Part shown: one piece after another, positions 1 through 64,000 of the stretch
Layout of the letters: each line of letters starts with the position of its first letter
Numbering within the stretch: the stretch's first letter is position 1
DNA from: Verrucomicrobiaceae bacterium E54
GTDB lineage: Bacteria; Verrucomicrobiota; Verrucomicrobiia; Verrucomicrobiales; Akkermansiaceae
DNA: 64,000 nt
NCBI GenBank assembly: GCA_022548915.1
Contig: JAKZES010000011.1
Coordinates: 1-64,000 of the forward strand
Direction of reading: 5' to 3'
Translations under genes and position numbers: made by a program
Notes under the pieces: model-generated
The model's database searches: none
Told to the model about the DNA's origin: nothing
Seen by the model: the letters and a program-made list of their open reading frames with translations, nothing else

Positions 1-38
1 CAGGCCCGGTGTCCCGAATCGATGGGCATCCGGGCCTG
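1..38. terminator. Inverted repeat at window edge, possible terminator of an upstream gene
   Basis: CAGGCCCGG at 1-9 is perfectly complementary to CCGGGCCTG at 30-38, giving a 9-bp GC-rich stem with a 20-nt loop. No T-run follows, so it may be a plain extragenic palindrome. The remaining bases up to 148 hold no gene that I can support and form the upstream region of the sulfatase. Confidence 0.3.
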
Positions 39-148
39 GAAGGCCCGGCCACCTCCTGCTGACCGCTGCGTTCAATGAAACCCTTCCGAAAGCCCCGGCG
101 TGACGCGCCGTAGAATCCGGAGTTAGCCTCCCGCAACCCGAACTCCTC

Positions 149-1630
149 ATGTTGATCCGAATCCTCGCCCTGCTCTTCGCTCTTCAAGCCTGCCTCATGG
201 CGGAAGAACCGAAGCGCCCGAACATCCTGTGGCTGTTTTCGGACGACCACGCCTTTCAGGCGGTGGGTGCCTACGGTGGGCGCTTCGGCGATCTCGACCT
301 CACGCCGAACATCGACCGTATTGCCGATGGTGGCATGCGCTTCGACCGCTGCTACGTCGGGAATTCGATCTGCGCCCCGGCGCGGGCGACCCTGCTGACG
401 GGCAAGCACAGCCACCTGAACGGCAAGTTCGACAACAAGGACACGTTCAACCACGACCAGCAGCAGTTTCAGAAGATCCTCCGGCAGAACGGCTACCAGA
501 CCGCCATGGTCGGGAAGATCCACCTCAGCGGCAAGATGCAGGGCTTCGACTACTGGGAGGTCCTGCCGGGCCAGGGCCGGTACTGGAATCCCGTCTTCAT
601 CACCGAGCAGGGTGAGACGACCTACAAGGGCGAGCACTCGACGGATGTGATCACCCGCAACGCCGTCGACTGGCTCGAGAACAAGCGCGACAAGGACAAG
701 CCCTTCATGGCGATGGTCCACTACAAGGCGCCGCACCGCAACTGGCAGCCGACCAAGCGCTGGAAGGAGAAGTTCAAGGACAAGTTCTTCCCCGAGCCGG
801 AGACGCTTTTCGACGATTACGAGGGCCGGGGATTCGCGGCGAAGAATCAGGAAATGAGCATCCTCAAGGACATGACCATGGGTGGCGACGTCAAGGCCGG
901 CCAGCCCGAGCGCAAGGCCGAGCTGGCCGGGATCGACAAGGACGATCCGAAGGCGCTGACCCGTCTCAAGTATCAGTGGTACATGCGCGACTACCTCGCC
1001 TGCATCGCGGGAGTGGACGAGAACGTCGGCAAGCTCCTCGACTACCTCGAGGAGTCGGGCCTCGCGGAGAACACCATCGTGATGTATTCCTCCGACCAGG
1101 GATTCTACCTCGGTGAGCACGGTTGGTTCGACAAGCGCTTCATGTATGAGGAGTCCTACCGCGCGCCGCTCGTGGTGAAATGGCCGGGGGTGATCGAGCC
1201 GGGCTCGGTGAACGACGACCTCGTGCAGAACATCGACTTCGCCGAAACCTTCCTCGACCTCGCCGGGATCGAGGCACCGGACGACATGCAGGGTGAGAGC
1301 CTCGTGCCGCTGTTCAAGGGAGAGACCCCCACGGACTGGCGCAAGAGCCTGTATTACCACTACTACGAGTTCCCCGGCTTCTGGCACGCGGTGCGGCGTC
1401 ACGAGGGCGTCTCGACCGCACGCTACAAGCTGATCCGCTTCTACGGAGCGGACGTGCCGGATGGCGAGGAGTGGGAGTTCTACGACCTCGAGAAGGATCC
1501 GCAGGAGATGCGCAGCGTCTACAAGGATCCGCAATACGAGTCCGAAATCGCCGAGCTGAAGCAGGAGTTGATCCGCCTCAAGGACTACTACGGCGTGCCC
1601 GACGACTTCGGGGGCAAGCCGCTGAAGTAG
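149..1630 (+). CDS. Secreted family S1 sulfatase
   Basis: Formylglycine-dependent sulfatase that should remove sulfate esters from a polysaccharide outside the cytoplasm. The 493-aa product starts with a signal peptide (about residues 1-18, hydrophobic, ending LMA) and then PNILWLFSDDH, whose paired Asp (32-33) bind the metal. The CxPxR motif CAPAR at 75-79 followed by TLLTGKHS is the classic formylglycine site, with Cys75 the residue to be oxidised. SSDQGFYLGEHGWFDK in the second half is the typical second metal-binding region. Length fits the alkaline-phosphatase-fold sulfatases. Substrate cannot be told; similarity of layout to heparan/N-acetylglucosamine-6-sulfatase-like enzymes is only an impression. 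A maturase was not seen in the window. Confidence 0.95.
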   Translation: MLIRILALLFALQACLMAEEPKRPNILWLFSDDHAFQAVGAYGGRFGDLDLTPNIDRIADGGMRFDRCYVGNSICAPARATLLTGKHSHLNGKFDNKDTFNHDQQQFQKILRQNGYQTAMVGKIHLSGKMQGFDYWEVLPGQGRYWNPVFITEQGETTYKGEHSTDVITRNAVDWLENKRDKDKPFMAMVHYKAPHRNWQPTKRWKEKFKDKFFPEPETLFDDYEGRGFAAKNQEMSILKDMTMGGDVKAGQPERKAELAGIDKDDPKALTRLKYQWYMRDYLACIAGVDENVGKLLDYLEESGLAENTIVMYSSDQGFYLGEHGWFDKRFMYEESYRAPLVVKWPGVIEPGSVNDDLVQNIDFAETFLDLAGIEAPDDMQGESLVPLFKGETPTDWRKSLYYHYYEFPGFWHAVRRHEGVSTARYKLIRFYGADVPDGEEWEFYDLEKDPQEMRSVYKDPQYESEIAELKQELIRLKDYYGVPDDFGGKPLK

Positions 1631-1854
1631 ATGCCTTGGCTCACCTCGCCTCTCGTAGAACGGGAGGATTTTTTCCTCCGAGTTCAACCTGGGCGGTGGC
1701 GCCGGGCTTCACCTCCAGATGGGTGAACCGCCGGGAGGGCGGGCCGAGGCTCCACTCCGGCAGCCGGCAATGGATCGGCATTCCCGATTCAGGAAGTCCT
1801 TCCCTCCGAGCGCCAAATCTGGAAGATGCCCGACACCCCCTAATGGTCGGCACC

Positions 1855-2538
1855 ATGAACATTGTCTCCTCCATCGCCCTTCTCGGAGCAGGATGCCTGC
1901 TTTTGTCCGGTTTGCTCGAGGCGAAGCCGCGAACCTGCCGCATCGTGTATCCCGAGCGGCCGCGGGGTGCTCCGAAGGTGGCCTGGCTTTTCGATGGCGA
2001 ACACAGCCGGAGCATCAGCCTCCCGGACAAGACCCTGTCGCCGGTGATGCCGCTGCCGGAGGGCGAACTCGTTCTGGTCATGACGCCCGAGGAGGTCGGC
2101 GCTCCGGAAGCACTCCCGCCGCAGGCTCCCCGGCTCAGGATTCCCGGGGAAGTCGCGGATTTCTACATCCTCATCACACCGGATCCGGGAAATCCGGTCC
2201 TCCCGGTCCGAATGGACCTGGTCGATTCGCAGGAAGGGGGATTGAAGCCGGGTCAGACCCTGTGGTTCAACCGCACCCAGCACCAGATAGTGGCGAAGTT
2301 GGGCGATACCGCGCTCGTGGTGAAGTCCCAGGCGCGCGCGATCTCCACCAAGCCCGCGGCCGAGAGCGGCTACTACACGGCGGAATTCCAATACCGGGTG
2401 AATGGCGAAGGGCCCTTGGTCAGGATCACGGAGCAAAGCTGGTGGCATGATGCCGGGAGCCGGCACTTGGGCTTCATTGTCAGTGCCGGGGGCCGGTTGC
2501 CGAAGATCTTCTTCTATCGGGATTTTCGTTCTCCGTGA
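1855..2538 (+). CDS. Small secreted protein of a Verrucomicrobia-type family (paralogue 1)
   Basis: 227-aa protein with a hydrophobic signal peptide (about residues 1-21, ending LLEA). I do not know a function. It shares a whole-length pattern with the gene at 6420-7139: TCRIVYPERP vs TCRLVFPEMP near the mature N terminus, LFDG, a central FY(I/L) segment, LWFN vs LWYN, ESGYY vs KSGYY, ITEQSWW vs ITEQQWW, and GGRLPKI(F/Y)F(Y/F)RDFRS at the C terminus. The pair brackets the giant prepilin-like gene. The start at 1855 was preferred to an in-frame ATG at 1843 because the signal peptide begins there; no clear ribosome-binding site is visible at either. Confidence 0.75.
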   Translation: MNIVSSIALLGAGCLLLSGLLEAKPRTCRIVYPERPRGAPKVAWLFDGEHSRSISLPDKTLSPVMPLPEGELVLVMTPEEVGAPEALPPQAPRLRIPGEVADFYILITPDPGNPVLPVRMDLVDSQEGGLKPGQTLWFNRTQHQIVAKLGDTALVVKSQARAISTKPAAESGYYTAEFQYRVNGEGPLVRITEQSWWHDAGSRHLGFIVSAGGRLPKIFFYRDFRSP

Positions 2539-2653
2539 ACCGGAGGCCCGATCGGGGCCGGGACTCCGGAACTTTCAGAGGTCTCTGATGGTTTTATGGA
2601 AGGACGGGCGGATTTTCGCTTTCGTTCTGGGCCGGCAGGCCTAAAGTTCGTGT

Positions 2654-5600
2654 ATGCACTTTGTGAATCCAAAAGCTGCGGTGCGGCAGCCGGGTTTGTT
2701 CGCGGCATCCGGTCGAGTTCGCAAAAGCGGCTTCGCCCTGGTGGTCACCATCAGCCTGATGGTCCTGCTGGCGCTGCTTGCCGTCGGCCTGCTGTCGCTG
2801 TCCTCGATCAGCCTGCGGAACTCCGCCAATGCCGTGGCGATGTCCGAGGCCCGGGCCAACGCCAGGCTGGCCCTGGTGATCGCCATCGCGGAACTGCAGC
2901 GCCACACGGGGGCCGACACCCGGGTGACCGCCTCGGCGCAACTATTGGACGAAGAAAACCCGCCGGTTCTCGGGGTCTGGAGGAGTTGGGAAGGCACGGA
3001 TCACGAGGACAACGGGCGCCCGATTCCTCCCGACTACGGGGCAAAGAACCAACCGGAGTCGAGCGGAGGTCGCTTCCTCAGCTGGCTGGTCTCGAGTGTC
3101 GACAGCGAAGGCAATCCTTCGATCAGCGACGCCCCCGGACTCGTCGAGGCAGCTGCGGGTGCGAAGACCGTTCCGCTTCTCGCGGACGGATCGTTGATGC
3201 CGGGTGATTCGCGTCAGGTTCATGTGCTTCCAACGGGGATTGTGGACGGTGGCAGCATCGCGTGGTGGATTTCGGGCGAGAACCAGAAGGCCCGGCTGGG
3301 GCAGCCCTATGAGCCGCGGGCCAATGGCGCTGCCGGCTTGGCAGAAAGGGCGCAATCGCACACGGTGGCAGACCCCGCGGTTTTCGGATTGGTGACGCTG
3401 GTCAATGACCCGGAGCCCCACGATCCGGGCGGGGCGGCGGCCAAACCGGCCCGCAAGGCCGTCACTCGTCAGTCCATGGCGTTGATCGAGGACGACAACC
3501 CGGTCGAGCCGGATCGCAGGTTTCATGACTTTTCGACCAACGCGGTCGGACTTCTGACCAACACGGCGACGGGCGGCTGGCGCAAGGACCTGTCGATCCT
3601 CAGCGAGCGCTGGGATGACATCAATGCCCGGTATCCGGGGAGACGTCTCCCGCTGTTCCGCTTCAGTCCGGAGGATGGCGACACTTCTTCCGTCCAGAAG
3701 CCCACCGTGTCGAATCACACACCCGCCCAGTCCCTGTTCTATCCATGGAGCAGCTACTCGCTCACCAGCCCCCAGAAGTGGCCCAACACGTGGCATGCCG
3801 CCTCCTCGTCATGGCAGTCCCTGGTGAATTTCGCGACCCTGTACAGGGACTTCACCTACAGCAACGGCGCGGTCGAGAGCCCCTTCATCTGGGCCCCCGT
3901 GATGAAATGGAGATGGAGGGGGAGTGAGAAGGATGCGACGGACCAGGAGTTCTACGATTACAACCACACACCCAGGATTCATCCCATCCTCGCCCGATTC
4001 CAATTCATCGTCTACGTGCGGGCCACCAATGATCCAAATCGGCCGGGGAGGTACAGGACCGACCTGATCTACTCGCCGGTGGTGACGCTTTGGAATCCCT
4101 ACAACGTGCGCCTTACGATCGATAATCCGGGAGCCCCCTCCTCGGGAGTGGTCATCGGTGGCAAGCGCTCCTTCCCGGCGGCTTTCACGGCCCAGCCCCT
4201 CAACCGTTACAGCAATCCGTTCAACATCCCGCTGAGGGAATACCGCATGCTCAGCAACGGGAACTTCCAGTACATGGACACCAACGGGAACTTCGGCGGG
4301 GAGTATGACAACCACCTGCCGGAAAACCGCGACCTCTACAACCCAGATGGAAGTCGGGCCAACACGCTGGTGGATCTGCGAACGTGGGGCATCAACCTCC
4401 CGAACGGAGAACTGACCTTCGAGCCCGGGGAAGTGCGGATGTTCACCCCGGATGGCGATGCTGAAAGGCGGTTCGGAGGAACGGCGATAGGCACGAAGGA
4501 TGGCTACCAGCCTGCCGCCCCGTCAGGTCTTCCGGTCACGATCCGCAACGGGAACCTGGGACCGAACGACTTCTTCTGGTATGTCCTGAAGAACGAGGTC
4601 TACACCCAGCCCTTCCGGTTCCGGAGTCCGGGGAGGGGGTTCAATGTCTCGTTCGGCATGAGCACCGGAAATTCCTACACGCAGGGCACCCTCTACAGCG
4701 GGGTGTCGGAGGAGATGATGAGCATGACCGCTCTGACCAATGCAAAACGGGCCAAGGTCTACTGGCCCGACCAAGACTTCGAGCCCCACGGGTACACCGT
4801 TGCGGAAATCGCGTCGGTTCCGGCAATGCCGCTCTATTCGATCACCATCGGACCGCGTTTCACGATCGGCACGGGGACAGGAACCCCGCAGAGCCGGCCG
4901 ACCAAGGGTTTTGTCCAGAGCGACCCGCTCGCCGGCATGTCGTTGGTCGATCCCGGGGCCGACAGCCCGAACAGCCACCCGGCGAATGGCAACTTTGAAA
5001 TCAGTTACGACACGCTGGCGTTTGGTTCCACGCTCACGCCCAACCTCAGCGACCGGGAAGGGTTCATTGTGACCGGCTACCAGAGCGGGGACGGTCTCTC
5101 GAGGATCATCACCCACGAACTGCCACTGCGTCCGATCGCCTCGCTCGTGGAGCTTCAGGCCTGGAACCCCAGGGGAAAGAATCCGATGCCTCCCTACCAG
5201 ACGCATCTCATCGGCAACAGCGATGCCACCCCCATGATCCCCGGCGACGCCATCGTGCCGCCGGTCATGACACCGGACAATCCCGCCGAGAACCTGCAGC
5301 ATGACGATGCCTACTGCGCGAATCACCTGCTGTTCGATGATTTCTTCTTTTCCTCCATCGCCCCCCGGCCTGTCGACTTCGGCAACAACATCGCCAGGGA
5401 CATCGAGACGGTCTACAGGGATTTCCTCAACGGCGAGCAGCCTCTCACCAACCGGGCCTACAAGCCGATCAGCATCGATACGAACCTGTCGGATGGAGAT
5501 GTCACCAGGCTCGTGGGTGACATTGTGAACAGTCCGCGGGGTGACGGCTGGATGAAGGTGGCGTCAAGGCTCGAGGTGGACGGCATGTTCAACGTGAACT

Positions 5601-6406
5601 CCACCTCCGTGGATGCCTGGCGGGGACTGCTCGGTCATGCCAGGAGCATGGATGAAATCGCCTATCATTCGGAGAACGGCATTGCTCCCCTGGACGGTGA
5701 CGACGATCGACCACACCCGGTCACCCGGGCGGCGCTGGCCCCGGACATCGAGGCGGGCAGCGATGGTGCCGGGGAAAACTCGGAGGTGACCGGTTTCAGG
5801 CGGCTGACGGATGCGCAGATCACCGACCTCGCCGAGAAGATCGTCGAGCAGGTCCGCCTGCGGGGGCCGTTCCTTTCGCTGAGCGAGTTTGTCAACCGGC
5901 AGCTCGGCAGCGACGGCGACCTCGCACTCGCCGGCGCGGTGCAAAGTGCGATCAACAGCCTCGAGGACGACCCGATGAGCGTGCTCCGTGACCCGGGAAG
6001 TTTTCTTTCGGACGACACGATGGCCTCGAAGGCAGCGGCCGGAAGCCAGGTGGATGGTGCCCGCCTCGCGGGGGTCGATTATGAGTTTGAGGAGGCGGCC
6101 GAGGGCAGCAGCCTGTACGGGCTGCCCGGTTGGATCCGGCAGGCCGATGTCCTGAGGCCGATCGCTCCCGTGCTGAGCGCCCGTGACGACACCTTCACGG
6201 TTCGTGCGTATGGCGATGCGAGGGATGCGGATGGCAATGTCACCGCAAGAGCCTGGTGCGAAGCGACCGTTCGCAGGCAGCGGGACTTCGTGGACAGCGC
6301 CGACCCGGCCGACGCCACGGATGGACCTTCCAGCGAACTCAACAGGATCTTCGGCCGACGATACCAGGTCGTGTCATTCCGGTGGTTGAGTGGGGATGAG
6401 GTTTAG
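2654..6406 (+). CDS. Verru_Chthon cassette protein A-like giant prepilin-like protein
   Basis: 1250-aa protein whose N terminus resembles a type IV pilin leader: a basic stretch RVRKSG, then Gly26-Phe27 and the hydrophobic helix FALVVTISLMVLLALLAVG, followed by a helical RNSANAVAMSEARANARLAL segment. It lacks the Glu5 of true pilins. The rest is a large, probably surface-exposed region rich in Asn, Pro and Gly, with recurring words such as NPYN, RFQFIVY and FNVNSTSVDAWR. This fits the Verru_Chthon cassette protein A family known from Verrucomicrobium and Chthoniobacter. The usual small B, C and D partner genes are not adjacent; instead two paralogous secreted proteins flank it. Function is unknown in the family; export through a pseudopilin-type machinery is inferred. 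Confidence 0.8.
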   Translation: MHFVNPKAAVRQPGLFAASGRVRKSGFALVVTISLMVLLALLAVGLLSLSSISLRNSANAVAMSEARANARLALVIAIAELQRHTGADTRVTASAQLLDEENPPVLGVWRSWEGTDHEDNGRPIPPDYGAKNQPESSGGRFLSWLVSSVDSEGNPSISDAPGLVEAAAGAKTVPLLADGSLMPGDSRQVHVLPTGIVDGGSIAWWISGENQKARLGQPYEPRANGAAGLAERAQSHTVADPAVFGLVTLVNDPEPHDPGGAAAKPARKAVTRQSMALIEDDNPVEPDRRFHDFSTNAVGLLTNTATGGWRKDLSILSERWDDINARYPGRRLPLFRFSPEDGDTSSVQKPTVSNHTPAQSLFYPWSSYSLTSPQKWPNTWHAASSSWQSLVNFATLYRDFTYSNGAVESPFIWAPVMKWRWRGSEKDATDQEFYDYNHTPRIHPILARFQFIVYVRATNDPNRPGRYRTDLIYSPVVTLWNPYNVRLTIDNPGAPSSGVVIGGKRSFPAAFTAQPLNRYSNPFNIPLREYRMLSNGNFQYMDTNGNFGGEYDNHLPENRDLYNPDGSRANTLVDLRTWGINLPNGELTFEPGEVRMFTPDGDAERRFGGTAIGTKDGYQPAAPSGLPVTIRNGNLGPNDFFWYVLKNEVYTQPFRFRSPGRGFNVSFGMSTGNSYTQGTLYSGVSEEMMSMTALTNAKRAKVYWPDQDFEPHGYTVAEIASVPAMPLYSITIGPRFTIGTGTGTPQSRPTKGFVQSDPLAGMSLVDPGADSPNSHPANGNFEISYDTLAFGSTLTPNLSDREGFIVTGYQSGDGLSRIITHELPLRPIASLVELQAWNPRGKNPMPPYQTHLIGNSDATPMIPGDAIVPPVMTPDNPAENLQHDDAYCANHLLFDDFFFSSIAPRPVDFGNNIARDIETVYRDFLNGEQPLTNRAYKPISIDTNLSDGDVTRLVGDIVNSPRGDGWMKVASRLEVDGMFNVNSTSVDAWRGLLGHARSMDEIAYHSENGIAPLDGDDDRPHPVTRAALAPDIEAGSDGAGENSEVTGFRRLTDAQITDLAEKIVEQVRLRGPFLSLSEFVNRQLGSDGDLALAGAVQSAINSLEDDPMSVLRDPGSFLSDDTMASKAAAGSQVDGARLAGVDYEFEEAAEGSSLYGLPGWIRQADVLRPIAPVLSARDDTFTVRAYGDARDADGNVTARAWCEATVRRQRDFVDSADPADATDGPSSELNRIFGRRYQVVSFRWLSGDEV

Positions 6407-6419
6407 TCGATATCGCATC

Positions 6420-7139
6420 ATGTTCAGGACGATTGTCATTCTTGTGTCGACCATTCTTGCGGTCTCGCCGGGTTTCGCCGACGACCTCAGGAAGTCGGAA
6501 CGGACCTGCCGTCTGGTGTTTCCCGAGATGCCGAGTGGTTTTCCGCGATTCGTTCACCTGTTCGATGGGAAGGACAATCACAGGGTCTACTTGTCGGCGG
6601 TGAACTTCTCGGAGGTCGTCAAGCTCAGGCCGGGCGACATCACTCTCGTGATGGCTCCGGAACCCATCAGCGATCCGGAGAACATTCCGAGCGGGTATCC
6701 GAGGTTGTCGGTGGGCGAGGGAGTGAGGAACTTCTACCTTTTTCTGTCACCCGACAGGGACAACAAAAGCATGCCCCTTCGGATGAACCTGATCAATCTT
6801 GATGAGGGGAAGTTCAAGATCGGGAACACGCTTTGGTACAACTTTACCAACCATCTGGTCCAGGCGAGGCTGGGGAAGAGCAAGTTGTCGGTTGGCGCCA
6901 GGAAGTTCGCCATCTCGGAAGCCCCCCTGCCGAAGAGCGGCTACTACCGGGCGGAGTTCATCTTCCAGCCACAGTCCACCGGCAATTTCCGGAGGATCAC
7001 CGAACAGCAGTGGTGGTTCGATGAGAATTGCCGGTATGTCGGATTCGTGGTCGATCGCGGGGGGAGGCTTCCGAAGATCTATTTCTTCAGGGATTTCAGG
7101 AGCAAGATCGAGGCCGAGGACGACGGCGGCGATGAGTGA
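6420..7139 (+). CDS. Small secreted protein of a Verrucomicrobia-type family (paralogue 2)
   Basis: 239-aa paralogue of the gene at 1855-2538 (shared words TCRLVFPEMP, LFDGK, LWYN, KSGYYRAEF, ITEQQWWFDE, GGRLPKIYFFRDFRS). The start at 6420 gives a clean signal peptide, MFRTIVILVSTILAVSPGFA; in-frame ATGs at 6390 and 6396 would overlap the preceding gene and add a charged leader. It follows the giant prepilin-like gene by only 13 nt, so the two are probably co-transcribed. The C terminus ends in an acidic tail (IEAEDDGGDE) that the first paralogue lacks. Function unknown; a secreted partner or chaperone of the large protein is possible but unproven. Confidence 0.75.
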   Translation: MFRTIVILVSTILAVSPGFADDLRKSERTCRLVFPEMPSGFPRFVHLFDGKDNHRVYLSAVNFSEVVKLRPGDITLVMAPEPISDPENIPSGYPRLSVGEGVRNFYLFLSPDRDNKSMPLRMNLINLDEGKFKIGNTLWYNFTNHLVQARLGKSKLSVGARKFAISEAPLPKSGYYRAEFIFQPQSTGNFRRITEQQWWFDENCRYVGFVVDRGGRLPKIYFFRDFRSKIEAEDDGGDE

Positions 7140-7260
7140 TATCGCCTGCTTGCGGGCGCTCGTGCAAAAAGACTCGTGACCTTGGACTTTGAGGTCTTTG
7201 ACGATCTTCCGTTCGACTTGGTCCAGCCATCGAACCCGGATCGGGGAAGAGCCACTCCGT

Positions 7261-9051
7261 CTATTCCTCCGGCACCAGCTGCGCCTTGAGGTATTCCTGG
7301 TCCTCCTCGCTGAAGGCCATGAACTCGAGGTCGCGGGTGCCGCCGTGTTTCAGGGAGATCCGCACGATGCCCGACGCGGGATCGAAGCCCACCAACCGGC
7401 CATCGAAGGAGCGGCTGCGGTCGGCGTTGCGGAACGTCCGGAGTTCTCCAAGATTTGATTCCGGCAGACGGCTGGTGCTGTCGGCGGTCTCTGCAGCCGA
7501 TCCGTCCACACCGTGCACCCGGAGTTTCGGGGACGAGTAGCTGTAGAGAAAGGCGACGGCGGCGGTGGTGTGGGCACGGATGTTGCCGCGGTAGTAGGAG
7601 CCATCCGCGTAATCGCGTGCCGGCAGGATCACGTAGGAGTCGCTGCCGTGGCAGCGGGCCATGTTGATCCAGGCCTTGTAGTAGTCGGCCACCGTTTCCC
7701 GGAGCTTGCGGTCATCCGAGGCGAAGGTGCCGGCCCAGCCCCAGGTCAGGCCCATCATCGCGCAGGCGTGGCCGTCGGGCATGTCCTTGTAGGCCGCCTC
7801 GATGTTCTCGAGGTGCAGCTTCTTCATCTTCTTCGACTCCGGGCGCTCCGGCGAGAGCTGGTGAACGAGGTAGCCGAGGCCGGACTTGTGCGAGGCCCCG
7901 TGGCGGGTGTTCGCCTTCCAGCTCTTCCAGTCGACCGGGCCGTTGTTCAGGGTGAACTCCCCGCCGTAGGCGATCTTGCCGGCATTCGTCGTGCCGTGAT
8001 CGAGGAAGGTGAAACTCCGGTCCACGGCTTCCTGGTCGACCTCGAGGCCGCATTGCTTGCTCAACTCCCAGGTCATCAGGGCGAGGCAGGTCGGCCATTG
8101 CATCGGCCCGTAGCCACCCCCGCCGCGTTCGACGATCACCGAGTAGGGCGCATGGCCGAAGCCTCCCTCGTAGAGCGCCTGGTGCTTGTCGATGATGGCC
8201 TGGTCGATGCCCTTGATCTGCTCCGACTTCCAGTGGTGGATCGGAGTCTTCCACTGGGCGGCTTCGAGAAGTTCCATGGTCGATTCCAGTGTCTTGAGCA
8301 CTTTGCGGTCGCCGGTGAGCAGGTAGTACTCCGCCAGCGTGATCCCCTGAAATCCGAGGTGCCACGACCAGGTGGTCTCCCCCTGCGGCTCGTTCCATTC
8401 CAGCGCCATCCGTTTGCCGGCCCTCGCGGCCTTGGGGTCATCCGAGCTGAGCAGGGCGAGCGTCGCGACGCAGCGCCCCTGTGAGCTGACCCCGCCGAAG
8501 TGCTCGATCAGGTATTCCTCCGCGCGCGCCTTGAGCACCCGGGTCTTTTCGCAGTCGACCGGGAAGCTGTCGGCGAAGCGGCCCAGCACCTCGAGCTGGA
8601 CGTCGACCTCGAGGTTCTCCCCGGCTCGCTTGACCATCAGCTTCAGCACGCCGTCCTCGCCCTCGCTGTCCTCGATCGCCAGGCCGAGGTCCTGGATGGG
8701 ACCTTCGATGCCGTGATTGCCGCCGCCGAAGGTGTGGGCCGGGAAGCGTTTGCCATTCGCCCCGTAGACCTCGTCGTCGATTTCGAGCACGCCCTTCGCC
8801 GGGGATTTGGCGAAGATGTATTTCACGACAAACGCGCGCTCCTTGAGAATCCCCCGGGCACCGGTGGGACCCATGTTGACGAGAAAGCCGGGGACTTCCG
8901 CGTCCGGCCCATCCTTGCACGGTTGTTCCCAGCGGCCCTGGTTGTCCGGATCCTTGATGCCGAGGGCGGCGCCGGTCAGGCCGACCAGGGCGGCGAGGCA
9001 GAGGACGATTCCATTTCCCAGCGGTTCCAGTTGGCGTCGGCAGGCTCTCAT
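7261..9051 (-). CDS. Secreted DUF6288-like protein with C-terminal SHD1-like domain
   Basis: 596-aa protein read from ATG at 9051, chosen because it begins a signal peptide (GNGIVLCLAALVGLTGAALG); longer in-frame extensions upstream have no such character. An early segment (residues about 30-190, VPGFLVNMGPTGARG, GKRFPAHTFGGG) is followed by a long helical central part (TTWSWHLGFQGITLAEYYLLTGD, YGPMQWPTCLALMTWEL, DGHACAMMGLTWGWAG), compatible with an alpha/alpha toroid. The last 60 residues, RTFRNADRSRSFDGRLVGFD followed by LEFMAFSEEDQEYL, match the SLA1-homology-1-like domain that Planctomycetes and Verrucomicrobia append to secreted proteins. Enzymatic role unknown. Confidence 0.75.
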   Translation of the reverse strand: MRACRRQLEPLGNGIVLCLAALVGLTGAALGIKDPDNQGRWEQPCKDGPDAEVPGFLVNMGPTGARGILKERAFVVKYIFAKSPAKGVLEIDDEVYGANGKRFPAHTFGGGNHGIEGPIQDLGLAIEDSEGEDGVLKLMVKRAGENLEVDVQLEVLGRFADSFPVDCEKTRVLKARAEEYLIEHFGGVSSQGRCVATLALLSSDDPKAARAGKRMALEWNEPQGETTWSWHLGFQGITLAEYYLLTGDRKVLKTLESTMELLEAAQWKTPIHHWKSEQIKGIDQAIIDKHQALYEGGFGHAPYSVIVERGGGGYGPMQWPTCLALMTWELSKQCGLEVDQEAVDRSFTFLDHGTTNAGKIAYGGEFTLNNGPVDWKSWKANTRHGASHKSGLGYLVHQLSPERPESKKMKKLHLENIEAAYKDMPDGHACAMMGLTWGWAGTFASDDRKLRETVADYYKAWINMARCHGSDSYVILPARDYADGSYYRGNIRAHTTAAVAFLYSYSSPKLRVHGVDGSAAETADSTSRLPESNLGELRTFRNADRSRSFDGRLVGFDPASGIVRISLKHGGTRDLEFMAFSEEDQEYLKAQLVPEE

Positions 9052-9255
9052 CCTCGGGGTTCCTGGGTTTCGTGGTGGTTTGGGGAGAATACCCCGAAAA
9101 GAATTACGAGTCACGGTTGCCAAGCTATCACTCGGGCATGGAATTGGAATGACCGGGTGGTCGGGCTTTTCCCGGCCTGCATTTCTCCCGTCCGTGAGAA
9201 ATCCGGACTCGGACTCTCGCGACTCCATGGTCACTTCCTCGATCCGTTTCCGCAG

Positions 9256-9402
9256 ATGCGCCTGCAGAACCTGACAATCGGACTTCTGGCATTGACCGCC
9301 ACCGCTGCCGCGGCTCGACAAGGCGCGGGTTCGGCCGCGGACGAAGCGGCAAAGGATTTCTCGGAGGAGCCGGAATCTCCTGCTACGACTGCCGAAGAGT
9401 GA
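9256..9402 (+). CDS. Small secreted acidic peptide, hypothetical
   Basis: 48-aa frame: a short basic start (MRLQNL), a hydrophobic stretch TIGLLALTATAAAA ending in a plausible signal-peptidase site, then an acidic tail rich in Glu, Ala, Ser and Pro (ADEAAKDFSEEPES). It lies between the divergent DUF6288-like gene and the next plus-strand gene. No ribosome-binding site is evident and I recognise no family. The signal-peptide character makes it a candidate real gene rather than noise. Confidence 0.35.
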   Translation: MRLQNLTIGLLALTATAAAARQGAGSAADEAAKDFSEEPESPATTAEE

Positions 9403-9432
9403 GGCAACGCTTGCGAACCATTGATTCTGGAT

Positions 9433-9459
9433 TCATGGAGAACCGCGAAGACGCGAAAA
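9433..9459. repeat. Nonamer-periodic array (3 units)
   Basis: Three consecutive 9-mers, TCATGGAGA, ACCGCGAAG and ACGCGAAAA, belong to the same nonamer-periodic class as the arrays near 18.6, 20.7 and 33.3 kb. Here the array is single-armed and ends 4 nt before the start codon of the following gene. Confidence 0.55.
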
Positions 9460-9463
9460 GGGC

Positions 9464-12133
9464 ATGAAGGGGAAGATGATCGAAGGCTCCGCGGCGGGAC
9501 GCCACGAGACCCGAGTCGCCCTCGGTCTCGTGTTCGCGTCCGGCTTCGCCGCCCTGATCTATCAGGTGCTGTGGATGAAGCAGATCGGCCTGCTCTTCGG
9601 CAACACCTCCCACGCGGCGGGCACGACGCTGGCATCCTTCTTCGCCGGGCTCGCGCTTGGGAGCTGGTTCTTCGGTCGCCGGGTCGCCACCGCGCCCAAC
9701 CCGATGCGGACCTACGCCTGGCTCGAGGCGGGCATCGCGGTCACGGCCCTGCTCTACTTCGCGGTCATGGCCCTCTACCGGTGGATCTACCCGCCGATCT
9801 TCCAAGGCGTCGGTCCCGGGGCCCTGCTCACCTTGATCAAGTTCGGCCTGTCGCTGCTGCTGGTCTTTCCGCCCGCCTTCTGCATGGGCGGCACCATCCC
9901 CGTGATCGGCCAGTTCATGGTCCGCGAGCGTCGCCACTTCGGGCGGATCTCCGCCCTGATGTATGGCCTCAACACGCTGGGTGCGGCGCTGGGTGCGGCG
10001 CTGGCCGGATTCTACCTGCCCCTGTGGCTCGGCTTCGGCCTGACCTGCGGCCTCGCGATTCTCCTTTCGGCCCTGGTCGCGCTGGTCGCCTTCCGTCTGT
10101 CGCGGAGCGCCCGCCCCGTCGCCTTTCAGGCCAATGCCGCCGCGGCGCCTGAGGAGATGCCCGCGCAGGAACCGGAGGTGCGCCTGTCCCGCCAGGAGCG
10201 CCGCCAGCTCGAGCGGGAGCACAAGCGCCGCAGAACACCGGCGCTCAAGCCTGCCGATGCGTCCGCAAATTCACCGCCCGCCGGCGGCCGCCGGGCCATC
10301 CTCTTCCTCGGATTCGTTTCCGGGTTCGGGGTGCTCGCCCTGGAAGTCCTCTGGACCCGACTGTTTTCCCAGGTGCTGGAAAACTCGGTCTACACCTTCG
10401 CCGCCATCCTCGTGATCGTGCTGATCTGCCTGGCGCTCGGCGCCTTGCTCAGCTCCCAGCTGGCCCGCTTGAAGGCGCCGCCCTTCCTGGTGCTCACCGG
10501 ACTGATCCTCGCGGGCGCCGTGGCCGTGACCTTCACCCCCGCCATCTTCCTGGCCGTGACGGACGGCATGCAGGTCGTCGCCTCCACCGGCAGCTGGTTT
10601 TCCTACATCCTCCTGATCTTCCGGACGGGCTTCATCACCATCGGTCCGTCCGCCCTGCTGCTTGGGATGATCTTTCCCTACCTGATGAAGGTGGAGGAGC
10701 GTCACGTGAAATCCCCGGGGCTCTCGCTCGGGCAGCTGGCGGCGGCGAACACGGCCGGCGCCATCCTCGGGGCGCTGCTCTGCGGTTTCCTGCTGCTCGA
10801 CGCCTTGAAGCTCTGGGGCAGCATGCAGGTCATCGCCCTGGTCTACATCGCCGCGGCCCTGCTGCTGCCGCTGAGGTGGGATCGCGCCAGCTTCGCCGCC
10901 AAGGCCGCCTGCCTCGGCGTGCTGCTCATCAACGGCCTCGCCCTCAAGCCGGACCGCCTGCCGGTGCTCAGCACCGACCCGCTCGGCGTCGAGGAACGCC
11001 TCGTCGAATCCTGGGAAGGCAGCGACTGCACCGTCGCGGTCACCGACAGCCGCTACGGACTCGCGATCAAGATCAACTCGCACTACAGCCTCGGTGCGAC
11101 CGGCTCCTACATGCAGGAAAAGTTCCAGGCGGACCTCCCGCTGATGGTCTATCCGGAAACCGAGAGCCTGTTCTTCCTCGGCGTCGGCACCGGCACCACC
11201 GCGGGCAGCGCGCTCGACCCGCGGCATTCCAAGGTGCAACGCGTGGTCGCCTGTGAACTGGTCCCCGAGGTGATCACCGCGGCGAAGAAGTACATGACGG
11301 ATGTGCAGGGCTTCGACACCACCGACGGCCTGTTCGAGGACCCGCGCGCCGAGGTGCTGATCGAGGACGGCCGCCACTACCTGATGGCCACCGATCAACG
11401 CTTCGACATCATCAATGCCGACCTCTTCGTGCCCTTCCGCTCGGGGGCCGGCAGCCTTTACACCCGCGAGCATTTTGAAAATGCCCGGAAGCGATTGAGC
11501 CCGGACGGGGTCTTTGTTCAATGGCTGCCGCTCTATCAGCTCACCGAAAACGAGTTCTCCATCATCGCCCGGACCATGGTCGAGGTCTTCGACCAGGTTT
11601 CGTTGTGGCGTCACAACTTCCAGCCTGGCGATGAGATCGTCGCGCTCATCGGGCACCAGCCCGGGTGCCCCCTGCCGGCGAGCGACCTCGACAGCAGCGC
11701 CGACAAACTGCTCGCGGTTTCCGGCAAGGACCACCGCGACCTCATGCGCCTCAGCCTGCCCCTCGATCCGCAGACCATCCTGCTTTTCTACGGCGGCAAC
11801 CTGACCGCCGCCCGCTCGCTGTTCGAGGACCATCCGGTCAACACCGACAACCGCCCCGTGATCGAGTACATGGCCCCGCGCAGCTACCGCCGCGGCACGG
11901 TGGATGCGCCACCCTGGTTCACCGGCAAGCCCTTCGCCGACTTCGTTGACAAGCTGCAGCAGATCTGTCCTCCGGACCGCGATCCACTCCTGGTGAATCG
12001 CACCAAGGCCAACCATCGCCTGCCCTTGGCCGGCAGCGCCTTCCACCACGCCCGCATCGCCGAAGTCGAAGGGGATGACGAGTCCGCCCGCAAAGGCTGG
12101 GAGAAGTTCGTCTCGGAGTGGACGGACCGGTGA
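9464..12133 (+). CDS. Membrane-bound spermidine/spermine-synthase-like protein
   Basis: 889-aa fusion of an N-terminal membrane domain and a C-terminal spermidine-synthase-type Rossmann domain. Residues about 15-490 hold a dozen or so hydrophobic segments, interrupted near 220-260 by a charged Arg/Glu-rich linker (RLSRQERRQLEREHKRRR). From about residue 550 come LFFLGVGTGTTAGSALD (SAM-binding glycine loop), VVACELVPEVI, DGRHYLMATDQRFDII and FVQWLPLYQLTENEF. Such fused proteins are common in Gram-negative bacteria; whether this one makes a polyamine is not shown. An alternative start at 9476 has a better ribosome-binding site (AAGGGG 3 nt upstream). A C-terminal TPR-like stretch (SAFHHARIAEVEGDDESARK) ends the protein. 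Confidence 0.85.
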   Translation: MKGKMIEGSAAGRHETRVALGLVFASGFAALIYQVLWMKQIGLLFGNTSHAAGTTLASFFAGLALGSWFFGRRVATAPNPMRTYAWLEAGIAVTALLYFAVMALYRWIYPPIFQGVGPGALLTLIKFGLSLLLVFPPAFCMGGTIPVIGQFMVRERRHFGRISALMYGLNTLGAALGAALAGFYLPLWLGFGLTCGLAILLSALVALVAFRLSRSARPVAFQANAAAAPEEMPAQEPEVRLSRQERRQLEREHKRRRTPALKPADASANSPPAGGRRAILFLGFVSGFGVLALEVLWTRLFSQVLENSVYTFAAILVIVLICLALGALLSSQLARLKAPPFLVLTGLILAGAVAVTFTPAIFLAVTDGMQVVASTGSWFSYILLIFRTGFITIGPSALLLGMIFPYLMKVEERHVKSPGLSLGQLAAANTAGAILGALLCGFLLLDALKLWGSMQVIALVYIAAALLLPLRWDRASFAAKAACLGVLLINGLALKPDRLPVLSTDPLGVEERLVESWEGSDCTVAVTDSRYGLAIKINSHYSLGATGSYMQEKFQADLPLMVYPETESLFFLGVGTGTTAGSALDPRHSKVQRVVACELVPEVITAAKKYMTDVQGFDTTDGLFEDPRAEVLIEDGRHYLMATDQRFDIINADLFVPFRSGAGSLYTREHFENARKRLSPDGVFVQWLPLYQLTENEFSIIARTMVEVFDQVSLWRHNFQPGDEIVALIGHQPGCPLPASDLDSSADKLLAVSGKDHRDLMRLSLPLDPQTILLFYGGNLTAARSLFEDHPVNTDNRPVIEYMAPRSYRRGTVDAPPWFTGKPFADFVDKLQQICPPDRDPLLVNRTKANHRLPLAGSAFHHARIAEVEGDDESARKGWEKFVSEWTDR

Positions 12134-12272
12134 GAGGATCGCCGTCCGAGTGATTGTTTCTCTTGTGACCTTCGGCAGCGGCATCCAGAAGATCACCAAA
12201 GCAGGCGGATCGACCGGAAATTCTGTGCCTTTTCCTCAGGGATTTTGAGCGAGTGCGTCACGTTCCCGCGGG

Positions 12273-14375
12273 TTGCTTGACCTCGTGAGCCTGGGTAATA
12301 AATGTGTGATCGGTGTGAAAGCGGCTGACAACCGTCCCGATCCGGGCTCCGCGACTGCGGCGGGATTGCCTCTAGGTTCGGCCGCCCTGATGATCGGAGT
12401 CACGATGCTGTGCCTGGGCACCGGCGGGATGGGCAACGCAGCGCCGGGTGATCTCGATGTCAGCTTCGGCACCGGAGGCATGGTGACCACGGACTTTGGC
12501 GGTGACCCCTACAACCGCGGATTCGCCGTCGCCCTGCAGGCCGACGGCAAGATCGTGGTGGCGGGCATCTCCGGTTTGCCCACCGATGTTGCCGTGGTGC
12601 GCTACAATTCGGATGGCAGCCTGGACACGGGCTTTGGCGGCAGCGGGAAGGTCACGACGAACATCAGCGGTTACGACAATTGCTGCGGGGTGGTGGTGCA
12701 ACCCGACGGCAAGATCGTCGTCGGAGGCGAGACGGGTTCCGCCGACTTTGCCCTGGTCCGATACGAGTCGGATGGCAGCCTGGACACCGGGTTTGGGAAC
12801 GCCGGAAAAGTTGTGACGGATGTTACCGGCAGCTCCGAGTTTGCACGCGGCATGGCATTGCAGGCCGATGGCAAAATTCTCCTCGTGGGCAACGCCTACA
12901 ACGCCAGCCAGCATGATTTCGTCGTGGTTCGATACTTGTCGGATGGCAGCCTGGACACGGGCTTTGGCAGCGGCGGCTCGGTTCTGACGGATATCGGCGC
13001 CAACGACTATGCCTATTGCGTCACGGTTCAGTCGGATGGCAAGATCCTCGTCGCCGGGTATTCCACGGGTGTGAGCGCTGAAGACGATTTTTCGATGGTG
13101 CGCTACCATGCCGACGGGGCCCTGGACACCACCTTCGACAGCGATGGCAAGGTGACCAAGGACATCGGCTATGACGACCGGGCGTATGGGGTCGCCGTGC
13201 AACCCGACGGCAAAATCGTCATCGTCGGCGAGTCCTATGTCAGCTCCATCTGGTATCGGGAGTATGCCATGGTTCGCTATGCGGCGAGCGGTGCCCTTGA
13301 TACCGGGTTTGGCACGAGCGGCAAGGTCACGGTGGGTACTGGGTATCGACAATTGAATGATTCTGCCAGGGGGGTGGCGTTGCAACCGGACGGCAGGATC
13401 GTCTTGGCGGGTGAGTCCGTGGTGAGCAACTCGGACTTCTCGGTCGCGCGGTTCGAGCCGGATGGCGGTCTGGACAGTACTTTTGGTGGAGGCTTCGTCA
13501 CCACCGATATCGGGGGCGGAAACGACTATGGCCAGTGTGCGGCCCTGCAGCCCGACGGGCAGATCGTAGTGGCGGGCTACATTTATGATGGAGGTGACCA
13601 GGATTTCGCCGTCGTCCGCTACATCGGCGGCGATCCGGAGATTGGCTTGGAGCAACCCTTGGGGACGGATCTTGTGAGTGGCGTGAGTTCAGTGGATTGC
13701 GGGGCGGGCAAGCTTGGCATGAGCTCCACACCGGTGACCTTCACGATTACCAATGCCGGGCTGGCCACGCTGACAATAGCCGGCGTGAGTGTGAGTGGTG
13801 GCGAGTCCGGCGACTTCACGGTAAGCACGGCGGGCATGGGTTCCGATGTAGCACCAGGCGGGACGACAAGCTTCACCGTGACGTTCAGCCCGAGTGCAAT
13901 TGGCAACCGAACGACGACCTTGAACATCGGTAGCAACGACGCGGACGAGAATCCATTCACGCTCACACTTTCCGGAATGGGATTGACTGCTTTGGAGGCG
14001 TGGCGCCTCCAGCACTTCGGACAGACGGAGAACACCGGAGACGCCGCGGACACGGCCGATCCCGATCACGACGGTCTGCAGAACCTGCTGGAATGGGCGT
14101 GCCACTCGAGTCCGACTCAAGCGGGTGGCTCACCAGTGCAAGCGCACGTCGATTCGCCCCAGCTGAAGCTTCTCTACGATCGCTCCGTGGAGGCCGTCGA
14201 TGCAGGCGCGGTGTTCACGGTGCAGTGGAGTGAGACGATGGCCGCCGGGGATTGGTACAGCGACGGCATCACGGAAAGCATCCTCTCGGATGACGGCACG
14301 GTTCAGGAGGTTGAAGCCACACGCCCGATGGGCTCGGGCAGGCTGTTCATGAGGCTTCAGGTTGCGGCACCCTGA
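12273..14375 (+). CDS. Delta-60 repeat beta-propeller surface protein with choice-of-anchor D domain
   Basis: Secreted protein of about 700 aa. At least seven copies of a roughly 54-60-residue repeat carry the signature (Q/A)xDGKI(V/L)VAG, then VVRY and DGSLDTGFG, characteristic of delta-60 (DUF5122) repeats that form a propeller. From about residue 455 a choice-of-anchor D type Ig-like domain follows (FTITNAGLATLTIAGVSVSG, VAPGGTTSFTVTFSPS). Then comes AWRLQHFGQTENTGDAADT and DPDHDGLQNLLEW, a calcium-binding-like element common in secreted Verrucomicrobia proteins. The start is uncertain: TTG at 12273 opens the frame, but GTG at 12306 or ATG at 12390 could be used; the hydrophobic signal segment is near residues 33-55. 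Likely surface-anchored; role unknown. Confidence 0.8.
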   Translation: MLDLVSLGNKCVIGVKAADNRPDPGSATAAGLPLGSAALMIGVTMLCLGTGGMGNAAPGDLDVSFGTGGMVTTDFGGDPYNRGFAVALQADGKIVVAGISGLPTDVAVVRYNSDGSLDTGFGGSGKVTTNISGYDNCCGVVVQPDGKIVVGGETGSADFALVRYESDGSLDTGFGNAGKVVTDVTGSSEFARGMALQADGKILLVGNAYNASQHDFVVVRYLSDGSLDTGFGSGGSVLTDIGANDYAYCVTVQSDGKILVAGYSTGVSAEDDFSMVRYHADGALDTTFDSDGKVTKDIGYDDRAYGVAVQPDGKIVIVGESYVSSIWYREYAMVRYAASGALDTGFGTSGKVTVGTGYRQLNDSARGVALQPDGRIVLAGESVVSNSDFSVARFEPDGGLDSTFGGGFVTTDIGGGNDYGQCAALQPDGQIVVAGYIYDGGDQDFAVVRYIGGDPEIGLEQPLGTDLVSGVSSVDCGAGKLGMSSTPVTFTITNAGLATLTIAGVSVSGGESGDFTVSTAGMGSDVAPGGTTSFTVTFSPSAIGNRTTTLNIGSNDADENPFTLTLSGMGLTALEAWRLQHFGQTENTGDAADTADPDHDGLQNLLEWACHSSPTQAGGSPVQAHVDSPQLKLLYDRSVEAVDAGAVFTVQWSETMAAGDWYSDGITESILSDDGTVQEVEATRPMGSGRLFMRLQVAAP

Positions 14376-14658
14376 ATCACGAGTCGCCCACAAGCTCGCC
14401 CACCCCGGCACGGGCTTTGGAGGGTTCGGTGTCTACCTATCAGATGACACGCCTTCCCACCGATAGGATCGATGCCCTCCGAGGCAAGAAGCGAGACCCA
14501 CTGCGGCAACCGGAAGATGTGATCCTTCTCCGGGTCCTGCGGATCCTTGACAAGGGCGTTGGAGGGAATGCCCCGCACATCCACGATGCCATTGGTGACG
14601 ATCATTGGTCCCAAGGAGATAGAGTCGGTGCCGCAGGCGGGTATTCGTTGGGTGAACC
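14376..14658 (-). other. Gene-free stretch with a protein-like antisense frame, possible gene remnant
   Basis: About 280 nt between the delta-60 gene and the fucosidase. On the minus strand a frame from 14668 to 14357 reads protein-like text (CGTDSISLGPMIVTNGIVDV, then DHIFRLPQWVSLLASEGIDP) before degenerating into Arg/Cys-rich sequence. It overlaps the fucosidase start, has no signal peptide and matches no family I recognise. It could be the 3' remnant of a lost gene or chance. Confidence 0.25.
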
Positions 14659-16455
14659 ATGAACGCATCCTTTGACCTGTGGCGCCCGGTCCTCCGGAGC
14701 GCCGTCATCGCCGCGGCCGTGCTGGTTTCCGGAAACCACGCGATGGCCGAGTCGCCCGATCCCTACGCCGACGAGACCCCCGCACAACGCGACGCCCGGA
14801 TGGGCTGGTGGCGCGATGCGAAGTTCGGGATGTTCATCCACTGGGGAGTGTATGCCGTGCCGGCCGGGACCTACGAGGGGAAGCGAATCGGCGGCATCGG
14901 CGAGTGGATCATGCGCCGTGCGGAAATCCCGGTCGACACGTATCGCGGCTACGCGCGGGAGTTCAATCCGGTCCACTACGACCCCGCCGCCTGGGCCGAC
15001 CTGGCGAGGCAGGCGGGCATGAAATACGTGGTCATCACCAGCAAGCACCACGACGGCTTCGCCCTCTACGACTCGAAGGTGACGGACTGGGATGTCGTCG
15101 ACGCGACACCCTACGGCAGGGACCTGCTCAAGCCGCTGGTCGAGGCGGTCAAGGAGCGGGGCCTGAAAATGGGGTTCTACTACTCCCAGGCCCAGGACTG
15201 GACGCACCCGGGGGGCGGCAAGGCCGGGATGAAGGAAGGCGAGGGCTGGGACGAGAAGCACAAGGGCGACTTCGACCGGTATCTCGAGACGATCGCGTAT
15301 CCCCAGACGAAGGAGATTCTGAGCCGATACGAGCTCGATGTCCTGTGGTGGGACACGCCGACATGGATGAACGAGAAGCGTGCGGCGAAGCTGATTCCGC
15401 TGCTGGAGTTGCGGCCCGGGATCATCCACAACAACCGGCTGGGCGGCGGCTTCAAGGGCGACACCGACACCCCGGAGCAACACATTCCCGCCACCGGCAT
15501 TCCGGGACGAGACTGGGAGGTGTGCATGACGATGAACGACACCTGGGGCTACAAGTCCTACGATGACCACTGGAAGCCGACCGGGGACTTGATCCGCAAG
15601 CTCAGCGACATCGTCAGCAAGGGCGGCAACTTCCTGCTCAACATCGGGCCGAAGGCGGATGGGACGATCCCGGCGGAGTCGATCGAGCGGCTGCGCGAGG
15701 TCGGCCGCTGGATGGATGTGAACGGCGAGGCGATCTACGCGACCACGGCCAGTCCCTTTGCCAGGCTGGCCTGGGGCCGCTGCACGACGAAGGCGGATGC
15801 CGGTGGCGGTGCCCTTTACCTTCACGTGTTCGACTGGCCTGCGGATGGAAAGCTGAAGGTGCCCGGCCTGCGCAGCAAGGTGAGCTCGGCATCGTTGTTG
15901 GACGGAGGGGCGGAACTCGAGGTTCAAGCGGTCGACAATGGCGTGGAGATCACCGTGCCGGCGGAGGCTCCGGATGAAAACGTCAGCATCATCAAGCTGA
16001 ACTATGCGGGGGGGCTGGAAGTGGTCAACGCGCTGCCGCGGCAGGAGAAGGATGGAAGCATCCGCCTTGGCGCCGTCGAGGCCGACATTCACAACCGTGG
16101 CTACTCGAAGCAGGCACGGGTGGAGCGGAAGGACGGCCCGCCGAACATCGGTTTCTGGGAAGACCCCGGGGCCTGGCTCCAATGGACATTCCGTGTCGAC
16201 AAGCCCGGGAAATTCCGCGTGATGGCCGAGACCGCGACGACCGCCGGGGGCGTCCGGTTGCTCGTCGAATCAGGTGGCCGGAAGATCGAGGCGGGGATTT
16301 CCCGGACCCAGGGCTATGGCGACTACTCCACCAAGGAATTGGCGGTGGTCGAGCTGACCAGCGCCGGCGAACACAAGCTCGCCCTGAGGCCGGTAGGGAA
16401 GGGGTGGCACCCGGTCAACCTGAGGAAAGTGGTCCTCGTGCCGGTCGAGCCGTGA
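14659..16455 (+). CDS. Secreted alpha-L-fucosidase, glycoside hydrolase family 29
   Basis: 598-aa exported enzyme that should release L-fucose from glycans. Signal peptide about residues 1-30 (AVIAAAVLVSGNHAMA). The catalytic domain opens with the GH29 hallmark WWRDAKFGMFIHWG, continues with YVVITSKHHDGFALYDS (substrate-binding His-His) and GFYYS, and holds the predicted nucleophile Asp232 in DVLWWDTPTWM. NFLLNIGPKADGTIP closes the barrel as in other family members. The final 130 residues (about 465-598; FWEDPGAWLQWTFRVDKPGK onward) look like a carbohydrate-binding beta-sandwich. The convergent SGNH hydrolase and DapA-family genes nearby would suit further processing of deacylated sugars, but operon structure does not link them. 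Confidence 0.93.
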   Translation: MNASFDLWRPVLRSAVIAAAVLVSGNHAMAESPDPYADETPAQRDARMGWWRDAKFGMFIHWGVYAVPAGTYEGKRIGGIGEWIMRRAEIPVDTYRGYAREFNPVHYDPAAWADLARQAGMKYVVITSKHHDGFALYDSKVTDWDVVDATPYGRDLLKPLVEAVKERGLKMGFYYSQAQDWTHPGGGKAGMKEGEGWDEKHKGDFDRYLETIAYPQTKEILSRYELDVLWWDTPTWMNEKRAAKLIPLLELRPGIIHNNRLGGGFKGDTDTPEQHIPATGIPGRDWEVCMTMNDTWGYKSYDDHWKPTGDLIRKLSDIVSKGGNFLLNIGPKADGTIPAESIERLREVGRWMDVNGEAIYATTASPFARLAWGRCTTKADAGGGALYLHVFDWPADGKLKVPGLRSKVSSASLLDGGAELEVQAVDNGVEITVPAEAPDENVSIIKLNYAGGLEVVNALPRQEKDGSIRLGAVEADIHNRGYSKQARVERKDGPPNIGFWEDPGAWLQWTFRVDKPGKFRVMAETATTAGGVRLLVESGGRKIEAGISRTQGYGDYSTKELAVVELTSAGEHKLALRPVGKGWHPVNLRKVVLVPVEP

Positions 16456-16547
16456 TCCTGCGGGGCTGGACGGGCTCTTTGTTGCGGGCCGGAGCGGCGG
16501 GGCGGAGCGCGCGAACCCCGGGGAAAGGCGGAGAGACGCTTGTGCCG

Positions 16548-16565
16548 CGGCGGGCGGACCCGCCG
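16548..16565. terminator. GC hairpin between convergent genes
   Basis: CGGCGGG at 16548-16554 pairs with CCCGCCG at 16559-16565 across a CGGA loop. It sits between the convergent fucosidase and SGNH hydrolase genes, where a bidirectional stop would be expected, but no T-run follows. Confidence 0.35.
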
Positions 16566-16570
16566 GGGCT

Positions 16571-17440
16571 TCAGGAAGGATCGATCGGTCCCAGCTTCAT
16601 CAGGCGCTCGATCTCCGGGGTGATGGCATCGGCCATGACCTCGTATCCCTCGGGCGTGAGGTGCGTGCCGTCGGTGTAGAGGCCCTCTTTCAGTGTGCCA
16701 TCGGGATTCATGAAGTGCTCCTGCAGATCCATGAAGACCACCTGGTCCTCGGGATAGTGGTAGCCGGCCAGGATGCGGTTGGTTTCCCGACACTTCACCT
16801 GTTTCTCCGGGTTCTTGACCGGCAGGATGCTTAGCACGATCACCCGCGTCGCCGGCAACCGTTGCCGGAACGCCTGCGCGATGGCGCGCACGCCATCCGC
16901 AACCTCGTCCGGCGGGGTGTCCATGCCCAGGTCCCACTTCACCCTGCCGCCATCGCTTTGCTTGACGACGTAGTTGTTGGTGCCGCACAGCAGGACCGCG
17001 ACGCGCGGGGCTTCGCCTTCCGGGAAGTCGAGGTTTCCGTGCGTGACCCGGTAAAGCATGACCGGCGTGATGTCGCCGGAGTTGCCCATGTTGATCGGCT
17101 TGTATTTTGCGAACCGCTCCTGCCAAACCGCCTCGCCGTTGGCGTCGAGCAGGGTCCAGCCCTTGGTGATCGAGTCGCCGAAGAACACGAGCTGAGTGCC
17201 CTCGGCCCGCGCGACCTCGGCGTTGACCCGTTCGAACTGGCCCCGCCAGTACTCGTCGTGGATCTTCCCGGGAGCCGTGGTGCTGGGAGAGGCCGGGATC
17301 GGGTCGAGGAAATCCGGCGCTGGTGGCGGGTTCCCCGCGACCTCTTGCAGCGGCTCTTTCTCCGAGTCGCAGCCAAGCAGGGCCAATGATCCCACCACCA
17401 CGCAGGCAAGCTTCCGGATGCGGGTAAAGGGCGTTTTCAT
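16571..17440 (-). CDS. SGNH/GDSL-type hydrolase lipoprotein
   Basis: 289-aa predicted lipoprotein esterase. The signal ends in LALLGC with the lipidated Cys at 24, which is why the ATG at 17440 was chosen over longer frames. Block I LVFFGDSITKGW carries the nucleophile Ser90, block III is LLCGTNNYV, and block V DGTHL supplies Asp257 and His260, so the full SGNH triad and oxyanion residues are present. The closest relatives by motif are platelet-activating-factor acetylhydrolase-like enzymes that deacylate carbohydrates or lipids. It is transcribed towards the fucosidase, and the aldolase gene follows upstream on the same strand with a 115-nt gap. Confidence 0.88.
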   Translation of the reverse strand: MKTPFTRIRKLACVVVGSLALLGCDSEKEPLQEVAGNPPPAPDFLDPIPASPSTTAPGKIHDEYWRGQFERVNAEVARAEGTQLVFFGDSITKGWTLLDANGEAVWQERFAKYKPINMGNSGDITPVMLYRVTHGNLDFPEGEAPRVAVLLCGTNNYVVKQSDGGRVKWDLGMDTPPDEVADGVRAIAQAFRQRLPATRVIVLSILPVKNPEKQVKCRETNRILAGYHYPEDQVVFMDLQEHFMNPDGTLKEGLYTDGTHLTPEGYEVMADAITPEIERLMKLGPIDPS

Positions 17441-17555
17441 TTCACCGGAAGGATAACACAGGCTTCCCGTCGCCCCGTTGGGGCTCCTTTTGGTTTCCCC
17501 GGCAGCAGGCAAGCGATCACGGCGCCGGGCCAGGGTTGATCCGGGCACACCTTGA

Positions 17556-18455
17556 TCACGTCGGCCGGTTTGCGGCGGCCTTGTGGATGATCTTGAGCGC
17601 CGCCTCGCGCTCCTCGCCGACCAGCGGCATGCGCGGTGCGCGTACGGTTTCAGTGCCGTAGCCCATCTCGGCGCAGGCCAGCTTCACGTACTGCACCAGC
17701 TTCGGCACCGAATCGAAGTGCAGCAGGTCCATGTACCAGCGGTAGATCTCGACGCCCCGCTCCCAGTCCTTGGCCTCGGCGGCATCCCACATCAGGCGGT
17801 TCTCCTTCGGGAAGGCATCGACCAGTCCGGAAATCCACCCGGCGCAGCCGAGCATGATGCTCTCGAGCGCGACGTCGTCGAGTCCGGAGAAGATGATGTA
17901 GCGGTCGCCGAGCTTGTTGAAGAGGTCGGTGATGCGGCGGGTGTCGCCGGCCGCCTCCTTGATGCAGACGATGTTTTCGACGTCCGCCAGGTCCTCGAAC
18001 ATCTCCGGAGTCAGGTCGACCCGGTAGACCGGCGGGTTGTTGTAGCACATGATCGGCAGGTCGGTGGCGCCGGCCACGGTGCGGAAATGGTTCACCGTCT
18101 CGCGGCGGTCGGAGTTGTAGACCATGCCGGGCATGACCATGAAGCCATCGACGCCGGCGGCGGCGGCGGCGCGGGCGGTCTCGCACGCGTTGGCGGTGGT
18201 GAACTCGGCGATGCCGTTGAGCAGCGGGACCTGGTCGCCGCAGACCTCCTTGGTTGCCTTGAGCACCTTCACCTTCTCGTCGAGCGAGAGCGAGCAGTTC
18301 TCGCCGATCGTGCCGAGCATGATGAGGCCGTGGACGCCTTCCTCGAGCATCGCCTCGACATGCTTCTGCGTGGACGGCAGGTCGAGGGTGAAGTCGTCGT
18401 GAAACTGCGTGGGGAGGGCCGGATAGACACCGTGCCAATCGACTTTGTGGGACAT
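17556..18455 (-). CDS. DapA-family (class I) aldolase/lyase
   Basis: 299-aa TIM-barrel protein of the dihydrodipicolinate synthase / N-acetylneuraminate lyase family. Schiff-base Lys166 lies in NIVCIKEAAGD and the catalytic Tyr138 in IMCYNNPPVY. The carboxylate-binding loop reads GTIGE (48-52) rather than the GTTGE of true DapA, which points to a non-lysine role such as cleavage of a 2-keto-3-deoxy sugar acid or sialic acid. ATG at 18455 was chosen because the family's N terminus (HGVYPALPTQF) starts just after it. The nearby fucosidase makes a keto-deoxy-fuconate aldolase a reasonable guess, not a demonstrated one. Confidence 0.85.
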   Translation of the reverse strand: MSHKVDWHGVYPALPTQFHDDFTLDLPSTQKHVEAMLEEGVHGLIMLGTIGENCSLSLDEKVKVLKATKEVCGDQVPLLNGIAEFTTANACETARAAAAAGVDGFMVMPGMVYNSDRRETVNHFRTVAGATDLPIMCYNNPPVYRVDLTPEMFEDLADVENIVCIKEAAGDTRRITDLFNKLGDRYIIFSGLDDVALESIMLGCAGWISGLVDAFPKENRLMWDAAEAKDWERGVEIYRWYMDLLHFDSVPKLVQYVKLACAEMGYGTETVRAPRMPLVGEEREAALKIIHKAAANRPT

Positions 18456-18792
18456 GAGGGCGGGAGTCTGCCGGGGGACCGGACTCCTTGTAAATCGCGA
18501 CTTTTCCAAAGCGCCGGGATGGGAGGCAAAAAGCGCCCTGTGAGACTCGCGGGGTTTCCCGCGAGCCCGGCTTGCGTCGAGTGCTGAGGCACAGAGGTTT
18601 CAGAGGACACTGAGGAGGATTGCCAATGTCAGGCCTCCTCGAAGCACAATGACCCGTCCGGGCTCTGCGAACCCCCGTGATCTCTGCACCTCCGTGGCCG
18701 AAGAAAGGCCCAAACCACGGAGATCACGGAATCCACCGAAAACCGGAGTCTGCCCCGTGTCTTCCATGGATTCCGCGGTTCTCCACGTGGTA
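18456..18792. repeat. Repeat-filled intergenic region with nonamer arrays and a hairpin
   Basis: This 337-nt stretch has no supportable gene. It holds a perfect 8-bp hairpin (CTCGCGGG 18546-18553, CCCGCGAG 18558-18565) and several nonamer-periodic arrays: CACAGAGGT-TTCAGAGGA-CACTGAGGA (18590-18616); CTCTGCGAA-CCCCCGTGA-TCTCTGCAC-CTCCGTGGC (18663-18698) opposite CCACGGAGA-TCACGGAAT-CCACCGAAA (18715-18741); and CTTCCATGG-ATTCCGCGG-TTCTCCACG (18761-18787). The facing arrays are partly complementary, so RNA or single-stranded DNA could fold. Confidence 0.6.
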
Positions 18793-20583
18793 TCACTGAC
18801 CCACGTAAGCGCTGCGGGCCGAGAGCATCTCCAGCAACTGGACAAACTCCGCGCGCCGGCCATCGGGGTCGCTGCCGAGGGCTTCCTGCGCGATCGCCTC
18901 AGCATCCCAGTAGCCACGGGTGCCGAGTTCCCCGGAACCCCGCAGGGCCATCGCGGTCATGGCCACGGAGGTGGCGAAGCGGAAATCCGCATCGGCTTCC
19001 GCCAGCGACCGGGGCACCCCGATGTAGGGATGTTCCACGAGGGTGGAGCGATCCGAATCCGGTTGCTTGTAGCGCAGCTTGACCGTGAGCCACTCGGGAT
19101 TGCCCGGGATTCCGGTCGGGACCGGCCCGGCGTAGCGGAGCGGGTCGACCCGTGCATCGCCGCCCGGTCCGGTGGTCTCGATTTCATAGAAGGCGGTGAC
19201 CGTGTGACCCGAGCCGATCTCACCGGCATCCACGCGGTCGTTGTTGAAGTCCTCCTTGTGGAGCATCCGGTTGGCGTAGCCGAGGAGCCGGTAGCTCCGG
19301 ACCCGGGCTGGATTGAACTCGACCTGGATCTTCACGTCCCGGGCGATGGTCACGAGCGTGCCCATCATCTTGTCGAGAAAGACCCGCCGGGCCTCGGCCA
19401 GCGAATCGATGTAGTGATGGGTGCCGTTGCCATGGTTGGTGATCGCCTCAAGCATCGAGTCGTTGAGGTTTCCGGTGCCGACGCTCATGACGGTCAGGTC
19501 CACCTTCGACTTCGCATGGGTGGCGACCAGGTCGACCAGTTCCTGCTGACTGGTGACTCCGACGTTGAAGTCACCGTCGGTGGCAAGGATCACCCGGTTG
19601 ATCCCCCCGGGCTTGAACTGTTCGCGGGCAAGCTGATAGGCGAGCTTGATGCCGGCTCCGCCGTTCGTGGAGCCGCCGGCGTTCAGGTTGCGGAGCGCAT
19701 TCGAAACGACCTGTCTTCCCTCGCTGTCGCAATGCGTCGGCGGGAGCGCCACACCCTGGGCACTGGCATAGACGACGATTGCCAGCGTGTCGGACTCGTC
19801 GAGTTCCTCGAGCAGCAGGTTCAGGGACTCGACCACCAGCGGAAGCTTGCGCGAGTCCTGCATCGAGCCGGAGACATCGAGCAGGAACACGAGGTTGGCC
19901 GGCGCCCGTTCCATGCGGTTGACCTCCCGACCCTTCAGGGCGACGCGCACCAGTTGGTGACCGGGGTTCCACGGGCAGGCGGCATTCCGCACGTGGACCG
20001 CGAAGGGATGCCCGTCGGCGGGCTGGGGATAGGCGTAGTCGAAGTAGTTCACGAGTTCCTCCAGCCTCACCGCATCGCGGCGGACCGGACTCCCGTCGAG
20101 AATCATGCGGCGGACGTTCGCATACGAGGCAGTGTCCACATCGACGCTGAAGGTCGATAGCGGTGCCTGCTCAGGCGTCTGCCACCGATTGTCCACCAGC
20201 AGGTCGTAGCGTTCGTGGTCCACCGCAGAACCGACGGCAGGGTAATGAAGTCCGGGGTCATCCGGCCGCGGAGTCACGAGAGGCTGACGGGCGGAGGCAG
20301 GGGCACCGACCTTGGCAGGCTTCGGCCTGACGGCGGCCCGGGGAACATACATCACGCCATCGGTGCCCGGACTTGAGGTCCTGGCGGGTGACACCTGGCC
20401 CGGCGAAGCCCCGGGGATGTGGATGGGGCGCGGTGTGCCTTCGATGAGTTCGGGAGGCAATTCCGTGATCAGCAAGTGCCCGGAAGTTTCGGCATCATCC
20501 GTGGTCGGGTTGCCGGACTCGTGGTCGCAGGCGACGGTGATCAGGGCGGCGACGCCCAGCAGTGTCAGTTTGGTCTTCATCAT
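18793..20583 (-). CDS. VWA-domain lipoprotein, YfbK-type
   Basis: About 596-aa exported protein beginning MMKTKLTLLGVAALITVAC, a lipoprotein-like signal with Cys19. A linker with LPPELIEGTPRPIHIP (about 42-57) matches the neighbouring anti-sigma-like protein. Next comes the vWF_A N-terminal domain (FSVDVDTASYANVRRMI), then the VWA domain with a full MIDAS, FLLDVSGSM (Asp236), and LATDGDFNVGVTS. The YfbK C-terminal domain follows (KIQVEFNPARVRSYRLLGY, HTVTAFYEI). It therefore binds a divalent metal and probably a protein partner at the envelope. Starts at 20580 or 20613 are also possible; none has a convincing ribosome-binding site. A terminator-like hairpin separates it from the sigma and anti-sigma genes. 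Confidence 0.85.
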   Translation of the reverse strand: MMKTKLTLLGVAALITVACDHESGNPTTDDAETSGHLLITELPPELIEGTPRPIHIPGASPGQVSPARTSSPGTDGVMYVPRAAVRPKPAKVGAPASARQPLVTPRPDDPGLHYPAVGSAVDHERYDLLVDNRWQTPEQAPLSTFSVDVDTASYANVRRMILDGSPVRRDAVRLEELVNYFDYAYPQPADGHPFAVHVRNAACPWNPGHQLVRVALKGREVNRMERAPANLVFLLDVSGSMQDSRKLPLVVESLNLLLEELDESDTLAIVVYASAQGVALPPTHCDSEGRQVVSNALRNLNAGGSTNGGAGIKLAYQLAREQFKPGGINRVILATDGDFNVGVTSQQELVDLVATHAKSKVDLTVMSVGTGNLNDSMLEAITNHGNGTHHYIDSLAEARRVFLDKMMGTLVTIARDVKIQVEFNPARVRSYRLLGYANRMLHKEDFNNDRVDAGEIGSGHTVTAFYEIETTGPGGDARVDPLRYAGPVPTGIPGNPEWLTVKLRYKQPDSDRSTLVEHPYIGVPRSLAEADADFRFATSVAMTAMALRGSGELGTRGYWDAEAIAQEALGSDPDGRRAEFVQLLEMLSARSAYVGQ

Positions 20584-20648
20584 GGAATGTGGGTTCGTGG
20601 GTTCAGGTTTCATTCCTTGTTGGCGCGCCGGCCCTGCGAGGTGACATG

Positions 20649-20683
20649 AAAAAGGCCACGGCTCGAAAACCGCGACCTCTTTT
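20649..20683. terminator. Bidirectional rho-independent terminator-like hairpin
   Basis: AGGCCACGG at 20653-20661 pairs, with a wobble and one mismatch, with CCGCGACCT at 20670-20678. A-run 20649-20653 on one side and TCTTTT on the other give a U-tract in either direction. It lies downstream of the anti-sigma-like gene and upstream of the VWA gene, both on the minus strand. Confidence 0.5.
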
Positions 20684-20710
20684 GTTAGTATTTACTTGGT
20701 GGAGTTGTTT

Positions 20711-20841
20711 TACAGAAGGACGCGAAGGTAACGAAGGAGGTTTTGTTGGAGCTGGATCAAGATCTCCGCGCGGTCACCCGATGGTCGAAAGCCGGATCCA
20801 GGTCGTGCGCTTCACTTCGCGATCTTTGCGAGCTTCTGTAG
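20711..20841. repeat. Inverted pair of nonamer arrays
   Basis: Left arm TACAGAAGG-ACGCGAAGG-TAACGAAGG (20711-20737); right arm CTTCGCGAT-CTTTGCGAG-CTTCTGTAG (20815-20841), whose complement CTACAGAAG-CTCGCAAAG-ATCGCGAAG mirrors the left arm. The 77 nt between them hold no gene. The right arm ends 13 nt from the stop of the anti-sigma-like gene. Confidence 0.6.
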
Positions 20842-20854
20842 AAATCTTCTTCGA

Positions 20855-21742
20855 TCAGTTTCCGGCGACTCCGAAGACCTCCACCTCGATGTAGTGGTTC
20901 ATGTCGTTGGAGGTGTTTCCATTGCTGTAGAGGCGCACGTAGCGGCCCTTCGTTCCCTTCGCGTTCACCAGCAGGCCGAAGCGTGACTCGACGTAGGGGT
21001 GGTCCTCGCCCTTCTCCATGCCGGCGGAACCGTCGTAGTCGTTGTTGTAGATCGTCGTGACCCCGCTCTTGAAGCTCGGATCATCGGACACCTGCACGAT
21101 GACATCGTGATACGCCCGACGCTGCGAGTGGAAGTGCCACAGCCACACGGCCCGGATGTCGGCGCGCTGTTCGAGGTCGATCTGCACCCATTGCAGTCCA
21201 TCGAGCAGCTCGACGTAGTATCCCTCGCCGGCGTCCTTGTCACCGTCGGTGATCAGCGACACGTCGCCGATGATCGGATAGTCGTCGCTGGAGGTGACCG
21301 GCTTGCCCTTCGAGAGCAGGGTCGTCCCCTCGGGGACCCGCAGGGTCGGCGGATCCTTCGGCACGCCGACCAGCTTCGGCACCTTCATCGGCTTGGGAGT
21401 TCCCTCGATGAGTTCCGGGGGGAAACTGGTGAGCAACTCGGTGCCCGCATCCAGGGCTCCCGGAGCAGCGGCGACGCCCTGGTTCCCACCATCGCGCTCC
21501 CATCCTTTCCAGAAGACGGCGGTCAGCAGGAGGGCCACGCCGGCGGCGATCGCGACCGGCCGGAAGCGGAGGAGGCTCAGGTTCTTGCCGGTCGGCGCAT
21601 CGGCGTCCAGCGCCCGGTCGAGCCCCTGCAGGAAGGCCTCATCCGCGCGGGTCCCGAGGCGGGCATGTTCGCGCACGATGGCATCGATCCAGCGATCGTC
21701 GCCGGCGGGAGATTCGTCATGGTTGGAAAATTGCGTGTTCAT
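20855..21742 (-). CDS. Membrane-anchored anti-sigma-like protein with discoidin-type C-terminal domain
   Basis: 295-aa protein with one transmembrane helix (about 62-78, RPVAIAAGVALLLTAVFW). The cytoplasmic N terminus (DDRWIDAIVREHARLGTRADEAFLQGLD) resembles the short leading helix of anti-sigma factors in PVC bacteria. A linker carries FPPELIEGTPKPMKVPK (108-123), shared with the VWA lipoprotein downstream. The extracytoplasmic part (about 135-295: VPEGTTLLSKGKPVTSSD, YVELLDGLQWVQIDLE, YVRLYSNGNTSNDMNHYIEV) looks like an F5/8 type C (discoidin) carbohydrate-binding sandwich. ATG at 21742 lies 2 nt after the sigma factor stop, so the two are translationally coupled. Sensing a surface ligand and controlling the sigma factor is inferred. 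Confidence 0.75.
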   Translation of the reverse strand: MNTQFSNHDESPAGDDRWIDAIVREHARLGTRADEAFLQGLDRALDADAPTGKNLSLLRFRPVAIAAGVALLLTAVFWKGWERDGGNQGVAAAPGALDAGTELLTSFPPELIEGTPKPMKVPKLVGVPKDPPTLRVPEGTTLLSKGKPVTSSDDYPIIGDVSLITDGDKDAGEGYYVELLDGLQWVQIDLEQRADIRAVWLWHFHSQRRAYHDVIVQVSDDPSFKSGVTTIYNNDYDGSAGMEKGEDHPYVESRFGLLVNAKGTKGRYVRLYSNGNTSNDMNHYIEVEVFGVAGN

Positions 21743-21744
21743 GG

Positions 21745-22314
21745 TCAGGCGTGGTGGGGAAGTTTGCGGTCGAGGCAATCGCGCAGGGCCTCGCGGGCCC
21801 GCTGGAGGCGCTTGCGGAAGGTGGTGATTTCGATTTGGAGACCCGCGGCGGCCGCTTCGCAGGTCTCGTCGCGGTAGTAGAAACGTTGCACCGCTTCGGC
21901 CGTGGTGGAGGGGAGGCGACCGAGGCAGTCCTCGAGCGCATCGAACAGCTCAGGGTTGCCGCTTTGGCGGTTCTCGTCCCAGCCCGCGAAACGGTCCTCC
22001 CAGGCTTCGAGGGTTTCATCATCGACGTCGACCTCGCGCCGGTGCCGGCGCAGATGCTCCCGCCACTTGTTGCGGACGATGCCCCGCAGCCATGCCCCGA
22101 AATCCCGGGTCACGTCGAAGCGTTCCAAGTTTTTCCATGCCGACACGAAGGCGTCCTGGACCAGGTCCGCGGCGACCGTCTCGTTGCGGGAAAGCGCGCG
22201 GGCATAGGTGAGCATCGCCCGGTGATGTTCCCGGGCGAGGACCGAGAAGGCCTGCCTCTGGCTCGCAGGGCGGGCCTCGGGTCTCGTTTCAGAGGATGGG
22301 ATGTTTGCTTGCAC
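21745..22314 (-). CDS. ECF-type RNA polymerase sigma factor
   Basis: 189-aa sigma factor read from GTG at 22314; no ATG is available closer to the conserved part and longer frames have no family character. Region 2 is EHHRAMLTYARALSRNETVA followed by DLVQDAFVSAWKNLERFD and FGAWLRGIVRNKWREHLRRH. Region 4 is LEDCLGRLPSTTAEAVQRFY followed by the helix-turn-helix TCEAAAAGLQIEITTFRKRL. This is the rhodopirellula/Verrucomicrobia style of ECF factor. The membrane protein encoded 2 nt downstream is the likely regulator. The 139-nt divergent space to the zinc-ribbon gene should hold its promoter. Confidence 0.88.
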   Translation of the reverse strand: MQANIPSSETRPEARPASQRQAFSVLAREHHRAMLTYARALSRNETVAADLVQDAFVSAWKNLERFDVTRDFGAWLRGIVRNKWREHLRRHRREVDVDDETLEAWEDRFAGWDENRQSGNPELFDALEDCLGRLPSTTAEAVQRFYYRDETCEAAAAGLQIEITTFRKRLQRAREALRDCLDRKLPHHA

Positions 22315-22453
22315 TGTCTGTTGTAGGCGCGAGCCCCCGTCGAGGTGACATCCATCTGAAAAAACTTTGAGGCACCCGGACGGAAGGGAACGTTCGGGGA
22401 TCCTCCGAGCTTTCCACTTGTCGCGGCGGCGGCGGGATGGCGAGCTTGACGGC

Positions 22454-23149
22454 ATGAAGTGCGGGCACTGTGGCGGCAGGCTGGAGGGGAACCTCACGGT
22501 GTGTCCGTTCTGCAGCGCCCGCCAGGATGTCGACCTGGCCCAGATCCATTTCCGCGACCTCGGCAACGACGGCTCGATGCCCTGCCCCGGCTGCGAATCG
22601 ACGCTCGGCACGATCGAGTTCGACACCGACCCGGCGATCCGCATCGAGCGCTGCGAAAGTTGCCTGGGGCTGTTCTTCAATCCGGGGGAACTGGTCGCCC
22701 TGCTCCAGCAGAAGACCAACCCGCTGGTCTGGCTCGACCGCCAGCGTTTGGCGGAGATCGCCGAGAATTTCGGCTACAACCACGAGGTCGTGTATCTCCA
22801 GTGCCCGGTGTGCCGCGAGCGGATGAGCCACCTGAATTTCGGCGGCCAGAGCGGCGTGATCCTCGACCGCTGCGGCTCGCACGGCGTGTGGGTGCAGGGT
22901 GGCGAACTGCGGCGACTGCTCGAGTGGTGGCGCGCCGGCGGCAAGCACATCCACCAGGCCAACGAGCAGGAAAAGGCGGCGGAGCTCCGGTCGCTCCACC
23001 TTCCCCCCATGGGCTCGGACATGGGCCGCTCGCGCGCCGGCGGCATCGACTGGAGCAAGGTCGACACCACTCCTTCGAACGACTACCTCAGCGGCGGGGA
23101 GGCGGTGATCGATGTGATCAAGGGGATGCTCTCGAGCTTCTTCCGCTGA
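22454..23149 (+). CDS. Zinc-ribbon protein with TFIIB-type zinc fingers
   Basis: 231-aa cytoplasmic protein with three Cys clusters: CGHCGG...CPFC at 3-21, CPGC...CESC near 42-73, and CPVCRERM...DRCGSHGVW near 116-140. The last two match the zf-TFIIB module (CPxC ... DxCxxxxGxWxDxGEL), including the WVQGGELRRLL ending. The tail (residues 150-231) is helical and charged and ends in a hydrophobic AVIDVIKGMLSSFF segment. ATG at 22454 starts directly before the first Cys pair. No specific function is known; metal handling or nucleic-acid contact is inferred. Confidence 0.8.
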   Translation: MKCGHCGGRLEGNLTVCPFCSARQDVDLAQIHFRDLGNDGSMPCPGCESTLGTIEFDTDPAIRIERCESCLGLFFNPGELVALLQQKTNPLVWLDRQRLAEIAENFGYNHEVVYLQCPVCRERMSHLNFGGQSGVILDRCGSHGVWVQGGELRRLLEWWRAGGKHIHQANEQEKAAELRSLHLPPMGSDMGRSRAGGIDWSKVDTTPSNDYLSGGEAVIDVIKGMLSSFFR

Positions 23150-23164
23150 TCGTTTCGCGGGCGA

Positions 23165-23725
23165 TCAGGCTTCGGCCATCCGCCGGGCCTCCGCGAGCGC
23201 ATCGGAAGCCCCCAGCTCGGCGCACCATTTCTCGATGTACAGCCAGTCGAGTTTCTCACCCTGTGTGCGGATCACCCCGACAGCATCATTGAAGTCCTTG
23301 TCCCGGTTCACACGCGCCACCCATCTCAGTTTTTGCACGACGACATCCTCCGCCGTCGGAACGAAGGCAGCGACTTCCGGCAGCAATCCAAGGCGACGAC
23401 GACGGTCGAAACGCGACCGGTCAAACGCGTGGGAATTCAGAAGGAAGAGCTCGATCATGAATGCCGAGCCTTCTACGGAGATGAGCCAGCGCTTTGACGC
23501 CGTCACGGTTTCAAACAGCATCTGACCATCCGCTTTCAGGCCAGGGGGTAGCGCATCAAGCAACTCGAAAATCTGTTCCGATTTCGCCTCGACGATCACA
23601 TCGGCGTCCTTGGTCGAGCGAGGGATGCTGTAGACATTGGTCGCAAAGGACCCCGTCACCATGTAGGGCACGTCCAACTGCTCAAGCGCCGCCAGAACCG
23701 CGAGGAGGGCCTCATTTCCCTTCAT
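23165..23725 (-). CDS. Nucleotidyltransferase-fold protein
   Basis: 186-aa protein with the minimal nucleotidyltransferase pattern: VTGSFATNVYS followed by RSTKDADVIVEA, whose Gly-Ser and Asp-x-Asp form the catalytic core, then an RWLISVEGSAFMIELFLLN strand pair that supplies a third acidic position. PTAEDVVVQKLRW and NRDKDFNDAVGVI match the helical C-terminal part typical of AbiEii/DUF6036-like nucleotidyltransferases. It overlaps the upstream 78-aa gene by 4 nt (ATGA), so they form a two-gene unit. A toxin-antitoxin or defence role is conceivable from fold and arrangement only. Confidence 0.75.
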   Translation of the reverse strand: MKGNEALLAVLAALEQLDVPYMVTGSFATNVYSIPRSTKDADVIVEAKSEQIFELLDALPPGLKADGQMLFETVTASKRWLISVEGSAFMIELFLLNSHAFDRSRFDRRRRLGLLPEVAAFVPTAEDVVVQKLRWVARVNRDKDFNDAVGVIRTQGEKLDWLYIEKWCAELGASDALAEARRMAEA

Positions 23726-23958
23726 GGCTCCCTCTTCTCGTCAAGCCGGTCGGCGATTCCGAGCCTGCGGCGCAATTCCTCTTCGACTTCAGTATCGGTG
23801 AAACCTGGATTCAGGGCCCGGATCCCTGCCCGACTGACTTCGCAGGCGTCTTCAAACAGCTCCGCACCCGCCAGGAACCGCTCCTGGGGAGTCATCCGCT
23901 TCGCCCGCTCCAGCTTTTCCCGGTCAATCGCGGCGGCCAGCTCTGCGATATCGTCCAT
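23722..23958 (-). CDS. Small helical protein coupled to the nucleotidyltransferase gene
   Basis: 78-aa charged protein, MDDIAELAAAIDREKLERA onwards, with KRMTPQERFLAGAELFEDAC in the middle and TDTEVEEELRRRLGIADRL at the end. MTPQERF and EVEEELRRRL recur in small partner proteins next to nucleotidyltransferase-like genes in many bacteria; I know them only as hypothetical. Its stop overlaps the start of the downstream gene by 4 nt. ATG at 23958 gives a frame free of the low-complexity sequence that extends further upstream. Confidence 0.7.
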   Translation of the reverse strand: MDDIAELAAAIDREKLERAKRMTPQERFLAGAELFEDACEVSRAGIRALNPGFTDTEVEEELRRRLGIADRLDEKREP

Positions 23959-24033
23959 CGCGGACAAACTAGCGGCTCCACGGTGGTTTGAAAACTCGCA
24001 ATCGCCCGTTGCGGCGCTCAGGCTGGGCGGGCC

Positions 24034-25056
24034 ATGCCGATGATTTCCCGCCGGAAGGAGCGCTACCAGGGTTCGCCGGCCCTGGTGCAGTACCTGTTCC
24101 GCTTCGACCGCCTGCGCGACATCCCGTCCGTTTACGAGGACCTCACCCGCTTCGCCGGGTCGATGCCCTACGAGAACCCGAAGGGCGAAGAGACACTGTG
24201 GCTCACGGTCTACTACGACCCCGAGCACATGCGTGAGCTGCGGCCCAAGCTGACCAAGATCTACTCGGAGCTGAAGGCCGGCGGCATGGGGGACCACCAC
24301 GACCACCTCTCGGTCGACCGCATCGACTTCGGCGAGTTCGGCAACTCGCGACCCTTCCGCGTCCGCATCACCAACGACTACAACGACAACTCCGACTACT
24401 TCTACGTCAAGCATGTCGATGCCTCCCGCATCTACGGCCTCGAGCTCGAGCACATCCTTTCGCCCAACCGCATCAACTACCTCATCCAGGGCAACACGCT
24501 GATCGAGGAGCACATCGCCGGCGTGCCGGGCGATGTCTTCCTGCGCGACTACCTGCCCGACCCCGAGCTGAACCGCGTCCGCATCGCCAAGGAGTTCACC
24601 AAGTTCAACGAGCGCTGCTTCATCCGCCTGCTGGGCGACATGCGCAGCGTGAACTACGTCGTCGACATCACCCCGGACTTCGAGGAGGTGCAGTACCGGG
24701 TGCGCCCGATCGACTTCGACCAGCAGAGCTACGAGGGCCGGGGAAAGACCTACCTCGCCTACCGCTTCGACTCGAACCGCCCGGTCACCCGCCTCGCCTT
24801 CAAGTCGCTCGACCGCAAGTCCATCGACCAGTACGTCGCCGAGGAGCATGCGCAGATGGCCCAGCGCGCCAAGGTCGAGGCCGCCCGGCTCAAGGCCCTG
24901 CTCGGCGTCCTCCGCCGCGACGAGATTGCTCCGGACAAACACGTCCGCCAACTCGCGCGCGACCTCGCGAAGTACCATCACACCGATATCTTCCGCGACT
25001 GCGAAACAATGGGCGAACTCACCGCCACCCACATCCTGCACATGCTGGAGATGTAG
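24034..25056 (+). CDS. Conserved-looking cytoplasmic protein of unknown function
   Basis: 340-aa soluble protein without signal peptide or membrane segment. I do not recognise it. Visible are a 120-residue N-terminal part (LVQYLFRFDRLRDIPSVYED, LWLTVYYDPEHMRELRPKLT), a central block YGLELEHILSPNRINYLIQG and GVPGDVFL, then FTKFNERCFIRLLGDMRSVN followed by YVVDITPDFEEVQYRVRPID and FDQQSYEG, and a helical C terminus. The order of a lone Asp in VVDITPD and an IDFDQ motif recalls kinase-like folds (catalytic loop and metal-binding Asp), but this is a weak analogy. It stands alone between divergent and convergent neighbours. Confidence 0.6.
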   Translation: MPMISRRKERYQGSPALVQYLFRFDRLRDIPSVYEDLTRFAGSMPYENPKGEETLWLTVYYDPEHMRELRPKLTKIYSELKAGGMGDHHDHLSVDRIDFGEFGNSRPFRVRITNDYNDNSDYFYVKHVDASRIYGLELEHILSPNRINYLIQGNTLIEEHIAGVPGDVFLRDYLPDPELNRVRIAKEFTKFNERCFIRLLGDMRSVNYVVDITPDFEEVQYRVRPIDFDQQSYEGRGKTYLAYRFDSNRPVTRLAFKSLDRKSIDQYVAEEHAQMAQRAKVEAARLKALLGVLRRDEIAPDKHVRQLARDLAKYHHTDIFRDCETMGELTATHILHMLEM

Positions 25057-25070
25057 ATGGCGTGGCAGAC

Positions 25071-25463
25071 TCAAGCCCCGCTGGGCGGACTGGCTGACGA
25101 GGGCGGCCGGGTGACGACCGAAGCGATGCCCGCGATCACAAGCAATGCGGCGGTGGCTCCCGCTCCGAGATAGCTGGAATACCGGGCCTCCTGCCTGCCG
25201 CAGGCCACGACGCCCTGCGGGTGGTCGAGAAACTGAGTCTGACCGGCCTCGACCGCCGCATCGATCACCGCATCGACCTGACGGTAGCCAAGCCAGGTGC
25301 CGCACAGCCCGAGCAGGATCGGCAGGAAGGCCAGCAGCGCCAGAACACCGACAACCCGTCTTGACCGGGTGAGTGGTATCAGGATCGCCGCGGTCACCAC
25401 GAGGATCACGAAGCAGAGGATGATCAGCAGTCCGCAGATGCCGGAGCGAAGGAAGATATCCAT
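25071..25463 (-). CDS. Small membrane protein, three predicted helices
   Basis: 130-aa protein with hydrophobic segments at about 8-30 (ICGLLIILCFVILVVTAAIL), 37-58 (VVGVLALLAFLPILLGLCGTW) and 98-116 (YLGAGATAALLVIAGIASVV). A loop with HPQGVVACGRQEARY lies before the last helix, and a short Pro/Ser tail ends it. No family recognised; the GTWLGYRQVDAVIDAAVEAG stretch faintly recalls MotA/ExbB-type proteins. It converges on the preceding plus-strand gene with a 14-nt gap. Confidence 0.55.
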   Translation of the reverse strand: MDIFLRSGICGLLIILCFVILVVTAAILIPLTRSRRVVGVLALLAFLPILLGLCGTWLGYRQVDAVIDAAVEAGQTQFLDHPQGVVACGRQEARYSSYLGAGATAALLVIAGIASVVTRPPSSASPPSGA

Positions 25464-25564
25464 GGCGGTGAAACGGGCTTGGATCGCAAGTCATAGCCAC
25501 TCTCACCACCCCTGACCAGCCCTCACGACCGGATATCCTGAAACCGTGACCCCGCAGCTCATGC

Positions 25565-25942
25565 TCAATCCTTGGGAAAGCGGGCAGCCCTAAGTCGGCG
25601 AACGATTAGCGCAACGAGGAGTGTCATTGCGAGCAATACCCAGTGAAGTGCATACCCAATCAAGCAGACGGCACTCATGTATCGATGCTCACCAGCGATC
25701 TGCATCGGGTTGAACTGGCCGGAAGTTTCGAGGAGAGATGCTGTGCCATTCAAACCCGTCACATACGCCGCTCCCGCACCAATCGCGACCTCAATGGCAC
25801 CAATAATCTGCAGTAGAAGTGCACCCCGCAAATTTCGCCGCCGTAGGCTCCAAACCATCCCCGCCGCCCAGATTGCGCAACCCGGGTAGAGAAACACCAT
25901 GTAGACGCTTTCCCATGGCTCGATGAAAATGGACGCCAGCAT
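25565..25942 (-). CDS. Small membrane protein, four predicted helices
   Basis: 125-aa hydrophobic protein, helices at about 13-32 (VYMVFLYPGCAIWAAGMVWS), 40-62 (GALLLQIIGAIEVAIGAGAAY), 88-106 and 105-117, ending in a positively charged tail (RRLRAARFPKD). Positive charges after helices 1 and 4 fit an inside C terminus. Base composition is visibly more AT-rich than its neighbours (for example runs like GCAATACCCAG), hinting at later acquisition. Function unknown. Confidence 0.5.
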   Translation of the reverse strand: MLASIFIEPWESVYMVFLYPGCAIWAAGMVWSLRRRNLRGALLLQIIGAIEVAIGAGAAYVTGLNGTASLLETSGQFNPMQIAGEHRYMSAVCLIGYALHWVLLAMTLLVALIVRRLRAARFPKD

Positions 25943-26049
25943 CAGACAGCTCGAGACCCCTCTACCGTGGAAAATCCAGCGATGCGTGTCGATGAAACTA
26001 TCCTTTTCCCGCCTCGACGTCCCGGACCGGAATTCCCATCCTTACCACC

Positions 26050-27123
26050 ATGGAATTCGTCACGGCCGCGGCCCTGAAACAGCAGGCCAACGAGCAGCCG
26101 CAGCGCTTCGCCGTGGATGCCGAGCTGCAGGGCCGCAGCGAGCGCCAGACCAAGACCGGCAAGCCCTATCTGGTGCTGACCTTCGCCGATGCCACCGGCA
26201 GCTTCGGACTGAACGCCTGGTCGGACGCGCCGCTTTTCGAGGCGGCCCGGGGGTTCGCCGACGGGACCGTGCTGCGGCTCGATGCGGAGTGGACGCAGAA
26301 CCAGTTCGGCCTGAACGCCGCCAACCTCTCGTGGGAGAAGCTCGACAGCGATGCGCTCGAGGCCTTTCACGCCGGTGACGCCGAAACCGCCGAAAGGCAG
26401 CGCGAGGCGTGGAAGGCCATCACCGCCTTCTGCGGGAGCATCGCCGACCCGCGGCTGTCGGCCCTGGTGGACCGCTTCCTCGACGAGTTCGGCGATCGTT
26501 TCCGCCGCGCCGCCGCAGCGAAGAAGAACCACCACGCCCGCCGCGGCGGACTGGCCGAACACGTCGCCCAGATGATGCGGGCGGCCGATGCCATCTGCGG
26601 CGTCTATCCGGACCTCAACCGTGACCTGATGCTTGCCGGCGTGCTTTTCCACGACTGCGGCAAGCTGTGGGAGAACCAGTATCCCGAGCGCGGCTTCGCC
26701 CAGACCCATTCGGTCTATGGCGAGATGCTCGGTCACATCCCACTCGGCATCGAGTTGGTCAACAAGCTGTGGCACGAGGTCGCCGACTCGCCGGCGGCCA
26801 CGGGCTGGCTGGCCCTCGATCCGCCGAGCGAAACGGTCCGCCTGCACCTGCTGCACCTCATCGCCGCCCACCACGGGGCGCTTGAGTTCGGCTCGCCCAC
26901 CCTGCCGCGCACCCCCGAGGCCTTCGCGCTGCACTACATCGACAACCTCGACGCCAAGCTGGAGATGGTGAAGGACGCCTACGCCGAGTCGAACGAGATC
27001 GCCGAAGGCATCTTCGAGAAGCGCTTCCCGCTGCCCGCCAACCTGGTGGCACCGCTGCCCGCCTTCGAGGGCGACCCGCCGGCACCGCCCGCACCGCCCG
27101 CACCGACGGATACCCTGCTCTAG
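26050..27123 (+). CDS. YhaM-like OB-fold/HD-domain 3'-5' exoribonuclease
   Basis: 357-aa cytoplasmic protein. Residues about 20-95 form an OB fold (VDAELQGRSERQTKTGKPYL, FADATGSFGLNAW) for nucleic-acid binding. The HD domain follows: NHHARRGGLAEHVAQM with His171, then VLFHDCGKLWE with His201-Asp202, HLLHLIAAHHG and YIDNLDAKLEM as the closing Asp. Order and spacing match the YhaM/CBF1 exoribonuclease family, which trims RNA 3' ends with a metal-dependent HD site. The last 20 residues are Pro/Ala-rich. It is followed by recO after 12 nt, so they may be co-transcribed. Confidence 0.85.
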   Translation: MEFVTAAALKQQANEQPQRFAVDAELQGRSERQTKTGKPYLVLTFADATGSFGLNAWSDAPLFEAARGFADGTVLRLDAEWTQNQFGLNAANLSWEKLDSDALEAFHAGDAETAERQREAWKAITAFCGSIADPRLSALVDRFLDEFGDRFRRAAAAKKNHHARRGGLAEHVAQMMRAADAICGVYPDLNRDLMLAGVLFHDCGKLWENQYPERGFAQTHSVYGEMLGHIPLGIELVNKLWHEVADSPAATGWLALDPPSETVRLHLLHLIAAHHGALEFGSPTLPRTPEAFALHYIDNLDAKLEMVKDAYAESNEIAEGIFEKRFPLPANLVAPLPAFEGDPPAPPAPPAPTDTLL

Positions 27124-27135
27124 CAGTCCAAGCCG

Positions 27136-27708
27136 ATGGAACGCTCCGACGGCATCCTCGTCCGGCTGACGAAGCTCACCGACACCAGTTTCATCGTGCA
27201 CTGGTTCACCGAGGACGCCGGCCTGATCAAGACGGTCGCCAAGGGGGCGCGGCGCCCGAAGAGTCCGTTCGCCGGAAAGCTGGACCTGTTTTTCTCATCG
27301 GAAGTCCACTGGACCCGCGCCCGCCGCGGCGAGCTGCACACGTTGCGGGAGGCCGAGCCCCGCCATCTTCGCGAGGGCATCCGCCGCGATTACAAGTCGG
27401 CCCTGCTCGCCGGCTACTTCTGCCGCCTGCTCGAAACCGCCGTCGAGCGGGAGCACCCCGAGCCCGCGCTGCACGACCTGCTGCGCCGCGGGCTCGATCA
27501 TGTCGACACGTCGGGCGCTTCGGCCAAGGCGCTGCGGCACTTCGAAAGCGAACTGGCCCGGCTGCTCGGTCTAGGCCGGGAAAAGAGGCAGGCGGCCCCG
27601 GCCCTGAGGGAAGCCCTCGGCGGCCTCCCCGGACTGCGGGATCAGGCCCTCGAGGCGCTCGCGGATTCGTCGAAAAAGCCCTTTGCCGATCGTCCGGATA
27701 AATCGTAA
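27136..27708 (+). CDS. recO: DNA repair protein RecO
   Basis: 190-aa protein starting with the RecO OB fold (ERSDGILVRLTKLTDTSFIV, VAKGARRPKSPFAGKLDLF, ELHTLREAEPRHLREGIRRD) and continuing in a helical domain (LAGYFCRLLETAVEREHPEP). RecO helps load RecA on gapped DNA with RecR and anneals SSB-coated strands. It is shorter than the E. coli protein (about 240 aa) and lacks an obvious Cys-type zinc finger, as in several other phyla. The ssb gene lies 2.8 kb downstream. Confidence 0.85.
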   Translation: MERSDGILVRLTKLTDTSFIVHWFTEDAGLIKTVAKGARRPKSPFAGKLDLFFSSEVHWTRARRGELHTLREAEPRHLREGIRRDYKSALLAGYFCRLLETAVEREHPEPALHDLLRRGLDHVDTSGASAKALRHFESELARLLGLGREKRQAAPALREALGGLPGLRDQALEALADSSKKPFADRPDKS

Positions 27709-27724
27709 CTGTATTTACAACGTC

Positions 27725-28612
27725 ATGGACTCTCCCACCGCCACCATCATCCAGATCCTGCGCGAGCGTGTTGACGCACTTCTCGCCAAGGGGGACTACG
27801 AAGAAGCCGTCCACGCGGCCACGGCTGCGGTGGAAAAGGCCCAGCATGCCCTGAGTTCCGATCTCGACAGCGTCGATGGATTCGTCTCGACCCTTGAGGT
27901 CCGCGGCGAGCTGATGCGCAAGCTCGAGCGCCACGAAGAGGCCATCGACGATTTCAAGCAGGCGATCGACCTTCTGGAGAACCGGCCCGACCGACGCCTC
28001 CAACTCGCCCGCATCACGGCTTCCCAAGGAGCGGTGTATGATGCGCTCGGCAAGGAGAAGCGCGCCTTCGACTGCTGGGAGAAGGCGATGCAGCTGTTCG
28101 AGGACTGCGATCCTCCCGCCATGATCGACGTGGCCGTGATGGCCAACAACCTCGCCTACCTGAAGAAGGACGAGGGCGACGTCGATGCCGCCGAGACCTT
28201 CTACCTGCGCTCGCTCGAAATCCTGCACAACCAGTTCGGTCCCGATCACGAGGAGACCGCCACCCTTTCCGACAACCTCGGCGCCCTCTACCTGGCCGCC
28301 GGCTACTTCGAGCAGGCCCGCGAGATGCACATGATGGCGCTGGAGGCCCGGACCAAGCTCTTCGGCGACCATCATCCGGACACGGCCCAGTCGAACAACA
28401 ACCTCGCCCTGGCCCTGATGGAAACGGGCGACCGGAAGATCGCGCGCGAGCACTTCGAGAAGGCCCTCGCCGGCTTCGAGGCCCTGGGCGAGGACTACCG
28501 GGAAGACCTGGAGGCGGTCGCCTCCAATTACTGCGAGCTGCTCCGCGAGGACGGCGACGACGCCGGGGCCGACCTCGTCGAGTCGCGCATCGGTGGCGTG
28601 GTCGGCGCCTGA
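27725..28612 (+). CDS. Tetratricopeptide repeat protein
   Basis: 295-aa soluble protein made almost entirely of TPR-type helix pairs; the clearest are ANNLAYLKKDEGDVDAAETF, SDNLGALYLAAGYFEQAREM and NNNLALALMETGDRKIAREH, each spaced 42 residues as in kinesin-light-chain-type repeats (ATLSDNLG, DTAQSNNNLA). The start at 27725 is preferred to one at 27683 because that longer frame begins inside the end of recO. Likely a scaffold for protein contacts; partner unknown. Confidence 0.8.
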   Translation: MDSPTATIIQILRERVDALLAKGDYEEAVHAATAAVEKAQHALSSDLDSVDGFVSTLEVRGELMRKLERHEEAIDDFKQAIDLLENRPDRRLQLARITASQGAVYDALGKEKRAFDCWEKAMQLFEDCDPPAMIDVAVMANNLAYLKKDEGDVDAAETFYLRSLEILHNQFGPDHEETATLSDNLGALYLAAGYFEQAREMHMMALEARTKLFGDHHPDTAQSNNNLALALMETGDRKIAREHFEKALAGFEALGEDYREDLEAVASNYCELLREDGDDAGADLVESRIGGVVGA

Positions 28613-28680
28613 TTGGTCCGGATCGCTCCGCGTGGCAGCCCCGCCGCCCCGGCGCGCCCGAAACACCCCTCAACAATTTT

Positions 28681-28709
28681 TTGACAATCCCGGCCCGGGT
28701 GGCTATGAC
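28681..28709 (+). promoter_or_regulatory. Sigma-70-type promoter of rplY
   Basis: TTGACA at 28681-28686 is a perfect -35 element. A 17-nt spacer separates it from TATGAC at 28704-28709 (4 of 6 matches to TATAAT). It is preceded by an AT-rich run (AACAATTTTT) and lies 49 nt before the rplY start. Confidence 0.7.
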
Positions 28710-28757
28710 CCGCGGCCCCGCCGGTTCCGGCGGACCGTCCCAACCTTCATTTTTTTC

Positions 28758-29429
28758 ATGGCCAAGAAGCACACCCTCAAAGCCGAGCTCCGCGCCCGCA
28801 CCGGATCCGGTCTCCTCAAGCAGATGCGCCGCGAAGGCTGGCTGCCCTCCGTGCTCTACGGAAAAGATTCCGAGAACAAGAACCTCAAGGTCGACGCCAA
28901 GACCTTCCGCGAGCTTCTGGGCGACAGTGAGTCCGAGAACATCCTCATCAACCTCGCCATCGAGGGCGGGGCGTCGGACCTCGCCTTCCTGCAGGACATC
29001 CAGTATGACCCGCTCACCGGTGAGGCGCTTCATGCCGATTTCCTCGCGGTGAACGAGAAGACCGAGCTCAACGCCTCGGTGCCGGTGCACCTGATCGGCA
29101 ACCCGGTCGGCGTCAAGGCCGGCGGCATTCTTGAACAGGGCCTCCACACCCTGGACGTCACCTGCCTGGCCACCAACCTTCCCGAAAGTCTCGAATTCGA
29201 CATCTCGGCTCTGGACGAAGGCGACTCCCTGCACATCGGCGACGTCGAGTTTCCGGCAGGCGTGAAGCCGAACTACGACGCCGAGGTGGTCATCGCCCAC
29301 ATCGGCAGGCCTGCCTTGCTGGTCACCGAAGAGGAGGGCGGCGAAGACGGCGCGGTGCCGGTCATCGGCGAGACCCAGGCCGCCGAAGGCGAGGAAGCCG
29401 CGGCCGAAGAGCAACCCGCCGAGGCCTGA
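28758..29429 (+). CDS. rplY: 50S ribosomal protein L25, CTC form
   Basis: 223-aa 5S-rRNA-binding protein of the long general-stress (CTC/TL5) type. N-terminal L25 domain about 1-92 (KKHTLKAELRARTGSGLLKQ, LPSVLYGK, LQDIQYDPLTGEALHADFL), then the second beta domain (VHLIGNPVGVKAGGILEQGL, LPESLEFDISALDEGDSLHI). It ends in an acidic Glu/Ala tail. ATG at 28758 begins the conserved sequence; a longer open frame reaches upstream through the promoter and is not real. pth, rpsF and ssb follow on the same strand. Confidence 0.93.
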   Translation: MAKKHTLKAELRARTGSGLLKQMRREGWLPSVLYGKDSENKNLKVDAKTFRELLGDSESENILINLAIEGGASDLAFLQDIQYDPLTGEALHADFLAVNEKTELNASVPVHLIGNPVGVKAGGILEQGLHTLDVTCLATNLPESLEFDISALDEGDSLHIGDVEFPAGVKPNYDAEVVIAHIGRPALLVTEEEGGEDGAVPVIGETQAAEGEEAAAEEQPAEA

Positions 29430-29484
29430 TCGACCCCACGATTTTTCCCACCCCGGTCCGCCCCGCGCGGCCCGGGGCTTTTTG

Positions 29485-29547
29485 AGTTCAGAGCCTGGAG
29501 CCTGGAGCTTGGAGCTGGTTGGCACTTGGCACTTGGCACTTGGCACT
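29485..29547 (+). repeat. Nine-unit heptamer array upstream of pth
   Basis: Consecutive 7-mers AGTTCAG, AGCCTGG (twice), AGCTTGG, AGCTGGT and TGGCACT (four identical copies). The array ends 20 nt before the pth start. Similar heptamer arrays in the same orientation precede tadA, mnhC and the Nudix gene. Confidence 0.7.
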
Positions 29548-29567
29548 TCGAGCCGGAGGCTCGCCCC

Positions 29568-30197
29568 GTGTCTGAATTCCGCCTCATCGTCGGCCTCGGT
29601 AACCCCGGCCGGCAGTACGAACGCACCCGCCACAACGTCGGCTTCATGGTGCTGGACCGTCTGGCGGGGCAGACGCCCTTCGAATCCCGCCCGAGGTGGC
29701 AGTCGCACACCGCCCGGCTCCCGGATGGCACCCTGCTGCTCAAGCCCCAGACCTTCATGAACCTCAGCGGCCGCAGCGTCCGCCAGGTGGTGTCCTTCCA
29801 CAAATGGGAACCGTCCGAGCTGCTGGTGGTTTACGACGATGTCGCCCTGCCGCTCGGGCGGCTGCGCTTCCGGGAAAAAGGCAGCGCCGGCGGGCACAAC
29901 GGCATCAAGTCGCTGATCGAGCACCTCGGCACCGACGGCTTTCCGCGGCTCAAGATCGGCATCGGCGATGCCGGGCCGGGAAGCATGACCGGCCATGTGC
30001 TCGGCACCTTTCGCGAGGAGGAGCAGGAGGCGGTGGAAAACACGCTTGCAAGCGCGGTGGCCGCCGTGCAGCTTGCGCTCTCCCAGGGCTTCGCGGCCGC
30101 CGCGAACCGCTACAATTCATCCACTCCAGTCACTGAAAACCAAGATCATGAGCAGGAACTACGAAGGCCTGATCGTCCTCAACACGAAGGGGATTGA
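29568..30197 (+). CDS. pth: Peptidyl-tRNA hydrolase
   Basis: 209-aa enzyme that frees tRNAs from peptides dropped by the ribosome. The conserved N terminus LIVGLGNPGRQYERTRHNVG contains the catalytic His (in RHNVGF), and LLLKPQTFMNLSGRSV, VYDDVALPLGRLRFREKGSA and GGHNGIKSLIEHLGT are all present. GTG at 29568 was selected because the family starts 4-5 residues later and the sequence before it is a heptamer array. The last 17 codons overlap the first codons of rpsF in another frame (50 nt), giving a non-conserved polar tail. Confidence 0.92.
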   Translation: MSEFRLIVGLGNPGRQYERTRHNVGFMVLDRLAGQTPFESRPRWQSHTARLPDGTLLLKPQTFMNLSGRSVRQVVSFHKWEPSELLVVYDDVALPLGRLRFREKGSAGGHNGIKSLIEHLGTDGFPRLKIGIGDAGPGSMTGHVLGTFREEEQEAVENTLASAVAAVQLALSQGFAAAANRYNSSTPVTENQDHEQELRRPDRPQHEGD

Positions 30198-30432
30198 CGG
30201 CTCCATCGACGACCTCGTCAGCGCGGTCGGCAAGGAACTCGAAGCCGAAGGCGCCAAGCTCGAGGAAGTGAAGCAAATGGGCCGCCGCCAGTTCGCCTAC
30301 CCGTCGAAGAAGCTCGAGGGCGGCCACTACGTGAACTACCACTTCTCCGCCGAGCCCGACGTGATCCAGAAGATCGAGACACGCCTGAAGCTCAACGAGT
30401 CGGTGCACCTCCAGCACTACCAGAGCCGGTAA
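30148..30432 (+). CDS. rpsF: 30S ribosomal protein S6
   Basis: 94-aa S6: NYEGLIVLNTKGIDGSIDDL at the start, VKQMGRRQFAYPSKKLEGGH and YVNYHFSAEPDVI in the middle, and LKLNESVHLQHYQSR at the end match the ferredoxin-like S6 fold. It begins inside the end of pth and is followed by a hairpin terminator and then ssb, so the usual rpsF-ssb pairing is kept but rpsR is not next to it here. Confidence 0.92.
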   Translation: MSRNYEGLIVLNTKGIDGSIDDLVSAVGKELEAEGAKLEEVKQMGRRQFAYPSKKLEGGHYVNYHFSAEPDVIQKIETRLKLNESVHLQHYQSR

Positions 30433-30453
30433 CTGTTCTCACGAACAGTTTTT
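30431..30453 (+). terminator. Rho-independent terminator or attenuator after rpsF
   Basis: AACTGTTC (30431-30438) and GAACAGTT (30443-30450) form a perfect 8-bp stem around TCAC, followed by TTTTG. It starts at the last base pair of the rpsF stop codon and lies 45 nt before ssb, so it could also modulate read-through into ssb. A TTGACC box at 30458-30463 might serve a separate ssb promoter. Confidence 0.75.
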
Positions 30454-30497
30454 GTGCTTGACCTGCCGGAGTCCGAGCCGCCAATCTGACGCTTGCC

Positions 30498-30977
30498 ATG
30501 GCCAATCTGAACAAAGTGATGTTGATCGGGAACCTGACCCGTGATCCCGAACTCCGCTACACTCCCAAGGGAACCGCGGTCGCCGACCTCGGGCTTGCCG
30601 TGAACCGCCGCGTCTCCGACGGCAACGGCAACTGGAGCGACGAAACGACCTTCGTCGACGTGACCGTCTGGGGCAACACCGCGGAGAATTCCCAGAAATA
30701 CCTCTCCAAGGGGCGCGGCGTCTTCATCGAGGGGCGTCTCCAGCTCGACACCTGGGAGGACAAGCAGTCCGGCCAGAAGCGCAGCAAACTCAAGGTCGTT
30801 GGCGAGAACGTCCAGTTCCTGCCCGACGGCCGTGCTGGCGGCGGCGGTGGCGGTGGCGGCGGTCGTTCCCAGTCTTCGGACAACGATTCGTCGCAACAGG
30901 AAGACAAGCCGCAGGGCGGGTCCGCGGCCGATGTCGGTGACTACGACGGCGACGACGGCGACGACATCCCGTTTTGA
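30498..30977 (+). CDS. ssb: Single-stranded DNA-binding protein
   Basis: 159-aa SSB. The OB fold spans about 1-110: NLNKVMLIGNLTRDPELRYT, TAVADLGLAVNRRV, TFVDVTVWGNTAENSQKYLS and GRGVFIEGRLQLDTWEDKQS. A Gly-rich linker with a run of ten glycines follows (about 113-124), and the protein ends in the acidic tip DGDDGDDIPF that recruits partner proteins. Full length for the family. Confidence 0.95.
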   Translation: MANLNKVMLIGNLTRDPELRYTPKGTAVADLGLAVNRRVSDGNGNWSDETTFVDVTVWGNTAENSQKYLSKGRGVFIEGRLQLDTWEDKQSGQKRSKLKVVGENVQFLPDGRAGGGGGGGGGRSQSSDNDSSQQEDKPQGGSAADVGDYDGDDGDDIPF

Positions 30978-31052
30978 GCGCCTTGGGTAAGGCCTTCCGA
31001 TCGAGGGTTGTGAAGCCCGAAGGTCCCTGAAAAGCCTCCGGCTCTCGACACC

Positions 31053-32206
<1,154 letters not shown>

Positions 32207-32220
<14 letters not shown>

Positions 32221-33238
32221 TGGGAGCGCCGGCATCCTGCCGGCATCTTTCGGCATCCTGCCGAAAGTCTGTTTCTGCGGCTTCATCCTCGCGCTCGCCT
32301 CTTGCGGCACGCTCGAGTTCTACTCGCAGGCGACCGTCGGTCAGCTCGAGATGCTGACAAAACGCCAGCCGATCGGGAAGGTCGCCGCGGAGACCCCCGA
32401 TCCCAGGCTGCGCGAACGACTCGCGCTCACCCGCCGCCTGCTCGATTTCGCCGAACAGGAGATGAAAATGCCCTCGGAAGGGGCCTACGAACTCTACGCC
32501 GAACTGGGGCGCGAGCACCTGGTGTGGGTCGTCCACGCCGCGCCCGAGCTGTCGATGGAGCCGAAGCGCTGGTGGTATCCGGTGGTCGGCTGCCAGGCCT
32601 ACCGCGGTTATTTCCGCGAGGATCTCGCGCGGGCCGAGGCCGCGAGGCTCGGGGAGCAGGGCTACGAGACGTGGATCGGCGGGGTCGACGCCTTCTCGAC
32701 CCTCGGCTGGTTTCGCGACCCGGTGCTCGACACCTTCGTCCACCGGGCCGAGGTCGACTACGCCGAGCTGATCTTCCACGAGCTGGTCCACATCAAGTAC
32801 TACATCCCTGGTACGACCGCGGAGAACGAGGCGCTGGCCGAGGCGGTGGCCCGGGAGGGCGTGCGGCGCTGGTTTCGCCACACCGGCCGGCCCGGGCTGG
32901 CGCGCCGCTACGACGAGCGCCTCGCCAGGATCGCGCAGGCCCGCGAGGCGATCGTCGAGGCCTCCGGCCGGCTGCGCATGGTGTATGCGGCCGACCGGCC
33001 CGACGAGTGGAAGCGGGCGCGGAAGCGGGAGGAGCTCGCCCGCCTCAACCGCGACCTCCGGGCCCTGCGCGCCGAGTGGGGCCGCGGGCTCAAGTCGTGG
33101 ATCGAGGAACCGGTCAACAACGCGCGCCTCAATTCCTTCACCACCTACGAGGCCGGGATCCCGCGCTTCACCCGCATGCTCGGGGACTGCGACGGCGACT
33201 TCGAGCGGTTTTGGGAAGTCGTTGGGGCGGGCTCGTGA
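32207..33238 (+). CDS. Predicted aminopeptidase lipoprotein (COG4324-like)
   Basis: 343-aa protein resembling the predicted zinc aminopeptidases of the PF10023 family. FILALASC gives a lipobox with Cys about 33. Then GQLEMLTKRQPIGKVA, RLALTRRLLDFAEQEMKMPS, RWWYPVVGCQAYRGYF, STLGWFRDPVLDTF, and the metal site AELIFHELVHIKYYIPGTTA followed by NEALAEAVAREGVRRWF, i.e. HExxH plus a downstream Glu; NNARLNSFTTYEAGIPRFTR closes the domain. The residues before the hydrophobic core (SAGILPASFGILPK) are encoded by two tandem hairpins, and no other start codon exists between them and the lipobox, so this repeat now supplies part of the signal peptide. ATG at 32201 is an alternative. Confidence 0.82.
32228..32267. 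repeat. Two tandem REP-like hairpins inside a signal-peptide coding region
   Basis: GCCGGCA-TCC-TGCCGGC (32228-32244) and CTTTCGGCA-TCC-TGCCGAAAG (32247-32267) are perfect hairpins with 7- and 9-bp stems and the same GGCATCCTGCC core. They are translated as AGILPASFGILPK. Confidence 0.75.
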
Positions 33239-33256
33239 GCGCTTCGATTTTTTTGA

Positions 33257-33406
33257 AACCGCAGAGAGCGCAGAGGAACGCAGAGAATGGGATTTCTATG
33301 AACCCGAAAACCACGATTGAAACCACGGCTTGGACTCCGCAACCGGGGATTCCAGGATGAAGAGGTCTCTTCTCCAAGCTCTGTGATCTCTGCGCTCTCT
33401 GCGGTT
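33257..33406. repeat. 150-bp intergenic element bounded by 19-bp inverted nonamer arrays
   Basis: AACCGCAGAGAGCGCAGAG at 33257-33275 is the exact reverse complement of CTCTGCGCTCTCTGCGGTT at 33388-33406. Each arm extends with further nonamers (CTCTGTGAT-CTCTGCGCT-CTCTGCGGT at 33379-33405). The interior carries no supportable gene. The element fills the gap between the aminopeptidase gene and the PQQ-like relic. Confidence 0.7.
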
Positions 33407-33435
33407 GAATTTTTCCGCCTCACCGGAAACCGGCG

Positions 33436-33830
33436 CTACTTCGCCCCGATGCAGTAGAGCATGGAAAGCGAACGCGCATAGATCCGTCCCTCGGCCGGGA
33501 CCAGGGAAGCGCGGAACATTTCGTCCACTTCCGCGCCGAGCGTGTTGTGGCCGACGATCTCGAGTTGGTCGCCCGGCTTGAGCACCAGCGTTTCACCGGC
33601 GCAGGCGTTCTGGATCAGGATGTGGTCGCCGACAACCAGCGAGGCTGGCCCTCCAGGTCGAAGGCGTGGATTCCGCCGGGGCCGAAGAACGCGACCACGA
33701 GCTTGCCATCGGTCGCGCAGGTCGGCGTGGCGAAGCTGTTCATCCGGTGCGGATTCTCGGGCTTGCCGCACTCGATCGTGCGCTTCCACAGGATGGCACC
33801 GTCGTTGCGATCGATGGAGAGCCCGGAAGC
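33436..33830 (-). pseudogene. Decayed PQQ-like beta-propeller protein remnant
   Basis: The minus strand from about 33830 reads SGLSIDRNDGAILWKRTIEC, NPHRMNSFATPTCATDGKLV and VAFFGPGGIHAFDLEG, typical PQQ-like propeller blades. At about 33640-33655 the frame shifts to SLVVGDHILIQNACAGETLV, LKPGDQLEIVGHNTLGAEVD and FRASLVPAEGRIYARSLSML, the C-terminal end of the same kind of protein. The middle blades and the entire N terminus with the signal peptide are missing. Function in related Verrucomicrobia proteins is unclear. Confidence 0.75.
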
Positions 33831-34100
33831 CGTCGGTTGGAATCGAAAGCCCGATTTCCAGTCCGGTTCTTATTGAACGACATCGAATTCGTGCAAACCC
33901 TTTCGCCAGAGACCCGCCGCGTGCCTCATGAAGCGATTCGAGAAGATTCCCGCCGTTCCGTCCGACGAAGTGCCGTCCGCCTCCGCCCCCGTGCGGCGGG
34001 GTCGGCCGGCCATGCAGGGGCGGGCTGATGGCGCGGCCCCGCGGTCCTGCCCGTGTGCCACCGAGGCCGGATATCGCTGAAACGTCCGGCATTTTTGAAG

Positions 34101-36800
34101 ATGAGCGAGGCTTTCCTTTCCGCCCTGCTGCCGGTGGTACCGCTGGCACTGGCCCTGCTGTGGCCGGGTCTCGTGCGCTCGCGGCCCCAATGGATCACCG
34201 GCCTGGCGGCGGCCCTGATGGCTGCCGGCTCGGTGGCGATGTTCGCCCGGGTGCCCGGGCTGGAACCCGCCCGGCAGTCGTGGGATTGGGTTCCGCAGCT
34301 GGGCGTGGAGTTCGCGTTCCGGCTCGACTCGTTCACCGCCTGGTTCGCGGCGCTGGTCCTCGGGCTCGGGGCCTGCGTGGTGCTGCATGCCGGCGGCTAC
34401 CTGGCGAAAAGCCGTCACCTCCCCGGGGTGCTGGCGGCGCTGTGCGGCTTCACGCTGGCGATGCTCGGCGTGATCCTTTCCGACAACCTCTACCTGCTGT
34501 TCCTCTTCTGGGAGGCGACCTCGCTGCTCTCCTTCCTGCTGGTGGGCTTCCACCATGAAAAGGAGGAGGTGCGGGAAAAGGCGGCGCAGGCGCTGCTGGT
34601 CACCCTCGCCGGCGGCGCGTGCATGCTCGCCGGGATCGTGCTGACGCACCTGCATTTTGGCACGGCATCCATCGTGGAGCTGCTGACCATGGCCGGCGAC
34701 GGCACGGCGGCGACGCTTTCGAGCGGCGCGCTGGTGCTGCTTCTCCTCGGGGCCTTCACCAAGTCGGCGCAGTGGCCGTTCCACTTCTGGCTGCCGAACG
34801 CGATGGTCGGTCCGGCCCCGGTGTCGGCGTTCCTGCACTCGGCCACGATGGTCAAGGCCGGCGTGTTCTTCATGGCGACGCTCGCGCCTTTGCTTTCCGG
34901 GCACCCGCTGTGGACGCCGCTGGTCACCACCGCGGGTCTGCTCACGGTTGCCACGGCGGTCCTGCGCGGCGCGCGCGAGCAGGACCTCAAGGCGCTGCTC
35001 GCCTGCACGACTTTGGCCGCGCTCGGATTCCTGACGGTGCTGGCGGGTCTCGGCACGCCGGCGGCGATGCTCGGGTTCGTGATCTTTCTCACCGCGCACG
35101 CGCTCTACAAGGCGCCGCTCTTTCTCGCCGCCGGCAACCTCGAGAAAACCTTCGGCACCCGCCAGCTCGGGGGGCTGGTCGGCGCCGTGAAGGCGGCGCC
35201 CTTCACCGGTCTGGCCTTCGCGGTCTCGGCGCTGTCGCTGATCGGTCTCGCCCCCCTGCCGGGATTCCTCGGGAAGGAATACCTGCTCAAGGCCACCTGG
35301 GCCTACTCGCCGCTGCTCGCGGTTTCGACGGCACTGGCCGCGGCCGGCGTGCTGGGCCTGGGACTCAAGCTGCTGCTGCCCCTGCTCGACTGGCGCCAGC
35401 GCCCCGAGCCGAAGAAGAGGCTCCCGCTTTCGATGACCCTGGCCGCCCTGATCCCGGCTCTCGGCACGCTCGGGCTGGTCATTTCGCTGCCGGCGACGAC
35501 CCACGAGTTTCTCGGTGCGGCCGCCACCGCGCTCGGGGCACCGGCGGATGCGGCCTTCAAGTTCTGGCATGGCTGGACGCCGGCCTTCGGCCTGGGAATG
35601 GGGGCGCTGCTGCTTTCGGTGGCGGTGTGGCGGGTGCTGATCCGGCCGGATCTCGCCCCGCTCCCGGACAGCCTGCAGCCGATCTTCGAGCCGGCCTTCA
35701 ACAACACGGTGCAGGCGATCCGCACGCTGGGCACCGGCGCGGGTCGATGGCTCGAAGCGGGCCGGCCCGGGGTGCAGATGGGAATCATGATTGCGGCCAT
35801 CGGCCTGCTGGCCTTCATCGGCCTCGACGCGGCGGAGTGGTCCTTCCCCGAGTCGGATGCCTCGGCGGGCACCTCGGTGTGGCTGCTGCTGGCACCGGTG
35901 GCCGCGCTGGCCGCCTTTCTCGCCTGCACTGCCCGGACCACGCTCACGCTGCTGGTTTCGCTCGGCTTCGTGGGCCTGATCGTCGCCCTGCTGTTCCTCT
36001 GGTTCAGCGCCCCGGATCTCGCGCTCACCCAGCTGATGGCGGAAACGCTGCTGCTGTTCCTGCTGGCCGGCGTGCTCAAGAAGACCGGCGTCGAGGCCAC
36101 CACCTCGTCGTTTTCCCTGGGCCGGGCGCTGGTGGCCCTCGCCGGCGGCCTGCTGGTCACCATGCTGGTGCTGAAAGCCATGGCGCTCGAGTGGGACCAC
36201 CCGATCTCCGATTTCCACCTCACCCACAGCAAGTCCGCGGCCTACGGCGCCAACGTGGTCAACGTGATCCTGGTCGATTTCCGGGCCATCGACACCCTCG
36301 GCGAGATCCTGGTGCTGGCGATCGCCGCACTGGGAGCGACGGCGGCCCTCGGCGCGGCGCGGCGGCGGTCCATCCTGCCCTTCGACAGTGAAAGCCCGTG
36401 GCTCGGCACCGCGGCGCGGGGGCTCGCGGCCTTCTGCCTGCCGGTCTCGCTGTGGCTCTTCTGGCGCGGGCACAACGCTCCGGGTGGCGGCTTCATTTCC
36501 GCCCTCGTCGCGGCCACGGCGCTGGGCCTGCTGCTGCTCGTGCGCCATCCGCGCCTCGATGCCCGGCGGCTGCGCCATGCCTCGCTGCGGCTCATGGTCG
36601 GCGGACTCGGTGTGGCGCTCGGCTCGGCGCTTCTGCCGCTGTTTTCCGGCAAGGAATTCTTTACCGGCCTGTGGTGGCACTCCGGCGACTTCCATCTCGG
36701 CACGCCCCTGCTTTTCGACCTCGGCGTCTACCTCACCGTGCTCGGCTTCTGCCTCGGCTTCCTCCGCCATTTCCAGCCGAACCGGACATCTGCACTCTGA
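34101..36800 (+). CDS. mnhA: Mnh/Mrp sodium/proton antiporter subunit A fused to subunit B
   Basis: 899-aa membrane protein, largest subunit of the seven-component Mrp antiporter. The first 500 residues are the NuoL/ND5-like part with FWEATSLLSFLLVGF, FTKSAQWPFHFWLPNAMVGP, PVSAFLHSATMVKAGVF and the conserved Lys/His residues of the proton path. The following region includes LALTQLMAETLLLF and NVVNVILVDFRAIDTLGEIL (MbhE-like). Residues about 765-899 are a complete MnhB domain (LWLFWRGHNAPGGGFISALV, LLFDLGVYLTVLGFCLGFL). The A-B fusion matches the group 2 mrp operons of proteobacteria. ATG at 34101 has GAAG just upstream. It heads the operon AB-C-D-E-F-G. Confidence 0.93.
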   Translation: MSEAFLSALLPVVPLALALLWPGLVRSRPQWITGLAAALMAAGSVAMFARVPGLEPARQSWDWVPQLGVEFAFRLDSFTAWFAALVLGLGACVVLHAGGYLAKSRHLPGVLAALCGFTLAMLGVILSDNLYLLFLFWEATSLLSFLLVGFHHEKEEVREKAAQALLVTLAGGACMLAGIVLTHLHFGTASIVELLTMAGDGTAATLSSGALVLLLLGAFTKSAQWPFHFWLPNAMVGPAPVSAFLHSATMVKAGVFFMATLAPLLSGHPLWTPLVTTAGLLTVATAVLRGAREQDLKALLACTTLAALGFLTVLAGLGTPAAMLGFVIFLTAHALYKAPLFLAAGNLEKTFGTRQLGGLVGAVKAAPFTGLAFAVSALSLIGLAPLPGFLGKEYLLKATWAYSPLLAVSTALAAAGVLGLGLKLLLPLLDWRQRPEPKKRLPLSMTLAALIPALGTLGLVISLPATTHEFLGAAATALGAPADAAFKFWHGWTPAFGLGMGALLLSVAVWRVLIRPDLAPLPDSLQPIFEPAFNNTVQAIRTLGTGAGRWLEAGRPGVQMGIMIAAIGLLAFIGLDAAEWSFPESDASAGTSVWLLLAPVAALAAFLACTARTTLTLLVSLGFVGLIVALLFLWFSAPDLALTQLMAETLLLFLLAGVLKKTGVEATTSSFSLGRALVALAGGLLVTMLVLKAMALEWDHPISDFHLTHSKSAAYGANVVNVILVDFRAIDTLGEILVLAIAALGATAALGAARRRSILPFDSESPWLGTAARGLAAFCLPVSLWLFWRGHNAPGGGFISALVAATALGLLLLVRHPRLDARRLRHASLRLMVGGLGVALGSALLPLFSGKEFFTGLWWHSGDFHLGTPLLFDLGVYLTVLGFCLGFLRHFQPNRTSAL

Positions 36801-36816
36801 ACTCTTCACCCTGAAC
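36789..36816 (+). repeat. Four-unit heptamer array spanning the mnhA stop codon
   Basis: TCTGCAC, TCTGAAC, TCTTCAC, CCTGAAC: four 7-mers in register. The mnhA TGA stop lies within the second unit and the mnhC start codon follows 8 nt after the array. It is a degenerate relative of the TTGGCAC/TTGGAAC arrays. Confidence 0.55.
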
Positions 36817-36824
36817 TTCCGTCC

Positions 36825-37118
36825 ATGCCCGTTCTCCTCGCCATCACCATCGGACTCCTGGCCACCGCCGGACTGTATCGTCTGCTCGGTCCGAGCCGCA
36901 TCGACGCGCTGGTGGGCCTGATCCTGCTCGGCCAGGCGGCCAATCTCGTGCTCTTCGCCTCGGGCGGCCTGCGCCACAATGCGCCCGCCCTGATCGAGAA
37001 GGGCATGGCGGTGCCGACGGATCCGCTGCCGCAGGCGCTGGTCCTCACCGCCATCGTCATCGGCTTCGGCATCATCGCCTTCCTGCTCACCCTCGTCCTT
37101 CGCTCGTCCGACAAATGA
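36825..37118 (+). CDS. mnhC: Mnh/Mrp antiporter subunit C
   Basis: 97-aa NuoK-like subunit with three helices (LLAITIGLLATAGLYRLLGP, LVGLILLGQAANLVLFASGG, QALVLTAIVIGFGIIAFLLT). PLPQALVLTAIVIGFG is the diagnostic MnhC/NuoK signature. Its stop overlaps the mnhD start by 4 nt, implying translational coupling. Confidence 0.92.
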   Translation: MPVLLAITIGLLATAGLYRLLGPSRIDALVGLILLGQAANLVLFASGGLRHNAPALIEKGMAVPTDPLPQALVLTAIVIGFGIIAFLLTLVLRSSDK

Positions 37119-38635
37119 CTCCCGACCTCCAGCTCCTGCTGTGCCTGCTCGCGCCCTTCGTCGGCGCGGTGGTGTGCCTGGCGGTCGGCCCCCGCCCGCG
37201 GGTGACCGCCGGCATTGCGATCCTGGCCGTCGCGGTCAGCCTCGCGGCGGCCCTCGGGCTGGTTGCGGCAACGGCCGACGGCGAGGTTTTCGCCGTGCAT
37301 GCCGGCGGCTGGAGCGCGCCCTTCGGTATCGTGCTGGTGGCCGACACCTTTTCGGCGCTGATGCTCGCCGTGTGCCAGCTGGTCACGCTTGCCGCACTTG
37401 TCACGGGTGCCGCCGTGCTGCCGGCGCACTGGCACCGCCGGCATTTCTTCCCGCTGGTGCTCACGCTCAGCACCGCGACCTGCGGCGCCTTCCTCACCGG
37501 CGACCTGTTCAACCTCTACGTCTGGTTTGAAGTACTGCTTCTCTCGTCGTTCGCGCTCATGGCCATCATGCGTGGCAGGGAGGCGCGGGCCGGCGCGTGG
37601 CGCTACGTTCTGCTCAACCTCGTCTCCTCGCTGCTTTTCCTCGCCGCGGCGGGACTCATCTACGGCAAGACCGGCACGCTCAACTTCGCCGACCTGCACC
37701 TGCGCTTCGCGGGCGCCGACGACGCCTTCCTGGTGAAAAGCTCGACGGCGCTCCTGTTCGGCTCGTTCGCGATCAAGTCGGCGCTGCTGCCCTTCGCCTT
37801 CTGGCTGCCCTCGTCCTATCCCCAGCTGCCGCCGGCGGTCTCCGCGCTCTTCGCCGGGCTGCTGACCAAGATCGGCCTCTACGCGATGTTCCGGGTCTTC
37901 GGGATGGTCTTCGGCACCGACACCTTTCCGCACCGCGACCTGCTGGAGCTGCTGGCGGTGCTGACCATGCTCGGCGGGGTGCTGGGGGCCGTCGCGCAGG
38001 GAGGGATGCGGCGCATCCTTTCGTTCCACATCATCAGCCAGGTCGGCTACATGGCGCTGGCGCTGGCGCTCTACACCCCGCTGGCGCTGGCGGCCGGGAT
38101 CTTCTACCTGGTCCACCACATCGTGGTGAAGGCAAACCTGTTTCTCGTTGCCGGTCTGGTCGAGCGGCGGGCGGGCTCCTCCGAACTCGACCAGACCCGC
38201 GGGCTGCTGCGCGCGGCCCCGTGGCTGGCGCTTCTGTTCGCCATCCCCGCGCTCTCGCTGGCGGGCATTCCGCCGCTCTCCGGCTTCTTCGCCAAGTTCG
38301 CGCTGCTCCGCTCGTCGCTGGAAACGGGCGACACCCTGGCGACGACGGCGATCGTCGGCGTCGGCCTGCTGACCGTCTTTTCCATGCTCAAGATCTGGCG
38401 CGCCGCCTTCTGGGGCGAGGCACCGGAGGCCGGCCCCGCCAAGCCGGCGGCCCCGCCGGCCATCGCCAGCTCGCTGGCGCTCGGAGTGGTCACGGTGATC
38501 ATCGGCTTCGCCGCCGGACCGCTCTTCGGCCTCGCCGAGACGGCGGCCGAAGGCCTGCGCGAGCCGACCGCCTACATCGACGCCGTGCTCGGCACGGGGA
38601 ACGCGCCTGAACCCGCCAACACCGCTGCCAAATGA
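37115..38635 (+). CDS. mnhD: Mnh/Mrp antiporter subunit D
   Basis: 506-aa NuoM/N-like subunit with about 14 transmembrane helices. FNLYVWFEVLLLSSFALMAI carries the conserved Glu of helix 5, IKSALLPFAFWLPSSYPQLP the lysine-bearing helix, and GVLGAVAQGGMRRILSFHII plus FYLVHHIVVKANLFLVAGLV the rest of the ion pathway. Both junctions, with mnhC and mnhE, are 4-nt ATGA overlaps. Confidence 0.93.
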   Translation: MTPDLQLLLCLLAPFVGAVVCLAVGPRPRVTAGIAILAVAVSLAAALGLVAATADGEVFAVHAGGWSAPFGIVLVADTFSALMLAVCQLVTLAALVTGAAVLPAHWHRRHFFPLVLTLSTATCGAFLTGDLFNLYVWFEVLLLSSFALMAIMRGREARAGAWRYVLLNLVSSLLFLAAAGLIYGKTGTLNFADLHLRFAGADDAFLVKSSTALLFGSFAIKSALLPFAFWLPSSYPQLPPAVSALFAGLLTKIGLYAMFRVFGMVFGTDTFPHRDLLELLAVLTMLGGVLGAVAQGGMRRILSFHIISQVGYMALALALYTPLALAAGIFYLVHHIVVKANLFLVAGLVERRAGSSELDQTRGLLRAAPWLALLFAIPALSLAGIPPLSGFFAKFALLRSSLETGDTLATTAIVGVGLLTVFSMLKIWRAAFWGEAPEAGPAKPAAPPAIASSLALGVVTVIIGFAAGPLFGLAETAAEGLREPTAYIDAVLGTGNAPEPANTAAK

Positions 38636-38970
38636 AGGCCCTGCTCTTGTTTCCCTTCTTCTACGTTTTCGAGATCGCGCTCGGAGCCCTGCGGATCGCC
38701 CGGGATGTCCTGGCACCCCGGCCCAGGCTCCAGCCGGTCCTGCTGCGCGTGCCCGTCGATCTGCCGAGCAACGTCCACCGGCTCGCACTCGCGGCGCTGG
38801 TCAGCATGACGCCCGGCACCCTGTCGGTCGACGAGGCCGACGAGGGCCGCACCCTGCTCGTCCACAGCCTCTACGGCGGGGCCGATCCCGAGGCCGAGAT
38901 CCGCCACATCCAGGAAAAGTATGCCGCCCTGGTCGGCTCCATCCGCCTGCCCTTCAGCCGCCATGCTTGA
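38632..38970 (+). CDS. mnhE: Mnh/Mrp antiporter subunit E
   Basis: 112-aa subunit. One N-terminal membrane segment (LLLFPFFYVFEIALGALRIA) followed by the typical cytoplasmic part RVPVDLPSNVHRLALAALVS and MTPGTLSVDEADEGRTLLVH, where MTPGT is the family signature. Shorter than B. subtilis MrpE (158 aa), apparently missing the first helix. It overlaps mnhD by 4 nt and mnhF by 8 nt. Confidence 0.9.
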   Translation: MKALLLFPFFYVFEIALGALRIARDVLAPRPRLQPVLLRVPVDLPSNVHRLALAALVSMTPGTLSVDEADEGRTLLVHSLYGGADPEAEIRHIQEKYAALVGSIRLPFSRHA

Positions 38971-39205
38971 GATCTCCACCTTCCTGCTGGCGCTGGCGAT
39001 CGCGCTCACGCTCGGCCGGTTGATCACCTGCCGGGACGACGCCGATCGCGTGATCTGCGTCGACCTGCTCACCTTCCAGCTGCTTGGTCTGGCCGTGATG
39101 CTGGCCTTCCACGACCAGCGTCCGCTGGCGCTGCAGTTCGCCTTCGTGCTGTCGCTGCTCGGCTTCGTCTCCACGCTCATCCTCTCCCGCCTGATCCGGA
39201 CATGA
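38963..39205 (+). CDS. mnhF: Mnh/Mrp antiporter subunit F
   Basis: 80-aa protein with three helices: LEISTFLLALAIALTLGRLI, DRVICVDLLTFQLLGLAVML and PLALQFAFVLSLLGFVSTLI. DRVICVDLLT corresponds to the conserved D-R-(V/L)-x-x-x-D motif of MnhF. It starts inside the end of mnhE and overlaps mnhG by 4 nt. Confidence 0.9.
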   Translation: MLEISTFLLALAIALTLGRLITCRDDADRVICVDLLTFQLLGLAVMLAFHDQRPLALQFAFVLSLLGFVSTLILSRLIRT

Positions 39206-39477
39206 TCTCCGAAATACTCCTCCTGCTCGGCAGCCTCTTCTTCCTGATCGCCTCGATCGGCCTGATCCGGCTGCCCGATCCCTTCGCGCGTCTCCACGCC
39301 GGCACCAAGGCGGCCTCGCTGGGGGTGCTGCTGCTGCTGGTCGCCGCGGCCCTGCGCTTCCACGATCCGGGATCGCTGATCCTGATCGGCGCGACCCTGC
39401 TGCTCGTCTTCATCACCGCCCCGCTCGGCGGCCACGCCATCGCGCGACGCCTCGCCGAGCGCGAATGGAAAAGCTGA
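39202..39477 (+). CDS. mnhG: Mnh/Mrp antiporter subunit G
   Basis: 91-aa protein; IASIGLIRLPDPFARLHAGT is the diagnostic MnhG segment (RLPDxxxRxHAxTKA), followed by LGVLLLLVAAALRF and a C-terminal helix with APLGGHAIARRLAE. Last gene of the operon. The 64-nt gap to the baeRF gene shows no terminator. Confidence 0.92.
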   Translation: MISEILLLLGSLFFLIASIGLIRLPDPFARLHAGTKAASLGVLLLLVAAALRFHDPGSLILIGATLLLVFITAPLGGHAIARRLAEREWKS

Positions 39478-39541
39478 CAGGCGATTCCAATTGCATGAAA
39501 CAGAATGCGTATGATCTTCTCGGGACAACCCTATCCCGAAC

Positions 39542-40588
39542 ATGAACTACGCCAAGCTTCGCAAGCATCTCATCGCCCTCGCCAGTCTTCCCAAGGGGGA
39601 CTCTCCGGTCATCAGCGCCTACTTCGACTTGTCGGGTTCGCGCCACGAGACCCGCTCGCATTTCCGCTCGTGGGTCGAGCTGACCCGCCAGACCTTCCGG
39701 AATCCGGCGGTCCGGCAGGACTTCGACGACGCGGCGGAGGAAATCGAGGGCTGGCTCGGGGAGGCGAGGGGCCGCGGTGGCGCCGTTTTCTGCCGCTGGG
39801 GCGAGCATCCGCTTTTCCTGCCGATGACCTTCGAGGTGCCGCTGGAAACCCGGCTGCATGTCGATGACTTCGCGGTGATCTACCCGCTGGTCGAACTCAA
39901 GGACCGCTTCAACCGCTTCGTCGTGGTGCTCACGACCAAGGAAAGCGCCCGGATCATCGAAATGAACCTCGGTGCCCAGTCGGTCGAGTTGCTCACCCGC
40001 CGTCCGGCGCTGCGCGAGCGGATCGGTCGCGAGTGGACCCGCGAGCACTACAAGAACCACACCCGCGAGCGGGAGAAGCGCTTCGTGAAGGAGAAGATCG
40101 CCATCATCGAGAGCCTGATGGCCAAGCGCGGGCACAATGCGCTGATCCTGGCCGGCGACGCGCGCTACGTCTCGCGCATGTCGGAGGCGCTGCCACCGCA
40201 TCTCAAGTCGAAGGTGATCGACGAGCTGAAGACCGGGGTCAGCGACGAGCGCCTCGGCGAGGTGCTCTCGCAGGCCGTCGGGTCCTTCCTCAGGGCGGAG
40301 GCGGAGGATGCGCACGATGCCGTCGACACCCTCGTCCAGGCGGTGCGTGCGGGTGGCTTGGCGACGGTCGGGACCGAATCGGTGGCTCTGGCCCTGCGCG
40401 AAGGCCGGGCCGACCGGCTGATCGTTTCCAACACGCTGCCCCAGGAGGATCAGGAGGAACTCGTGAGGCTCGCCAGCCGGCACAACCTGCCCATCGAGAC
40501 CGTGCAGGACTGCGAACTGCTCGACCGCAACGGCGGGGCCGGCTGCCTGCTGCGCTACAAGGCGGAGCATTTGCCGGTCGAGGTGTAG
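39542..40588 (+). CDS. Bacterial archaeo-eukaryotic release factor family protein (baeRF)
   Basis: 348-aa soluble protein built like archaeal/eukaryotic aRF1/eRF1. The N-terminal part has ISAYFDLSGSRHE and FAVIYPLVELKDRFNRFVVV; the middle RNase H-like domain has KRFVKEKIAIIESLMAKRGH and NALILAGDARYVSRM; the C-terminal L7Ae-like domain has GLATVGTESVALALREGRAD and RLIVSNTLPQEDQEELVRLA. Closest to baeRF family 10. Predicted to act on ribosomes or translation stress; no peptide-release GGQ motif is present. Its placement between the Mnh operon and sbtBA is unexplained. Confidence 0.8.
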   Translation: MNYAKLRKHLIALASLPKGDSPVISAYFDLSGSRHETRSHFRSWVELTRQTFRNPAVRQDFDDAAEEIEGWLGEARGRGGAVFCRWGEHPLFLPMTFEVPLETRLHVDDFAVIYPLVELKDRFNRFVVVLTTKESARIIEMNLGAQSVELLTRRPALRERIGREWTREHYKNHTREREKRFVKEKIAIIESLMAKRGHNALILAGDARYVSRMSEALPPHLKSKVIDELKTGVSDERLGEVLSQAVGSFLRAEAEDAHDAVDTLVQAVRAGGLATVGTESVALALREGRADRLIVSNTLPQEDQEELVRLASRHNLPIETVQDCELLDRNGGAGCLLRYKAEHLPVEV

Positions 40589-40638
40589 GCCGGGCACGGG
40601 CGTCGCCCCGTGGGGTCTGACGCGTGGCATCCGGCCGG

Positions 40639-40944
40639 CTACCGCTTCACGAATTTCTCGCCGCGGAGGACGTTCACCTCGGTGGTCCAGGCGATGATCG
40701 AGTGGTTCTCGAAGTAGTCTCCGGAGACGGCTTCGAGGACCGCGTCGGCGACCTCCGGCGAGACGATGCTCTCGATCTTGATGTTCGGCCCCTCCCAGTC
40801 GGCGGCCCGGCTTCCCCGCGAGCCCTCGCCCTGGGCGTTGGTGAGGGTGTGTCCGGTGGCGCCCTTCTTGCGCAGGATGTCGATGATCTTGTCCTTGAAA
40901 AGGGACTCGGTGATGACGGTGACGAGGACCAGGGGCGTCTTCAT
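40639..40944 (-). CDS. sbtB: SbtB-like PII-family signalling protein
   Basis: 101-aa protein of the PII superfamily: VLVTVITESLFKDKIIDILR at the start, a T-loop region TGHTLTNAQGEGSRGSRAAD, then NIKIESIVSPEVADAVLEAV and NHSIIAWTTEVNVLRGEKFV at the end. The conserved Arg-Gly-rich T-loop and the position 3 nt downstream of sbtA identify an SbtB-type regulator, which in cyanobacteria binds adenine nucleotides such as cAMP and closes the transporter. Confidence 0.85.
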   Translation of the reverse strand: MKTPLVLVTVITESLFKDKIIDILRKKGATGHTLTNAQGEGSRGSRAADWEGPNIKIESIVSPEVADAVLEAVSGDYFENHSIIAWTTEVNVLRGEKFVKR

Positions 40945-40947
40945 GGA

Positions 40948-41919
40948 TCACATCTTGGCGAGGTATTTCGCGAAAGCGAGGAAGAGCGGAATCCCGATGC
41001 TGAGATTGAAGGGGAAGGTCACTCCGAGGGCGAGCGTGAGGTAGATGCCCGGACTGGCCTGTGGCAGTGCGATCCGCACCGCGGCGGGCGCGGCGATGTA
41101 GGAGGCGCTGCCGACCATGGCCCCGAGCACGGCGGCTCCGCCCGGGGTCATGCCGGCGAAGTGACCGCCCAGCGTGCCGAGCAGGCCGTGCACCAGCGGC
41201 AGCACGATCCCGCAGACGATCAACCGCCAGCCGGCCTCGCGCAGATCGCCCAGGCGTTTTGCCGCCACCATCCCCAGCTCCAGCAGGAACAGGCACAGTG
41301 CGCCCTTGAACGGCGCGGCGAAGAAAGGCGCGACGCTCTCGAATTTCGCGGGACCACTGAGTGCGCCGATGACCGTGCCACCGATCAGCAGGAAGATGCT
41401 CTTGCCGGCGACGACCTCGTGGACCGCCTCCCTGAGGGTCGCGCCGCCCGCGTTTCCACCGCTGCTTCGCGGCCGGGCCAGCAGCAGGCCGACGATGATG
41501 CCGGGCACTTCGAGCACCGCGACCAGCGCGGGCAGGAATCCGTCGGCCTCGAGGTTGGCGATCTTCACCGCCTCAAGCGCGGCGAGGAAGGTCACCGCCG
41601 AGACCGATCCGTAGTGCGCCGCGGTGGCGCCGGCGTCGATCCGGTCGAGCCGACCGAAGGTCGAAAGGAGCATGAAGGCGGAAAAGGGCGTGACCACGCC
41701 GAGCAGCAGCGTCATCCCCAGCGGTCCGAGAAGGTTCGCGATGGGCGTCTGCGAAAGCGCGACGCCGCCCTTCAGGCCGATGGCGAAAAGCAGGTAGATC
41801 GACAGCGCCTGATAGATCGCCGCCGGGATCTCGAGGTCGCTCTTCACCCAACGGGCCACCATTCCCAGCAGGAAGGCGAGGACGACCGGTGAGATGAGGT
41901 TCTGAAGCAGCAGATCCAC
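40948..41919 (-). CDS. sbtA: SbtA-type sodium-dependent bicarbonate transporter
   Basis: 323-aa membrane protein with about ten helices in two inverted halves. Family signatures: LLFAIGLKGGVALSQ, STFGRLDRIDAGATAAHYGS followed by VSAVTFLAALEAV, LEVPGIIVGLLLAR, LFLLELGMVAAKRLGDLREA, and GAMVGSASYIAAPAAVRIAL followed by PQASPGIYLTLALGVTFPFN. The HYGSVS and GSASYIAAP elements are the bicarbonate/Na sites of cyanobacterial SbtA. Length is slightly below the cyanobacterial proteins (about 370 aa), with a shorter central loop. Co-transcribed with sbtB; a winged-helix gene is divergent. Confidence 0.9.
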   Translation of the reverse strand: MDLLLQNLISPVVLAFLLGMVARWVKSDLEIPAAIYQALSIYLLFAIGLKGGVALSQTPIANLLGPLGMTLLLGVVTPFSAFMLLSTFGRLDRIDAGATAAHYGSVSAVTFLAALEAVKIANLEADGFLPALVAVLEVPGIIVGLLLARPRSSGGNAGGATLREAVHEVVAGKSIFLLIGGTVIGALSGPAKFESVAPFFAAPFKGALCLFLLELGMVAAKRLGDLREAGWRLIVCGIVLPLVHGLLGTLGGHFAGMTPGGAAVLGAMVGSASYIAAPAAVRIALPQASPGIYLTLALGVTFPFNLSIGIPLFLAFAKYLAKM

Positions 41920-42014
41920 GACGAGGTTCCGGTTCGGTTGCGGGCAGGGAGGCCTGGAGAATTTCCTTGCCCCGAAGCGGTGATGGGCGAACTTGTTGTC
42001 GTGTTTTAGGCTTC

Positions 42015-42329
42015 ATGCAATCACGAACCTCGAAAACTTCGGTCGAGTCGGCGCCGGAAAGCCATGCTTGGACCTTCCTCACCAACCACATGCACGTGCT
42101 GGTGGTGCTTTCCCGGGATCCGGAACTGCGGATCCGCGACATGGCCGCGCAGATCGGCATCACGCAGCGGGCGGTGCAGCGGATCCTTGCCGAGTTGATC
42201 GACGAGGGCGTGCTCAAGGTGACCAAGACCGGCCGCCGCAACCGCTACACGATCCAGCGCCGCACCCGCCTGCGCCATCCGCTGGAGAGCCGGCACACGG
42301 TGGGCGAGATGATCGACCTGCTCGACTGA
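42015..42329 (+). CDS. Winged-helix transcriptional regulator
   Basis: 104-aa protein with a MarR/IclR-like winged helix: WTFLTNHMHVLVVLSRDPEL then RIRDMAAQIGITQRAVQRIL (recognition helix), AELIDEGVLKVTKTGRRNRY and TIQRRTRLRHPLE as the wing and C terminus. ATG at 42015 is favoured over a start at 41967 because the earlier residues are not family-like. It is divergent from sbtA with 95 nt between, which makes local control of sbtAB likely but unproven. Confidence 0.8.
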   Translation: MQSRTSKTSVESAPESHAWTFLTNHMHVLVVLSRDPELRIRDMAAQIGITQRAVQRILAELIDEGVLKVTKTGRRNRYTIQRRTRLRHPLESRHTVGEMIDLLD

Positions 42330-42376
42330 GGCGCTTCGGTCTTGGCAGCGGACGGGGGCCGATTCAGATTCGACCC

Positions 42377-43486
42377 GTGGCCGACAAGGGGAACATCCAC
42401 GCCGTGATCGGGACCGACGAGGGCCGGGTGAAGGAGGAGGCGCTGCGCCTCCACCGGGAGTTGACCGGGGGCAATGACGACGGTTTCACCCATGAGACCA
42501 TCGACGGCACCGCCGACAATTCCGACGGTGCCTTCGCGATCTGCCAAAGCGTGGTCGAGGCGCTCAACACGCTGCCCTTCTTCGGCGGGGAAAAAGTGGT
42601 GTGGCTCAAATCGGCGACCTTTCTCATCGATGACGTGACCGGCCGCTCCGACCGCACGCTGAGCGGTGTCGAGGCGCTGAAGGACTGCCTCGACGCCGGA
42701 CTCGGAAACGGCGTGACCTTTCTCCTGAGCGCCACCGGCATCGACAAGCGCCGGGCCTTCTGGAAGTGGCTGCAGAAGCACGCCGAGGTGAAGAGCTACG
42801 ACAAGATCGACACCTCCCGCGAGGGCTGGGAGGAGGAGGTCGCGGCGCTGGTCGAGGGCCGGGCGAAGGACCTCGGGCTTTCCTTCGACGATGATGCGCT
42901 GGAACTCTTCGTCATGCTCGCCGGTGAGGCGACCCGCCAGATCAACAGCGAGCTGGAGAAGATCGACCTCTACCTCGGTGAGGACCGGAGGACGGTGACG
43001 ATCGACGACGTCCGCGCGCTGGTGCCGATGAGCCGGGCGGGCGTGGTCTTCGAGATTGGCAAGGCCCTGCAGGGCGGCAATGCGGCGCGGGCGCTGGAGC
43101 TGATCGACCAGCAGCTCGAGCGCGGCGAGAGCGCGATCGGCGTGATGCGCGCCTCGATCATCCCGACGGTGCGGAATCTTTTCATGGCCAAGGTCGTCTC
43201 GGAGACCGGCGTGCCGACCAATCACTACAAGTCTTTCGCCGGAGCGATCGACCGCCTGCCGGAAGTCCAGCGCGCCTGGCTGCCGCAGAAGAAGTCCGGC
43301 GGCGTGAATGCCTACCCGCTGTTCCTTTCGATCGGCGCGGTCCGGAATTTCAAGCTCGGGACCCTGAGAAAGGTCATGGAGTCGGCGCTCAAGGCCGACC
43401 GCGAGCTGGTGACCACGGGCCTCGATCACCGCCTGGTGCTGCATCGGCTGGTGGCCGAAATCAGCACGGCGGCGGGCAAGAGGTAG
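42377..43486 (+). CDS. holA: DNA polymerase III subunit delta
   Basis: 369-aa clamp-loader subunit. HAVIGTDEGRVKEEALRLHR opens the fold; LNTLPFFGGEKVVWLKSATF, FVMLAGEATRQINSELEKID and LYLGEDRRTVTIDDVRALVP are core HolA segments, followed by the collar domain (ALELIDQQLERGESAIGVMR, ADRELVTTGLDHRLVLHRLV). Start is GTG at 42377; a longer frame upstream is not family-like. Confidence 0.88.
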   Translation: MADKGNIHAVIGTDEGRVKEEALRLHRELTGGNDDGFTHETIDGTADNSDGAFAICQSVVEALNTLPFFGGEKVVWLKSATFLIDDVTGRSDRTLSGVEALKDCLDAGLGNGVTFLLSATGIDKRRAFWKWLQKHAEVKSYDKIDTSREGWEEEVAALVEGRAKDLGLSFDDDALELFVMLAGEATRQINSELEKIDLYLGEDRRTVTIDDVRALVPMSRAGVVFEIGKALQGGNAARALELIDQQLERGESAIGVMRASIIPTVRNLFMAKVVSETGVPTNHYKSFAGAIDRLPEVQRAWLPQKKSGGVNAYPLFLSIGAVRNFKLGTLRKVMESALKADRELVTTGLDHRLVLHRLVAEISTAAGKR

Positions 43487-43491
43487 GGTCC

Positions 43492-43992
43492 ATGAAAGCG
43501 GACGACGCCCCCGCTTCGGTTACGCTCAAGCCCTGGTGGAAGTCGGTGGCGTTTTGGATGGGGGCGCTGGTGGCGGGGTTTTTGGGGTGGGTGTGGTGGG
43601 ATTCGATGCACATGCGGTCCACTTTGATGGTTGTGTGTGGTTCGCGTGTGGATTCGATCTCAACAGACAGTGGATGTGTCGCGATTGAGTTGCATGACTT
43701 CAGAAAATCTCCCCCAGGCATGACGATGCGGCGGGTTTCCTATGAGAGGGGCACGATCTTGAGGGCTGATCCGAGGACTGGTGTGATCGAGCACGGCACG
43801 CCTGAGAGCTGGTACTGGTCTCGTTCAACAGGAGATATCATCAACACCATGGTGATGGTCTTTCCTCTCTGGTTTGTATTCGTGGCGTGGGGATTCTCAT
43901 GGTTCGGGTGCTGGGAGCTGAGGCGTCGCCGGATCCGGAGAAAAATGGCCGGGCTCGCAGGCGCTGTTGCCGAGACGGACCGCGAGCTTTAG
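43492..43992 (+). CDS. Membrane protein of unknown function
   Basis: 166-aa protein with a helix at about 18-36 (SVAFWMGALVAGFLGWVWW), an extracytoplasmic segment of some 75 residues (STLMVVCGSRVDSISTDSGC, GVIEHGTPESWYWS) and a second helix at about 118-138 (NTMVMVFPLWFVFVAWGFSW), ending in a basic tail RRRRIRRKM. It starts 5 nt after holA. Its last codons overlap one arm of a 16-bp inverted repeat, so the original C terminus may have been altered. Confidence 0.55.
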   Translation: MKADDAPASVTLKPWWKSVAFWMGALVAGFLGWVWWDSMHMRSTLMVVCGSRVDSISTDSGCVAIELHDFRKSPPGMTMRRVSYERGTILRADPRTGVIEHGTPESWYWSRSTGDIINTMVMVFPLWFVFVAWGFSWFGCWELRRRRIRRKMAGLAGAVAETDREL

Positions 43993-44072
43993 CTCGCCCC
44001 GGAGCCCGGGCAGAGATGCGAGCTGTCTCCTTCGCCAAGGCTACGGCGCACCAAGGAAGCTCGCGGTCCGTC
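43974..44072. repeat. 16-bp perfect inverted repeat with nested hairpin
   Basis: GACGGACCGCGAGCTT (43974-43989) and AAGCTCGCGGTCCGTC (44057-44072) are exact reverse complements, 99 bp end to end. Within the left arm GCGAGCT-TT-AGCTCGC (43982-43997) is itself a hairpin. The rest of the gap to the helicase start at 44239 holds no gene. Confidence 0.6.
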
Positions 44073-44238
44073 GGTGGACGTTTTTGCCGGATGGGCGCAA
44101 GTCTCCATTGGTGGCCTGCCCCCGCCTTCCCGCGGCAGCAGGTCCCGCCCGACGCGGAAAATCGCTTCTTGTCAGACTGCGGGCGGAGCCCAAGGCTGCG
44201 CACCCGCCGCCGCGGACTGACGCGGCGCGCTCCGTCTC

Positions 44239-45888
<1,650 letters not shown>

Positions 45889-45893
45889 GGAGT

Positions 45894-45910
45894 GGCGCTT
45901 TCCAAGCGCC
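45894..45910. terminator. Hairpin just after the helicase gene
   Basis: GGCGCTT-TCC-AAGCGCC forms a perfect 7-bp hairpin 6 nt after the helicase stop codon. A second GC-rich fold (CCGGGCGGCCTCCCGGCC, about 45918-45935) follows. No T-run, so it may be an extragenic repeat serving as a stop between convergent genes. Confidence 0.4.
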
Positions 45911-45978
45911 ATGGCAGGGCCGGGCGGCCTCCCGGCCGCGTCGTGCGGCGGTCTTCAAGGGATCGCGTGAATGGACAT

Positions 45979-46608
45979 TCACTGTCCGCCCACCAGCCCC
46001 GGCGGTGTCCCGTAGCCGACGAAGCGCGCCTTCGACCCCTTCCGCGGCAACCTGAAGTCGAACACGCCGAAACCACAACGGGCCTGACCCCGATAGCTGC
46101 GGCCATCGCTGGAGCCGACCATCACCGGGCCGCTGTTCTTTTCGCGACCGAGATACATCTGCACGTGGGTGATCTTGTTTTTCCTGCCATCCTTCGCCTG
46201 GTAGGTCCCGGCCCAGAACAGCAGGTCGCCCGGCTTCAGTTCCGCGAAGGCGTCATCGTCCAGCGAAGCAGTGCCTTGCGGCACTTCATGCATCTCTCCC
46301 TTCTTCTTGATCCATTCGTACTGCGCGGCCGAACTCCGGGCCGGCTCCAGCCCGATCTTCTTCAGGAGATAGAACATCGACCCCGAACAATCGAATCCAC
46401 CCTCCCCGGGATCCGCACTGCGGGCGACATACTTCGACAACTTCAGGCGCTCGGTCTCCTCCAGGGCCACAAGCACCAGTCGCTGGCGCGCCGGATCCAG
46501 ATCCCCAAACCCTTCGAGATCCGACGGCCCGATCACGCCCGGAGCCGGTCGCTCCTTCGCGAGGCAGGTGCTTCCAAGAATGGTGAGAACGGCAAGGAGG
46601 CGAATCAT
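45979..46608 (-). CDS. Secreted NlpC/P60-family peptidase
   Basis: 209-aa exported cysteine peptidase, likely cutting peptidoglycan stems. Signal peptide MIRLLAVLTILGSTCLA sets the start at 46608. The catalytic Cys lies in GGFDCSGSMFYLLKKIG, the His in KITHVQMYLGRE, and LKPGDLLFWAG precedes it as in other NlpC/P60 domains; MVGSSDGRSYRGQ contains the probable third polar residue region. A helical segment (residues about 30-75) links signal and domain. Convergent with the helicase. Confidence 0.87.
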   Translation of the reverse strand: MIRLLAVLTILGSTCLAKERPAPGVIGPSDLEGFGDLDPARQRLVLVALEETERLKLSKYVARSADPGEGGFDCSGSMFYLLKKIGLEPARSSAAQYEWIKKKGEMHEVPQGTASLDDDAFAELKPGDLLFWAGTYQAKDGRKNKITHVQMYLGREKNSGPVMVGSSDGRSYRGQARCGFGVFDFRLPRKGSKARFVGYGTPPGLVGGQ

Positions 46609-46638
46609 GGCGCGAACCCTAGCACATTCCTGGGAACC

Positions 46639-46772
46639 GCGCGACGCCGTCGCGCAGCGTTTCACCACCGAACCACTCCAACCCCATACCCAAAGCCACA
46701 TCATCAACTCTGCATCCATCTCCTCAGCCCATTCATCCCGGGCGGACACACCGGTGCGCGACAGCGTCGCGC
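46639..46772. repeat. REP/BIME-like unit 1 (two palindromes, 100-nt spacer)
   Basis: Palindrome GCGCGACGCCGTCGCGC at 46639-46655 and palindrome GCGCGACAGCGTCGCGC at 46756-46772; the flanks show they are in opposite orientation. Stem arms are GCGCGAC/GTCGCGC with 3-nt loops. The 100-nt spacer is related to that of the unit at 47413-47546 (shared CATCCATC, ATTCA, CCG in register). It lies between the NlpC/P60 start and the RAYT stop. Confidence 0.8.
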
Positions 46773-46786
46773 GGTCCTTTCCTCCC

Positions 46787-47362
46787 TCACCCACCAAACG
46801 CACTTCCAAACCGCCAATCCTCCGGCCTCTTGCAGAGCCCGGCCCTGACGGGGTTCATCCGGATGTAGCGTCGGGCACGGAGCAGATGATCTTCATCACG
46901 GATCAGGCGGTCGTGGTAATCATGATTCCACAATCGACCCTCTCGCCCAACTCGACGATTGATCAGGCGAGCCGTGTAGTTCTTCCATGACCGCACGATC
47001 TGATCCAGTCGTTCGGCTTCGTGGCAGAAAATCAGAACGTGCACGTGATTGGGCATCACACACCATGCATCGAGACGGTAGCGCTCTCCATCGAAGTGCT
47101 TCAGGTTCTCCTCCACGATCGCTGCATTCTCCGGATCCCTGAGCCAACAATCCCCATGCCCTCGATCCTCATACTCGGCGATCAGGCGATGCAATTGCTC
47201 CTGCCGGTCGGATTCCGTGACGGTGCCCAATTCTCCCAGCCATCGCTCGATGACCTTCTTTGGCACGGAATCGGCAAGCCGATAGGTAATCGCCTGAAGG
47301 CGATGGGTTGCATCGATGTGCGGCAGATATCCCCGCCTGCGCCAACCATCGGCGTTCTGCAT
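46787..47362 (-). CDS. REP-associated tyrosine transposase (RAYT), IS200-like
   Basis: 191-aa HUH single-strand nuclease of the Y1 transposase family. HUH motif is CVMPNHVHVLIF (His106, His108); catalytic Tyr is probably Tyr166 in ARRYIRMNPVRAGL, the diagnostic RAYT ending; RSWKNYTARLINRRVG and LWNHDYHDRLIRDEDHLLRA are also typical. The start at 47362 was chosen because the longer frame begins inside a REP palindrome. RAYTs bind and cut REP hairpins; four such palindromes flank this gene. Full length with all key residues, so probably active or recently active. Confidence 0.9.
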   Translation of the reverse strand: MQNADGWRRRGYLPHIDATHRLQAITYRLADSVPKKVIERWLGELGTVTESDRQEQLHRLIAEYEDRGHGDCWLRDPENAAIVEENLKHFDGERYRLDAWCVMPNHVHVLIFCHEAERLDQIVRSWKNYTARLINRRVGREGRLWNHDYHDRLIRDEDHLLRARRYIRMNPVRAGLCKRPEDWRFGSAFGG

Positions 47363-47412
47363 GGCGAGAGAGTCTGATGCAGCCAGGTGCCGGATCCAAC
47401 GCCGAAAGGAAC

Positions 47413-47546
47413 GCGCGACGCTGTCGCGCATCGCAGCACCATCGAGGCCCGGAGATCGATGGCGGCATGGTGCATCACCCCCATGGCATCCATCCGCCGG
47501 AGCAATTCACACCGAACAGGCGTATCGATGCGCGACAGCGTCGCGC
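47413..47546. repeat. REP/BIME-like unit 2 (two palindromes, 100-nt spacer)
   Basis: Palindrome GCGCGACGCTGTCGCGC at 47413-47429 and GCGCGACAGCGTCGCGC at 47530-47546, again in opposite orientation and with an exactly 100-nt spacer. Unit 2 is a direct-repeat paralogue of the unit at 46639-46772, located upstream of the RAYT and 6 nt past the rmuC stop. Confidence 0.8.
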
Positions 47547-47552
47547 GGTCCT

Positions 47553-49019
47553 CTACCCCTCCAGCGCCGATCTCAGGTCATCCGCCGCCGAGCTGGCCTT
47601 TTCCTTGGCGGGGTCGGGGCTCTCTTCCTCCGCCACCATCGGCAACCGGGCCGCCTTTTCGATCCGTGGAGGGGTTTCCAGCGTCTGGCCCTCCGGCGCC
47701 GCCTGCAGTTCCTCGAACTTGCGCGCCGTGGTGAGCACCCGCGTCTCGTACGATCCGACCGCCGAGTTGAAATGCCCGACCGCCGAGTCGAGGGACTTGC
47801 CGAGCTTGGCAAAGTGACCGGCGAGGACGGCAAGGCGCTCGTGCAGCGTCCTTCCCAGCACCGAAATCTCGCGCGCGTTCTCGGCCAGTGCCTCCTGACG
47901 CCAGCCGTAGGCGACCGCCCGCAGCAGCGCGATCAGGGTGGTGGGCGTGGCCAGGATCACGCCGTGATCCACGCCGCGCTCGATCAGCCCGGGGTCGCTC
48001 TGCAGGGCCGCCGAGAAGAACGACTCGCTCGGCAGGAACAGCACCGTGAACTCCGGCGCGTGCTCGAACTGAGAGGTGTAGTTCTTCGAGGACAACTGCG
48101 TGATGTGCGTGCGCACCTGCCGCGCATGGCGATTGAGGGCCTCGTCGCGCGCCGCATCGTCGGGCGCCTCGACCGCATCGAGGTAGGCATCCATCGGCGT
48201 CTTCGAGTCGACCACGATCGTCTTGCCGCCGGGCAGGCGCACGATCAGGTCGGGACGCAGGCGCCTGCCCTCGTCGTCGGTGGTGCTCGTCTGGGTCTGG
48301 AAATCGCAGTGCTCCTGCATGCCGGCCATCTCGACCACACGGCGGAGCTGGATCTCGCCCCACTGGCCGCGGCCCGTCGGCTGGCGCAGTGCCTTGACCA
48401 GTTGCGCCGTCTCACGCTGCAGGCCGAGCTGGCTTTCGGCCATGGCCTTCACCTGCTCCTTCAGCTCGCCGTAGGCACCCACCCGGGCCTTCTCGATCTC
48501 ACCGATCCGTCCCTCGAATTTCCCGAGCGTCTCGCTCACCGGCTTGACCAGTTGCTCGATGGCCACACGGCGCTTCTCCAGCTCGCCCTTGGCCTCGTCC
48601 TGCTGCGCCTGGAGCGACTGCCTCGCCATCTTGTAGAACTGGTCGGTCGAGGCCTTGAGCGCATCGGCCGACAGCGCCTTGAAGGTGTTGGAAAGGCGTT
48701 CCTCCGCCCGGTCGAGCAGGGCCTGCTTTTCCTTCGCCGCCTTGGCTTCCTCTTCGAGCCGGGTTTTGAGCTCGGTGACCTGGGTGCGGAAGGTCTCGAC
48801 CTGCCGCTCCTCGTCGTCCACCGCGGCCTGCGTCTGGGCCAGCCGCGCCTCGAGGTCCGTCGTCCGCCGTTCGCTTGCGCCGAGTCGCTCCTCCAGCCGG
48901 CCGCGGCGGGCCGAGCCGACGAGGTAGGTGATCAGCCAGCCGAGGAAAAGACCGGCCAGCGCTCCGAGAACCCAGGGCCAGGGGCCTGCGGTGAAATCAG
49001 TGGTGGTGAGAAAGGCCAT
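47553..49019 (-). CDS. rmuC: DNA recombination protein RmuC
   Basis: 488-aa membrane-anchored protein. One N-terminal helix ([20 protein letters not shown]), a long coiled coil (about 35-200, [20 protein letters not shown] and similar), then the nuclease-like RmuC core: [78 protein letters not shown] and [20 protein letters not shown]. RmuC limits DNA inversions at short inverted repeats in E. coli, which is a notable neighbour for the RAYT/REP unit. The tail of about 50 residues is acidic. Confidence 0.93.
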
Positions 49020-49129
49020 GTGGGGATTGTTTCTTGCAGTGCGGCGGACTCGCGCCATCGTCGGGACGAAGGCCGCCTAGCGGGACTACCCGCGTGGCCC
49101 CCCGAACGCAAACCAAACCAACCCCAACC

Positions 49130-49750
<621 letters not shown>

Positions 49751-49773
49751 TCCGCCCTCTCCGACTCAAAGCA

Positions 49774-49811
49774 AAACGGCCGCCCCGCAACCGGGACGGC
49801 CGTTTCGTTTT
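49774..49811 (+). terminator. Rho-independent terminator of the superoxide dismutase gene
   Basis: AAACGGCCG (49774-49782) pairs with CGGCCGTTT (49797-49805), followed by CGTTTT. The A-run on the other side could also serve the convergent lipoprotein gene. Confidence 0.8.
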
Positions 49812-49851
49812 GGAGAATCGACATTCTCCTGCCCCGCCGGAGTCTCCGGCG
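49812..49851. repeat. Two adjacent extragenic palindromes
   Basis: GGAGAAT-CGAC-ATTCTCC (49812-49829) and CGCCGGAG-T-CTCCGGCG (49835-49851) stand back to back directly after the terminator, making three consecutive hairpins between convergent genes. Confidence 0.65.
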
Positions 49852-49874
49852 AAGGGAGGTGTCGATCCTCAAGC

Positions 49875-50693
49875 TTATTTCAGCTTCACCCGGAGCTCCT
49901 CGTTGGTCTCGACCTTCATGCCCTTGACGCCCTTGAGCACCTCGGCCATTTCGGCGGGCGACTCCGGCTCCTCCTGCTGCAGCTTGGCAAAGGCTTCGGG
50001 GTCCTCGAGAAGCGCACCCATGTCCATTTCCATCATGGTCACGGTGTTGTCCTTGCGGTGGGTGGCATTGGTCTCCTCGATGCCACCGGGGAATTCGAGA
50101 CGGATGCTCATCTTCATGCCGCCGAGCATCTGCTTGGCCTGGGCCAGTTCGGCCGGATCCACCGCCTCGGGCTTCGCGCCTTCCTCTTCATCGGCGGCAT
50201 CCGCGGCATCCATGCCCTTGTTCTTCAGGGTCAGCACGCTGTCCTTGTAAACGAATTTCATCGGCTCCTCGGCTTCCTCCTCTTCCGCTTCACCGCCGGG
50301 GCCCATGTCATCGCCCATGCCGTCGAGGCCGCTGCCGAAGCCATACTTCACCGCATTGATGTCCTTGAAGGCGTAAACGGTCCGGGCACCCTTGCGTCCG
50401 GCCTCATCGATCTTCTCCACCTTGGAGACGGTCACGCCCTCGCCCATTTCCTTGGCGGTGGCCTCGGCCTTCTCCTTGTCGACCATGTCGGCCAGCGGGT
50501 CCGCGGCTTCCGCCCCTTCGCCACCGAGCGCCGACATCTGCTGGATCATCGCCAGCATCTGGGCACCCAGCACGGTCTCCTCGGTGATCGTGCCGCTTCC
50601 ATCCTTGTTCAGGCTGATGGTCACGTGGTGCTCCATACAGCTCGTCGCCAGCAGCGCGAACGCCGCCGAAATCATCGTCATCAGTTTCTTCAT
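49875..50693 (-). CDS. Putative lipoprotein of unknown function
   Basis: 272-aa exported protein; LLATSC near residue 19 gives a lipobox and fixes the ATG at 50693. HHVTISLNKDGSGTITEETV at the mature N terminus resembles a family of lipoproteins with a beta-rich head (also seen as TVYAFKDINAVKYGFGSG, MSIRLEFPGGIEETNATHRK). The middle carries acidic low-complexity stretches (GGEAEEEEAEEP, AADEEEGAKPEAV), and the C terminus is helical. Function unknown. Confidence 0.7.
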   Translation of the reverse strand: MKKLMTMISAAFALLATSCMEHHVTISLNKDGSGTITEETVLGAQMLAMIQQMSALGGEGAEAADPLADMVDKEKAEATAKEMGEGVTVSKVEKIDEAGRKGARTVYAFKDINAVKYGFGSGLDGMGDDMGPGGEAEEEEAEEPMKFVYKDSVLTLKNKGMDAADAADEEEGAKPEAVDPAELAQAKQMLGGMKMSIRLEFPGGIEETNATHRKDNTVTMMEMDMGALLEDPEAFAKLQQEEPESPAEMAEVLKGVKGMKVETNEELRVKLK

Positions 50694-50818
50694 GGCTGGC
50701 GATCCTAGGCATGCCGGCAGGTCCGCCGCCATTCCAAAAGAGTCGAGCTTGCCGAATGACGGGAAACGCGTTGTCAGCCCGGTGATCCCGGCGCTAACCT
50801 CGCCGCCGCGCGCCACCC

Positions 50819-51670
50819 ATGGAACCCGCCGTCGAAATCGAGAACCTGACCAAGGTCTTCCCCGCCCACTTCGGCGGACGGCCGGTGCGCGCCGTCGACC
50901 GGGTGAGCATCCGCATCGAGCCCGGCGAGGTCTATGGCCTGATCGGCCCGAACGGCTCGGGCAAGTCGACCACCATGAAGGCGCTGCTCGGTCTCGTTGC
51001 CCCAACCTCGGGCACCTGCCGCATTTTCGGGGCCGACTCACTCGCCGTCGATTCGCGCGAACAGGTCGGTTTCCTCCCGGAGAACCCGTATTTCTACAAG
51101 CACCTCAGCGGGGCCGAAACGCTGCGTTTCTACGGCAAGCTCTGCGGCCTCCGGGGGAAAAGCCTGGAAGCCCGCGTCGATGAGCTGCTCGAACTCGTCG
51201 ACCTCGTCGAGGCCCGCGACCGCCGCCTCGGCGGCTACTCGAAGGGCATGCTCCAACGCATCGGGCTCGCCCAGGCACTGGTCCAGGAACCGCGGCTGGT
51301 CATCCTCGACGAGCCCACCGCCGGGGTCGACCCGATCGGCTCCCGGCAGATCCGCGACCTGGTCTTGGCGTTGCGCGAGCGGGGCATCACGGTCTTCCTC
51401 TGCTCTCACCTGCTCGAGCAGGTCCAGGAGGTCTGCGACCGCGTCGGCATCATCTTCCGCGGGCGGATGATCCGCGAGGGCCGGCTCGAGGAAATGCTCT
51501 CCATCGAGGACCAGACCGAGCTCGTCCTGCGCGATGCCCGGCCGGAACTGGTCGAGGAAATCCGCCGTCTGATCGAAGCCGCCGACGGCGCCGAGTTGGT
51601 CCGCGCCGGCCGGCCCCGCACCACCCTCGAGCGCCTCTTCCTCCGCGAAACCGTCGACCGGAACGAATGA
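50819..51670 (+). CDS. ABC transporter ATP-binding protein
   Basis: 283-aa ATPase: Walker A GPNGSGKST, Q-loop VGFLPENPYF, signature YSKGMLQRIGLAQ, Walker B RLVILDEPTAGVDPIG and H-loop VFLCSHLLEQVQE. Sequence type is the ABC-2 exporter class (CcmA/NosF/GldA-like). The C-terminal 70 residues (ELVLRDARPELVEEIRRLIE) form a regulatory tail. Its last 4 nt overlap the permease gene, so the two make one exporter of unknown substrate. Confidence 0.92.
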   Translation: MEPAVEIENLTKVFPAHFGGRPVRAVDRVSIRIEPGEVYGLIGPNGSGKSTTMKALLGLVAPTSGTCRIFGADSLAVDSREQVGFLPENPYFYKHLSGAETLRFYGKLCGLRGKSLEARVDELLELVDLVEARDRRLGGYSKGMLQRIGLAQALVQEPRLVILDEPTAGVDPIGSRQIRDLVLALRERGITVFLCSHLLEQVQEVCDRVGIIFRGRMIREGRLEEMLSIEDQTELVLRDARPELVEEIRRLIEAADGAELVRAGRPRTTLERLFLRETVDRNE

Positions 51671-52569
51671 CCGCCCGCCACCGCCCGCTCAACCCCCGCC
51701 GCATCACCGTGCTGGCGTACCACACCTTCACCCAGTTGGTGCGGATGAAGGTGTTCTATTTCCTCGGCGCCTTCGCCGTCATCCTCATCGCCGCGAATTT
51801 CCTGCGCCTGCCCACCCACGCCGCTCCCGAGGCCGTCGGCGTGCAGCTGCTCTACTCGATCAAGAGCTCCTGCGCGGGAGCGATGACGCTGTTCAGCATC
51901 GTGATGGCCATCGTCGCCACCGGCCTGCTGCTGCCCAAGGACGTCGAGGACCGCACCCTCTACACCATCCTCGCCAAGCCGGTGCCGCGGCTCGACTACC
52001 TGCTCGGCAAGTTCTTCGGCGTCGCCGCGCTGATCTTCGTCTCGCTGCTGGTGATGGACCTGCTCATGACCGGGGCGCTCCAACTGCGGATGGGCGGCGT
52101 GCTCGAGCAGCAGCGGGCCGCCGGGGAAGCCTTCGGCCATCCTCCGGAAATGATCGAGGCCCAGCTCGCCGAAACCCGCGCCCTCGGCCCGACCTGGGCC
52201 CTCCAGGGTGCCGTGTTTGTCATCTTCCTCCAATCCGTCGTCATCATCAGCGTCGCCCTGCTGCTCTCGACCTTCTCGACCAGCACCCTGTTCACCGCCA
52301 TCGTCGGCTTCCTCGTCGTCTTCATCGGCTTCTTCCAGGCCGATGCCCGCGAGGCCTACTTCCACGGCACCGGAGTGCTCGGAAAGATCGGCTCGGCGAT
52401 CATGACCACCGCCCTGCCCGACCTGCAGCTCTACAAGCTCATCGACGCCGTCATCGAGGGCAGGCCGCTCGAGGCCTTCGACCTGCTCAAGGTCACCGGC
52501 GTCACCCTGTTCTACTTCGTCGTCTACACCTTCGTCTCGTGGCTGGTCATCGCCCGGAAGGAGTTTTAG
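51667..52569 (+). CDS. ABC-2 type transporter permease
   Basis: 300-aa membrane protein with six helices, the first starting at FYFLGAFAVILIAANFLRLP, others at AMTLFSIVMAIVATGLLLPK, FFGVAALIFVSLLVMDLLMT, FVIFLQSVVIISVALLLSTF, LFTAIVGFLVVFIGFF and LFYFVVYTFVSWLVI. DRTLYTILAKPVPRLDYLLGK after helix 2 is the typical coupling segment of this permease class. It pairs with the ATPase gene. Confidence 0.88.
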   Translation: MTARHRPLNPRRITVLAYHTFTQLVRMKVFYFLGAFAVILIAANFLRLPTHAAPEAVGVQLLYSIKSSCAGAMTLFSIVMAIVATGLLLPKDVEDRTLYTILAKPVPRLDYLLGKFFGVAALIFVSLLVMDLLMTGALQLRMGGVLEQQRAAGEAFGHPPEMIEAQLAETRALGPTWALQGAVFVIFLQSVVIISVALLLSTFSTSTLFTAIVGFLVVFIGFFQADAREAYFHGTGVLGKIGSAIMTTALPDLQLYKLIDAVIEGRPLEAFDLLKVTGVTLFYFVVYTFVSWLVIARKEF

Positions 52570-52599
52570 GCGCCTGTTTCAGCCTTTCAGCGTTTACCC

Positions 52600-53535
52600 A
52601 TGCACCGCCGATACCAGCTTGCCGCCATCGCGACCCTCGTGGTCGCGGGGATCGTGCGGGCACCCATCGAGCAGGCCCTCACCGAAGACCTCCGCGAGAA
52701 GCAACTGCTGCAGCGACCCCTCGATCTGGACGTGCGCAAGAAGGTCGGCCAGGGATTCTGGGCCGTCTCGCTGGGCGGGCTGCGGACGCTCGTCGCGACG
52801 ATCCTGAACCTCCGGGCCTTCGGTTATTTCGAAAACCAGCAGTGGATTCAGGTCGCCGACAGCTACGAGACGATCGTCCAGCTCGCGCCGCACACGGCCT
52901 ACTACTGGGAAACGGGTTCGTGGCACATGGCCTACAACGCCGCCTCCTACTACGACCGGAACGACATCGGCCTGCCGCCACTCCGGGCCCGGGCCGAGTG
53001 GGAGAACTGGATCCGGAAGGGCGGCGCCTTTCTCGAGGAGGGAGTGAAACAGAACCCCGACAACTCGCTGCTCTGGAGCCGGCTCGGATGGCTCTACGTC
53101 GATCCCAACAAGATCCGCGACTACGACAAGGCGGCCGAGGCCTTCGGCAAGGCGGTCGAGACCGGCAATGCCCTCCCTTACGTCCGGCGTTTTCAGGCCA
53201 TGGCCATGGCGCGTTCGGAGAAATACGCCGACGATGCCCTGCCGCTGGTCCGCCGCATCATGGAGGAGGACGGCGGCGCGCCCCCGACCCTGCTCGCGCT
53301 GCGCTTCACCCTCGAGCACCGGGAAAATCCGGGCATCGATTCGGACTCCCTCGCGCTGGAGCTCTTCGGCTCCCACGAAAATGCCTATCAGATTTTGGGC
53401 AACCACTACCTCGACATCCGGGGCGAGTATCCGATGAACGGGGTAGGGACCTATCTACGTAAGCTTGAACGTCTTCTGGAGATCCCCCAAGAAGAGAGCG
53501 TCTTCCGGGCCCGTGAAGCCCTCGAACAACGCTGA
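52600..53535 (+). CDS. Membrane-anchored TPR-like protein
   Basis: 311-aa protein with a short N-terminal hydrophobic segment (QLAAIATLVVAGIVRAP), then VSLGGLRTLVATILNLRAFG and helical pairs of tetratricopeptide type (WIQVADSYETIVQLAPHTAY, YDKAAEAFGKAVETGNALPY, GNHYLDIRGEYPMNGVGTYL). It follows the ABC genes on the same strand after 30 nt and may support the exporter. No enzymatic motif. Confidence 0.75.
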   Translation: MHRRYQLAAIATLVVAGIVRAPIEQALTEDLREKQLLQRPLDLDVRKKVGQGFWAVSLGGLRTLVATILNLRAFGYFENQQWIQVADSYETIVQLAPHTAYYWETGSWHMAYNAASYYDRNDIGLPPLRARAEWENWIRKGGAFLEEGVKQNPDNSLLWSRLGWLYVDPNKIRDYDKAAEAFGKAVETGNALPYVRRFQAMAMARSEKYADDALPLVRRIMEEDGGAPPTLLALRFTLEHRENPGIDSDSLALELFGSHENAYQILGNHYLDIRGEYPMNGVGTYLRKLERLLEIPQEESVFRAREALEQR

Positions 53536-53553
53536 ACTCCCCGACCCACCCCG

Positions 53554-54366
53554 ATGCAAGCCAGCGGCCCGCCTCCCCACCCGACCATCGGTACGCCCGT
53601 GCAGCCGGCCGCCGATCCGGGCGCACAGGGTTCCGGCGACCCGCGGCGCATTGCCCTTTTCGGCGACATCCACGCGAATCTCGAGGCCCTCGAGGCCGTG
53701 CTCGCCGACTCCGCCGAGCAGGGCTGCAACGACTACATCTGCATGGGCGACATCGTCGGCTACAATGCCAACCCCGCCGACTGCCTCGAAAAGGTCCGCG
53801 AAATGGGGTGCCCGGTGATCAAGGGCAACCACGACGAGGACACCGCCGGCAATCATTCGCTGGAATCGATGAACCCCGTCGCCGCCACGGCGCTCGAGTG
53901 GACCCGCGGGCAGCTCGACGACGAGCAGCGCACCTGGCTGCGGCGCCTGCGGATGGTCCGCCAGATCGAGGACTTCACCGTCGTCCACAGCACCCTCGAC
54001 CAGCCGTCGAACTGGAACTACGTGACCAATCGCTTCGACGCGATGTCGAACTTCTCCTACCAGTTCACCCAGGTCTGCTTTCACGGGCACACCCACGTGC
54101 CGCGGGTCTACATCAAGGACGGCAAGGTCCGCGAGGTCCCGGCCGAATCGATCGTGATCGAGCCGGGCTCCAAGTACTTCATCAACGTCGGTTCGGTCGG
54201 CCAGCCGCGCGACGGCGACTGGCGGGCCTGCTACGCGATCTACGACCTCGCCCACAAGCTCGTCGTCTTCCGCCGGATCGAGTACGACATCGAGACGACG
54301 CAGCGAAAGATCCGCGAGGCCGACCTGCCGCCGATGCTCGCCGAACGCCTCGCCGACGGCAGGTAG
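53554..54366 (+). CDS. Calcineurin-like metallophosphoesterase
   Basis: 270-aa cytoplasmic phosphoesterase of the YfcE/MJ0936-like class. Metal motifs are present: GDIHANLEAL (Asp-His), CMGDIVGYN (Asp), VIKGNHDEDT (Asn-His), a His in FTVVHSTLD, and HGHTHVPRV (His-x-His). The first 27 residues are Pro-rich. The sequence SKYFINVGSVGQPRDGDWRA is the common closing motif. Physiological substrate unknown. Confidence 0.88.
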   Translation: MQASGPPPHPTIGTPVQPAADPGAQGSGDPRRIALFGDIHANLEALEAVLADSAEQGCNDYICMGDIVGYNANPADCLEKVREMGCPVIKGNHDEDTAGNHSLESMNPVAATALEWTRGQLDDEQRTWLRRLRMVRQIEDFTVVHSTLDQPSNWNYVTNRFDAMSNFSYQFTQVCFHGHTHVPRVYIKDGKVREVPAESIVIEPGSKYFINVGSVGQPRDGDWRACYAIYDLAHKLVVFRRIEYDIETTQRKIREADLPPMLAERLADGR

Positions 54367-54423
54367 GGGCGGGCGTCCCGGCCCGACCATTCCCTTTCCC
54401 CCGGCGCGCAGCGCCGCATCCCG

Positions 54424-54458
54424 TTTGGCACTTGGAACTTCTCCCTTGGAACTTCGGC
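54424..54458 (+). repeat. Heptamer array before the Nudix gene
   Basis: TTTGGCA, CTTGGAA, CTTCTCC, CTTGGAA, CTTCGGC: five 7-mers in register ending 2 nt before the start codon. CTTGGAA and TTGGCA match the units upstream of pth and tadA. Confidence 0.65.
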
Positions 54459-54460
54459 CC

Positions 54461-54856
54461 ATGATCGACGTCGTCGCCGGCCTCATCGAGGACGGCACGG
54501 GCCGCCTGCTCGCCTGCCGGCGGCCGGAGGGGAAGCACCTCGGTGGCAAGTGGGAGTTTCCCGGGGGAAAGGTCGAGGCCGGCGAAACCCCGGACCACGC
54601 CCTCGTCCGCGAGCTCCGCGAGGAACTGGAGATCACCGTCGAGGTCGGCGAGGCGCTCACACCCGTCGTCCACGACTACGGCCGCGGCCCGATCCGGCTC
54701 ATCCCGCTGCGGTGCACCATCGCGGAGGGCCGTCCCCAACCGCACGAACACAGCGAGATCCGCTGGTGCCCCACCGAAGAGCTGCATCAACTCGACCTCG
54801 CCGCCGCCGACCTCCCCATCCTCGCCGAATGGACCGCCCGCGCCCGCCGTCCGTAG
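54461..54856 (+). CDS. mutT: Nudix hydrolase, MutT-like (8-oxo-dGTP diphosphatase type)
   Basis: 131-aa protein beginning MIDVVAGLIEDGTGRLLACR and carrying the complete Nudix box GGKVEAGETPDHALVRELRE followed by ELEI. GKWEFPGGKVE and the ending IRWCPTEELHQLDLAAADLP match MutT/NudG proteins that clean the nucleotide pool. The longer frame upstream only reads through the heptamer array, so ATG at 54461 is the start. Confidence 0.87.
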   Translation: MIDVVAGLIEDGTGRLLACRRPEGKHLGGKWEFPGGKVEAGETPDHALVRELREELEITVEVGEALTPVVHDYGRGPIRLIPLRCTIAEGRPQPHEHSEIRWCPTEELHQLDLAAADLPILAEWTARARRP

Positions 54857-54899
54857 GCGGAATCCCGAGGATCCGGCGACGGCGTTCTCGCTGGCCCGG

Positions 54900-56174
54900 T
54901 CACTCCCCCGGCACGATCTTCCAGATCCGACCATCCTTGCCGCGCGGGGTGTTGGAGTCGTTGGAGAGGACGTAGATCTCGCCGTCGCGGTCCTTGGCGA
55001 AGCCGGTGATCCAGGCGTCCTTTTCCCCGGGTGCACCACCACCCGGCAAGAGCTTGCTGGCCCATTCGCCCTCGTCGCTGGTCTCGGCGACGAAAAGTCC
55101 GTATTTCGGCCCCGCCCAGCTCATCGCCCAGTCGGCGTAAAGGTAGCGCCCTTGCAGGCCCTTGATGGCGGAGCCGCGGTAGACGTGGCCACCGGTGATG
55201 CTGATCCCCATCGCGGGAAATTCGCCGAAGCCCACGTTGTGGGGGTAGGCGATCACCGGATGGACGGTGTCGCCCGGGGAGGTCGCGCGCGAGGCATCGA
55301 GCGTGATCGATTCCCCCGGGCTCTGCTGGTCGAAGGGGGCGAAGCCCTCGAAACGGGGCCAGCCGTAGTTGGCGCCGGAGCGGATGACGTTGACCTCCTC
55401 GAACCGGTTCTGCCCGACATCGGCGAAGATCATGCGGTCCCCGTCGACCGTGAGGCCCCACGGATTGCGCACGCCCCAGGCGAAAATCTCGTCCTTCCCG
55501 GGTTTCCCGACCAGCGGGTTGTCAGCGGGGATGGCGTAGCCTTCGTCGGCATCGACATCGATGCGCAGGATCTTGCCGAGCAGGGTGTCGAGCGACTGGC
55601 CGTTGCCGCCCTCGGCGTGGCCGTCGGCGAGGTCGTTCGCCGCGCCGCCGTCGCCGACGCAGATATAGAGATGGCCGTCGGGCCCGAAGGCGATGCTGCC
55701 GCTGTTGTGATTCCACTGCGGCTCGTGGATTTCCAGAAGCACCCGCTCCGAGTCCGGATCCGCCTTGGAGCCGTCGGCACTCGTCTGGAATTCGGAGAGC
55801 CGCATGGTGTGGTCGAAGCCCTCGGGCGCCCCATCGGCCAGGGGCGTGCCGAAGTAGAGGTAGAAGCGGCGGTTATTCTCGAACTCGGGGTGGAGCGCAA
55901 AGCCGAGCAGGCCGCGTTCGTCGAAGCCCTCCCGCACCCAGTCGAGTCGCGAGCGGAGGTCGAGGAAGGCCTCGCCCCGGGTGCCTCCCTTTTCCGACAG
56001 GAAGGAGATCAGACCTGCCTGCTCACCGATCAGGAAGGCCCGGTCGCCCGACTGGTAGGGGACCATGAAGACCGGCCCGCTGAGCTGCTTGGCGAAAGCC
56101 TGAAGCTGGATTTCGGGGAGGGCTTTCGCAGCGGAAATGCCGGCGAGGGCGGCGAGCAGGAGCATGGCCTTCAT
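54900..56174 (-). CDS. Secreted PQQ-dependent sugar dehydrogenase-like protein
   Basis: 424-aa exported six-bladed propeller of the glucose/sorbosone dehydrogenase family. Signal peptide KAMLLLAALAGISAAKA. Signatures: FMVPYQSGDRAFLIGEQAGL near the start, GLLGFALHPEFENNRRFYLY, HNSGSIAFGPDGHLYICVGD followed by GGAAND, GKILRIDVDADEGYAIPADN and FAWGVRNPWGLTVDG, plus GHVYRGSAIKGLQGRYLYAD. The catalytic His is likely in WNHNSG. Oxidation of an aldose by PQQ is expected; no PQQ synthesis genes are in view. The neighbouring GH42 enzyme could supply sugar. Confidence 0.88.
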   Translation of the reverse strand: MKAMLLLAALAGISAAKALPEIQLQAFAKQLSGPVFMVPYQSGDRAFLIGEQAGLISFLSEKGGTRGEAFLDLRSRLDWVREGFDERGLLGFALHPEFENNRRFYLYFGTPLADGAPEGFDHTMRLSEFQTSADGSKADPDSERVLLEIHEPQWNHNSGSIAFGPDGHLYICVGDGGAANDLADGHAEGGNGQSLDTLLGKILRIDVDADEGYAIPADNPLVGKPGKDEIFAWGVRNPWGLTVDGDRMIFADVGQNRFEEVNVIRSGANYGWPRFEGFAPFDQQSPGESITLDASRATSPGDTVHPVIAYPHNVGFGEFPAMGISITGGHVYRGSAIKGLQGRYLYADWAMSWAGPKYGLFVAETSDEGEWASKLLPGGGAPGEKDAWITGFAKDRDGEIYVLSNDSNTPRGKDGRIWKIVPGE

Positions 56175-56261
56175 GGGAGCGAAGCTCGGGCCACCACGAC
56201 CCCGGCGCAACCGGAAACCCCGCCGACCGGTATCGGGCGAGGTTTCCGTGCTGTCCCTGGC

Positions 56262-56852
56262 TCAGCTTCCGGCCCGTGGGAATCCCTTGAGCAGGCGCCG
56301 GGCAAGCTCGCGGGCATCATCCTGCTGCATGAGTTCGCTGCGCGAATCGTCCACCCGGACGACCCCCTTGCCGCGCCACACCTCCTTGTCGGTGGTCGGT
56401 TCCGAGACCAGAAAGCGGACCCCGATCTGTGTCTCGGACTTGAGGTAGCCGCTGCTGACGCCCGATCCCGCCGAGGTGGCGGCGAGCCAGGAAGCTCCTT
56501 CGTCACCCGGGACGTAGCGCGACTCGTAGGTCGGGCTGCCGCCGACCGAGCGGTAGCCGGGCATCCGCAGGCCGCGGGCGTAGAGAAAGAGGTCGGGCGT
56601 GCCGCGAACCGACAGTCGGTAGCCCCGGTTGGTCATGATTCTGTCCGCCTCGTCGGTGAATGCCTTTCGAAGCGCGCGGTCCTTCTGGGTGAAGTCCTTC
56701 GCCGCCTGCCGGTCGAGTGGAACCCAGGCGTAGGTTTTGTAATTCGAGAAGTCGGCACCTTCCGCCGGATAGGCTTCGACGTCGAGTGAGGTGGAAAAGC
56801 AGGAGGTCAGGGCGATGGAGGCACCGGCAGCAAGGATGGGGAGCAGTTTCAT
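56262..56852 (-). CDS. DUF4136 domain lipoprotein
   Basis: 196-aa lipoprotein: signal KLLPILAAGASIALTSC with Cys18, then the DUF4136 pattern FSNYKTYAWVPLDR, ADRIMTNRGYRLSVRGTPDL and the C-terminal KEVWRGKGVVRVDDSRSE with LARRLLKGFP. Members form small beta-rich envelope proteins of unknown function. Transcribed towards the sugar dehydrogenase gene with 87 nt between, so the two may be co-transcribed. Confidence 0.85.
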   Translation of the reverse strand: MKLLPILAAGASIALTSCFSTSLDVEAYPAEGADFSNYKTYAWVPLDRQAAKDFTQKDRALRKAFTDEADRIMTNRGYRLSVRGTPDLFLYARGLRMPGYRSVGGSPTYESRYVPGDEGASWLAATSAGSGVSSGYLKSETQIGVRFLVSEPTTDKEVWRGKGVVRVDDSRSELMQQDDARELARRLLKGFPRAGS

Positions 56853-57011
56853 GATTCTTCTGACGAACTAGTGGGAGAAAATCGACCTTTGGTCAAGGAC
56901 CCCACCCGATTCCCGTGCCGGACCCGGAAGCCCGCATCGGGTGCCGGGGGCGGGAGCGCTCGAGACAAGACGCCCGCTTGTGATCGACGGGATTTTCGCC
57001 CACCCTCCGAT

Positions 57012-59114
57012 ATGCGCATGAGGTCCGCGATTCTACTGGGGCTGCTGCTGGCGGCCGTCTGGAGCCCCCGGGGCGGGTTTGCCGACGAAGCGCGTTTCTT
57101 TCCGGAGAAGGGAACGCACTTCGGGGTTTACTACTACCCGGAGCATTGGCCGGAGGAGCAGTGGGAGCGCGACATCCGGCGGGTCGCCGAGCTCGGCTTC
57201 GACTTCATCCACTACGGCGAGTTCGCGTGGGCCCGGCTGGAGCCGGAAGACGGCAAGTTCGACTTCGCGTGGATGGACAAGGCGGTGGCACTCGCCGCCG
57301 ACCACGGCCTGAAGGTGCTGATGTCGACGCCTTCGCCCTGCCCGCCGGCCTGGCTGGCCACCGCCCATCCCGAGATCCTGGCGGTCGATCGCAATGGAGT
57401 GCGAGGTCACCACCGGGGCTCGCGGCTGACCGGCTCGCTGGCGAACCCGGTTTACCGGAAGCATGTCGAACGCATCGTGACGAAGCTGGCCGAGCGCTAC
57501 GCCAGGGACGAGCGGGTCTGGGGATGGCAGATCGGCAACGAGCCGCACATCCAGACCGGCGAGGACTACAGCCCGTCGGCCCAGGCGGAGTTCCGCGAGT
57601 GGCTGAAGAGGAAGTATGGCACGGTCGAGGCGCTCAACGAGGCCTGGGGTGCGGCGTTCTGGAGCTACACGCTCGACAATTTCGAGCAGGTTCAAGTCCC
57701 GACTTCGAACCCCCACACCTATCTCGATTTCCAGACCTACACCTCGGAGGAGATCGCCCGCGACCTGGGCGACCAGGCGGCGATCGTGCGCCGGCACGGG
57801 GACGGCAGGCAGTGGATCACCACCAACTACGCCTACTATCAGGGACTGGAGAATGTGAATCCCTTCCTCACCCGCGACACGCTCGATTTTGCCTCGCACA
57901 CGATGTACCTGACCCACAACCGCAAGAACTCCTCGGGCGACTCGCTGGCGCATCGCTTGGGCTGCGGCATGGAATACAGCCTGGGCGAGGAACTGGCGGC
58001 GTCGGTCAGCGGCTACACCGGCATCATGGAACTGCAGCCGGGCCAGATCAACTGGGGCCGGTTCAATGCCATGCCGATGCCCGGAGCGGTGCGCATGTGG
58101 GTCTGGCACGCCTTTGGCATGGGGGAGCGTTTCGTCTGTACCTACCGGTTCCGCCAGCCGCTTTTCGGCATGGAGCAGTTCCACCACGGCATCATGCAGA
58201 CCGATGGCGTCAGCGTGAGCCATGGTGGAAAGGACTTCGTCAGGGCGGTGGCGGAGATCAACCGGCTCGAGGAGAAGCTCGATCCCTCCGCCGAGAACGA
58301 ATTCGTCAACCGCAGCCGCACGGCGCTGCTGTGGAGCAACCGCAACCTGCTCGACATCGAGCGCTACCCGCACCACCAGGATTGGGATACCTGGCAGCAC
58401 ATCTACACCTACTACCAGGGGCTCAAGCGGATGGGGGTGAATGTGGTCTTTGTCGGCGACGGGGATGATTTCGATCCGGCAGGCACCCCCTTCATGGTGG
58501 TGCCGGCCTATCAGATGATGAGCCGGGAGCTGGTGGGCAAGCTGGAGGACTATGTCGCGAAGGGCGGCCACCTGATCATCAGCACCCGCTCGGGTCTCAA
58601 GGACGACAAGGGCCACCTGTGGGAGGCGAAGATCCAACAGCCGATCTGGAACCTGATCGGCGGCGAGATCGAGTACTACGACCACCTGCCCGCCAACCGG
58701 CCCGGCAAGGTGGCTTTCGGCGGGAAGTCCTACCCGTGGCACACCTGGGGCACGGTGGTGAAGCCGGGCAGCACGGTGGAGTCGTGGGGGACCTATGAGG
58801 ACCAGTTCTACGAGGGGGCGTCCGCCATCCTTCACCGGGATCCGGGCAAGGGCAGCGTGACCTATGTGGGCGCTTGGTCGGACGACTGGGAACTCGAATA
58901 CGATCTCCTGCGCCGGGTTTATGGCAAGGAACTCGGGAAGCTTCCCTTCGACCTGCCGCCGTATGTCTTTGTCCACTACCGGCAGGGTCTTTGGGTGGCC
59001 GTCAATTACACCGATCAGATGATCGATGTGCCGGCGGGCGGGGGAGCGGAGTGGTTGTTGGGAGGGCGGGAACTGCCGCCGGCCGGAGTGAGTGTGTGGC
59101 GGGCCGGGCCGTGA
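57012..59114 (+). CDS. Secreted beta-galactosidase, glycoside hydrolase family 42
   Basis: 700-aa exported enzyme. Signal peptide SAILLGLLLAAVWSPRGGFA. The barrel begins GVYYYPEHWPEEQWERDIRR and carries the acid/base Glu177 in GWQIGNEPHI and the nucleophile Glu340 in GIMELQPGQINWG, in the expected GH42 order. Then a trimerisation-like domain (about 470-640; VVPAYQMMSRELVGKLEDYV, GGHLIISTRSGLKDDKGHLW) and a C-terminal sandwich. Export is unusual, since most GH42 enzymes are cytoplasmic; this fits outside digestion of galactans or galactosides. Confidence 0.93.
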   Translation: MRMRSAILLGLLLAAVWSPRGGFADEARFFPEKGTHFGVYYYPEHWPEEQWERDIRRVAELGFDFIHYGEFAWARLEPEDGKFDFAWMDKAVALAADHGLKVLMSTPSPCPPAWLATAHPEILAVDRNGVRGHHRGSRLTGSLANPVYRKHVERIVTKLAERYARDERVWGWQIGNEPHIQTGEDYSPSAQAEFREWLKRKYGTVEALNEAWGAAFWSYTLDNFEQVQVPTSNPHTYLDFQTYTSEEIARDLGDQAAIVRRHGDGRQWITTNYAYYQGLENVNPFLTRDTLDFASHTMYLTHNRKNSSGDSLAHRLGCGMEYSLGEELAASVSGYTGIMELQPGQINWGRFNAMPMPGAVRMWVWHAFGMGERFVCTYRFRQPLFGMEQFHHGIMQTDGVSVSHGGKDFVRAVAEINRLEEKLDPSAENEFVNRSRTALLWSNRNLLDIERYPHHQDWDTWQHIYTYYQGLKRMGVNVVFVGDGDDFDPAGTPFMVVPAYQMMSRELVGKLEDYVAKGGHLIISTRSGLKDDKGHLWEAKIQQPIWNLIGGEIEYYDHLPANRPGKVAFGGKSYPWHTWGTVVKPGSTVESWGTYEDQFYEGASAILHRDPGKGSVTYVGAWSDDWELEYDLLRRVYGKELGKLPFDLPPYVFVHYRQGLWVAVNYTDQMIDVPAGGGAEWLLGGRELPPAGVSVWRAGP

Positions 59115-59253
59115 ACTTGTCCGACCTCCGCTCTGCGGCCAACCGGCCCGGACTTCGGATTTCGGCAGTTTTTTCTTCTCGCGACTCCCCCGCCACCTAG
59201 GCTCGGGAATCGTGCCTGACGAGGGCTCGTGAATTGACCAACATCCCCCAGCC

Positions 59254-61551
59254 ATGAAAACACCTCTGCTGACCCTGCCACTGCTTGCCTTTTCGGCTCA
59301 CGCCTTTGCCGGCCCGGAGCCGCCGAATACCGAAGGACCACCGCCCGTCATCAGCCTGCCCTTCGTGCCGACCAACATCAGCGGCGACGGCACCGCGGTC
59401 GTCGGCCCGGACTTCTTCGAATTGATCAACAACGAACCTCCCCCGCCGGATTCACTCACCGCCAGCTACTGGACCTTTGAGAGCGGAACCGTGGAGCTCT
59501 TCCCGCGGGGAGCCGTTTTCGGGGTCGATGCCAGGCCTCTTGGAATCAGCCGGGACGGACGATTTGTCGTGGGCGGTTACCAGACCCTGAACGGCGGCGG
59601 CATGATGGATCTGATGATGAGGCCGGGCTACCTCACCGCTCCCAACGGATTCTGGATCGACCGCCAGACCGGGAATGCGGCGTATCTCTCCGGCCGGGCA
59701 TTCGTTGATGTGAGCGATTCCGGCGATTCCGTCGTCGGCTACAACTTCGAGCCCGTCGTCGATACCGCCCCGCAGTTCGTGACGGACGACCCGATCTCCG
59801 TGAACGTCCTCGGGCCGGGGGTGGCGACCTGGTGGCAGGGGGCGGCCAGCGGTGGCCTGCTCGGCACGGGCACCCCCCTTGGCGCGCTGCCGGGTGTCAG
59901 CTACGGGGCGGACCTCACGGTGACTGCCATGGACGGCGCCGGGACGCGAGCCGTGGGTTCCCAGAGGAACTTCCTGAATGGGGGCGCGAACCTCAATGCG
60001 CTGCAGGCCGGCCCCGTTTCCCGGTCGGTCTACTGGGACCTCGGCGGCCCCGGGTCACCCCAGGCAAATGCCATTCCGCTGCTCGCTTCGGAGGCATCCT
60101 TCATCGAGTCTTTCGCCACCGATATCAGCCGCAATGGAGCCTACATCGTGGGTTCGCAGTATGACGATGATGGGTGGGTCGGCCTGAACCGTCCCTATCT
60201 TTTCACGGTTGCCGACGGAGCACTCACCGAGATCCCGGTCGTCGGTGGATATGCCAGTGGTGTCAGCAACACGGGTCGGGTCGTCGGCAGCGGCTTCAGG
60301 GGGAAGCGCCAGGTCTTCGTAGGCACGGCGCTGACGGCGGCGGACGAGCCGGTCGACCCGCCGTTCCAGGCTTTGGGTGCCTGGGTCTTCGACGAAGAGG
60401 CGGGTCCCCGCACCATCAACGAATGGCTCGCGGACAGCGGGGCAGAGGTCGGCGACGTGTTCTTCCAGACCGCCGACGCCATCAGCGAGGACGGAACCGT
60501 CATCGTCGGCCGCTTCGGCTCGCCGGACAATTATCCCGTGGAGGTGGATGAAGTGGATCCTCCCGGTGACTTCGAGCCGGTCTTCGAAGGTCCCGGCTAC
60601 ATCGCCCGCGCCGGAAGTGGCGCGATCAATCCCGCCCAGTTCATTCCCACCTTGCAGGCCGGTGCCCAGCCGGGTCCGCTCAGCTACAACCTGCTGAACA
60701 TGACCCTTCACGGCGCACACCACGTGCCGCTGCAGATGCGCGGGGCGGACCGCCACGCCTGGATCACCGGGGACTTCGCCCGCAATGATCGCTACGATTC
60801 GGATTCGACACTCGCCGAGGTCGGCGGCGCCATCGATTTGTTCGACCAGCAACTCGTGGCCGGGCTCGGCGTCGGACAAAGCTGGGTGAGCCAGGACCTG
60901 CTCCTTGGCGGCGAGACGGAACTGGATGGCCAGTACGTCCTCGGGGAACTCAGCTTCCGGGCAACCGACACGCCGTTCATCTTCACCCTGACCGGTGCCT
61001 ACGGCTCCTGGGATGCGGACGTCGATCGCAACTATTTCAACGGTGGCCTCATCAACACCTCCTTCGGCAAGACGGACGTCACCTCGAGTGCGCTGCGCCT
61101 GCGCGCCGACTGGCTGGACGCGGCACAGCTCCTTGGCTTCGGCATCTCGCCCAAGCTCGAGTACACCGTGACCCGCACCGAGTCCGATGCCTACACCGAA
61201 GTGGGTGGCGGATTCCCGGCGACCTTCAACAGCCAGAGCCAGACGATCCACCAGCTGCGCTACGGCCTGACCGCCGCCCGCCCCGTGCTGCAGGAGAAAG
61301 GTTTGGTCCGTGTTCGTGCCGAAGGGGTTCATCGATTCGATGACAGCGATGCCCGCACCACCGGTACCGTGCTCGGCCTCGGGCCGTTCAACCTGGCCGG
61401 CCGGAGCGTGAAGCAGGACTGGTTCCTCTTCGGTGTCGACTTCGACTACGCCGTCACCGATGCGATCACCTTGACCAGTGGTCTTTCAACCGCGACCAGC
61501 GGCCAGGATCCGGTCTTCGGCGCGACCCTCGGGGCGCTCTTCAGTTTCTGA
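59254..61551 (+). CDS. Autotransporter with beta-propeller-like passenger
   Basis: 765-aa outer-membrane protein. Signal peptide KTPLLTLPLLAFSAHAFA. The passenger (about 20-460) repeats the word (I/V)S.(D/N)G..(V/I)VG at intervals (NISGDGTAVVG, GISRDGRFVVGGY, DVSDSGDSVVGYN, AISEDGTVIVGRF), as in HAF-type repeats. From about 490 the autotransporter barrel begins (PLQMRGADRHAWITGDFARN), with strands such as LVAGLGVGQSWVSQDLLLGG and SALRLRADWLDAAQLLGFGI, and ends in a terminal Phe (LGALFSF) needed for outer-membrane insertion. Surface role unknown; adhesion is possible. Confidence 0.85.
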   Translation: MKTPLLTLPLLAFSAHAFAGPEPPNTEGPPPVISLPFVPTNISGDGTAVVGPDFFELINNEPPPPDSLTASYWTFESGTVELFPRGAVFGVDARPLGISRDGRFVVGGYQTLNGGGMMDLMMRPGYLTAPNGFWIDRQTGNAAYLSGRAFVDVSDSGDSVVGYNFEPVVDTAPQFVTDDPISVNVLGPGVATWWQGAASGGLLGTGTPLGALPGVSYGADLTVTAMDGAGTRAVGSQRNFLNGGANLNALQAGPVSRSVYWDLGGPGSPQANAIPLLASEASFIESFATDISRNGAYIVGSQYDDDGWVGLNRPYLFTVADGALTEIPVVGGYASGVSNTGRVVGSGFRGKRQVFVGTALTAADEPVDPPFQALGAWVFDEEAGPRTINEWLADSGAEVGDVFFQTADAISEDGTVIVGRFGSPDNYPVEVDEVDPPGDFEPVFEGPGYIARAGSGAINPAQFIPTLQAGAQPGPLSYNLLNMTLHGAHHVPLQMRGADRHAWITGDFARNDRYDSDSTLAEVGGAIDLFDQQLVAGLGVGQSWVSQDLLLGGETELDGQYVLGELSFRATDTPFIFTLTGAYGSWDADVDRNYFNGGLINTSFGKTDVTSSALRLRADWLDAAQLLGFGISPKLEYTVTRTESDAYTEVGGGFPATFNSQSQTIHQLRYGLTAARPVLQEKGLVRVRAEGVHRFDDSDARTTGTVLGLGPFNLAGRSVKQDWFLFGVDFDYAVTDAITLTSGLSTATSGQDPVFGATLGALFSF

Positions 61552-61571
61552 GGCATCGCAAGGATTGTTCC

Positions 61572-61609
61572 AGGCCGCACCTCCGAAAGGGGTGCGGCCT
61601 TTTCTTTTC
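61572..61609 (+). terminator. Rho-independent terminator of the autotransporter gene
   Basis: AGGCCGCACC (61572-61581) pairs perfectly with GGTGCGGCCT (61591-61600), followed by TTTCTTTTCC. A textbook terminator 20 nt after the stop codon. Confidence 0.88.
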
Positions 61610-61701
61610 CCCGGACGACAAGGGGATCGGCCGGAGGCCCGGTTTCCGCAGAGTGGCGATGCGGCATCGACAGCAAGCCGCCCGGTTCCCATGATTGTGC
61701 G

Positions 61702-61851
61702 ATGAGATACGGGTCATGGGTCCTTTGTTGCCTTTTGTTCGCGGCGTTCACCTCCGGCTGCCTCACCCGGCGCAAGATCACCAAGAGCGACGGCTCGGTG
61801 GAAAAGGAATACATCATCACCCGCCCCTTGAAGAACAAGTTCAAGGACTAG
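61702..61851 (+). CDS. Small lipoprotein-like peptide
   Basis: 49-aa frame MRYGSWVLCCLLFAAFTSGC followed by LTRRKITKSDGSVEKEYIIT and a basic end RPLKNKFKD. The hydrophobic stretch ends in SGC, a plausible lipidation site. Its length and makeup match small lipoproteins that are often missed. It sits between the autotransporter terminator and the esterase gene. Confidence 0.6.
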   Translation: MRYGSWVLCCLLFAAFTSGCLTRRKITKSDGSVEKEYIITRPLKNKFKD

Positions 61852-61952
61852 ACCCCGGATCGCCAGGCGAACGAAATCCGACTGATTCGGAAGCGGGTTC
61901 CGGAAAGGATTCTCCCGCCCGACGGTATGTATCGAGGTTGATCCGACCATCC

Positions 61953-64000
61953 ATGAAAACCTCGCTTGCTTCCCTGCTGCTGACCCTTTCCCTGGGAGTC
62001 GGCATTTCCGCCGCCGAATCCCGACTGGAACTCGCGGTTCCCTTCACCGACCACATGATCCTCCAGCGCGAGGCCAAGGTGCCGGTCTGGGGATTCGATG
62101 CGCCGGGGAGCAAGGTGACCGTCGAGTTCGCCGGCCAGACGAAGACCGCCGAAGCCGACGCGCAGGGGGACTGGAAACTCGAGCTGGACCCGCTGCAGGC
62201 CTCCAAGGAGGGGCGGGGTTTCAAGGTCGCCAACAACAAGGGGCAGTCGATCGAACTGAGCGACGTGCTGGTCGGCGAGGTCTGGTTCTCATCGGGCCAG
62301 TCGAACATGGTCTGGACCGCCGGCAAGAGCATGGTGAATGAGCTGGTCCGTGAACTCGCCGGCTCCGAAACGGACATCCCGATCCGCGAGATCAGCATCG
62401 AGACGGTTTCCGCGCTCTACCCGCAGAAGCGGGCGACCTCGGCGGAAGGATGGAAGACGATCCAGGGTGCCGGCAGTTTCTCCGCCCTGTCGCTGGCCTT
62501 CGCTCACTCGCTTTACCAGGAACTCGACGTCCCGGTGGGCATCCTGCTCAGCGCCCACAGCAACACGCGGATCGAAGCCTTCACCCAGCGTCAGGCGATC
62601 GAGGAGCATCCGGATCTCGAGGGCGACGAGGACCTGATCCACGACGCCGATCCGCTGCTTGAGCAGGGCCGCCAGGCGTTTGCAAAATACTACGAGGACC
62701 TCGCCGCGTGGCAGGAGGAAGCCGGCCGCATTTCCGAGGCCGGAGGCAAGGTGCCGCAGCGACCCAATCTTCCCGGCATCGCCGGGATGTGGCGCGGGCC
62801 GTCGCAGTTTTTCAACGGCAAGATCAACCCGGTGATCCCCTATGCCATCCGCGGCGCGATCTGGTGCCAGGGGACGAGCAACAGTGGCGACGGTCGGATC
62901 TATGCCGCGCGGATGGAGGCGCTCGTCCATGGCTGGCGCGATGCCTGGGGCATGCCCGACATGCCCTTCTACTTCACGCAGATGCAGGCCTACGGCGCGC
63001 CGGACCCGAACAATGTCGGCTTCGCCGACATCCGCCAGGCCCAGCACCTGTTCTTCATCAACAACCGGGAAAACGTCGGCATGGTGGTGCAGACCGATCT
63101 CAACTCGGCGCGACCGCAGGGGATCCACTACTGGGAAAAGCTCCACCCCGGCATGCGGATGGCGCGCTGGGCGCTGGCGAAGGACTATGGAAAGGACATC
63201 CCCTTCACCGGCCCGATCTATCAGGGCTACGAAGTCGAGGGCGACCAGGTGGTGGTTTCCTTCGAAAAGGGCAGCCTCTTCGGCGGCCTGATGGTCGGCA
63301 GCAAGGGGATGGCGGCGGACTATCGTGAGGAAGGGAAGTACGTCGAGCCGGCCCGCCCGACGCCCGGCGAAAAGCTCAATCATTTCCGCGTCTGCGGGGC
63401 CGACAAGAAGTGGCACGCGGCCGAGGCGACCATCGTCGGCGACACGGTGGTGGTGAAATCGAAAAACGTGCCGGAACCGGTGGGCGTCCAGTACGCCTAC
63501 AACGCGGTGCCCGTGAACTCGAACCTCTACAACAAGGCCGGCCTGCCGGCGACGCCCTTCGCCGCGATCGACGGCAAGCTGATCTTCGAGGAGGACGATC
63601 CCGCCAAGGCCGCGGCCGAGGAGGCGAAGTATGCCCGCTACACCGATCCGGACTACCCGATCTTCCAGGTCCTTGAATTCTATCGCGACGGGGCCGTGAT
63701 CCAGCGCGACCAGACCATCCCGGTGTGGGGCCACGCGAACGAGGGCGTGGAGGTCACCGTGACGCTCGGCGGGGTGACCCGCAAGGCGGTCGCCAACGAA
63801 CTGCAGCAGTGGTCGGTCGAGTTTCCGCCGCTCAAGGCATCCGCCGGGCCGATCACCCTCGAGGCGGTTTCGAGCCACGACCGCAGCCGGACGGTGAACA
63901 ACATCCTCGTCGGCGACGTGTGGTACCTGACCGGCAGCCCGCTGCTGACCTCCGACTGGCCCTTCAACCTCCGGGACAAGGAAGCCAAGCGGCCCGAGCC
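61953..64000 (+). CDS. Sialate O-acetylesterase, two-domain, cut by the window end
   Basis: At least 682 residues, running off the end of the window. Signal peptide KTSLASLLLTLSLGVGISAA. The first unit has the N-terminal sandwich (LAVPFTDHMILQREAKVPVW) and the SGNH catalytic part: VGEVWFSSGQSNM with Ser117, NPVIPYAIRGAIWCQGTSNS, and a probable His in GIHYWEKLHPG. From about residue 570 a second copy starts (LEFYRDGAVIQRDQTIPVWG), but at the Ser position it reads VGDVWYLTGSPLLTS, lacking GQSN. It should remove O-acetyl groups from sialic acid or other sugars outside the cell. Confidence 0.9.
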   Translation, partial: MKTSLASLLLTLSLGVGISAAESRLELAVPFTDHMILQREAKVPVWGFDAPGSKVTVEFAGQTKTAEADAQGDWKLELDPLQASKEGRGFKVANNKGQSIELSDVLVGEVWFSSGQSNMVWTAGKSMVNELVRELAGSETDIPIREISIETVSALYPQKRATSAEGWKTIQGAGSFSALSLAFAHSLYQELDVPVGILLSAHSNTRIEAFTQRQAIEEHPDLEGDEDLIHDADPLLEQGRQAFAKYYEDLAAWQEEAGRISEAGGKVPQRPNLPGIAGMWRGPSQFFNGKINPVIPYAIRGAIWCQGTSNSGDGRIYAARMEALVHGWRDAWGMPDMPFYFTQMQAYGAPDPNNVGFADIRQAQHLFFINNRENVGMVVQTDLNSARPQGIHYWEKLHPGMRMARWALAKDYGKDIPFTGPIYQGYEVEGDQVVVSFEKGSLFGGLMVGSKGMAADYREEGKYVEPARPTPGEKLNHFRVCGADKKWHAAEATIVGDTVVVKSKNVPEPVGVQYAYNAVPVNSNLYNKAGLPATPFAAIDGKLIFEEDDPAKAAAEEAKYARYTDPDYPIFQVLEFYRDGAVIQRDQTIPVWGHANEGVEVTVTLGGVTRKAVANELQQWSVEFPPLKASAGPITLEAVSSHDRSRTVNNILVGDVWYLTGSPLLTSDWPFNLRDKEAKRPE

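Follow-up and report, generated by a model that had tools for sequence, protein, structure and literature searches.

Three open reading frames (ORFs) on the forward strand form the locus described here, which lies in a 64,000-nucleotide stretch of DNA from Verrucomicrobiaceae bacterium E54 (hereafter, the window). The central gene (2654..6406, +), recognized from its ORF and translation, encodes a giant protein of 1250 aa, designated A, with the predicted fold of the minor pseudopilin GspK. The gene of a small secreted protein, S, lies directly downstream (6390..7139, +), and that of a second small secreted protein, S′ (227 aa), lies upstream (1855..2538, +). The S reading frame gives 249 aa from a GTG codon that overlaps the stop codon of A, or 239 aa from the ATG at 6420, which is probably the start of the signal peptide. 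S and S′ share 43% identity over 224 aligned positions and are thus paralogues, and both end in GGRLPKI(F/Y)F(Y/F)RDFRS. A sequence-only reading of this DNA had described a giant protein between two duplicated secreted proteins with matching end motifs and without its usual B, C and D partners. This description was borne out at the locus: all three ORFs are present, and next to A in the window there is no prepilin-like gene of the B, C or D type. The neighbors of the three genes encode a sulfatase, a DUF6288 protein and a spermidine-synthase-like protein. A, S and S′ themselves reached no Pfam or NCBIfam cut-off.

Residues 1–55 of A (2654..2818, +) comprise a class III prepilin-type leader of the GF type and an N-terminal hydrophobic helix (...KSG/FALVVTISLMVLLALLAVGLLSLSSISLR). 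A of the window has no Glu at mature position 5. A GF-type leader was present in 94 of the 95 giants examined, with V, I, A, S, T or L, and never E, at position +5. GspK likewise is without Glu5, and A therefore shares with it a prepilin leader combined with a non-Glu residue at mature position 5. Conservation along A was profiled in 50-residue blocks over 94 aligned sequences. The N-terminal part (residues 56–305; 2819..3568, +) and the C-terminal part (residues 806–1250; 5069..6403, +) were conserved, with majority-residue fractions per block of 0.34–0.61 and 0.30–0.67, respectively; the C-terminal motifs are FNVNSTS, RGPFLSLSEFVNR, DTF.(I/V)RAYG and AWCEA.V.R. The middle of the protein (residues 306–805; 3569..5068, +) was variable, at 0.15–0.34 per block, and may represent a specificity or partner-binding insertion.

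When compared with curated families, A scored 14.8 bits with the Verru_Chthon A model (TIGR02600; cut-off 332.3), and no protein anywhere in the genome of the organism exceeded that cut-off. Verru_Chthon A proteins are defined as being encoded beside B, C and D, an arrangement that A of the window does not have. The earlier likening of A to this family holds for the first 63 of the 1296 profile positions and not beyond, and because the match spans only the pilin-helix end, the plain label "Verru_Chthon A" was rejected. The type II secretion system (T2SS) GspK model NF037980 gave 18.6 bits over residues 25–96, below its cut-off of 130, and a PDB profile search with the giants returned no match.

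The AlphaFold2 model of residues 56–1250 of A (pLDDT 82.2, pTM 0.89) was compared with known structures. VIA-align placed four GspK/XcpX chains first (5vtm_X, Z 10.1; 3ci0_K, Z 9.8; 6utu_C and 9a1f_T, both Z 9.6) with 223–242 residues aligned, and the row after them had a Z of only 2.2. The GspK fold was distributed over both ends of A. Z values near 10 are good but not overwhelming, because by the aligner's own note values of 7–8 are common without a true relative. Foldseek alone also ranked GspK first, although weakly (3ci0_K; E value, 0.15; probability, 0.09). A is thus predicted to have the fold of GspK, the tip pseudopilin of type II secretion, with huge insertions, and on the strength of this modeled fold the pseudopilus tip is its likeliest place. 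In the T2SS, the partners of GspK in the tip complex are GspI and GspJ. A resembles GspK/XcpX (3ci0_K, 5vtm_X) in its prepilin-type leader without Glu5, its N-terminal helix and its predicted fold, but it is approximately four times longer, occurs in 18 copies, is paired with S and, in the loci seen, does not stand beside a T2SS cluster.

S was modeled by AlphaFold2 with a pLDDT of 92.2. The predicted structure has two tandem beta-sandwich domains arranged as in the extracellular domains of mammalian PepT1/PepT2, which it matched at Z 13.1 (5a9h) and Z 13.2 (5a9i_A). With the 194-residue 5a9i_A (PepT2 extracellular domain), 178 residues were aligned at an rmsd of 3.4, and Foldseek returned eight PepT chains (E value, 3e-7 to 2e-4). 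This is a likeness of fold, not of function: identity is approximately 7–16%, the PepT domain is an insertion in an animal transporter, and S does not belong to the PepT family by sequence. Among 98 small proteins, no Pfam family matched more than one member at E 0.1; seven families matched one member each (best E value, 0.0082; DUF4397 at 0.092), and none of these matches was used. A PDB profile search with the small proteins gave chance matches only (E value, 0.38 and above) and no PepT chain. The N-terminus of S is of the Sec type, and a lipobox pattern was found in only 6 of the 98.

The 5.9-Mb genome of the organism carries 18 A genes. In 16 of them, the start of an S gene lies between −11 and +51 nt relative to the A stop. 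This co-location is far beyond chance. The reading frame is open over 1135–1417 aa in 17 of the 18 copies, and the GspK-like ends are conserved. Damaged copies were also observed: the copy at C175 contains an internal TAG, a 79-aa remnant lies at C173, and in a relative (L129) an ORF is inserted within A. The flanking of a giant by two small proteins, although real at the window locus, was dropped as a conserved unit; the conserved partner is the single small protein directly downstream. S′ is an extra duplicate outside the A-S unit, and its nearest relatives include the S genes that directly follow the two closest full-length relatives of A (58%, L065:11760; 56%, L066:11069). Same-strand upstream small genes that cannot be assigned to another giant as its downstream partner also occur at L129, at L157 and, among the matches listed, at G011:C112. 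Small genes on the opposite strand were seen upstream of a giant at three loci (L105, L142 and, among the matches listed, G006:C37) and downstream at one (G001:C52, among the matches listed).

Profiles of A and S both matched the same 14 of 19 genomes (that of the organism and 18 relatives). Among the A matches listed, 123 of 150 were followed by S on the same strand, and for 27 no S was listed downstream; among the matches listed, 108 of 130 same-strand gaps from A to S were ≤200 nt. In the named relatives, S was present for 74 of the 88 A copies with room for it; 6 of 94 copies lacking 700 nt of room were excluded, and the split copies L129, L136 and perhaps L138 were counted twice. A survey of 194 genomes sampled from the phylum found A in 50; it mostly scored three candidates per genome and thus gives presence, not copy number. 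From this survey 20 loci were hand-picked. At 14 loci from other families of the phylum, S accompanied 14 of 15 A copies; in the small-genome sister genus g9, adjacent S was absent for all nine A genes at the six loci examined. The small family is thus enriched beside A elsewhere in Verrucomicrobia, as the sequence-only reading had proposed in suggesting a conserved co-location; the lack of enrichment that it had named as counting against the idea was not observed. No paper on this gene family was found under the names tried.

The trees of A and S co-vary over 79 pairs (Pearson 0.904, Spearman 0.752), and the highest value among permutations (Spearman for the first 300, Pearson for the remaining 1700) was 0.158. 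The nearest neighbor agreed for 44 of the 79 pairs. Co-divergence of this kind is also expected from linkage. Linkage alone would account for it if the copies had arisen by neutral duplication of a linked gene pair without any common machine, a history to which the damaged copies would also conform. However, nearly all copies in this genome are open with conserved ends, A-S pairing recurs in other families of the phylum, and a C gene follows A across the 194 genomes; neutral duplication is considered highly improbable.

That C gene, which is GspJ-like, belongs to a D-B-C trio, of which the genome has one, on contig C166 and apart from the A genes. The trio is orthologous to a trio that is joined to an A-S pair in genome G015 (C 58%, D 52%, B 47%), and its C and D matched TIGR02599 and TIGR02596 below cut-off. 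Among the 19 genomes, exactly one C gene was present in 13 of the 14 that bear A, and none was present in the five that lack it. Across the 194 genomes, with up to 12 candidates scored per genome for C, A and C occurred together in 47, A only in three, C only in three and neither in 141; a Fisher test on this co-occurrence ignores phylogeny. Two genomes of family f14 (G136 and G175) have A-S and no C match. Two of the genomes counted as C only were found to encode a short A next to C (G139, 442 aa; G186, 432 aa), and in the third (G113) no A was found near C. The view of A and its small proteins as a "minimal" unit without B, C and D was not supported: the genome keeps one such trio at another site, and throughout the phylum C tends to occur together with A.

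The gene order D-B-C-A was found at four loci of other families, with distant relatives of A. In joined D-B-C-A operons, S accompanied a long A in four of four cases and a short A in none of seven; this count excludes L213 and L215, where the contig ends. At L192 a joined A is possible, because the contig ends 0.8 kb beyond C. Two f14 loci (L173 and L174) with a long A and S were kept apart from the long-A count because both lack the trio. Together with phylum-wide co-location and co-divergence, the finding that joined operons have S only when their A is long supports, as far as genomics can show, the part of the earlier interpretation in which the small protein works with the giant.

The link between S and long A could also mean that S acts in the periplasm as a chaperone, folding or stabilizing the large insertion of A and staying in the cell, with A alone as the exposed tip. 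A Sec-type N-terminus with few lipobox patterns would suit such a role, as would the usual presence of one tightly spaced S per A among the matches listed. However, S diverges along with its own A and so resembles a specific partner more than a general chaperone. Moreover, very long A proteins lack an adjacent S in all the g9 genes examined, and S is most similar in fold to extracellular domains and not to a chaperone. A chaperone role appears rather doubtful on this evidence.

These loci recall the Verru_Chthon cassette (TIGR02600, TIGR02598, TIGR02599 and TIGR02596) in the large GspK-like A with its N-terminal TIGR02600 match, in the D-B-C-A order at other-family loci and in the sub-cut-off matches of C and D. 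They differ from it in that the A-, B-, C- and D-like proteins reach no curated cut-off, and A is detached from D-B-C and amplified. To our knowledge, S is not part of that cassette. The genome also has a separate cassette-like cluster at C176, with an A-like protein of 1025 aa and C- and D-like neighbors; it was rejected as the partner of the giants because the giant profile gave its A-like protein 1.9 bits and no small gene was found next to that protein.

The genome encodes four secretins, a prepilin peptidase and GspE/PilB-type ATPases, so that both the peptidase and the pseudopilin ATPase that the sequence-only reading had proposed to look for were found. It also contains an ordinary T2SS-like cluster, in which GspG exceeds its cut-off and the matches to GspH, GspI and GspK fall below theirs. 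The A-S units could serve this ordinary T2SS, with A replacing the normal GspK and S acting as cargo or cargo adaptor, in which case amplification would reflect cargo choice. The predicted GspK fold of A, the cluster and the secretins are all compatible with this, and the T2SS tip complex is described, in the available text of one study, as critical for substrate recognition (PMC6211770). However, that T2SS has its own minor pseudopilins, and the C gene that co-occurs with A, like its trio, is distinct and separate from these; we regard service to the ordinary T2SS as credible but unlikely.

Alternatively, the filament might export or handle polysaccharide like the cyanobacterial Hps pseudopilins, with A-S as substrate-specific parts. 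C of this genome scored 29.7 bits with HpsC, and the C-type proteins of two joined operons scored 27 and 37 bits, all below the cut-off of 200, but these matches span only the N-terminal 68–85 residues. Sulfatase-type genes were the commonest other neighbor by sequence reading, a raw count of 20 of 96 loci to which the genome of the organism supplies only three, and the association with polysaccharide loci was set aside. A polysaccharide filament is considered very unlikely.

We consider it fairly probable that the window contains one copy of an A-S tip module that has been amplified and works on a shared D-B-C base in a type-II-secretion-like pseudopilus. A would be a tip minor pseudopilin of the GspK type, in which a variable insertion of hundreds of residues enlarges a small GspK core, and S would be a Sec-exported two-domain beta-sandwich protein that belongs with, and may bind, this insertion. 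The single D-B-C trio would supply GspH/I/J-like minor pseudopilins and, with the pseudopilus machinery of the genome, would assemble beneath whichever of the 18 A-S tips is present. Such interchangeable tips on one base would give the cell a choice of what to carry or touch with its pseudopilus tip, whether for cargo export or for contact.

Two described systems may serve as precedents for this tip reading by analogy. The available text on the Myxococcus Kil pilus describes a Tad-type filament with interchangeable minor-pilin tips, three minor pilins per tip and four sets (PMC12075869). The likeness is that a single filament has more than one paralogous set of tips, whose exposed domains vary; the A-S tips would differ in having one GspK-like giant per tip, 18 sets, other minor pseudopilins that are proposed to be shared, and a secreted partner for most. 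In Vibrio cholerae, according to the available text, the type IVb tip minor pilin TcpB binds and carries TcpF, a secreted protein of the same operon (PMC9565799). V. cholerae has one such pair, and A-S is likened to it by arrangement, not sequence.

More tentatively, and with some doubt on our part, the phylum may possess a "one base, many tips" filament, in which one trio serves giant GspK-like tips that number between a few and several tens in each genome and mostly have a co-diverging secreted partner. Type II secretion systems and type IV pili are usually thought to have one tip complex each. In the present genome A and its secreted partner have multiplied to 18 A copies, while the C-type minor pseudopilin has stayed single. 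If the proposed reading is true, this would be, as far as we know, the largest exchangeable-tip repertoire of any type IV filament, and how the tip decides pseudopilus recognition would become directly testable. The cell could then choose what its filament exports or binds, and the reading provides a hypothesis for a gene family present in about a quarter of the sampled genomes of the phylum.

Three open reading frames (ORFs) were found by ORF analysis and translation: a gene for a small secreted protein (S) at 1855-2538 (227 aa), the gene for the giant prepilin-like protein (A) at 2654-6406 (1250 aa), and a second S gene at 6390-7139, encoding 249 aa from a GTG start that overlaps the stop of A, or 239 aa from an ATG at 6420. 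The two small proteins share 43% identity over 224 aligned positions and a C-terminal end, GGRLPKI(F/Y)F(Y/F)RDFRS. The order of small, giant and small gene and the paralogy of the small proteins were as the sequence-only reading had described. Flanking of the giant by two small genes is not the conserved arrangement. The closest relatives of the upstream S include the S genes directly 3′ of the two A relatives that are nearest among the full-length ones (58% for locus L065:11760 and 56% for L066:11069), and L066 carries two consecutive S genes. Because these relatives sit 3′ of A and such a double S exists, the upstream S is regarded as an old duplicate; its placement as the second half of a sandwich around A was rejected.

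Of the nucleotide relatives of the window A that were seen, L129:3146-8427 is the closest; it matches at approximately 72–75% in longer segments and is interrupted by a stretch with an opposite-strand ORF (5068-6357). Adjoining the A-S unit in the window is a DUF6288-family secreted protein (7261-9321, reverse strand), whose N.GPTGARG-like start was also seen by eye in a protein (L147:15998-18421) near another giant of this genome, C44b. Further features of the window are a fused MFS/spermidine-synthase-like membrane protein (9464-12133; NF037959, 155.9 bits), a perfect heptamer repeat of TTGGCAC in 4.3 copies (29519-29548), and a region of strong AT skew (33870-38788; about -0.3 at 34001-38000) with a G+C content of 0.69–0.70 and long ORFs on both strands.

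A protein search with ORF checking identified 18 A copies in the 5.9-Mb genome of this bacterium, in which the window opens contig C22, together with a 79-aa remnant on contig C173. An S-type ORF on the same strand starts between -11 and +51 nt from the A stop in 16 of the 18 copies. When each of the 17 small proteins (these 16 and the window upstream S) was left out of the profile used to score it, the scores were 48–177 bits. No downstream S was found for the giant on contig C184; the C44b giant also has none, and its next gene encodes a protein of 427 aa whose C-terminus looks OmpA-like by reading of the sequence. The gene of the giant on contig C175 (L047:6109-9711) is open apart from one in-frame TAG at about 46% of its length and is followed by an intact S; this copy is either a recent pseudogene or the product of a sequencing error. 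A lone S relative in genome G000 (C99:43170-43826, reverse strand) contains an internal TGA, and none of the listed giants lies within 2.5 kb of it.

Relatives of A were found in named genomes of Akkermansiaceae, Luteolibacter, Haloferula, Roseibacillus, Rubritalea, and other Verrucomicrobia. When this genome and 18 relatives were searched, the A profile matched 14 of 19 genomes and the S profile the same 14, with 3–38 A matches per genome, a count that includes fragments from draft assemblies. Among the matches listed, 123 of 150 A have S 3′ of them on the same strand, no more than 2.5 kb away; conversely, 130 of 150 S matches lie downstream of A in this way, with a median gap of 39 nt, 16 are alone, and four are otherwise placed. 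Across 78 named loci, 88 A copies had room of 700 nt or more, and S was present for 74 of them. In a hand-picked set of 14 loci from other families of the phylum, S was downstream of 14 of 15 A copies and upstream of the fifteenth (L157). Tandem A-S-A-S arrays occur at four loci (L065, L071, L106, and L130), and at one locus of Akkermansia glycaniphila (L080) S follows only the last of three A (41 bits). Neighbourhood analysis thus bears out the proposed association of the small family with giants, and the conserved, amplified unit is A-S. In a sister genus of the same family (g9; genomes of 2.2–3.3 Mb), giant matches numbered 1–3 per genome in 16 of 17 sampled genomes, with three candidates scored in each; none of the nine giants at six loci (L149-L154), which form divergent pairs three times, has an adjacent S. 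Family and genome size suggest that g9 is Akkermansia, in which case the giant would also occur in gut species.

A and S diverge together. Their tree distances correlated with a Pearson coefficient of 0.904 over 79 pairs (no permutation exceeded 0.158) and of 0.873 over the 16 pairs of this genome (best of 2000 permutations, 0.419), and 44 of the 79 pairs had the same nearest neighbour in both trees. Linkage alone would also be expected to produce this co-divergence.

The window A matched TIGR02600 (14.8 of 332.3 bits) and the type II secretion system (T2SS) GspK model (18.6 of 130 bits) at the pilin-helix end only; at an E value of 0.01, 13 and 9 of 17 copies in this genome, respectively, matched these models. 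A GF-type prepilin leader was present in 94 of 95 A sequences, in which mature position 5 is V, I, A, S, T, or L and never E, and no second membrane-like segment was found past residue 150 in the 95. In an AlphaFold2 model of residues 56-1250 (pLDDT 82.2, pTM 0.89), Foldseek ranked GspK first, weakly (3ci0_K; E value, 0.15). VIA-align placed four GspK/XcpX chains at Z 9.6–10.1 and the next entry at 2.2 among 505 aligned chains, on a scale where Z 7–8 often arises in the absence of any true relative; the alignments cover 223–242 residues with an rmsd of 3.4–3.6. Since the aligned ranges span the model end to end, very large insertions appear to interrupt the GspK core of A. The two ends of A are well conserved, residues 306-805 poorly. 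A is therefore predicted to share the fold of GspK, but with an insertion that is variable and far larger, and with an accompanying partner. For S, a hydrophobic N-terminal core was found in 94 of 98 proteins, a lipobox pattern in six, and a second membrane-like stretch in three. Its model (pLDDT 92.2) comprises two beta-sandwich domains resembling the extracellular domain of PepT2 (5a9i_A; Z 13.2, 178 aligned, rmsd 3.4; Foldseek PepT chains, E values down to 3e-7), a fold match at about 7–16% identity that does not imply function.

The sequence-only reading had the giant without the B, C, and D prepilin-like partners of Verru_Chthon cassettes. This is correct for the locus, but the genome keeps one D-B-C trio, which stands apart without A or S on contig C166 (L144:4484-6911). 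With a profile of the C protein from which the pilin helix was removed, exactly one C was found in 13 of 14 A-bearing genomes and none in the five lacking A; the sole A-bearing genome without a match (G011) is 72% complete. D and B lie upstream of C at 10 of the 13 loci by motif scan, with only B recognised at L190, L194, and L198. Neither A nor S was found near C at 12 of the 13 loci, fetched at 8–15 kb (at L192 the contig ends 0.8 kb past C). Genome G015, from another family of the order, has A-S-D-B-C joined, and its trio is orthologous to that on C166 (C 58%, D 52%, and B 47% identity). Among 194 genomes of the phylum, 47 had both A and C, three only A, three only C, and 141 neither (50 with each; Fisher 1e-37, which ignores phylogeny); where two C matches occurred, they were adjoining pieces of one gene. 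In 11 of these 47 genomes C adjoins A; in the other 36 no listed A lies next to it.

At six loci from two other families (L169-L174), a distant A of 948–1094 aa (212–304 bits with the A profile) is followed by S (24–91 bits), and at four (L169-L172) prepilin-like genes reading D-B-C lie directly 5′ of A. S can thus close an operon of the order D-B-C-A-S. The scanned B, C, and D of joined loci gave Verru_Chthon and Gsp matches below cut-off or none, save the general prepilin N-terminal domain. With loci cut by contig ends (two) left out, S was absent from all seven joined operons with a short A (411–446 aa) and present in all four with a long A (962–1094 aa), as well as at two loci of family f14 with a long A (948 and 1059 aa) and no trio in sight. 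Therefore, S goes with the insertion of A and not with the D-B-C-A operon itself; the g9 loci depart from this pattern in having a long A without S next to it. In the f14 genomes with A-S pairs at L173 (G175) and L174 (G136), no C-type protein was detected; these genomes would use another trio or have a C that has diverged beyond the reach of the profile. The bacterium also has a second cassette-like cluster on contig C176 (L064:1409-6330), with C- and D-like pseudopilins and a protein of 1025 aa whose N-terminus matches GspK and Verru_Chthon A. This protein scored 1.9 bits against the profile of the giants, and no S was found beside it.

The search for assembly machinery suggested by the sequence-only reading located one prepilin peptidase, nine T2SSE-family ATPase matches, and four secretin genes in the genome. 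Contig C88 carries a T2SS cluster in which GspG exceeds its cut-off and the matches to GspH, GspI, and GspK fall short of theirs, and contig C111 has two GspE/PilB-type ATPases, with a GspF-like and two GspG-like genes by ORF reading. Earlier papers describe GspK as capping the pseudopilus, with an insertion that might hold it at the tip (PMC7248040), and XcpX as topping a tip complex critical for substrate recognition (PMC6211770). In the simplest reading, each A-S pair would be one tip, and these tips would be assembled on the single, shared D-B-C trio, A presumably binding its S. Two precedents make both halves of this model plausible: the Myxococcus Kil pilus is described as using four minor-pilin tips that can replace one another (PMC12075869), and TcpB, a minor pilin at the tip, as binding secreted TcpF from the same operon (PMC9565799). 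No mention of Verru_Chthon or TIGR02600 was found in the open-access papers searched, and the listed titles and abstract openings on pseudopilins, GspK, or prepilins of Verrucomicrobia or Akkermansia showed no such system. What would be new is the multiplication of a GspK-type tip and its pairing with a secreted protein of its own.

Follow-up and report, generated by a model that had tools for sequence, protein, structure and literature searches.

What is the mobile unit at a locus where two paired palindromic units of the same build flank a transposase gene: the single palindrome, the pair with its spacer, or the whole block with the gene inside? We addressed this in a window of 64,000 nucleotides (the whole stretch of DNA analysed) from Verrucomicrobiaceae bacterium E54, whose genome of 5.9 Mb is designated G000, by comparison with its congeners and with related transposase loci. 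Inverted REP doublets acting as replicative units are known as REPINs (PMC3116915), and the two 134-bp units of the window are, in our reading, very probably REPINs, i.e., two inverted REPs plus a spacer, which belong to a GGANC-tagged set and would be spread as one piece by the resident RAYT (REP-associated HUH/Y1 transposase) that they flank. The REPIN is an already known kind of unit, and what looks new, judging from the sequences compared, is GGANC as the tag apparently used by a clade of RAYTs.

Results

Anatomy of the two units

The four palindromes described in the original prediction were all located, and both units consist of an inverted palindrome, a 100-nt spacer, and a forward palindrome at an offset of 117 nt, 134 bp each. 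The palindrome pattern has 8 strand matches in the window against 0.7 expected from shuffles. The features of the locus are given below, the two units being numbered as putative REPINs.

45979..46608, minus strand: NlpC/P60 gene (Pfam NLPC_P60), right anchor of the conserved locus
46639..46655, minus strand: REP palindrome, left arm of REPIN 1; outer foot GGAACC (plus strand), a degenerate tag
46656..46755, no strand: spacer of REPIN 1, 100 nt, member of a three-copy spacer family
46756..46777, plus strand: REP palindrome (46756-46772), right arm of REPIN 1, and outer tag GGTCC (46773-46777), which is GGACC on the other strand
46787..47431, minus strand: RAYT ORF, 214 aa (NCBIfam NF047646 REP_Tyr_transpos, 101 bits against a cut-off of 80)
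47408..47429, minus strand: outer tag GGAAC (47408-47412) and REP palindrome (47413-47429), left arm of REPIN 2
47430..47529, no strand: spacer of REPIN 2, 100 nt
47530..47551, plus strand: REP palindrome (47530-47546), right arm of REPIN 2, and outer tag GGTCC (47547-47551)
47553..49058, minus strand: rmuC (Pfam RmuC, 355 bits), left anchor of the conserved locus

The window REP has a perfect 7-bp stem with the loop GCT on the tagged strand, and the outer foot is degenerate at one of the four feet. Folding of single-stranded DNA predicts that each unit forms one long hairpin (z -4.7 to -7.4), and an Rfam search of the window gave no match. The stop codon of rmuC lies one base from REPIN 2.

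The RAYT and its locus

The window RAYT also matches Pfam Y1_Tnp as well as PDB 4er8, the solved E. coli TnpArep, and possesses NHVH as its HUH motif and YIRMNP in the region of the catalytic Tyr. The first ATG of the ORF falls within a REP, and Met24 (about 47362) appears to be the likelier start because the alignments of most relatives begin only at residue 17-30.

In the original prediction, the RAYT sat between two copies as in a composite element. A composite transposon, in which the RAYT and the REPINs on either side of it travel as a single element, would agree with the direct copies of the unit that flank the gene and with the REP pairs often found on both sides of related RAYTs, but the congener G014 carries a RAYT 71 % identical to that of the window at the same rmuC-nlpC junction, again with REPINs on both sides. 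Moreover, the gene has no second close copy in G000, where the next-best RAYT is 59 % identical and accompanied by different REPs; no RAYT plus REPIN block was found at a second site, and no match puts a RAYT of the window family elsewhere. Such a composite is therefore highly improbable, and the shared junction together with the distance to the nearest other RAYT of the genome points to the window RAYT being a resident gene that is not part of a moving composite.

At the corresponding rmuC-nlpC junction of G002 there is no RAYT; its reading as an empty site was rejected, since a different GGACC-tagged palindrome pair sits there. At the RAYT locus of G014 (L162 on contig C51, about 2236-2633 and 3301-3416), three tandem REPINs lie upstream of the RAYT and one downstream; the downstream REPIN and the second of the upstream ones have spacers that are 90 % identical, which suggests local duplication or conversion.

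Inverted pairs across the genome

Exact copies of the window REP number about 45 in G000, and a reversed-pattern control gave 0. Among 20 neighbouring REP pairs, 19 share one inverted orientation (p 5.5e-11 against an expectation of 1/4), with offsets of 75, 103, 108, 109, 113, 114 (three times), 117 (four times), 118, 126, 128 (twice), 143, 172, and 275 nt. Pair spacing is neither random nor fixed at 117 nt. Thus, a fixed size of 134 bp is not supported, the offset of 117 nt occurring in 4 of 19 pairs, whereas palindromes at random spacing, named as the contrary outcome, were not observed either: spacing is non-random, though variable. The congener G014 has a similar REP set with 23 inverted pairs; the exact window REP is found once in G001 and in none of the remaining 15 congeners searched.

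Other arrangements were seen as well. On contig C65 of G014 (L095, 981-1231), a 78-bp unit is repeated in tandem, every copy containing a single REP, a clustering unlike that of inverted doublets. Sister REPIN families with the same tag in G006, G008, and G011 have spacers of ~15-45 nt, compared with ~100 nt in the window family. On contig C76 of G014 (L100, near 1043-1500), two REPINs of different stem families stand side by side; the tags of both are of the GG type, and the two REPINs correspond to different RAYTs of G014. Furthermore, eight contig ends of G000 (L332-L339; also L071 and L074) bear a repeated element beginning GTGCGCGTGCAC, which sits a few bases after a palindromic hairpin in 8 of 8 copies, in two of them after the window REP. 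It may be where a group II intron with REP-like hairpins as its target has its 5' end; an Rfam search of short pieces of the element in L071 and L074 gave no match.

Spacer families and their decay

When aligned without gaps, the two window spacers agree at 51 of 100 positions, compared with 29.2±4.4 in dinucleotide shuffles, of which 0 of 2000 reach 51; the inner 76 nt have 37 agreeing positions (22.6±3.9 in shuffles). The signal is best described as diffuse and in register, because gapped local alignment is not significant (p 0.18). Hence, of the identical 100-nt spacers claimed at the outset, the length is identical and the in-register matches are real, but the sequences are only about half identical. 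A third 100-nt spacer of this family lies on contig C189 (L061), unlinked and reversed, and agrees with the window copies at 52 and 53 of 100 positions with no indels; unrelated pairs score 21-36 %. Profiles made from any two spacers of the family rank the third as top further match (E 4e-4, 9e-4, and 0.02).

Comparable relations exist beyond this family. For instance, a second pair of 100-nt spacers spans the two genomes (L055 in G000 and L082 in G014, 49 %), and two 97-nt spacers (L052 and L068) agree at 52 %. The 30 nt inside each REP display a weak, yet significant, orientation-consistent conservation beyond composition (leave-one-out score 84.7 vs a null of -16.9±7.9), which persists in G000 and G014 separately and without the window family. 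The search for spacer conservation among genome copies thus returned a third member of the 100-nt family and a weak genome-wide conservation of spacer ends. A single genome-wide consensus spacer was not found, most spacer pairs being unrelated by global alignment, and several spacer subfamilies appear to coexist. The identical positions follow no clear three-base pattern, i.e., no coding signal was detected in the spacers. Because of the spacer families, their freedom from indels, and the genome-wide end signal, we infer that a spacer is passed on together with its REPs and diverges chiefly through substitutions, so that copies of equal length still match in register.

These data also bear on the idea that the palindromes are transcription terminators or mRNA-end hairpins of independent origin, in which case pairing and spacers would be meaningless. 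The units do often directly follow stop codons (at 47553 in the window, at L061, and between the presumptive tsaE and argB). Nevertheless, one 17-nt sequence occurring about 45 times in a single genome, the common orientation of 19 of 20 neighbouring pairs, and a constant GGANC foot on one side only argue against it, and as a full explanation it is refuted by homologous spacers shared between unlinked sites. We give it almost no weight, less than any other alternative considered here; a secondary role of the units at gene ends is possible.

Presence and absence of units at orthologous sites

The genes at the compared sites, named from sequence and not from tool matches, are presumably trxB, tsaE, and argB. 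The unit beside trxB is present in G000 but absent in G014, G002, and G015, where the flanks lie 5-19 nt apart, and a unit on contig C191 is common to G000 and G014 but absent in G001. Between tsaE and argB, G014 lacks the unit seen in G000 and retains a REP-like remnant, which may indicate loss rather than an empty site. Movement itself was not observed, and neither a clean target-site duplication nor another target-site signature was found at the compared sites. The comparison of orthologous loci revealed whole units present or absent between congeners, which supports REPINs as units that come and go; together with pair orientation and spacer conservation, it leads us to take the pair with its spacer as the inherited unit.

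Alternatively, the single REP might be the mobile unit, with pairs arising when two REPs land close to each other and the spacer likeness arising from gene conversion between the window copies. Single REPs do occur (L051, L053, L054, L057, and L067) and pair offsets vary, as this would require; however, pair orientation is near-exclusive, one member of the spacer family resides on another contig outside the locus, and it is whole units that are present or missing at individual sites. We consider this alternative very unlikely. The initial suggestion that the mobile unit is a composite and not a single palindrome is supported for the pair with its spacer as a heritable unit, by orientation, the third spacer copy, and presence/absence, and is not supported for a fixed size of 134 bp.

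A constant tag on variable stems

Beside the RAYTs of the clade to which the window RAYT belongs (in the genus and the order), REPs differ in their stems, whereas the 5' foot is constant. At 50 clade loci with repeated flanking palindromes, 164 of 206 such palindromes have GGANC immediately at the stem foot, always at one end and not at the other. The count omits L035, L036, and L199, three rows that were ill-placed. On the same 206 palindromes, shifted positions gave 2-16 as a control, and beside other RAYTs the motif was found at 12 of 96 palindromes. Among the tagged palindromes there are 67 distinct strings, although some of these differ from one another just in how far the stem extends. 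Of 71 distinct cases, 67 have a stem that starts with GC; the loops of the tagged strand are mostly pyrimidines. In a quick RAYT tree built without the tag, the clade, mainly Verrucomicrobiales, has moderate support (SH-aLRT 86), and under the looser pattern GG[AG]NC, 45 of its 52 scorable members are tagged, compared with 4 of 22 RAYTs outside it; some occurrences of the tag thus fall beyond the clade.

Within the window family, the same stem carries GGANC in G000 and GGG[AG]C in G014, a switch of the whole family from GGACC to GGGAC between species whose orthologous RAYTs are 71 % identical. The foot in this family is GGANC or GGGRC; over 119 REPs, GTRG lies within 9 nt of the foot once and CGTC is never at the foot. 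At position 101 (E. coli TnpAREP numbering), His is found in 6 of 8 GTRG RAYTs and in 0 of 49 GGANC/GGGNC RAYTs. Residue 101 was nonetheless rejected as the single tag reader, since its distribution follows the tree and R101 is also found with GTAG elsewhere (PMC6006769); it is kept as a lead. Orphan REPs of the form GGAGC-GCGGACTTCAGTCCGC occupy six places in G000 (e.g., C88:94569), a genome in which none of the RAYTs seen has REPs of this kind beside it; the same REP flanks a RAYT in the congener G003.

Discussion

Our data are consistent with the following model. One strand of the unit would fold such that its two REP arms pair into a long hairpin, at whose outer feet the 5' tag would lie. 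If it behaves like the TnpAREP proteins characterised so far, the RAYT would then bind the tagged strand of the REP hairpin in single-stranded DNA and cut near the foot, the tag guiding the choice of the cut site, and would finally move or copy the REPIN doublet to new sites. A tag adjoining the stem has been regarded as a candidate cleavage guide (PMC8266576). We hypothesize, with about equal weight for and against, that this RAYT clade, mainly from Verrucomicrobiota, operates on an additional class of tagged REPs, in which 5'-GGANC precedes a GC-starting stem with a pyrimidine-rich loop, stems vary freely while the tag stays (except for the switch from GGACC to GGGAC), and the tag acts as a new guide selecting a cleavage dinucleotide other than CT. 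A published report of the GGANC tag was not found in searchable papers (subscription papers, preprints, and supplements being outside this scope), and its novelty is provisional.

REPINs represent long-lived mobile DNA, and what is known of how they are recognised comes from a small number of GTAG systems. The present clade has a different constant tag, dozens of natural stem variants, and one pair of orthologs in which the stem is the same and the tag has switched; it offers a natural test of tag reading by RAYTs, including whether the tag sets the cut site. Furthermore, shared 100-nt spacers at unlinked sites give added support, outside Pseudomonas, for the doublet plus spacer as an inherited unit.

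Two classes of REP tags, GTAG and CGTC, have been described (Di Nocera 2013, PMC3733652), where O. terrae, a member of the Verrucomicrobia, is already on the GTAG list and spacers in REP dimers are either conserved or variable. The present family resembles both superfamilies in its short palindrome with an unpaired tag at one end, its mainly inverted dimers, and a tag that stays constant while stems vary. It departs from the GTAG superfamily, which has GT[AG]G at the 5' foot (GTRG at 1 of 119 feet here), and likewise from the CGTC superfamily, whose 8-9 bp stem and lack of a linked transposase stand against a 7-bp stem, a linked RAYT, and CGTC at 0 of 119 feet.

In P. fluorescens SBW25, Bertels and Rainey (2011, PMC3116915) described REPINs in which 93 % of 430 doublets share one orientation and the doublet spacings centre near 71 and 110 bp. 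The window units are reminiscent of these in their inverted doublets with a spacer, one main orientation, doublet spacing, a predicted long hairpin, and the linkage to a RAYT; in contrast to the GTRG foot and hundreds of copies in SBW25, they bear GGANC, exist in tens of copies, have a less fixed spacer length, and belong to a different phylum.

A RAYT with its flanking REPs has been termed a REPtron, which apparently does not move as a unit, and RAYT groups with atypical feet exist, such as class 3 with CnGA (Quentin 2018, PMC6006769). Like the REPtrons of TnpAREP class 3 and subclass 2.6 (PMC6006769), the window locus has RAYT-flanking hairpins without GT[AG]G, but the structures of those REPtrons are weaker, and they differ in Y motif and host. 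The stems described here are perfect, with YIxxNP as the predominant Y motif and GGANC as the tag. REPtron Sm of Stenotrophomonas maltophilia (group 3, PMC8266576) shares with our family a perfect short palindrome, a 3-nt GCT loop, and a tag placed directly at the stem; this tag, however, is GTAG there and GGANC here, and the RAYT group appears to differ, judging by motifs alone.
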